Origin: a virus
Virus record (IMG/VR): IMGVR_UViG_3300025151_007610
Coordinates: 1-21,107 of that record
DNA length: 21,107 nt
Reading direction: 5' to 3' (one strand)
Part shown: piece after piece, positions 1 through 21,107 of the stretch
Position numbering within the stretch: position 1 is the stretch's first letter
How the letters are laid out: every line of letters begins with the position of its first letter
Notes under the pieces: generated by a model
Seen by the model: the letters and a program-made list of their open reading frames with translations, nothing else
Databases searched by the model: none
What the model was told of the DNA's origin: nothing
Position numbers and translations under genes: made by a program

Positions 1-496
1 GGATCCAGAGATGGAAGAAATGCCAACTGATTACGTTAAAGGTGTTGATTTTAGAATTACTAAAACAACTAAAGGTGGATACGCTGACTACTCAACATCA
101 AAATGGTCAAGAAGAGAAAGAGCACTAGACGAGGCGGAAAGAGCCGCAATAGACAAACACGGTTTGTTTAATCTAGGTGATTTCAGACCAAAAGAACCAA
201 CTGAAGCAGAAGTAAAAGTAATCAAAGAATTATTTGAAAAATCTGTTGATGGTGAGGCTTTTGATCTTGAGCAGTACGGTCAGTACTACAGGCCAGCGGG
301 AGTGGCTTACCAAGGTAAACCACAAGTGGCAGTGCCAACTGCATCGGCTCCGGCGGCAACGCCAGCGGCAGAACCGGCACCTGTTACTGAATCTGCACCA
401 GCACCACAACCAGCGGCGGCTACGGCTCCTGCAGGCGACAGTGCCAAGAGAGCAGAGGACATCTTGAAATTGATTAGATCAAGACAAGCAAAATAA
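1..496 (+). CDS. 32: gp32-like single-stranded DNA-binding protein, C-terminal part (5' end outside window)
   Basis: The frame is open to the left edge (codons begin at base 2), so the ATG at 11 is internal and only the last ~164 residues are visible. The stretch with GVDFRITKTTKGGYADYSTS followed by a basic WSRRER segment resembles the end of the OB-fold core of T4-like gp32, which coats ssDNA in replication, recombination and repair. After the core comes an Ala/Pro-rich linker of about 38 residues (bases 320-433), then a short tip, AKRAEDILKLIRSRQAK. T4 gp32 instead ends in an acidic tail that docks partner proteins; here the tip is net basic. The linker codons are much more GC-rich than the rest of the window. 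Position directly before uvsX/uvsY supports the call. Seen: linker and tip. Known: family role. Inferred: that the tip is the partner-binding element. Confidence 0.8.
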   Translation, partial: DPEMEEMPTDYVKGVDFRITKTTKGGYADYSTSKWSRRERALDEAERAAIDKHGLFNLGDFRPKEPTEAEVKVIKELFEKSVDGEAFDLEQYGQYYRPAGVAYQGKPQVAVPTASAPAATPAAEPAPVTESAPAPQPAAATAPAGDSAKRAEDILKLIRSRQAK

Positions 497-508
497 TCTG
501 ACATTTAC

Positions 509-539
509 CAAGGCCTTGATATTGACTATTGAGGCCTTG
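509..539 (+). terminator. hairpin after gp32 (possible terminator or mRNA 3' end stabiliser)
   Basis: CAAGGCCTT (509-517) pairs with GAGGCCTTG (531-539), giving a 9-bp stem closed by one G-U pair around a 13-base loop, 13 bases after the gp32 stop. No U-tract follows (TGTAGTAG), so it is not a classical intrinsic terminator. It may mark an mRNA end or protect the gp32 message. The loop contains the TTGACT box of the next promoter candidate. Confidence 0.5.
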
Positions 540-550
540 TGTAGTAGTAT
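522..550 (+). promoter_or_regulatory. sigma70-like promoter candidate for the uvsX operon
   Basis: TTGACT (522-527), 17-base spacer, TAGTAT (545-550). The -35 extended as TTGACTAT is the same as at the stronger candidate at 17500. The -10 ends six bases before the ATG at 557, so a transcript would be leaderless or nearly so for the small peptide but would have a ~110-base leader for uvsX. The motif match is by eye only. Confidence 0.45.
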
Positions 551-556
551 AGTAAC

Positions 557-655
557 ATGAAAAAGAAAATACAAAAGGCTGTCGAATGGATATTGTACAA
601 ACAGATACCCGCATGGATGTTGATTGTGGCAATTATTCTTTGGATAGTTCTATAA
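557..655 (+). CDS. 32-residue single-span membrane peptide
   Basis: ATG at 557, TAA at 653-655, encoding 32 residues. The N-terminus is basic (MKKKIQKAVEWILYKQ) and the second half is one hydrophobic helix (IPAWMLIVAIILWIVL), so the N-terminus probably faces the cytoplasm and the helix sits in the inner membrane. It fills the gp32-uvsX gap almost completely, its stop lying 10 bases before the uvsX start with the uvsX ribosome site AAGGA between them. Small one-helix proteins are common in T4-like phages, often of unknown role. The amphipathic-then-hydrophobic design argues for a real gene over chance. The function is unknown; membrane anchoring or a holin/inhibitor-like role would be guesswork. 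Confidence 0.6.
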   Translation: MKKKIQKAVEWILYKQIPAWMLIVAIILWIVL

Positions 656-665
656 GGAAAACACA

Positions 666-1721
666 ATGACAAAAGTATTTGACGCAACAAAATTTAGAAA
701 AAGCATTACCAAATCAATACAAGGACTAGGCATAGGATTCAGTGATCCAACTGACTGGATTTCAACGGGTAATTACGCTCTCAATTATTTAATGACAAGT
801 GATTTCAACAAAGGAATTCCCCTAGGCAAGGTTACAGTACTTGCCGGTGAGTCTGGTGCAGGTAAATCATACATAGCATCAGGCAACATTATTAAAAATG
901 CACAGGATCAGGGCATATTCGTAATACTGATCGATACAGAGAACGCATTAGATGAACAATGGCTACAGGCATTAAACGTTGACACATCAGAAGACAAACT
1001 TATGAAATTAAGTATGTCCATGGTTGATGATGTGGCAAAGACTGTTTCAGAGTTCATGAAAGGTTACAAAGACCAACACGCAGATAACAAAGAAGGTGCT
1101 CCCAAAGTGCTATTTGTAATAGATAGTTTGGGTATGTTATTGACGCCAACTGACGTGAATCAGTTTGAAGCAGGTGAGATGAAAGGTGACTTAGGTAGAA
1201 AACCCAAGGCATTGACGGCACTTGTAAGAAACTGTGTGAACATGTTTGGTAGTTGGAATGTGGGACTGATAGCAACCAACCACACATACGCATCACAGGA
1301 TATGTTTGATCCGGACGACAAGATATCGGGTGGTCAAGGATTCATCTATGCGTCAAGTATTGTTGTTGCAATGAAAAAATTAAAATTAAAAGAAGATGAA
1401 AAAGGCAACAAAGTCAGTGATGTAAGAGGTATCAGAGCCGCTTGTAAAGTCATGAAAACAAGATATGCTAAACCGTTTGAAGGTGTGCAAGTCAAGATAC
1501 CATATGATACAGGCATGGATCCTTACAGCGGACTAGTTGACTTATTCGAGAAAAAAGGTTTATTAGTGCAAACAGGAAACAGACTAAAATACGTAGATTC
1601 CAAAGGAAAAGAACACATAGACTTTAGAAAGGCATGGGTAGGAGATAAATTAGATATGATTATGAATGAATTTAAAGAAAAAATGCCCGTGGAAGAAACT
1701 GAGGAAGACACCCAACAATGA
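666..1721 (+). CDS. uvsX: UvsX recombinase (RecA/Rad51 family)
   Basis: 351 residues, close to the 391 of T4 UvsX. This ATPase forms filaments on ssDNA and drives strand invasion for recombination-dependent replication and repair. Seen: Walker A GESGAGKS at residues 61-68, the IDTENALDE segment near 90 with the catalytic Glu region, Walker B LFVIDSLG at 149-156, a GDLGRKPKALTALVRN stretch (loop L1 region), IATNHTY near 203, and KISGGQGFIYASS, which in this family covers DNA-binding loop L2. The C-terminus is acidic (EETEEDTQQ), as in RecA-type proteins. The ATG at 666 follows AAGGA by about eight bases. The stop overlaps the next start as ATGA, suggesting translational coupling. uvsY lies just downstream, as expected for a recombinase-mediator pair. 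Confidence 0.95.
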   Translation: MTKVFDATKFRKSITKSIQGLGIGFSDPTDWISTGNYALNYLMTSDFNKGIPLGKVTVLAGESGAGKSYIASGNIIKNAQDQGIFVILIDTENALDEQWLQALNVDTSEDKLMKLSMSMVDDVAKTVSEFMKGYKDQHADNKEGAPKVLFVIDSLGMLLTPTDVNQFEAGEMKGDLGRKPKALTALVRNCVNMFGSWNVGLIATNHTYASQDMFDPDDKISGGQGFIYASSIVVAMKKLKLKEDEKGNKVSDVRGIRAACKVMKTRYAKPFEGVQVKIPYDTGMDPYSGLVDLFEKKGLLVQTGNRLKYVDSKGKEHIDFRKAWVGDKLDMIMNEFKEKMPVEETEEDTQQ

Positions 1722-1951
1722 TTGACTTTACACACGAAGATATTGAACGTTTATGGAATGCGATAATGCATTATATTCCGGAGCGATCCAAATCAGATGC
1801 GGCAATAGATTTCATTAAAAGTTTAGAAGATATCGGTGTCGAACACGATGAAATAAAAGCGTCTGCCGAGTATGATACCAAGTTAGAAGAAGCAATCAAC
1901 ACTGTGTTCGAGGAAGACGAAGAGTCAGACGGATACGGTGAAAATGATTAA
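1718..1951 (+). CDS. small acidic protein between uvsX and uvsY, function unknown
   Basis: 77 residues, starting within the uvsX stop (ATGA, 1718-1721) and ending inside the start region of uvsY, so it is part of one translationally coupled unit. It is strongly acidic, especially the last 20 residues (EEDEESDGYGEND), with no Cys pairs, signal peptide or membrane segment. The N-terminal half looks helical (IERLWNAIMHYIPERSKSDAAIDF). No family is recognised. The acidic tail and position suggest a small accessory of the recombinase or mediator, perhaps mimicking DNA or a gp32-type acidic tail, but this is inference from context only. Confidence 0.7.
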   Translation: MIDFTHEDIERLWNAIMHYIPERSKSDAAIDFIKSLEDIGVEHDEIKASAEYDTKLEEAINTVFEEDEESDGYGEND

Positions 1952-2405
1952 TTGGTATAACGAAGTCAGCAGAAATCTAAACAAGATCCCTGATTGCACC
2001 ACTTACTTTGATAAGGAACTACAAGAAGCAAAGAAACAGTGCAGAATATATGGAAACCTAGAAAAGGCAAGTGCCGCACTTCCAGGAATAGTTGAAGAAA
2101 GATTCGGGCAACTACAACAACTTGAAGCAATACTTGAATATCTCAACATCGAATTGAGGAGATTGCGAGCAAAAACATTCAAAAAATTTTTAGAAAACTA
2201 CAACAGGGCACTGTCAAGCAGAGACGCAGAAAAATATGTGGACGGTGAAGATGACGTTGTAGACCTCACAAAGATAGTGAATGACTTTGCACTTTTAAGG
2301 AACCAATGGTTAGGCATCACCAAAGGACTTGATCAGAAACAATGGCAAATTACAAACATTGTAAAGTTAAGAGTGGCGGGTATGGAAGATGCAGACATCA
2401 AATAA
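1944..2405 (+). CDS. uvsY: UvsY-like recombination mediator
   Basis: About 153 residues from the ATG at 1944; an in-frame GTG at 1938 would add two residues. T4 UvsY is 137 residues and loads UvsX onto gp32-coated ssDNA as an oligomer. The visible features fit: all-helical, charged, with a basic middle (LRRLRAKTFKKFLENY), a YVDGEDDVVDLTKIV segment that matches the family's turn, then LLRNQWLGITKGLDQKQWQI and an I-V-K-L-R-V-A-G C-terminus like the end of T4 UvsY. The start lies inside the preceding gene's stop region (overlap 8 bases) and the end overlaps the HAD-like gene by 17 bases. Similarity is by eye; the adjacency to uvsX is the strongest support. Confidence 0.75.
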   Translation: MINWYNEVSRNLNKIPDCTTYFDKELQEAKKQCRIYGNLEKASAALPGIVEERFGQLQQLEAILEYLNIELRRLRAKTFKKFLENYNRALSSRDAEKYVDGEDDVVDLTKIVNDFALLRNQWLGITKGLDQKQWQITNIVKLRVAGMEDADIK

Positions 2406-3015
2406 TAGAATAATCTTAACAGACGTGGACGGAGTGCTGTTAGAATGGGAGAACCATTTTACAGAGTGGATGTTACAAAGGTCATACTACAATGATCAAA
2501 ACGAAAGGATATATCCTTACAAATTACTACCCAATAAACAAAACACCTATGAGATGGCAGAAAGATTTGGTCTCTCGATATCAGAGATAAGGAAAGAAAT
2601 ACGAGAATTCAATAAAAGTGCATGGATGGGAACACAACAACCAATGGAAGATTCACAAACATGGGTAAAACTGTTGGCCGCAGAGGGTTGGACATTCATC
2701 CCTATCACATCGCAAACATCAGATATACCAGCACAAATCCTACGTAAAAAACGTTTAGGTGAACTTTTCGGCGACCACGTTTTTAAAAATTATCATATCC
2801 TAGATACCGGATCGGACAAAGATTCTGCACTTGCGGAGTTCCACGGAACCGGACTGTATTGGGTAGAGGACAAGCCAAAGAACGCACTAGCCGGGCTCAA
2901 ATACGGCTTAAACCCTATATTAATCGACCATCCATACAACCGAGATTGTAGAGAACCCAATATTACCAGAGTAAATAATTGGAAACAAATACACTCTCTA
3001 CTTCATGGAAAATAA
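2389..3015 (+). CDS. HAD-superfamily hydrolase-like protein
   Basis: 208 residues. The N-terminal ILTDVDGVLLEW carries the HAD motif I DxD (D12, D14), the nucleophile and acid/base pair of phosphatases in this superfamily. Motif II is probably PITSQ (T107/S108), motif III K144 in TGSDKDSA, and motif IV the acidic pair E160-D161 in YWVEDKPKNALAG. An insert of about 80 residues after motif I would be the cap that sets substrate choice. The likely activity is phosphate-monoester hydrolysis of a sugar, nucleotide or nucleic-acid end; the substrate cannot be told. It overlaps uvsY (17 bases) and the radical SAM gene (11 bases). It could serve DNA metabolism with uvsY or sugar-phosphate processing with the island that follows. 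Confidence 0.75.
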   Translation: MQTSNNRIILTDVDGVLLEWENHFTEWMLQRSYYNDQNERIYPYKLLPNKQNTYEMAERFGLSISEIRKEIREFNKSAWMGTQQPMEDSQTWVKLLAAEGWTFIPITSQTSDIPAQILRKKRLGELFGDHVFKNYHILDTGSDKDSALAEFHGTGLYWVEDKPKNALAGLKYGLNPILIDHPYNRDCREPNITRVNNWKQIHSLLHGK

Positions 3016-4204
3016 AAATTTTTGTATCAGACCTTTCAATAGTGTACATGTAGGCACCGGGGGTGCAGTAAGAACATGTTGTTATATAAAACCCAACCTC
3101 TCCGATTTTAAAGGAAGCACCTCATTTAACATTCATAATAATACGATAAATGATTTTTGGAACAGTGATTACAACCATTATGTCCAAGAACAATTCCTAA
3201 AAGGTAATACTCTTAAAGAATGTGCTTTCTGTCATAGGAGCGAAAAACAAGATATTAAAAGTGAAAGGCAATTGGCAAATAAACATTATGGAATAATTGG
3301 AAATAAAAATCCAAACTACTATTTGAAACATTTGAAAAAATTTAATTTAGAGCATCCAGAGGACTATAATTTAGATATTACAAATCTGTGTAATCTAAAA
3401 TGTTATATGTGTACAGGCTCAAGCAGTAGTAAACTTTTGATCGAAAACAATGCATTAGGTTTAGAAAAACTAGATCAGAAAGATTTTGATGTCAGTGAAC
3501 CTAGATTGGATGCACTTATCGAAGAAATTGTGGAAAATAATGTTACTAACATCACTCTACAAGGTGGTGAACCTTTGCTCAATCCTAAGATTATCTCCAT
3601 GTTAGAAAGATTAGGCGCCCTAGATACTGCAAAAAATCTTTCAATATGGATCACAACGAATGCCACACAATACACTGACAAATTGTTTGAGACCCTGTCC
3701 AAGTTTAAGACTGTGAAAATTATCTTTAGCATCGACGGAGTAGGAAAAACCAACGAGTATCTAAGGTATCCATCAAGATGGATAGATATCGAAAACAATG
3801 TTAAGAAATTTAGAATATTAAAAAATGCAACCTTTCAAATATCATTCACTGTGCAGGGCTTCAACATATTGGATATTAAAAATATTATTAATTTCAGTAA
3901 CACTTACAAAATTCACTTGAAACTAGGTTTGCTCTACATTCCAAGTTATCTAAGATTAAATGTATTACCTAAACAAATCCTACAAACTGCTTTGGATTCT
4001 CTAAACACAATCCAAGATAGTGATGTAATACACGTAACAAATTTTTATGGAATTAAATTACAAATTGAATCAGCCCTGGAAAATCCTAGTGCTTCAGAAA
4101 AAGATTTAGATGAACTTATAACAATCATAGGCAAAAGAGATGCTTATAGGAAAACAAGCATCAAAAATTATTTGCCAGAGATAGCAAAGTGTTTAAATAT
4201 CTAA
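3005..4204 (+). CDS. twitch/SPASM-type radical SAM enzyme
   Basis: 399 residues. The radical SAM cluster site is C129-x3-C133-x2-C136 in NLCNLKCYMCTG, followed by the SAM-binding GGEP (187-190), an ITTNAT strand near 216 and FSIDGV near 241, in the order expected of the partial TIM barrel. Unusually, auxiliary cysteines lie before the barrel: C7 in FCIRPFNS, C25-C26, and the pair C73-x2-C76. This matches twitch-domain radical SAM proteins, in which an N-terminal cysteine set would hold a second Fe-S cluster. Such enzymes make difficult C-H changes on peptides or sugars. The gene overlaps the HAD gene upstream and is one base from the glycosyltransferase downstream, so modification of a sugar or of the glycan's protein carrier is plausible. 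The substrate is unknown. Confidence 0.85.
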   Translation: MENKNFCIRPFNSVHVGTGGAVRTCCYIKPNLSDFKGSTSFNIHNNTINDFWNSDYNHYVQEQFLKGNTLKECAFCHRSEKQDIKSERQLANKHYGIIGNKNPNYYLKHLKKFNLEHPEDYNLDITNLCNLKCYMCTGSSSSKLLIENNALGLEKLDQKDFDVSEPRLDALIEEIVENNVTNITLQGGEPLLNPKIISMLERLGALDTAKNLSIWITTNATQYTDKLFETLSKFKTVKIIFSIDGVGKTNEYLRYPSRWIDIENNVKKFRILKNATFQISFTVQGFNILDIKNIINFSNTYKIHLKLGLLYIPSYLRLNVLPKQILQTALDSLNTIQDSDVIHVTNFYGIKLQIESALENPSASEKDLDELITIIGKRDAYRKTSIKNYLPEIAKCLNI

Positions 4205-4205
4205 C

Positions 4206-4880
4206 ATGAAGATATACGTTGGACATGACAGCAGAGAAGACATAGCATACCAGGTCTGCGAACACAGTATCAAAAGAAGAGATCCTTCAGCAGAAGTAAT
4301 ACCATTAAAACAAAAACAAATGCGAGACCAAGGACTGTACACAAGGCCCGTGGACAAACTTGCATCTACCGAATTTACGTTTACAAGATTTTTTGTGCCA
4401 TATCTAAATGACTTCAAAGGATGGGCAGTATTTTGTGATTGTGATTTTTTATGGAAAATTCCAAGTCATGAACTGACAAAATATTGCGACTCTTCAAAAG
4501 CAGTTGTTTGTGTACAACATGACTACACACCAAAAGAGACTACAAAAATGGACGGCCAAGTGCAAACCGTATATCCGAGGAAAAATTGGAGTAGTATGGT
4601 GCTGTGGAACTGTGAACATCCTAAAAACAAAATACTTACACCGGACCTATTGAATGAAGAATCTCCAAAATTTTTACACAGATTCAGTTGGCTAGATGAC
4701 AACGAAATTGGATCATTGCCATTGGAGTACAATTGGCTTGTGGGTTGGTACAAGGAACCTGCGGATGGTAAGCCAAAAATACTGCATTACACAGAGGGTG
4801 GACCATGGTTCGATGGCTACCGCGATTGCGAATATGGCGACGATTGGAAAAAGGAACTTATAAATCTTTTTAGTTCATAA
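4206..4880 (+). CDS. GT8-like glycosyltransferase (GT-A fold)
   Basis: 224 residues. The start MKIYVGHDSREDIAYQVCEHSI resembles the nucleotide-binding first strand and helix of GT8-like enzymes. The segment STEFTFTRFFVPYL followed by WAVFCDCDFLW holds the metal-binding DxD (D78, D80). A late KILHYTEGGPWFDGY has the His-Gly region that often supplies the third metal contact. No signal or membrane segment, so it would act in the cytoplasm on a nucleotide-sugar donor. It starts one base after the radical SAM stop, and its own stop TAA shares its last base with the next ATG (TAATG). Donor and acceptor cannot be inferred. Confidence 0.8.
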   Translation: MKIYVGHDSREDIAYQVCEHSIKRRDPSAEVIPLKQKQMRDQGLYTRPVDKLASTEFTFTRFFVPYLNDFKGWAVFCDCDFLWKIPSHELTKYCDSSKAVVCVQHDYTPKETTKMDGQVQTVYPRKNWSSMVLWNCEHPKNKILTPDLLNEESPKFLHRFSWLDDNEIGSLPLEYNWLVGWYKEPADGKPKILHYTEGGPWFDGYRDCEYGDDWKKELINLFSS

Positions 4881-5323
4881 TGCACTGGGAAAAACTGAAA
4901 CCGAATCATTTCTTTAAAGAACCTGATTATCATTTTTATAGCAAGACACTTTTTGACACCAGCGAATATGACCGATTGTATGAAAATCAGAAAAATCCAT
5001 CGCACATCTCATGGCAGGAGTTTGATAGAAAATATAAAACTGGTTTCCAATTGTACGATGACCTTAGAGATCTAGACCTTAACAGAGAGGTTATTTGCAT
5101 GTGGTTTTTCAAGGAAAGGTCAGACAACACAGCAGGTGAGGACATACAACTGGCAGGCAAAACCATAACCTATAGACAAAACAGTTTCTTTATCACAAAG
5201 TCTAAAGATATAAAGATAGTCGAGAGAACGAAAAGACAACATAACCGTAGGCCATTTGTCCAATTGGATATGAAAGACAGCACGTTTCAAGAATTATTGA
5301 AAAGATTTTATAAAACCACTTAG
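4880..5323 (+). CDS. conserved-looking protein of unknown function
   Basis: 147 residues, no family recognised. It is rich in aromatic and charged residues (HFFKEPDYHFYSKTLF near the start) and has the compact central run VICMWFFKERSDNTAGEDI followed by two short beta-like stretches (TITYRQNSFFITK, IKIVER), suggesting a small mixed alpha/beta fold. No membrane span, no Cys cluster. The start shares a base with the GT8-like stop, so it is translationally coupled and likely belongs to the same job. Its 3' end overlaps by 30 bases the end of the minus-strand GT2-like gene, an uncommon tail-to-tail arrangement. Possible carrier, cofactor or small transferase; no evidence selects among these. Confidence 0.7.
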   Translation: MHWEKLKPNHFFKEPDYHFYSKTLFDTSEYDRLYENQKNPSHISWQEFDRKYKTGFQLYDDLRDLDLNREVICMWFFKERSDNTAGEDIQLAGKTITYRQNSFFITKSKDIKIVERTKRQHNRRPFVQLDMKDSTFQELLKRFYKTT

Positions 5324-6007
5324 GGCATTTACATCAGCGTTGATATAGCGATTCCTAATTTTTTTCCAAACATACTCATCTCTGTTTGCAATATTTAGAT
5401 TTTTCCTGATCTGTTTGCCTGCATTGTCAGTCAATATCTTTTTGGCTTTGAATATAACATTGGGCATATACAAACATCTGTTCAGTTTACGAGCAACTTT
5501 TTGTGTGTATGAGTCAACATGCCAATGCCAAAATGATACAGGCGCTAACCAACCTAATGTGTTTGTCCAATTTTTATGAACTGCGAAATGAGCCGCTGGT
5601 AAGGGAGAATCGTCCCATAACTTGATCTCATTGCCTAACCTACTTGTATTTTTAGATCTTCCGTCTGCTGGCACCACCATTAAAATTTTATCTTTGTATT
5701 TTGAAAACTCGTCTGCAATTAACTGATCCCAATACTGCGTTTGTACCTGAACGTCATCTCCCATAAGCATCACGATATCATGCGATGCTTTCTCGCACAT
5801 CATATTCCAACTGTAACAAGTGGATTGGTTCGGGCCGATTGTATAATATTTTTCGTCTAATAGATCTTTATATTCTTCTAATTTTTCATCATCTTCATTT
5901 AGATAAAATAAAAATTCTGTTTCATATTTCTGTGTTTCTGTAGCAGTATCTACTAGTCTTTTCGCTAGTTCTGGCCTGCCTCTGGACGGACAACAAAATG
6001 AAATCAT
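5294..6007 (-). CDS. GT2-like glycosyltransferase
   Basis: 237 residues, last gene of the minus-strand operon. The start MISFCCPSRGRPELAKRLVDT is the typical GT2 first strand with PSRGRP; FLFYLNEDD follows, then a helix and the SHDIVMLMGDDVQ stretch, whose GDD (83-85) sits where GT2/GT-A enzymes have the metal- and nucleotide-binding DxD. A later SFWHWHVDSY and the basic C-terminal region (GKQIRKNLNIANRDEYVWKKIR) could hold the acceptor or membrane-proximal face. There is no transmembrane helix, unlike many GT2 synthases. The start overlaps the epimerase stop as ATGA. At only 237 residues this is a single catalytic domain. Sugar and acceptor unknown. Confidence 0.8.
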   Translation of the reverse strand: MISFCCPSRGRPELAKRLVDTATETQKYETEFLFYLNEDDEKLEEYKDLLDEKYYTIGPNQSTCYSWNMMCEKASHDIVMLMGDDVQVQTQYWDQLIADEFSKYKDKILMVVPADGRSKNTSRLGNEIKLWDDSPLPAAHFAVHKNWTNTLGWLAPVSFWHWHVDSYTQKVARKLNRCLYMPNVIFKAKKILTDNAGKQIRKNLNIANRDEYVWKKIRNRYINADVNALSGFIKSFQ

Positions 6008-7008
6008 ATTAATTTTTTCTTCCAGGTGTCGGGAGTCTGTTCGTTAATAATTTCTAATGGAAGATGATATTGAAACTTTTTAGTGCCTCTAGTCCTAATA
6101 TAATCCGCAGTTTTCTTTACTGATTGTCGCATGTTAGTTGACGTTTTATAATTTAACAACTCGCGTGCCTTGTCAGAAGAACAAGTCGCAAGTTTAACTT
6201 CTTTTGGCCTGTCCTTGTGATGAATAGGAGCGAGATTAACTCCTGTTTCGTTAGCACAGGCTTCGGCTAATTCATTAATTGTAACCGGTTCTTCGTCCGG
6301 ACCAATGTTGATCACTTCGCCGACAACGTTGTCGTTAAATGCAAGTGCATTAAGACAGTATAAACAATCATCAATATAACTAAAACATCTTTTTTGTTCG
6401 CCATCGCCATAGATAATTGGTTGCTTACCTTGTAACATTCTGTTAAGCATAATTGACATAACGTTCCTGAATGGATCATCATATTTCTGCCTTGGGCCAA
6501 CTATGTTGTGTGGAACGGCAATGACATACTCTACTCCGTGCGTTTCACATAAATTTTTCAGTACATCTTCTCCGGCTTTTTTTGCAATACCATATGGATC
6601 CTGGGGGCGACATTCATAAGTTTCTTTGTATGGCACATCATCATGATGTCCGTATCTCGCCATACTAGAACAATATACGATTCGTTTAACTTTGTTTCTA
6701 ATTGCCGCAGTGATAGTGGTGACTGACGCTTCAAATATATTTCTTGTCACTAACACTGGAGAAAAAACTGATAGTCCTTCGTAGGCAGTGGCCGCGGTGT
6801 GATAAACGATGTCACAACCTTTCATCGCTTTAGTAAGGTTCTCTAAATCACAACAATCAACTTGGTGAAATTCTACATCTTGTGGTACGTTGTCTGTGTA
6901 TCCACCTATCATGTTGTCATTGCCTGCGACTGTGTGGCCTTGTGATATCATTAAATCCGCTAGATGAGATCCTAAAAATCCTGCGACGCCTGTTATAAAA
7001 ATTTTCAT
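6004..7008 (-). CDS. NAD-dependent sugar epimerase/dehydratase (extended SDR)
   Basis: 334 residues, the normal length for extended short-chain dehydrogenases acting on nucleotide sugars. Seen: the Rossmann GxxGxxG at residues 7-13 (GVAGFLG), YHTAATAYEGL near 69, the catalytic Ser pair VYCSSMARYG near 111-120, and the YxxxK dyad as YGIAK (139-143). VPHNIVGPRQ and CFSYIDDCLYCL later on match the substrate-binding part of UDP-sugar epimerases/dehydratases. It would convert a nucleotide sugar (for example UDP-glucose, UDP-GlcNAc or a GDP sugar) to the form used by the neighbouring transferases. The start codon follows the FkbM gene by 18 bases without a clear Shine-Dalgarno site. Family certain, exact substrate not. 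Confidence 0.9.
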   Translation of the reverse strand: MKIFITGVAGFLGSHLADLMISQGHTVAGNDNMIGGYTDNVPQDVEFHQVDCCDLENLTKAMKGCDIVYHTAATAYEGLSVFSPVLVTRNIFEASVTTITAAIRNKVKRIVYCSSMARYGHHDDVPYKETYECRPQDPYGIAKKAGEDVLKNLCETHGVEYVIAVPHNIVGPRQKYDDPFRNVMSIMLNRMLQGKQPIIYGDGEQKRCFSYIDDCLYCLNALAFNDNVVGEVINIGPDEEPVTINELAEACANETGVNLAPIHHKDRPKEVKLATCSSDKARELLNYKTSTNMRQSVKKTADYIRTRGTKKFQYHLPLEIINEQTPDTWKKKLI

Positions 7009-7026
7009 TTTTAGTATTTAATTTGC

Positions 7027-7653
7027 CTATGTGCGGTAGAAAACTTTATCTGGCCAATGTTCCAACAGAACTTTGAAACCTTGCTGACTCAAATATTTTT
7101 CAATTTCTCTATTGCTACTACCATATTTTTTAGTATTGTTATTCAATTCGATCATGATGTACTGACACTTCTTCAATGTTTGCTTGGCTCCCTTCAGCAC
7201 TTCCATTTCATAACCTTCTACGTCTATCTTAATAAGGTCTATGTCTAATATTTTTAGACTGTCAACGGTCACCATTGGTATTGTTCCTTCGCCAATCACA
7301 CGTTTACTTTGAGTGAAATCGTCATTAGACAATGATATAGTCTTTAGATGTTGCCCAACTGCCAACTGGTGTGTCTCTACATCTTCAGGCACATTTTTCA
7401 CCAAACATTCATAGTGTAACGCATCAGGTTCAAAAGCAATGACTCTGCCACAATATTTGTTCATCGCTACGCTCCATGTTCCTACCCATGCACCTATATC
7501 TAGGATGTGATTAAATTTTAAATTTTTTTCCTCGCAGTAATCAATAAATTTTTGAAGGCATTTGTTTTGTGTAAAGGGTTTGCCTGCTCTCCAATCCTCT
7601 ATGTGAATATCATTTGTTGGAACCCAAAAGCCGTTTACCTTTTCTGTTTTCAC
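7027..7653 (-). CDS. FkbM-family SAM-dependent methyltransferase
   Basis: 208 residues. The SAM-binding motif I is LDIGAWVG (51-58), followed by VIAFEPD (71-77), AVG near 98, the family-typical VTVDSL (128-133) and IKIDVEGYEMEVLKGA (141-156), the hallmark of FkbM O-methyltransferases. Known members methylate hydroxyl groups of sugars and natural products, often blocking chain extension or masking epitopes. The start is GTG, inside the stop of the upstream gene (GTGA, 7650-7653), a sign of coupled translation. Within a glycosyltransferase operon the simplest role is 2-, 3- or 4-O-methylation of a sugar in the finished glycan; the position is unknown. Confidence 0.9.
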   Translation of the reverse strand: MKTEKVNGFWVPTNDIHIEDWRAGKPFTQNKCLQKFIDYCEEKNLKFNHILDIGAWVGTWSVAMNKYCGRVIAFEPDALHYECLVKNVPEDVETHQLAVGQHLKTISLSNDDFTQSKRVIGEGTIPMVTVDSLKILDIDLIKIDVEGYEMEVLKGAKQTLKKCQYIMIELNNNTKKYGSSNREIEKYLSQQGFKVLLEHWPDKVFYRT

Positions 7654-8462
7654 AAAAGTCCTTTATCCATTAATATTTCTACTGCTTTTCCGTTCTCTAT
7701 CTCTTCTGGTGTGAACTGCTGATATGCTAAACTGTAGAGCCAATCTTCGCAACCTACAAAATATGGATTTTCGATGTCAGCAAGTTCTTGCCCGCCAACT
7801 TCTTTTGCAAAACTTTTTTCATCACAGATGACAGGTACTCCCATGCACTGTGCCTCTACTGCCGCTATTGAACAACTTGTGACAACTACCCATGCATCTT
7901 TCAGATCTTCGGAAAGCGGAATCTTTGCCTCACTGGGTCCTGATGTCCCTCTGCCCCTAGGTTTTTCTCGAATTCTTATTGGTCTGTCTGTGTACCTTTT
8001 AATCTGTTCCACAGTGTCTTTTGTCCAGTTCGGCTTTCCTAAATAATCATGAATGCTATTAGAACTAGGACAGACCAAAATGTAACTTCCTTTAAAATCA
8101 GGTGCCTTTATTTTAATGCCAAATTTATCAAACCTATCGGACTTACACATTTTGAGATATGAGGCATGTATTCCATTTTTACAAATTCGCCAATAGTGAT
8201 TGTTTGGTTTAAGATTGCTATTATCAAATCTACCAAAATAAGGAGTGTCTGTAAACCAAAATTGATGTTTTCGTTGTTCAAGTTTTTGCACCATAGGTCT
8301 ATTATTTCCAACAAATCCCCAAAACATAGAATTTGCAACAGGATCCGTTTCGATATTGTTATCTAAAATTTTTGTCTGTTCGGGCCAAGATTTTCGCACA
8401 CCATTTATAACTTCCCATGCTTTACTATTTGGATTATTAAATGGAGAGTAAATTGTTAGCAT
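7650..8462 (-). CDS. capsule-synthesis/GT-B-like transferase paralogue P1
   Basis: 270 residues. Together with the genes at 10268, 11073 and 15438 it forms a diverged family in this window. Shared marks: a strand-helix block ending in RPIRIREKP (161-168) and a downstream VVTSCSIAAVEAQCMGVPV (193-211), which follows the S/T-S/T-x4-E-A-x3-G-x-P-V pattern seen in the C-terminal half of GT-B capsule transferases such as KpsC/KpsS. The end WLYSLAYQQFTPEEIENGKA is also shared. The N-terminal WFTDTPYFGRF is closest to paralogue P2. No membrane segment. The start overlaps the SGNH gene by 26 bases. Likely a cytoplasmic sugar transferase; without structure prediction a non-catalytic or other nucleotide-sugar role cannot be excluded. 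Confidence 0.65.
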   Translation of the reverse strand: MLTIYSPFNNPNSKAWEVINGVRKSWPEQTKILDNNIETDPVANSMFWGFVGNNRPMVQKLEQRKHQFWFTDTPYFGRFDNSNLKPNNHYWRICKNGIHASYLKMCKSDRFDKFGIKIKAPDFKGSYILVCPSSNSIHDYLGKPNWTKDTVEQIKRYTDRPIRIREKPRGRGTSGPSEAKIPLSEDLKDAWVVVTSCSIAAVEAQCMGVPVICDEKSFAKEVGGQELADIENPYFVGCEDWLYSLAYQQFTPEEIENGKAVEILMDKGLL

Positions 8463-9126
8463 CTATAAACTCCTTCAATTGCTTCGCCCATTCTTTGTGT
8501 CCTAATTCATTTGGGTGTGGATCATTTGGTTTGCATTGTTGATTATTTTCAACTGTGTAATCTAAATGACTGGTTTCAGGTTTGAAAAATCTATCTTTTG
8601 AAATCTTATCCCACAGCAATTTGATATCAGGGTTAGTAATCTTGGCATCTGAAAGTGTGTTATAAAACACGTATGGATATTTTTTATTCAAAAAATAATC
8701 TTGTAAATCTAGTAATCCTAATATAGATTCGACCTGTGTCATTTGATCTAGATCTGCTCCTAGGCTGAATAGATATTTTGTAAAGTTTGTGGTGTGTTTG
8801 TCTCTGTTAGGATCCCAAGTTTTCCAGGTAGTCTTCATTGTTGGGAACTTATGTGCCTTGTATCCATCAGATGTTGGAAAATCAAATCTATTGCCTCCAC
8901 TTGATCCTATAAGGAAAAAACACTTCTCCGCAAGTGCTGGGAACTTTTCACACCAGACCCTCGTTGTCCACATCAATCTTTTTGAACCCCTACCACCATT
9001 CGCAAGGTTTACTTCAACATCTAAACCTAAAAGTTTGGCTAGTTCTAAGCCACAATGAGTGTTGACATTATCTCTTGGTCTATAGGTCAAAAACGAACAA
9101 CCATTTATGAATAGTTTGGAAGGCAT
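8437..9126 (-). CDS. SGNH/GDSL-like hydrolase
   Basis: 229 residues, first gene of the minus-strand operon. The start MPSKLFINGCSFLTYRP has block I with the presumed nucleophile Ser in GCSF (S11). NLANGGRGSKRL near 40-51 supplies the Gly of block II, FFLIGSSGGNR near 90 resembles block III, and DPHPNELGHKEWAKQ near the C-terminus (D202, H204) resembles block V. The Asp-His spacing is DxH, not the usual DxxH, so the catalytic set needs checking. Family members are esterases, and some add or remove acetyl groups on polysaccharides. In this operon glycan O-acetylation or de-acetylation is the most natural role. No signal peptide, so it would act in the cytoplasm. Confidence 0.75.
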   Translation of the reverse strand: MPSKLFINGCSFLTYRPRDNVNTHCGLELAKLLGLDVEVNLANGGRGSKRLMWTTRVWCEKFPALAEKCFFLIGSSGGNRFDFPTSDGYKAHKFPTMKTTWKTWDPNRDKHTTNFTKYLFSLGADLDQMTQVESILGLLDLQDYFLNKKYPYVFYNTLSDAKITNPDIKLLWDKISKDRFFKPETSHLDYTVENNQQCKPNDPHPNELGHKEWAKQLKEFIDANNLLSI

Positions 9127-9143
9127 AACTCAATAATTATAGT
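9116..9143 (+). promoter_or_regulatory. promoter candidate for the plus-strand glycan operon
   Basis: TTGGAA (9116-9121), 16-base spacer, TATAGT (9138-9143), 22 bases before the ATG at 9166. No Shine-Dalgarno site is evident before that ATG. It overlaps the promoter candidate of the divergent operon. Confidence 0.4.
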
Positions 9144-9164
9144 ATAGTTATTGGCAAATTACAA
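9136..9164 (-). promoter_or_regulatory. promoter candidate for the minus-strand glycan operon
   Basis: On the minus strand TTGTAA (9164-9159), 17-base spacer, TATAAT (9141-9136), only nine bases before the ATG at 9126. The perfect -10 and correct spacing support it; the -35 matches four of six bases. It shares its bases with the opposite promoter candidate, so the two would compete for RNA polymerase. Confidence 0.45.
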
Positions 9165-9165
9165 C

Positions 9166-10248
9166 ATGAAGAACATTGATTCGATCAAATATTTTCTAGA
9201 TAGGTGGGAAACTATTGATAACAGTTACGACTACTCTGTGCCATATCATGAGAATATCGATCCACATTTCACAAGTTTACCAACTTTTGTTGCGGAGTTT
9301 TACAACTGTAAGATACATAGCACTCCCATACTGACTACAATGGAGAATAAACTGATCACAAGTTACGTTTGGGGACTCACTCATCAAAGTAAATTCAAAC
9401 CACAAAAATCCCATGGCATGTGGAAGGAATGGGGAGACAATGTCGACATAGATATGTCACCTGTGGATCAAGAATTTCATGAAAGATACACATATGTGTG
9501 GCTTCCCATTGACGAACAAAGCGTTGAAAATCCATGGCACATATGGATAGACGTCATTAGTAAATTTCGACTGATGGAAAAAAGATGGTCCACTAACTTT
9601 TCAAGATACTGTTATGTGTTGGCAAATGAAAGCAAGTACATGGAAAAGGTTTTGAAAGAATTATTTCCAGATGTGAAAGTGGTTGTAATGCCAAAAAATA
9701 AAGTGTGGCAGTTTAAACATTTGTTGGTGCCAAGTTTAAGTAATTCTAAAGACGGAGTTCTAACGCCACATCTTGCAGACTGGCTAAGACATTTTAAAGG
9801 ACTCACTGGACTAAAACAAATCACGCCACATAGGAAAATTGTTGTGCTACGTCCTGGGGCCAAAACTAGAAAAATAACAAATTCGGATGAACTGTTACTG
9901 GCCTTAAAAGGTTGGGAAACTGTTGCGTTGGAAAAAATGACCATCCGCGAACAAATGAAAACTTTTGCTGAAGCCACACACATTGTTGCGGCGCATGGTG
10001 CGGGTTTAGTAAATTTATTATGGTGTAGGCCAGGAACCAAAGTGTTAGAGATTCAAGATCCAAAAATGATTCATAAAAAAGTTTATCCAGTGTTGTCACA
10101 TCATCTTGGCTTGGAACATCAACTTTATCTTGCGGATACCATTGCAATCCCTTTACAAAATAATAAAAAACCAGCAGGAATAAAAAGATTCAGCGACCTA
10201 ATAAATTTCAGAGTAAATGTGAAAGATTTGATTAGACATTTAGATTAG
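9166..10248 (+). CDS. GT61-family glycosyltransferase (DUF563)
   Basis: 360 residues from the ATG at 9166; a TTG at 9151 is in frame but the ATG is preferred. The C-terminal half carries the GT61 signature: RKIVVLRPGAKTRKITNSDEL (223-243), where family members have the conserved Arg and an N-(D/E)-E segment, then a helix MTIREQMKTFAEATHIVAAHGAGL (258-281) and NLLWCRPGTKVLEIQDPK (283-300). The HGAGL-N and following P-G-x-x-V-x-E are the usual hallmarks. Eukaryotic GT61 members add xylose, arabinose or GlcNAc to proteins and glycans; bacterial and phage acceptors are mostly unknown. The first 200 residues are variable and probably hold acceptor recognition. No signal anchor, unlike the eukaryotic enzymes. 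First gene of the plus-strand operon. Confidence 0.85.
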   Translation: MKNIDSIKYFLDRWETIDNSYDYSVPYHENIDPHFTSLPTFVAEFYNCKIHSTPILTTMENKLITSYVWGLTHQSKFKPQKSHGMWKEWGDNVDIDMSPVDQEFHERYTYVWLPIDEQSVENPWHIWIDVISKFRLMEKRWSTNFSRYCYVLANESKYMEKVLKELFPDVKVVVMPKNKVWQFKHLLVPSLSNSKDGVLTPHLADWLRHFKGLTGLKQITPHRKIVVLRPGAKTRKITNSDELLLALKGWETVALEKMTIREQMKTFAEATHIVAAHGAGLVNLLWCRPGTKVLEIQDPKMIHKKVYPVLSHHLGLEHQLYLADTIAIPLQNNKKPAGIKRFSDLINFRVNVKDLIRHLD

Positions 10249-10267
10249 AACAAGTTAAAATTAAGTT

Positions 10268-11083
10268 ATGTACTATGCAGTAAAAACGGAAAGAGTTAAT
10301 ACACAAAAATACATTGACTCTATGAATAGAGGTATGCGTGGTAAACTTGTTGCCTATCATGATGTGCTTAATTCAACTGACTGTGAAAAAGTTACTTTTA
10401 TGGGTGTCCTACGTGGTACTAACCTTGTATACAACTGGGCAAAACAAAATAAAAAAGATTTCTACTACATTGACAGACCATATTGGGGTGAAAGCAGGGG
10501 CACACCTTATTGGATGAGGTGTGTGAAAAATGAACACGTGAAAACATTTGTTGAACACCGCCCGGATGACCGATACAAAAAATATTACAGAGGTGACCCT
10601 ATAAAACCTTATCACAAGAACGGAAAGTACGTGTTAGTTGTTCCACCGAGCCATAGTATGGCTCTGCACTTTGGTTCTCCTGACTGGCTGGACACGACCT
10701 TACAAACTTTAAAAGCAAACACAGATAGAGAATTAATTGTTAGGGAAAAACCTTACAATCCAAAAAGTTTTTTAGATGAACAAGGCAGAATGCAACCAGG
10801 ACCAAGTGAGAATAAACAACCTGCTAGGCCATTCGAATGGGATCAAGTCCATGCAGTTGTAACATTCAACAGTTCGATTACGATCAAGGCCCTACACAAC
10901 GGAGTGCCGTGTTTTACAAACTTCGAAAATCCTTGTACATCTATCTGTGAATCAGATTTCAGCAAAATCGAGACGCCGATGTATGAAGATAGACAACCAG
11001 TGTTCCATAGTTTAGCATACGGTCAATTTACACAGGAAGAGTTTCGAAACGGTTATGCATTGAGGACACTAGATGAAAGTTGA
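10268..11083 (+). CDS. capsule-synthesis/GT-B-like transferase paralogue P2
   Basis: 271 residues. It shares with P1 the N-terminal YYIDRPYWG (compare FTDTPYFG), the block KYVLVVPPS followed by helix and LIVREKP (156-162), the HAVVTFNSSITIKALHNGVP segment (195-214), and the end FHSLAYGQFTQEEFRNGYA. P1 and P2 are the closest pair in the four-member family. In the E-A position of the GT-B C-terminal motif P2 has K-A, and it also lacks the usual Val after G-x-P (it has Cys), so the active site may differ. No membrane span. A 19-base gap with no clear ribosome site separates it from GT61; its end overlaps P3 by 11 bases. Role inferred as a sugar transferase of the same glycan. Confidence 0.65.
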   Translation: MYYAVKTERVNTQKYIDSMNRGMRGKLVAYHDVLNSTDCEKVTFMGVLRGTNLVYNWAKQNKKDFYYIDRPYWGESRGTPYWMRCVKNEHVKTFVEHRPDDRYKKYYRGDPIKPYHKNGKYVLVVPPSHSMALHFGSPDWLDTTLQTLKANTDRELIVREKPYNPKSFLDEQGRMQPGPSENKQPARPFEWDQVHAVVTFNSSITIKALHNGVPCFTNFENPCTSICESDFSKIETPMYEDRQPVFHSLAYGQFTQEEFRNGYALRTLDES

Positions 11084-12056
11084 AATATTTAGACGCACAG
11101 TAAAGGACAGGAAGACTGGAATGAGTTTCCAGTTATTGCAACACATGGCCGAAGGAATCAAGGCTTGTGGCGACACACCGATTATGGTAAATGAAAAACT
11201 TACAGGTGAATGGAGGCCTAACGAAATGGAACCAACAGAAAAAATAGGTTGCATGTTCGGATACGGTGGCAAGAATCAACCCCACCACACCAAAGGACGA
11301 AGACGTGACCTAGTTGAAAGGGCAAAGAAAAAAGGCATCTACATTATCACTTTTGACGGCGGAATACTATCAAGTTTTGGAAACACAATCACACACCCGC
11401 AACACCACTGGCGTGTTAGTTTATACTCACCAATGAACAACGGCAACTTCCTATCAGATGACAGTCCACCTGATAGATGGAATATGATGAATCGATTATG
11501 GAATATAAGATATGAGCCATGGAGGAAGTCAAACGAAAATGATCCCATACTATTTGTATTGCAACCAAAAGACAACTGGAGCATGGATGAACTTGATCCA
11601 ATAGACTGGTTCAAAGATGTGTACAACAAAATCAGACCATTGACAAAAAGAAAATTTTTGATAAGGCCACACCCGAACCACATGGCACAAATGATCAAAA
11701 GAAAAAATGAGTTTCCAAATGACTGTGAACTAATAGAAGGAAAGTCACACTGGGTAGGTGACGAGAAAAAGTACTACAGATTCAACTTCCAAGACGCTAT
11801 AACTAATGTTCATGCTGTTATTACTCACAATTCTACTGCCAGTGTCGACTCTTGCGTTCGTGGAATCCCTACCTTTGTTACAAGCAATCTTGCGATTTGT
11901 TGGCCTGTAGCCAACACTGATTTGACAAAAATAGAAACACCAATCTTTCCTGATCGTGAACAATGGGTTTACGATATTGGATATAAGATGTGGAGTACCG
12001 AAGAAATACGTAGTGGCACTGTGTTTAAACGTTTCAAAAATAAGTTGGGTTTATAA
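11073..12056 (+). CDS. capsule-synthesis/GT-B-like transferase paralogue P3
   Basis: 327 residues, the longest of the four. It has FLIRPHP (195-201) where P1 and P2 have RxREKP, HAVITHNSTASVDSCVRGIP (247-266) for the GT-B-like C-terminal motif (D replaces E before a small residue), and the shared end PDREQWVYDIGYKMWSTEEIRSGTVFKRFKNKLG. The HNSTASVDSCVRGIP form is the closest of the four to capsule-synthesis (KpsC/KpsS-type) proteins. The N-terminus has a GCMFGYGGKNQPHHTKGRRR region found in no other paralogue here except as spacing. The gene begins inside P2 and its stop TAA shares a base with the asparagine synthetase ATG. Transferase role inferred; donor unknown. Confidence 0.65.
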   Translation: MKVEIFRRTVKDRKTGMSFQLLQHMAEGIKACGDTPIMVNEKLTGEWRPNEMEPTEKIGCMFGYGGKNQPHHTKGRRRDLVERAKKKGIYIITFDGGILSSFGNTITHPQHHWRVSLYSPMNNGNFLSDDSPPDRWNMMNRLWNIRYEPWRKSNENDPILFVLQPKDNWSMDELDPIDWFKDVYNKIRPLTKRKFLIRPHPNHMAQMIKRKNEFPNDCELIEGKSHWVGDEKKYYRFNFQDAITNVHAVITHNSTASVDSCVRGIPTFVTSNLAICWPVANTDLTKIETPIFPDREQWVYDIGYKMWSTEEIRSGTVFKRFKNKLGL

Positions 12057-13789
12057 TGTGTGGCATATACGGAATAACAGATCACGATCCAACCTATATA
12101 CAACAGTATATAAAAAAATGTTCGCATAGAGGACCAGATGGATTCAAAGTATGGTGGGATCCAGATCACAAAGTCACACTGGGACACAATCTTCTTAGTA
12201 TTATGGCTAATCCTAATTTATCTACCCAACCATGGAAAACTCCTGCCGGAAATATTTTGGTATACAATGGAGAGATCTTTAATTACTACGAACTAAAGGA
12301 GAAGTACAAAGGCAAAGGTTTTGCCGGTATAACAGGTTGCGATACAGAACTACTTGCATGGGGACTAGATGAGTTTGGTATCAGTTTCCTAGACGAGATA
12401 GATTCAATGCATGGATTTGCCTATTACAAAATTGACACAGGCGAAATATTCATATCAAGAGATCATGCAGGGGTGAAGCCTCTCTATTATGCAGAAATAA
12501 GGGAGGGTCTGGTGTTTGGATCTGAACTGAAGGGACTACTTGACAAGGTCCCAGGAGCAAGGAACATGGACATGCTGGCGGCAAACTTTTTGAGTAGGAC
12601 TGGCTGTAATCCATCACGGAACTCTATATTTTCTGGCATAAGGCAATTATTGCCAGGTGAAACTTTGATCTATGATATCAAAGAAAAAAAATTTACAGGG
12701 TCAAAAAGAATATACATCAAACCAACAGGAAACAACAAATATGATCAAAAAGAATTTAGAAAACAAGTACACGACGCTGTAAAAAGATGTGCCATTGGAC
12801 AAAGAAAAATTGGGGTTTTCTTGAGCGGTGGCCTAGATTCAAGCATGGTGGCATTTGAATTAGGCAAAATTAAAAAAGATTTAAACACTTTCACAAACAA
12901 GATGCACCCTGAAGTAACTGGTCCGGAGGACTACAATAGTGATGCCAATGCCGCAAAAGTTCTAGCAGAGCAAGAACACTATAATCACACAGAAGTTGTT
13001 ATGACACCGAAAGAGTACATGGAAACATGGGACAAGTCTATATATTACATGGAACAACCAATTTTCAATCCTAGCATGTCAATGTATTGCTACACAAACA
13101 AAGTTATGTCTGAGAATGGCATTGTCGTGACCATGGCAGGAGATATGGGTGACGAACTCCTAGGCGGTTATCCGAAATACCAAAAAATGTTTTACGATAG
13201 AACCAATTGGCCTGTTAATTGGAGGGGACTGCTGTCCTTATGGATAAAGAGGATAAAAAGACCTAAAAGTTTAGTGCAAAATCCTATGCCTGATTCATCT
13301 TTGATAGATGCTCTCGAAGATTGCTATTCAAGTGAACTTTGGAATAGCAAGGACCCTGTGGCCTCGTACATGGCCTTGGACTGTGTTACTCAGGCGCCTG
13401 CAGAATTTTTCAGTAGGAACGATACATATGGAATGGCACACAGCATGGAAGGACGTTTTCCTTTGGCAACTAAAATCTTTATGCAATATTGCATAGGCAT
13501 ACCAACAAAATACAAACTAGATAAATCAGAAACAAAGATAATTTCTCGAAACGCTTATCTAGGTATTTTGCCAAATCAAATAACTTCCAAATCCAAAACT
13601 GGCTGGACGGTTCCAGTTGGCTACTGGCTAACAAACAAAATGGACAATAAACTCACAAATTTTTACACAAGAAGCATGGGCAATCAGCGACTTAATAAGA
13701 TCACCACAAGTCAAAAGTCTGCAAAAGCGTTGATACCGGATTTAATTTACAAGGACTGGAAAACAACCTACGAGGTGAAAAATGCATAG
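12056..13789 (+). CDS. asnB: glutamine-hydrolysing asparagine synthetase-like amidotransferase
   Basis: 577 residues, near the 554 of E. coli AsnB. The N-terminal glutaminase starts with the obligatory Cys2 (MCGIYGI) that hydrolyses glutamine, followed by HRGPDG (24-29), YNGEIFNYYEL (70-80), CDTELL (95-100) and SRDHAGVKPLYY (134-145). The synthetase half has the pyrophosphate loop LSGGLDSS (256-263), FTNKMHP and later AGDMGDELLGGYPKY, all expected for ATP-dependent amide formation. The enzyme uses ATP, glutamine and a carboxylate. In cells this makes asparagine, but relatives in surface-polysaccharide clusters amidate sugar acids. Its place between transferase paralogues and a sulfotransferase favours the second role, though a supply of asparagine in infection is also possible. 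It overlaps both neighbours. Confidence 0.9.
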   Translation: MCGIYGITDHDPTYIQQYIKKCSHRGPDGFKVWWDPDHKVTLGHNLLSIMANPNLSTQPWKTPAGNILVYNGEIFNYYELKEKYKGKGFAGITGCDTELLAWGLDEFGISFLDEIDSMHGFAYYKIDTGEIFISRDHAGVKPLYYAEIREGLVFGSELKGLLDKVPGARNMDMLAANFLSRTGCNPSRNSIFSGIRQLLPGETLIYDIKEKKFTGSKRIYIKPTGNNKYDQKEFRKQVHDAVKRCAIGQRKIGVFLSGGLDSSMVAFELGKIKKDLNTFTNKMHPEVTGPEDYNSDANAAKVLAEQEHYNHTEVVMTPKEYMETWDKSIYYMEQPIFNPSMSMYCYTNKVMSENGIVVTMAGDMGDELLGGYPKYQKMFYDRTNWPVNWRGLLSLWIKRIKRPKSLVQNPMPDSSLIDALEDCYSSELWNSKDPVASYMALDCVTQAPAEFFSRNDTYGMAHSMEGRFPLATKIFMQYCIGIPTKYKLDKSETKIISRNAYLGILPNQITSKSKTGWTVPVGYWLTNKMDNKLTNFYTRSMGNQRLNKITTSQKSAKALIPDLIYKDWKTTYEVKNA

Positions 13790-14567
13790 AAGAATTGGCA
13801 TTTTGAGGAACCAATACGAAAACATACCAAACTTGATTCTAAGTTTTCCTAGATGTGGGCGGACATGGATGAAACATTTACTTGGACACTACATCTCAAA
13901 AAAATATAAAGTTGAATTCACTAAATGGGTGGACAGACCCAGGCCGGGCATACCAAGGATTCTCTTCCGACATGACTGGATGAGCACCACGGGACACATA
14001 CCATGGGACGACTATTTTAGAATACAAGATGAATGTAAATTTATTTTTAGTAAGGAGATGGAAAAACAAAAAATTATATATCTGTTCCGGAACCCAATTG
14101 ATGTTTTGTTTAGTTATTGGCCATATCTGCAGAGCATACCTTACAAAAATTTTACCTGTCCACAACACACAGACATAATTGATTTTGCTAGTAATAAACA
14201 GTGGGGATTCGATATCATAATAAACTTTATGAATGCACAATTGGATCATTACGATAAACACAAAGGAAAAAAATTAATTGTACGTTATGAAAATTTGAAG
14301 GCGGACGACACGGACTGGCGTAAAATGATTGAGTTCATATTTGGATCATATTCAGACAGTTGGGATCAAGAAGCATACTCATATGCTAAAGAACAAACTA
14401 CATTTACCAAGATGCAGGAAAAAAACAATGCCAGCGTTCCCCCAGAACTAAAATTTTACAGGAGAGGGCAATCAGATTACATAAAAGAACTGCCAGCAGA
14501 AAAACATGATATCTTATTGAACTGGCCAGGGTATAAGGATTTAAATAGGAGAATAAATGAAAATTAA
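13782..14567 (+). CDS. sulfotransferase (PAPS-dependent)
   Basis: 261 residues. LILSFPRCGRTWMKHLL holds the 5'-phosphosulfate loop SFPRCGRTW (21-29), and IIYLFRNPIDVLFSYW (98-113) is the 3'-phosphate motif with R103 and S111, the two PAPS-binding signatures of cytosolic-type sulfotransferases. A later IVRYENLKAD matches the conserved strand near the C-terminal half. The reaction moves sulfate from PAPS to a hydroxyl or amine. There is no membrane anchor. The ATG overlaps the asparagine synthetase stop by eight bases and its own end overlaps the next gene by 11. The likely substrate is the sugar product of the neighbouring transferases, giving a sulfated glycan; PAPS would have to come from the host. 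Confidence 0.85.
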   Translation: MHRRIGILRNQYENIPNLILSFPRCGRTWMKHLLGHYISKKYKVEFTKWVDRPRPGIPRILFRHDWMSTTGHIPWDDYFRIQDECKFIFSKEMEKQKIIYLFRNPIDVLFSYWPYLQSIPYKNFTCPQHTDIIDFASNKQWGFDIIINFMNAQLDHYDKHKGKKLIVRYENLKADDTDWRKMIEFIFGSYSDSWDQEAYSYAKEQTTFTKMQEKNNASVPPELKFYRRGQSDYIKELPAEKHDILLNWPGYKDLNRRINEN

Positions 14568-15441
14568 AGTGATAACTTCTTATAAGCCAGGCACTTGGGA
14601 ACAATATTCTCGCAAAGGAATAGAATCCATGGCTGAACAATTTCCAAAAGAAATTGACATAGTGGTATACGCTGAGGAACCAAAACCAAAATGTAATCAT
14701 GAAAGATTGCAATGGATAGATTTAAATTCAGCAGAACCGGAATTATTTAAATTTAAAAACAAGCACAAAAACGATCCTGTTGCAAATGGAGAACTGCAAG
14801 AAATACCTAATGGCGTAAGACGCCCGGCTGAATTGCAAAAGAAAGGTGGCATGGACAAAAATAAAGGATCATATCTCTGGGCGGCCGTACGTTTTGCAAA
14901 CAAAGTGTTCTGTGTAGTCAACGGTGTACGTAATTCAAAAGATTATGATTATGTGGTATGGATCGATGCTGACACATTTACTTTTAGGCCTGTGCCATTA
15001 GACTTTTTCAAATCTTTGTTGCCAACAGATACCATGGTCACATATCTGGGAAGAGAAAATCCTAAACTAGGTGATGGTGGCAAATATCCAGAATGCGGCT
15101 TTGTTGGTTACAATCTAAAACACCCTGAAGTCCAAAATTTTGTGGATGAGTGGGAACAACTATACGTTACCGACGAGGTATTCAAATTGCTAGAGTGGCA
15201 TGACTCTTTTGTCTTTTGGCACCTGACTAAAAAATATCAGAAGCAAAAATCAGTTAAGGTTAATGACATAGGTTATTGGAAAGGGGTACGTGGACATCAT
15301 GTGTTTGTTAACAGTGAACTAGGACTATACATGGACCATATGAAAGGTAAGCGTAAAAAGATAGGAAGCTCGGCTCTCAATGACTTGAAAGTACAACACA
15401 CGGTCGACTACTGGAAAAGCGTACCACCGAGTTTGAAATGA
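14557..15441 (+). CDS. GT-A-fold glycosyltransferase-like protein
   Basis: 294 residues. MKIKVITSYKPGTWEQYSRKGI looks like the first strand and helix of a nucleotide-sugar transferase, and DYDYVVWIDADTFTFRPV carries a DxD (D137, D139) after a hydrophobic strand, the GT-A metal site. YPECGFVGYNLKHPEVQNFVDEW resembles the acceptor strand and helix following it in GT8/GT2-type enzymes. A large insert rich in Lys (residues 62-105) precedes the DxD strand. The start has a good ribosome site (TAGGAGA, seven bases before ATG), the clearest in the operon, so it may be expressed at a higher level than its coupled neighbours. The end forms ATGA with the next gene. No membrane segment; sugar unknown. 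Confidence 0.75.
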   Translation: MKIKVITSYKPGTWEQYSRKGIESMAEQFPKEIDIVVYAEEPKPKCNHERLQWIDLNSAEPELFKFKNKHKNDPVANGELQEIPNGVRRPAELQKKGGMDKNKGSYLWAAVRFANKVFCVVNGVRNSKDYDYVVWIDADTFTFRPVPLDFFKSLLPTDTMVTYLGRENPKLGDGGKYPECGFVGYNLKHPEVQNFVDEWEQLYVTDEVFKLLEWHDSFVFWHLTKKYQKQKSVKVNDIGYWKGVRGHHVFVNSELGLYMDHMKGKRKKIGSSALNDLKVQHTVDYWKSVPPSLK

Positions 15442-16307
15442 AAATAGAAGTTTGGACACAGCACGGGCCTTTGAATTCAGAAAAAATTTTCAAAGCGTTT
15501 ACGAAAAGTTTAGAAGAAGCAGGCGATGAAGTAATACTAAACACCCCGAGTGATGCCGATGTGGCTGTGATATGGAGCGTTCTGTGGCAAGGCAGAATGA
15601 GGAACTATAAACAAATATGGGAAAGATACAGACAAGCAAACAAGCCAGTAGTGGTGCTAGAAGTAGGCGGACTAAGAAGGAATGAAAGTTTCAAGATTGC
15701 AATCAATGGTGTCAACAGGAAAGCAGATTTTGCCAATCAAGATGTTGACGACACAAGATGGCCTCTATTCAAACATGAATTGAAACCATGGAAACAGACA
15801 GGCGACAACATTATAATATTAGGACAACATAGTGCCTCTGAACAATGGAAAGGTATGCCTAGCATGGGTGTTTGGTTCGAGCAACAAGTAAATGAAATCA
15901 GAAAACACACAGAAAGACCTATTCAAATAAGACCACATCCGAGGAATCCTGTAGGATTCGACGCACGAAAATTCAAGAATGTAAGTGTAGCACGTCCGAT
16001 AATGGACCGAAGCACCGTTGATGATACAAACTTTAAAGATGTGCTCAACAATGCCTGGGCCGTCGTAAATTTTAGTTCCAATCCTGCGATGGAGGCAGTG
16101 ATAAACGGAATACCTGTATTTGTGTCTGAAAGCAGTCTGTGTTATGAAGTTGGCAATCACAGTCTAGTAAATATCAACAATCCTAAAATGCCTGACAGAA
16201 AAGAGTGGATCAATAAGTTATCATACACAGAATGGTTTGAAGATGAGATAGCAAGAGGCTTACCATGGAGAAGAATAAAAAATAGGCTTATGAAAAATTA
16301 CATATGA
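15438..16307 (+). CDS. capsule-synthesis/GT-B-like transferase paralogue P4
   Basis: 289 residues. The shared block is IIILGQHS then helix and RPIQIRPHP (160-168), with WAVVNFSSNPAMEAVINGIPV (207-227) and the ending MPDRKEWINKLSYTEWFEDEIARGLPWRRIKNRLMK. This one keeps the E-A pair of the GT-B motif (MEA) and G-x-P-V, like P1. It groups with P3 by RPHP and by the long basic end (K/RNRL). The N-terminal WTQHGPLNSEKIFKAFTKSL may bind nucleotide or acceptor. Starts and ends with ATGA overlaps with the genes on either side. It lies four genes from P3, so the family is not simply one tandem array. Function inferred as sugar transfer. Confidence 0.65.
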   Translation: MKIEVWTQHGPLNSEKIFKAFTKSLEEAGDEVILNTPSDADVAVIWSVLWQGRMRNYKQIWERYRQANKPVVVLEVGGLRRNESFKIAINGVNRKADFANQDVDDTRWPLFKHELKPWKQTGDNIIILGQHSASEQWKGMPSMGVWFEQQVNEIRKHTERPIQIRPHPRNPVGFDARKFKNVSVARPIMDRSTVDDTNFKDVLNNAWAVVNFSSNPAMEAVINGIPVFVSESSLCYEVGNHSLVNINNPKMPDRKEWINKLSYTEWFEDEIARGLPWRRIKNRLMKNYI

Positions 16308-17032
16308 ACGTTATAGAAGAAATTAAATGGAAACCATACGAAGGTGAAACTGTCAACACTAAACTTATAATACGTGGAGGCAAGAAGATACAGGAAACTG
16401 CTTTCTATGAGGACCGTGTCAATGCCAAGGCCAAAGGTAATGCTTACTGCATTGGAAATGGTCCGTCAAGGAAAAACTTTGATTTAAACAGACTTAAAGC
16501 CACAGGACAGACTTACGGATGTAACGCATTGTACAGAGACTTCATACCAGATTTTATTTTCAGCGTTGATGCCAAAATGACTCTCTCAATGGTCAAGGAT
16601 AAAGTTTATGAAAAATGCATACACTATGCACCTTCATTAGAAGTCAACAGACACCCAAAAGGCGGACCGCCTGTGTTACATTTGATACCAAACAATCCAC
16701 ACTGGATATCAGGAAACACGGCCTTTTGGACCGCTGGTGTGCATGGACACAGAAACATTTACTTGATTGGTTATGATTTCCGAGAGTACGGCAAGGGCAA
16801 ACTTAACAACATATACCAAGACACAATTAATTATGGTGCCAGGAATGACGACACCGTGTTCGATGGTTGGTTAAAACAATTTAGAGACATGCTAAAGATG
16901 AGGCCTTACGTAAATTATACTATTGTGCATGATGATCCACCTGAGTATATGAATTATCTGCAGACGGGGACTGATTTAGGTAACACTAAACTTATGACTT
17001 ATTCTGAATTTGAAAAGGTGCTAACACCTTGA
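16304..17032 (+). CDS. GT42/DUF115-like glycosyltransferase (sialyltransferase-type fold)
   Basis: 242 residues, last gene of the plus operon. GNAYCIGNGPSRKNFDLNRL contains the GNGPS turn (51-55) found near the N-terminus of GT42 sialyltransferases (Campylobacter Cst type) and of DUF115/MptE-like proteins. The order of further motifs also fits GT42: a C-N pair (73-74), PDFIFSVD, then SGNTAFWTAGVHGHRNIYLIGYDF (136-159), which parallels the S-G, helix and IYLSGIDF of Cst enzymes. The region that gives Cst its catalytic His is not visible here, so activity as a sialyltransferase is unproven. It may transfer another CMP-linked nonulosonate or only share the fold. It overlaps the minus-strand SprT gene tail by 12 bases. 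Confidence 0.65.
   Translation: MNVIEEIKWKPYEGETVNTKLIIRGGKKIQETAFYEDRVNAKAKGNAYCIGNGPSRKNFDLNRLKATGQTYGCNALYRDFIPDFIFSVDAKMTLSMVKDKVYEKCIHYAPSLEVNRHPKGGPPVLHLIPNNPHWISGNTAFWTAGVHGHRNIYLIGYDFREYGKGKLNNIYQDTINYGARNDDTVFDGWLKQFRDMLKMRPYVNYTIVHDDPPEYMNYLQTGTDLGNTKLMTYSEFEKVLTP
17015..17030. terminator. short hairpin in the convergent overlap
   Basis: AAGGTG (17015-17020) and CACCTT (17025-17030) form a perfect 6-bp stem with a CTAA loop, lying exactly over the facing ends of the GT42-like gene (+) and the SprT gene (-). On the minus strand the stem is followed by TTTTCAAATT, a weak T-run; on the plus strand none follows. It may end transcription mainly from the SprT side. Confidence 0.45.
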
Positions 17033-17497
17033 TAAGCCTAGACCTGCCAATTTAAATTTATTTTTCCAGGCAAAAAAGTTTTTATTGTGATTTGAATATG
17101 GGTCTTTGAGCCAAGACATTTGGTACAGGTGCACCATTTCGTGTGCTAAAGTTTCTATAAAGTCTTTCCATGTTGGAAACTTACAATGTAACTCTATGTA
17201 AAAATCTACATCTATGTGATATGGGATAACCCTTTGATCGAACTTGCCTTTGGGCGTTTTTCTGTTGTCCCAATTTGCTACACATCTTCCCCAGTCCTTG
17301 TGTAGTTTCTTTATTTGTATTTCAACCATTGGTAATCTACTGTTGAACAATCCTCTGTTTATTACCCTGAACCACTGGTACGCTTGATCCGAAGTTGGCT
17401 TATAACCAGTTTTGTTCTTGTGTCTAGTCAGACTATTTTCCAACTTAACTTTGAATTGTTTTCTGACGTTTACTTTTTTACTTTTTGTTTTTTTCAT
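17021..17497 (-). CDS. SprT-like zinc metallopeptidase
   Basis: 158 residues. The motif HEMVHLYQ (H119-E120-x2-H123) is the zinc- and water-activating site, and H137 in SNHNKNFFAWKNKF is the expected third zinc ligand, in the same spacing as SprT/Spartan proteins. The N-terminus is very basic (KKTKSKKVNVRKQFKVKLE) and may bind nucleic acid. Spartan cleaves proteins cross-linked to DNA; phage relatives are widespread in marine phages with no proven role. It is the only minus-strand gene between two plus-strand regions, and its end overlaps the previous gene by 12 bases. It lacks the usual C-terminal zinc ribbon seen in cellular SprT; the DNA-linked proteolysis role is inferred from the family. 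Confidence 0.85.
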   Translation of the reverse strand: MKKTKSKKVNVRKQFKVKLENSLTRHKNKTGYKPTSDQAYQWFRVINRGLFNSRLPMVEIQIKKLHKDWGRCVANWDNRKTPKGKFDQRVIPYHIDVDFYIELHCKFPTWKDFIETLAHEMVHLYQMSWLKDPYSNHNKNFFAWKNKFKLAGLGLSRC

Positions 17498-17499
17498 GG

Positions 17500-17527
17500 T
17501 TGACTATATTACCAATTATGCTATAAT
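17500..17527 (+). promoter_or_regulatory. strong sigma70-type promoter
   Basis: TTGACT (17500-17505), 16-base spacer, TATAAT (17522-17527), 24 bases before the ATG at 17552. The -35 matches five of six bases and the -10 is perfect; the best promoter in the window. It would drive the HARP-like protein, uvsW and the genes after it, probably by host polymerase early in infection. The leader has no Shine-Dalgarno site. Confidence 0.7.
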
Positions 17528-17551
17528 ATACTAATAATTATCTAAAATACC

Positions 17552-18907
17552 ATGACTGAAATGCACACAGATTTGCCAAAAACTATAAACGAAGCACTCA
17601 AAATACTAGCATATAATGATTATTTTTGGGCAAACCCTTCAATGATTGGAAATACCGGCGTAATCAAGCCACATCCTAAAGATCACCAAACAGTCAGATC
17701 ATTAGCCGAATCTCAATATCCATGGACAGAAAAACAGGGTAAATTAGCATTGGTAATACTTAAAAGGTACCTTACAAAGTTCCAGGCACATGGCATGGAC
17801 ATTAAATCTTTACTAGACAAGCCTGTTTTCGATGAAGAATTCAGGGTGATTAGTTTTGAGAAAACCATAGAAAAATTTACTGATGAAAACAATGTGGATA
17901 TGATTGAAATGCGTTTTCCTTATAATAAAAAAATTATTCAACTAATAAGATGTCTTAAAGACAAAAGAGGAATGCCTGTGAGTTACAGTCAGTACGATGG
18001 TGATGCAAAAAAATGGTTGTTCAAGCATAGCGATGTAACCGCATACTATTTGACCCTCATAGCAGTCAGATATGATTTTAAATTTACTGATGACAGTCTG
18101 TTGAATGACTATGATCATATCAAAAAAGAAATCATAGGACACAGAAAACCAACCGCCAGACTGATAGGTGATCAGATTGTTATAGACAATGCATCTACTT
18201 CCCTACAAGAATATTGGAATGAAAATTTAAAACATAAGTCTGCCTTACAACAGTTAGATGCGTTGAAAAACTTTGCAATAAGTGCCAACAACATTAGTGT
18301 GCCTGCACAAAATGAAGTTGCATACAGAATTGCTCACAACAATCACCACAAGCTCTGGATCAATTCCAAAGACTTCACAAAGAAAGATGTTGTCAAAGCA
18401 TTAATTGAACTGGACTGTTTTCCATTACTAGTGCCAGTGAGTGGTGACATTCACATGGATGAGGATTTGAAGCACACATGGGAATGGTTGAATGCTTTCA
18501 AATCTCATGGAATTGACTTACTAAATCATTGCTCTTGGGGATTCGATGTCAAAGAGCCAATATTCAAAAAGGATGTCGACAGGCACAACGATAGAACTTA
18601 TCTTTTAGACAATCAAAAATCAAACGAATTTTTTCAGAACCTTTATGAACTACATCAAATGAGTAAACAATTCAAACTTATCAATAAAGACACAAAAATT
18701 ATCTTTGTAAGAAATAGGATACCGAGAGCACTTATCAAAAGTAAGGTAAAACCAAAGGCATCGTTGATTGCACTGGGTGGAGGATACTACGCCACTGGCA
18801 CTGATAACCTAAAAAGACTTCTTGAAAATCTTCCTAAAAAGTTGTATTATAGTGATCACCAACCGAGTAGTTGGGATTGGCATGATCATATTATACAAAA
18901 AATTTAA
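17552..18907 (+). CDS. protein with HARP-like region, encoded before uvsW; function unknown
   Basis: 451 residues. Residues 118-170 (IEMRFPYNKKIIQLIRCLKD, then KWLFKHSD and VTAYYL) follow the HARP-domain pattern: aromatic/hydrophobic, F-P-Y-N/S, I-I, lysine-rich turn, and a K-x-W-x-F strand. The HARP domain binds forked DNA in annealing helicases such as SMARCAL1. No Walker A or DExH box is present, although the second half (PLLVPVSGDI near 300, TKIIFVRNRIPR near 385) has an alpha/beta pattern that could be a degenerate RecA-like fold. The N-terminus has SQYPWTEKQGKLALVILKRY, a helix of a type often found in phage primase and helicase N-terminal regions. The stop TAA touches the uvsW ATG. Similarity is by eye; helicase partner role is inferred. 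Confidence 0.6.
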   Translation: MTEMHTDLPKTINEALKILAYNDYFWANPSMIGNTGVIKPHPKDHQTVRSLAESQYPWTEKQGKLALVILKRYLTKFQAHGMDIKSLLDKPVFDEEFRVISFEKTIEKFTDENNVDMIEMRFPYNKKIIQLIRCLKDKRGMPVSYSQYDGDAKKWLFKHSDVTAYYLTLIAVRYDFKFTDDSLLNDYDHIKKEIIGHRKPTARLIGDQIVIDNASTSLQEYWNENLKHKSALQQLDALKNFAISANNISVPAQNEVAYRIAHNNHHKLWINSKDFTKKDVVKALIELDCFPLLVPVSGDIHMDEDLKHTWEWLNAFKSHGIDLLNHCSWGFDVKEPIFKKDVDRHNDRTYLLDNQKSNEFFQNLYELHQMSKQFKLINKDTKIIFVRNRIPRALIKSKVKPKASLIALGGGYYATGTDNLKRLLENLPKKLYYSDHQPSSWDWHDHIIQKI

Positions 18908-20374
18908 ATGAGTAGTTGTAAATTAATAATAAAAGACGAAGTAAATGTGAAGTTTGAAAACTTATCTCTCGAATGGAGAAAGAGATTGTCCAATAAATTC
19001 AAATACGAAATACCATATGCCAGACATCTTCCAGCAGTAAAACTAGGTAGATGGGATGGAAAGGTAAGTTTTTTTGGATTAGGTGGCACGACATATCTTA
19101 ATCTAGTTGATCAGATCATTCCCATACTAGATGAGGGTGGTGTTTACATAGATGTCGAAGACCAAAGGCATAAGCACAATTTTGAATTCAAGACAGTTGA
19201 TAAAAATTATCTGTCACATCTCACATGGCCTGACAAACATCCATGTGCGGGGCAATCAATAGAATTAAGAGATTATCAAGTGGAGACAATCAACAAGTTT
19301 ATCGAGAATCCACAGAGCATACAAGAGATCGCCACTGGCGCAGGTAAGACCATTATAACAGCGGCACTGTGCCAACTGGTCGAACCATACGGCAGAACCA
19401 TTACCATTGTTCCTAACAAAAGTCTAGTTACACAGACTGAAGAGGACTTCCTCGCTTGTAACTTAGATACAGGTGTCTACTATGGCGACCGTAAGGAAGT
19501 TGGCAGATACAACACAATAGCGACCTGGCAAAGTCTTAATGTTCTTGAAAAGAAAGCAAAGAATGAACACAGCACGGAGTTTAAAGAATTCTGTGATGGC
19601 ATCCAGACTGTGATTATAGATGAAGTACACATGGCAAAAGCAGATGTTCTAAAAAGATTGCTGACTGGACCATTTGCACACTGCGGAATAAGATGGGGAC
19701 TGACCGGAACTGTACCGAAGGCAGACTACGAATTTATGGGTCTAAAATGCAGTATAGGAGAAGTTGCTAATCGGATACAGGCAAGTGAACTACAAGACAA
19801 AGGTGTACTTGCCAACTGTCATGTTAATGTTTTACAAACACAGGATCACCCACAGTTTAAAACATACGGCGAAGAACTCAAATGGCTAACAACAGATACA
19901 ACAAGGATGACTTGGGTGGCAAACACAATAAAAGACATAGCAACATCAGGAAACACCTTAATACTCGTTGATAGAATTTCGGCAGGTGAACTACTAGAGA
20001 AGAAAATAAAGGATTCAGTTTTCGTATCAGGATCAACTAAAAACATGGATAGAAAGGAACAATATGATGAGATATCTACTGCAACAAATAAAGTTATTAT
20101 TGCCACATATGGAGTTGCCGCTGTTGGCATTAACATTCCTAGGATTTTTAATCTTGTTCTCATAGAACCAGGCAAGTCATTTGTTAGGGTGATACAATCG
20201 ATAGGACGTGGTATAAGAAAGGCAGAGGACAAAGACAGTGTACAGATATGGGATATTACCAGTAGTTGCAAATTTGCCAAAAGACATTTAGGTGCAAGGA
20301 AAAAGTTTTACAAAGAAGCCAATTATCCGTATAATATAGAAAAAATAAATTATGAAAATCCTTACACTAGATAA
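18908..20374 (+). CDS. uvsW: UvsW-like RNA-DNA and recombination helicase (SF2)
   Basis: 488 residues, near the 503 of T4 UvsW. The N-terminal 100 residues match the T4 N-terminal domain in the run AVKLGRWDGKVSFFGLG. SF2 motifs follow in order: RDYQ (121-124), Walker A ATGAGKT (142-148), VPNKSLVTQTEEDF (168-181), DEVH (238-241), LTGT (265-268), ATYGVAAVGINIP (399-411) and QSIGRGIRK (430-438). The enzyme unwinds branched DNA, including R-loops and Holliday junctions, and anneals strands, switching replication from origin to recombination mode in T4. The start lies directly after the HARP-like gene stop; the end overlaps the next gene by 23 bases. In T4 uvsW is separately regulated late; here it appears to follow an early-type promoter. 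Confidence 0.93.
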   Translation: MSSCKLIIKDEVNVKFENLSLEWRKRLSNKFKYEIPYARHLPAVKLGRWDGKVSFFGLGGTTYLNLVDQIIPILDEGGVYIDVEDQRHKHNFEFKTVDKNYLSHLTWPDKHPCAGQSIELRDYQVETINKFIENPQSIQEIATGAGKTIITAALCQLVEPYGRTITIVPNKSLVTQTEEDFLACNLDTGVYYGDRKEVGRYNTIATWQSLNVLEKKAKNEHSTEFKEFCDGIQTVIIDEVHMAKADVLKRLLTGPFAHCGIRWGLTGTVPKADYEFMGLKCSIGEVANRIQASELQDKGVLANCHVNVLQTQDHPQFKTYGEELKWLTTDTTRMTWVANTIKDIATSGNTLILVDRISAGELLEKKIKDSVFVSGSTKNMDRKEQYDEISTATNKVIIATYGVAAVGINIPRIFNLVLIEPGKSFVRVIQSIGRGIRKAEDKDSVQIWDITSSCKFAKRHLGARKKFYKEANYPYNIEKINYENPYTR

Positions 20375-20855
20375 CAGGACATACAAACTAGAGAAAATAC
20401 CGGAATGGGTAGATGAAAAACTAAGATTCGCAGTATTAGACAATTCAAACCCAGAAGAACCAGATTTCTTTTACATACCTCTAATATTTCTTGAAAGTTT
20501 CAATGCTCCGGCGGCCGTGCTAGAAATCGGTCAGCACAAAATTAAAATGCCACTTGATTGGAAAATGCTTATAGGAGAGGCCGGCCAGTCTGAAATGCAT
20601 GTGCTTCCAATTACAAGTTTAAACGACAGAGGCTTTGATGCATTTACTTTCAATCCTATGTCTAGTTCAAAACCAGAATTCTTGCCAATAGATATCGTGG
20701 ACATTTACACAGAGGTGAAATGGTATTTTCCAAAAATAAAGTCAGGACAGATGTTGGCAGTGCCATTAAACAATGGACCAAAACCAACATGTGCATATTT
20801 CGTAAAAGATATTTCAAGACAATGTGAACAGGTAGACTATGGCTCGGTATGGTAA
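20352..20855 (+). CDS. conserved-looking protein downstream of uvsW, function unknown
   Basis: 167 residues. It begins inside uvsW (ATG at 20352, overlap 23 bases). Features: EKIPEWVDEKLRFAVLDN near the start, PLIFLESFNAPAAVLEIGQH, MPLDWKMLIGE, PITSLNDRGFDAFTFNP, a WYFPKIKSGQMLAVPLNNGPKP segment and CAYFVKDISRQ. No membrane span or Cys cluster. The pattern looks like a compact beta-rich fold, and its tight placement between uvsW and further genes suggests a replication-module accessory, but I do not recognise a family with certainty and assign no function. The small overlapping ORF at 20839 continues the coupled series. Confidence 0.75.
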   Translation: MKILTLDNRTYKLEKIPEWVDEKLRFAVLDNSNPEEPDFFYIPLIFLESFNAPAAVLEIGQHKIKMPLDWKMLIGEAGQSEMHVLPITSLNDRGFDAFTFNPMSSSKPEFLPIDIVDIYTEVKWYFPKIKSGQMLAVPLNNGPKPTCAYFVKDISRQCEQVDYGSVW

Positions 20856-21069
20856 AAAAAGTATCAAAATAGATGCTCCGGTTATGATAGTACAGAAGAA
20901 AGCGATTTGGATGGATGAAGCATGGGTCAGGGATTTTTTTGGATGGATGAACAAGAACAAATTTAAACTTTCAGGTATGAAACATTTGAATAATAAATTA
21001 AAATTAACCTTTGTTGATGCAAAAGAATGCACAATGTTTGGATTAAAATATGCCAGCAGAAAAAAATAG
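20839..21069 (+). CDS. small basic protein, function unknown
   Basis: 76 residues, starting 17 bases before the previous gene's end, so likely translated by coupling. The composition is basic with several aromatic residues (DEAWVRDFFGWMNKNKFKL, then KHLNNKLKLTFVDAKEC). No membrane span, no known motif. Basic charge and size would suit nucleic-acid binding or a small accessory to the uvsW module, but this is only inferred. The next gene begins inside its last 20 bases. Confidence 0.6.
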   Translation: MARYGKKSIKIDAPVMIVQKKAIWMDEAWVRDFFGWMNKNKFKLSGMKHLNNKLKLTFVDAKECTMFGLKYASRKK

Positions 21070-21107
21070 AAAATTTTTTGATTTAAGAAACGGATTGAAA
21101 GCGGTAG
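21050..21107 (+). CDS. start of a further gene, truncated by window end
   Basis: An ATG at 21050 opens a frame with no stop to the window edge, encoding 19 residues (MPAEKNRKFFDLRNGLKAV). It overlaps the preceding gene by 20 bases, the same spacing style as the rest of the module. The residues are too few to name. The reading is supported only by coupling and an open frame. Confidence 0.45.
   Translation, partial: MPAEKNRKFFDLRNGLKAV

Follow-up and report, generated by a model that had tools for sequence, protein, structure and literature searches.

The stretch of DNA analysed here (hereafter the window; 21,107 nucleotides, IMG/VR virus record IMGVR_UViG_3300025151_007610) is framed by genes for a UvsX recombinase (666..1721, +) and a UvsW helicase (18908..20374, +), which served as left and right backbone markers. 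Between them lie the four genes P1 (7650..8462, −), P2 (10268..11083, +), P3 (11073..12056, +) and P4 (15438..16307, +), with coordinates and strands as originally described; the start of P3 overlaps the 3' end of P2. Carriers of the locus are uncultured large marine phages. A near-identity DNA search of the window against phage records returned no match. Derivation of the region from pelagimyophages was rejected, as UvsX and UvsW are nearest to those of the jumbo phages Phosso and Atu_ph07. The host recognition cluster of pelagimyophages is located between vrlC and gp14 and contains tail fibre genes, whereas no tail fibre gene was recognised in the window and the neighbours are uvsX and uvsW.

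Occurrence of the neighbouring genes was counted by best-match assignment in 67 non-redundant loci. Present in all 67 are a GT61 glycosyltransferase belonging to the cassette core (9151..10248, +; PF04577, E 1.7e-23) and a putative GT-A-like transferase (14557..15441, +), the fold of which was assigned by eye; the latter matches no Pfam family above cut-off and has similar proteins in Pelagibacter phage Mosig and podovirus ct7QV12. A protein with the motif GNGPSRK (16304..17032, +; 65 of 67 loci), overlapping the end of P4, is a candidate sialyltransferase (GT42)-like enzyme: its best PDB match, CstI (2p2v), is sub-threshold (E 0.09) and its match to PHROG 4603 ('alpha-2,3-sialyltransferase') has an E of 0.049, while its Caulobacter and Bradyrhizobium relatives match the same PHROG at 7e-42 and 2e-37, respectively. 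Less uniformly distributed are an FkbM methyltransferase (7027..7653, −; PF05050, E 5e-21; 58 loci), an accessory Asn-synthase-type amidotransferase (12056..13789, +; PF00733, E 1e-53; 39 loci), an NAD-dependent sugar epimerase/dehydratase (6004..7008, −; PF01370, E 1.8e-48; 20 loci), a GT2-like glycosyltransferase (5294..6007, −; PHROG 14945, E 1.5e-26; 16 loci) and an accessory sulfotransferase (13782..14567, +; PF00685, E 2.9e-10; 10 loci). The locus furthermore encodes a DUF6071 protein (8437..9126, −; PF19547, E 2.1e-6) and a putative transferase with the motif GHDSRE (4206..4880, +), relatives of which adjoin family members in Mosig, CcrSC and a Bradyrhizobium phage-plasmid; those of the latter two belong to PHROG 28018 (unknown function). 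Neither flippase, polymerase and initiating transferase nor any other clear membrane protein was found in the cassette. P1–P4 are best explained as the constant part of a gene cassette that builds a glycan and that lies, in a marine jumbo phage lineage, between uvsX and uvsW.

That P1–P4 form one family was confirmed by pairwise BLASTP (P1-P2, 3e-29; P3-P4, 2e-25; P1-P4, 2e-19; P2-P3, 8e-15), and a search with P1 alone recovers P2, P3 and P4 within the window. These values are too strong for chance motif likeness, which was ruled out. Structures were modelled for P1 and P3 (pLDDT 89.7 each), P2 and P4 being tied to them by BLASTP homology. The top Foldseek match in the PDB is KpsC for both models (P1, E 7.4e-7; P3, 6mgb, E 5.2e-9), with KrkA and WbbB also among the top matches; the one KpsC-like GT-B fold proposed for the family is thereby borne out, and P1 and P3 have this architecture in common with KpsC (GT107), WbbB (GT99) and KrkA (GT140). 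Superposition on KpsC-type structures (TM ~0.5, rmsd 8-11 Å) supports the fold class of the models, not a substrate. Unlike the Kdo transferases, which bacteria employ for their capsules, P1–P4 are short (270-327 aa) and devoid of detectable direct sequence similarity to them: KpsC was not reached by direct searches with P1–P4 or the family profile, and the same queries yielded no Pfam, PHROG or PDB sequence match above cut-off. Profile matches of the donor-side domain to Capsule_synth (PF05159) and DUF6716 (PF20471, putative glycosyltransferase) are weak and all below curated cut-offs. P4 matches DUF6716 at E 0.006; none of P1–P4 matches Capsule_synth at E 1, and family relatives score up to 16 bits against its gathering cut-off of 20 bits. 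Profile-wise, the donor-side domain is linked to Capsule_synth proteins by hhalign (90.5 %, E 1.3e-6).

The four proteins share the element [hydrophobic]-R-[EP]-[KH]-P, found as IREKP in P1 (7959..7973, −; aa 164-168), VREKP in P2 (10739..10753, +; aa 158-162) and IRPHP in P3 (11661..11675, +; aa 197-201) and P4 (15927..15941, +; aa 164-168). The longer form RxR-(E/P)-(K/H)-P initially described does not hold throughout, since the literal RxR occurs in P1 only (RIREKP). Downstream, S-x4-[E/K/D]-x6-G-[VI]-P follows in P1–P4 at like spacing; the segment is present as described, but S-x4-E-A-x4-G-x-P describes it better than S-x5-(A/S)-x4-G-(V/I)-P, and in this form it is in the same register as the Ser/Glu segment of KpsC (6mgd: S-LFGF-E-A-LIA-G-K-P) and shared with the retaining beta-Kdo transferases. 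The T/IDxPYxG motif of P1 (FTDTPYFG) and P2 (YIDRPYWG) was likewise verified, as was the basic tail of P3 and of P4, and the division into P1/P2 and P3/P4 proved to be a deep split running through the whole family.

Among 622 relatives, an HP class (including P3 and P4) and a KP class (including P1 and P2) can be distinguished. The HP class has kept the (K/R)XHP nucleotide-binding motif, as RPHP in P3 and P4, and the Gln of QxxxD; the nucleophilic Asp is absent from its usual place. In the KP class, Gln is gone (CPSSNS in P1, VPPSHS in P2) and Lys replaces the His of RxHP; its members retain the phosphate segment Ser...Gly-x-Pro along with invariant Glu and Gly. His is paired with Gln in 213 of 231 relatives and Lys with Pro or Ser in 376 of 384; in a 78-row tree the class label changes twice, the 31 HP rows forming a single clade (support 100/98). 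At the QxxxD position, P3 (LQPKDNWS; 11559..11582, +) has Asn and P4 (GQHSASEQ; 15822..15845, +) Ser in the nucleophile column, P1 and P2 read PSSNS and PPSHS, and none of the P1–P4 orthologues aligned has Asp in this column. QPxDNWSM is near-invariant across 98 P3 orthologues, and as the Asp of P3 stands one residue earlier (QPKDN), a shifted nucleophile is possible in this protein. Based on these motif changes (Asp missing in the HP class; Gln and His lost in the KP class), P1–P4 are KpsC-like GT-B enzymes outside GT99/GT107. The motif varies among known enzymes as well, with KrkA carrying Ser instead of K/R in (K/R)XHP (PMC12887879).

Direct sequence relatives of P1–P4, one or two copies each and hypothetical or unannotated, occur in the Caulobacter phages CcrSC (gp170/gp171) and CcrColossus, in ct7QV12 and on the Bradyrhizobium plasmid pUSDA31-2, and Mosig contains two family members. 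A genome scan with the podovirus protein revealed no relative. The relatives adjoin tail genes in CcrSC, are located between portal and tail genes in the Bradyrhizobium phage-plasmid, near terminase in ct7QV12 and near the major head protein in a prophage; in the window and in Mosig, family genes are surrounded by genes of DNA metabolism rather than of the virion. Predicted folds near that of P1 (TM 0.66-0.68) are also seen, at 14-19 % identity, in four proteins of the eukaryotic giant virus Tetraselmis virus 1, which are listed as uncharacterised or as capsule polysaccharide biosynthesis proteins.

Across related marine contigs, number and positions of P1–P4 are nearly fixed and all four copies are under strong purifying selection (dN/dS 0.03-0.06; P1 ~0.05, P2 ~0.06). 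Decaying pseudogenes were rejected on the basis of these values. The fast-changing repertoire that had been anticipated thus does not apply to the set of genes; it does apply to the P2–P3 block, which differs sharply between near-identical backbones. In contig pairs with at least 97 % identical UvsW, identity of P2, the most variable copy with several allele types, ranges from 35 to 100 % (median 48). Identities of P2, P3 and the 14557..15441 transferase correlate mutually at 0.75-0.83 and with UvsW at 0.12-0.27 only, whereas P1 correlates with UvsW at 0.68; alleles of P1 and P4 follow the backbone, and DUF6071 is the first gene past P1 with uncoupled alleles. Unequal rates could also produce such identity correlations. 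The start codon of P4 is the exact start of DNA homology in two contig pairs (e.g., L070/L098); this sharp boundary was examined in few contig pairs. The mosaic would reflect allele replacement rather than very uneven divergence. Conserved flanks with exchangeable inner genes also characterize O-antigen and capsule loci, to which the locus is likened in its way of working. For marine phage genomics, a near-fixed four-enzyme frame with exchangeable alleles provides a testable unit in place of loose lists of hypothetical genes.

As a whole, the locus is best explained by old GT-B paralogues in a phage-glycan cassette with recombined inner alleles, which we regard as reasonably probable; for the activity, donor, acceptor and purpose of P1–P4 we infer the following. 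P1–P4 would be soluble GT-B glycosyltransferases with retaining beta-Kdo transferases as nearest solved relatives, the HP enzymes keeping the Gln and RxHP that bind CMP-Kdo without a catalytic Asp in the usual place. They may work sequentially with GT61, the 14557..15441 enzyme and the GNGPSRK protein, building an oligosaccharide that includes an ulosonic acid supplied in CMP-activated form. Hosts make CMP-Kdo themselves, and the CMP-Kdo synthetase gene kdsB, found in only one lineage of the clade, overlaps P2 there (L146/L108). The acceptor would be made by the phage, a virion protein being the likeliest candidate, and no lipid-linked export would be involved, given that the cassette has no clear membrane protein and that relatives lie near virion genes. 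P1 and P4 would flank a block of DUF6071, GT61, P2, P3, accessory genes and the 14557..15441 gene, in which recombination could swap alleles and change the glycan while the four-enzyme frame is retained.

It is also conceivable, though rather unlikely, that during infection the cassette remodels the host's outer surface, either the core or the O chain of the LPS, so that competing phages are excluded, the soluble transferases acting on lipid A-core at the inner membrane face prior to export by host machinery. Kdo is a standard LPS sugar, kdsB adjoins P2 in one relative, and allele replacement fits surface variation; the missing flippase, polymerase, initiating transferase and membrane protein and the relatives beside or near virion genes in four other phages argue against it. 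Glycosyltransferase clusters of pelagimyophages (PMC7029224) and of jumbo phages (PMC7824862) have been interpreted as modifiers of host surface polysaccharides. These clusters likewise combine several glycosyltransferases with sugar-modifying enzymes and vary among relatives; they differ from the present cassette with its uvsX–uvsW location, its Atu_ph07/Phosso-like jumbo phages and its near-fixed four paralogues, and the portions considered contain no description of the P1–P4 family or its classes.

Within the preferred phage-glycan reading, the KP class probably uses a different donor or mechanism, as Gln is missing and Lys stands for His. A more specific proposal is put forward tentatively: KP proteins may be a new GT-B type from CMP-Kdo-type ancestors, having lost Gln, Asp and His jointly and adopted another donor or mechanism, with strong purifying selection still acting on them; HP and KP would constitute a phage toolkit recurring in pairs beside virion genes of unrelated phages, and in this lineage the conserved outer copies would bracket an allele-exchange block that varies the phage glycan. 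That the KP copies P1 and P2 are instead non-catalytic partners or regulatory subunits of HP enzymes would agree with their lack of known catalytic residues and with the usual co-occurrence of both classes on a contig (the window's clade, CcrSC, two alphaproteobacterial genomes, some Mosig-like phages); the retained phosphate segment with invariant Glu and Gly, and Bradyrhizobium-type phages, where a KP copy occurred without HP copy in the stretch seen at 24 of 24 loci, make this doubtful. Slightly less credible still are ordinary retaining beta-Kdo transferases of GT99/GT107 type, operating by double displacement via a covalent Asp adduct: the fold, and RxHP plus Gln in P3 and P4, would suit them, but Asp is absent from the nucleophile column of all four, and in P1 and P2 neither Gln nor the HP His is left. 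QxxxD and RxHP are intact together in only ~16 of 622 relatives in the family, including a fifth copy within the window's clade (L145, 7335..8348) and a phage relative reading GQVPQDASV...FRPHP against GQVESDASI...YKPHP in KpsC (6mgd). According to published work, no other glycosyltransferases have so far been found to share the double displacement of retaining beta-Kdo transferases, and the origin of these enzymes is unclear (PMC10148158, PMC12887879). A large phage family of the same fold, ranging from complete QxxxD/RxHP to replacement of all three residues, represents a natural series for studying how this mechanism came about or disappeared.

Repeated duplication inside this phage lineage, the original prediction, could draw on the shared locus and the pairwise likeness of P1/P2 and P3/P4, but is highly improbable: a single P1–P4 clade is rejected (AU p = 0.00012; 3e-11 once the two most distant contigs are added), the clades P1+P2 (AU 0.027) and P3+P4 (AU 0.019) are rejected more weakly, and P1-, P3- and P4-type relatives are found in other phages. 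Compared with outside relatives, the copies do not form one clade; separation of the paralogues therefore predates this phage lineage, and the copies are old, not recent duplicates. P1 is sister to MosigB of phage Mosig (100/99), to which it is nearer than to P2, P3 or P4.

The 21,107-base IMG/VR record harbours four open reading frames at exactly the positions of the original prediction: P1 (7650–8462, minus strand), P2 (10268–11083, plus strand), P3 (11073–12056, plus strand) and P4 (15438–16307, plus strand). Judged by sequence, their homology is beyond doubt, with BLASTP E-values of 3e-29 (P1–P2), 2e-25 (P3–P4), 2e-19 (P1–P4) and 8e-15 (P2–P3), and a P1 query recovers P2, P3 and P4 within the window. 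The motifs proposed to be shared are real in all four, except that RxR is present in P1 alone; the second element is also present, its better form being S-x4-E-A-x4-G-x-P, in which P2 has K and P3 has D at the E position. The four KpsC-like transferases thus form a real set that is ancient and well conserved, and dN/dS values of 0.03–0.06 indicate purifying selection in all four copies. AlphaFold2 models built from family alignments for P1 (pLDDT 89.7, pTM 0.86) and P3 (pLDDT 89.7, pTM 0.87) both retrieved KpsC and KrkA as top Foldseek matches in the PDB, with WbbB ranking lower, in agreement with the predicted kinship to KpsC-type transferases. TM-scores of ~0.5 at rmsd 8–11 Å mean that the models support fold class and broad kinship, not substrate. 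The donor-side domain matched Capsule_synth proteins (hhalign) at 90.5 % (E 1.3e-6) with an alignment of the HP class (P3 and P4 type, RxHP) and at 62 % with a mixed alignment; PDB sequence searches with the family yielded no match. In BFVD, hits of the P1 model comprise phage proteins as well as four proteins from Tetraselmis virus 1 whose predicted folds are close to P1 (A0A2P0VNK4, A0A2P0VP54, A0A2P0VP74 and A0A2P0VP72), hence this giant algal virus also has several copies of the fold.

Retaining β-Kdo transferases are defined in the literature by QXXXD, whose Asp is the nucleophile and whose Gln binds the carboxylate, and by (K/R)XHP, the motif that holds CMP (PMC10148158, PMC12887879). 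A complete QxxxD + RxHP site was found in ~16 of 622 aligned members from all loci, including podovirus ct7QV12 (GQVPQDAS...RPHP) and the relatives L185 (GQNMFDAS...RDHP) and L145 (QKVGDAS...RPHP), to be compared with GQVESDAS...KPHP of KpsC (6mgd). Orthologues of P3 display QPxDNWSM + RPHP, those of P4 QHxxS + RPHP, those of P2 PPxxx + RxKP or KxKG, and those of P1 PSSxxI + RxKP, the alignment register being off by one at the Gln column of P1, where the residue is S or P by register and neither is Gln. P1–P4 share with KpsC the fold and some features of the donor site; membership in GT99/GT107 is not shown, since the nucleophile test failed. P3 may possess a shifted nucleophile, as its Asp is located one residue ahead of the usual place. 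His is paired with Gln in 213 of 231 family members, and Lys with Pro or Ser in 376 of 384. This pairing, together with the two changes required for the HP and KP (P1 and P2 type, Lys for His) classes on a 78-row tree (31 HP rows in one clade at 100/98), argues that the classes are old and that their site residues change together. A 16 kb contig (L162) carries five members, two with the complete site and the others near P3 and P4.

Duplication within the phage lineage, as originally proposed, is contradicted by phylogeny: a single P1–P4 clade was rejected in the AU test (p 0.00012; p 3e-11 with the distant contigs L111/L112 added), as were, more weakly, the groupings P1+P2 (0.027) and P3+P4 (0.019). 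The single-clade rejection is not marginal, and the gene set therefore either predates this lineage or was assembled through inter-phage transfer. In the underlying 73-row tree, which contains several long branches rendering exact placements uncertain, P1 pairs with MosigB from Pelagibacter phage Mosig as its sister (100/99), P2 is placed, with weak support, close to MosigA and one bacterial relative, and P3 and P4 group with Caulobacter-phage, podovirus and bacterial-genome relatives.

Among 67 non-redundant contigs selected for carrying all four copies, the GT61 gene (9151–10248, plus strand) and the putative transferase gene at 14557–15441 (plus strand) are present in 67, and the GNGPS gene (16304–17032, plus strand) in 65. 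More variable are Asn synthase (39), epimerase (20), sulfotransferase (10) and radical SAM (4), part of the absences left of P1 being due to contig ends. Since these contigs were picked for four copies, copy-number stability is better gauged from every locus of the window clade that reaches 10 kb: 89 have four copies and two have five, most others being cut by contig ends. Copies are rearranged in two contigs (L108/L109), while L111 and L112 contain five each; in a 91-kb contig, the fifth copy has the complete site and lies distant from the cluster. Other genes of the window include that of a Radical SAM/SPASM protein (3005–4204; recognised in only 4/67 related loci), the variable accessory genes of Asn-synthase type (12056–13789) and for a sulfotransferase (13782–14567), and that of a 451-aa protein adjoining uvsW (17552–18907; 56/67 loci) without family match.

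Within this stable frame, pairwise identities (with locus bootstraps) of P2, P3 and the 14557 gene correlate mutually at 0.75–0.83 and with UvsW at 0.12–0.27; P1 correlates with UvsW at 0.68, and P4 at 0.66 with its neighbour GNGPS and at 0.40 with UvsW. In contig pairs with UvsW identity of at least 97 %, P2 identity spans 35 to 100 %. The pair L070/L098 shares 98 % in UvsW, 93 % in P4 and 87 % in P1, yet 38 % in P2 and 71 % in P3, and long DNA homology starts with the first base of P4 (L070 position 7680), where homology also breaks in L070/L093. Our reading is that alleles have been replaced in the interval bounded by P1 and P4; unequal rates alone would not yield a sharp edge, a feature inspected at the DNA level in a few pairs. 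In L098/L067, Asn synthase shares 57 %, but P2, P3 and the 14557 gene 93–95 %, a nested replacement.

With respect to the donor, a 235-aa gene over the P2 end in L146/L108 of the window clade encodes 3-deoxy-manno-octulosonate cytidylyltransferase (KdsB; NCBIfam NF003952, 204 bits at cut-off 193; best PDB match E 5e-34). On phage contig L146, this KdsB-type CMP-Kdo synthetase gene (11888–12595) overlaps the P2-orthologue end; no other was found among the loci examined. GNGPS weakly resembles GT42 sialyltransferases, its relatives matching a PHROG of that name, and also weakly matches MptE-like. KdsB, the L111 cytidylyltransferase and GNGPS point to, but do not prove, CMP-activated acidic sugars. 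On L111, one ORF (1541–2842) fuses cytidylyltransferase (PF02348) and RraA-like aldolase (PF03737) domains, and the adjacent one (2897–3646) combines a heptose-type nucleotidyltransferase with a mannose-6-phosphate isomerase-like domain; by this route a phage might make a CMP-activated keto-acid sugar.

As acceptor, a phage protein is favoured, because a simple hydropathy scan of the cassette genes between uvsX and uvsW revealed no clear membrane protein (highest value 1.62, near the epimerase N-terminus and fitting its Rossmann strand) and because virion genes neighbour the family in four other phages. Both observations speak against the main rival, host surface polysaccharide, on which related clusters are read to act in published work (PMC7029224, PMC7824862).

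Beyond the window clade, Mosig has two copies next to genes for FkbM-like methyltransferases, a sulfotransferase and proteins like GHDSRE (putative transferase, 4206–4880, plus strand) and 14557. Similar neighbours accompany two tandem copies downstream of tail genes in CcrSC, the relative in ct7QV12 and that of a Bradyrhizobium phage-plasmid, located between portal and tail genes. A family match was detected in 7 of 385 alphaproteobacterial genomes. In one (L139), a copy pair follows prophage major head protein and maturation protease genes on the same strand; in L140, the few tested neighbours include no phage gene, and L141 has an integrase gene within ~4 kb, so that not all bacterial copies are shown to come from phages.

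An ARAGORN-called tRNA-Thr (352–446, minus strand) inside an opposite-strand Ala/Pro-rich open reading frame is probably a false call. UvsX (666–1721, plus strand) and UvsW (18908–20374, plus strand) have their nearest counterparts in two jumbo phages, Phosso (Sinorhizobium, 469 kb; 70 % identity in UvsX, 54 % in UvsW) and Atu_ph07 (Agrobacterium, 490 kb), and among the window's relatives are contigs 196, 121 and 91 kb long.
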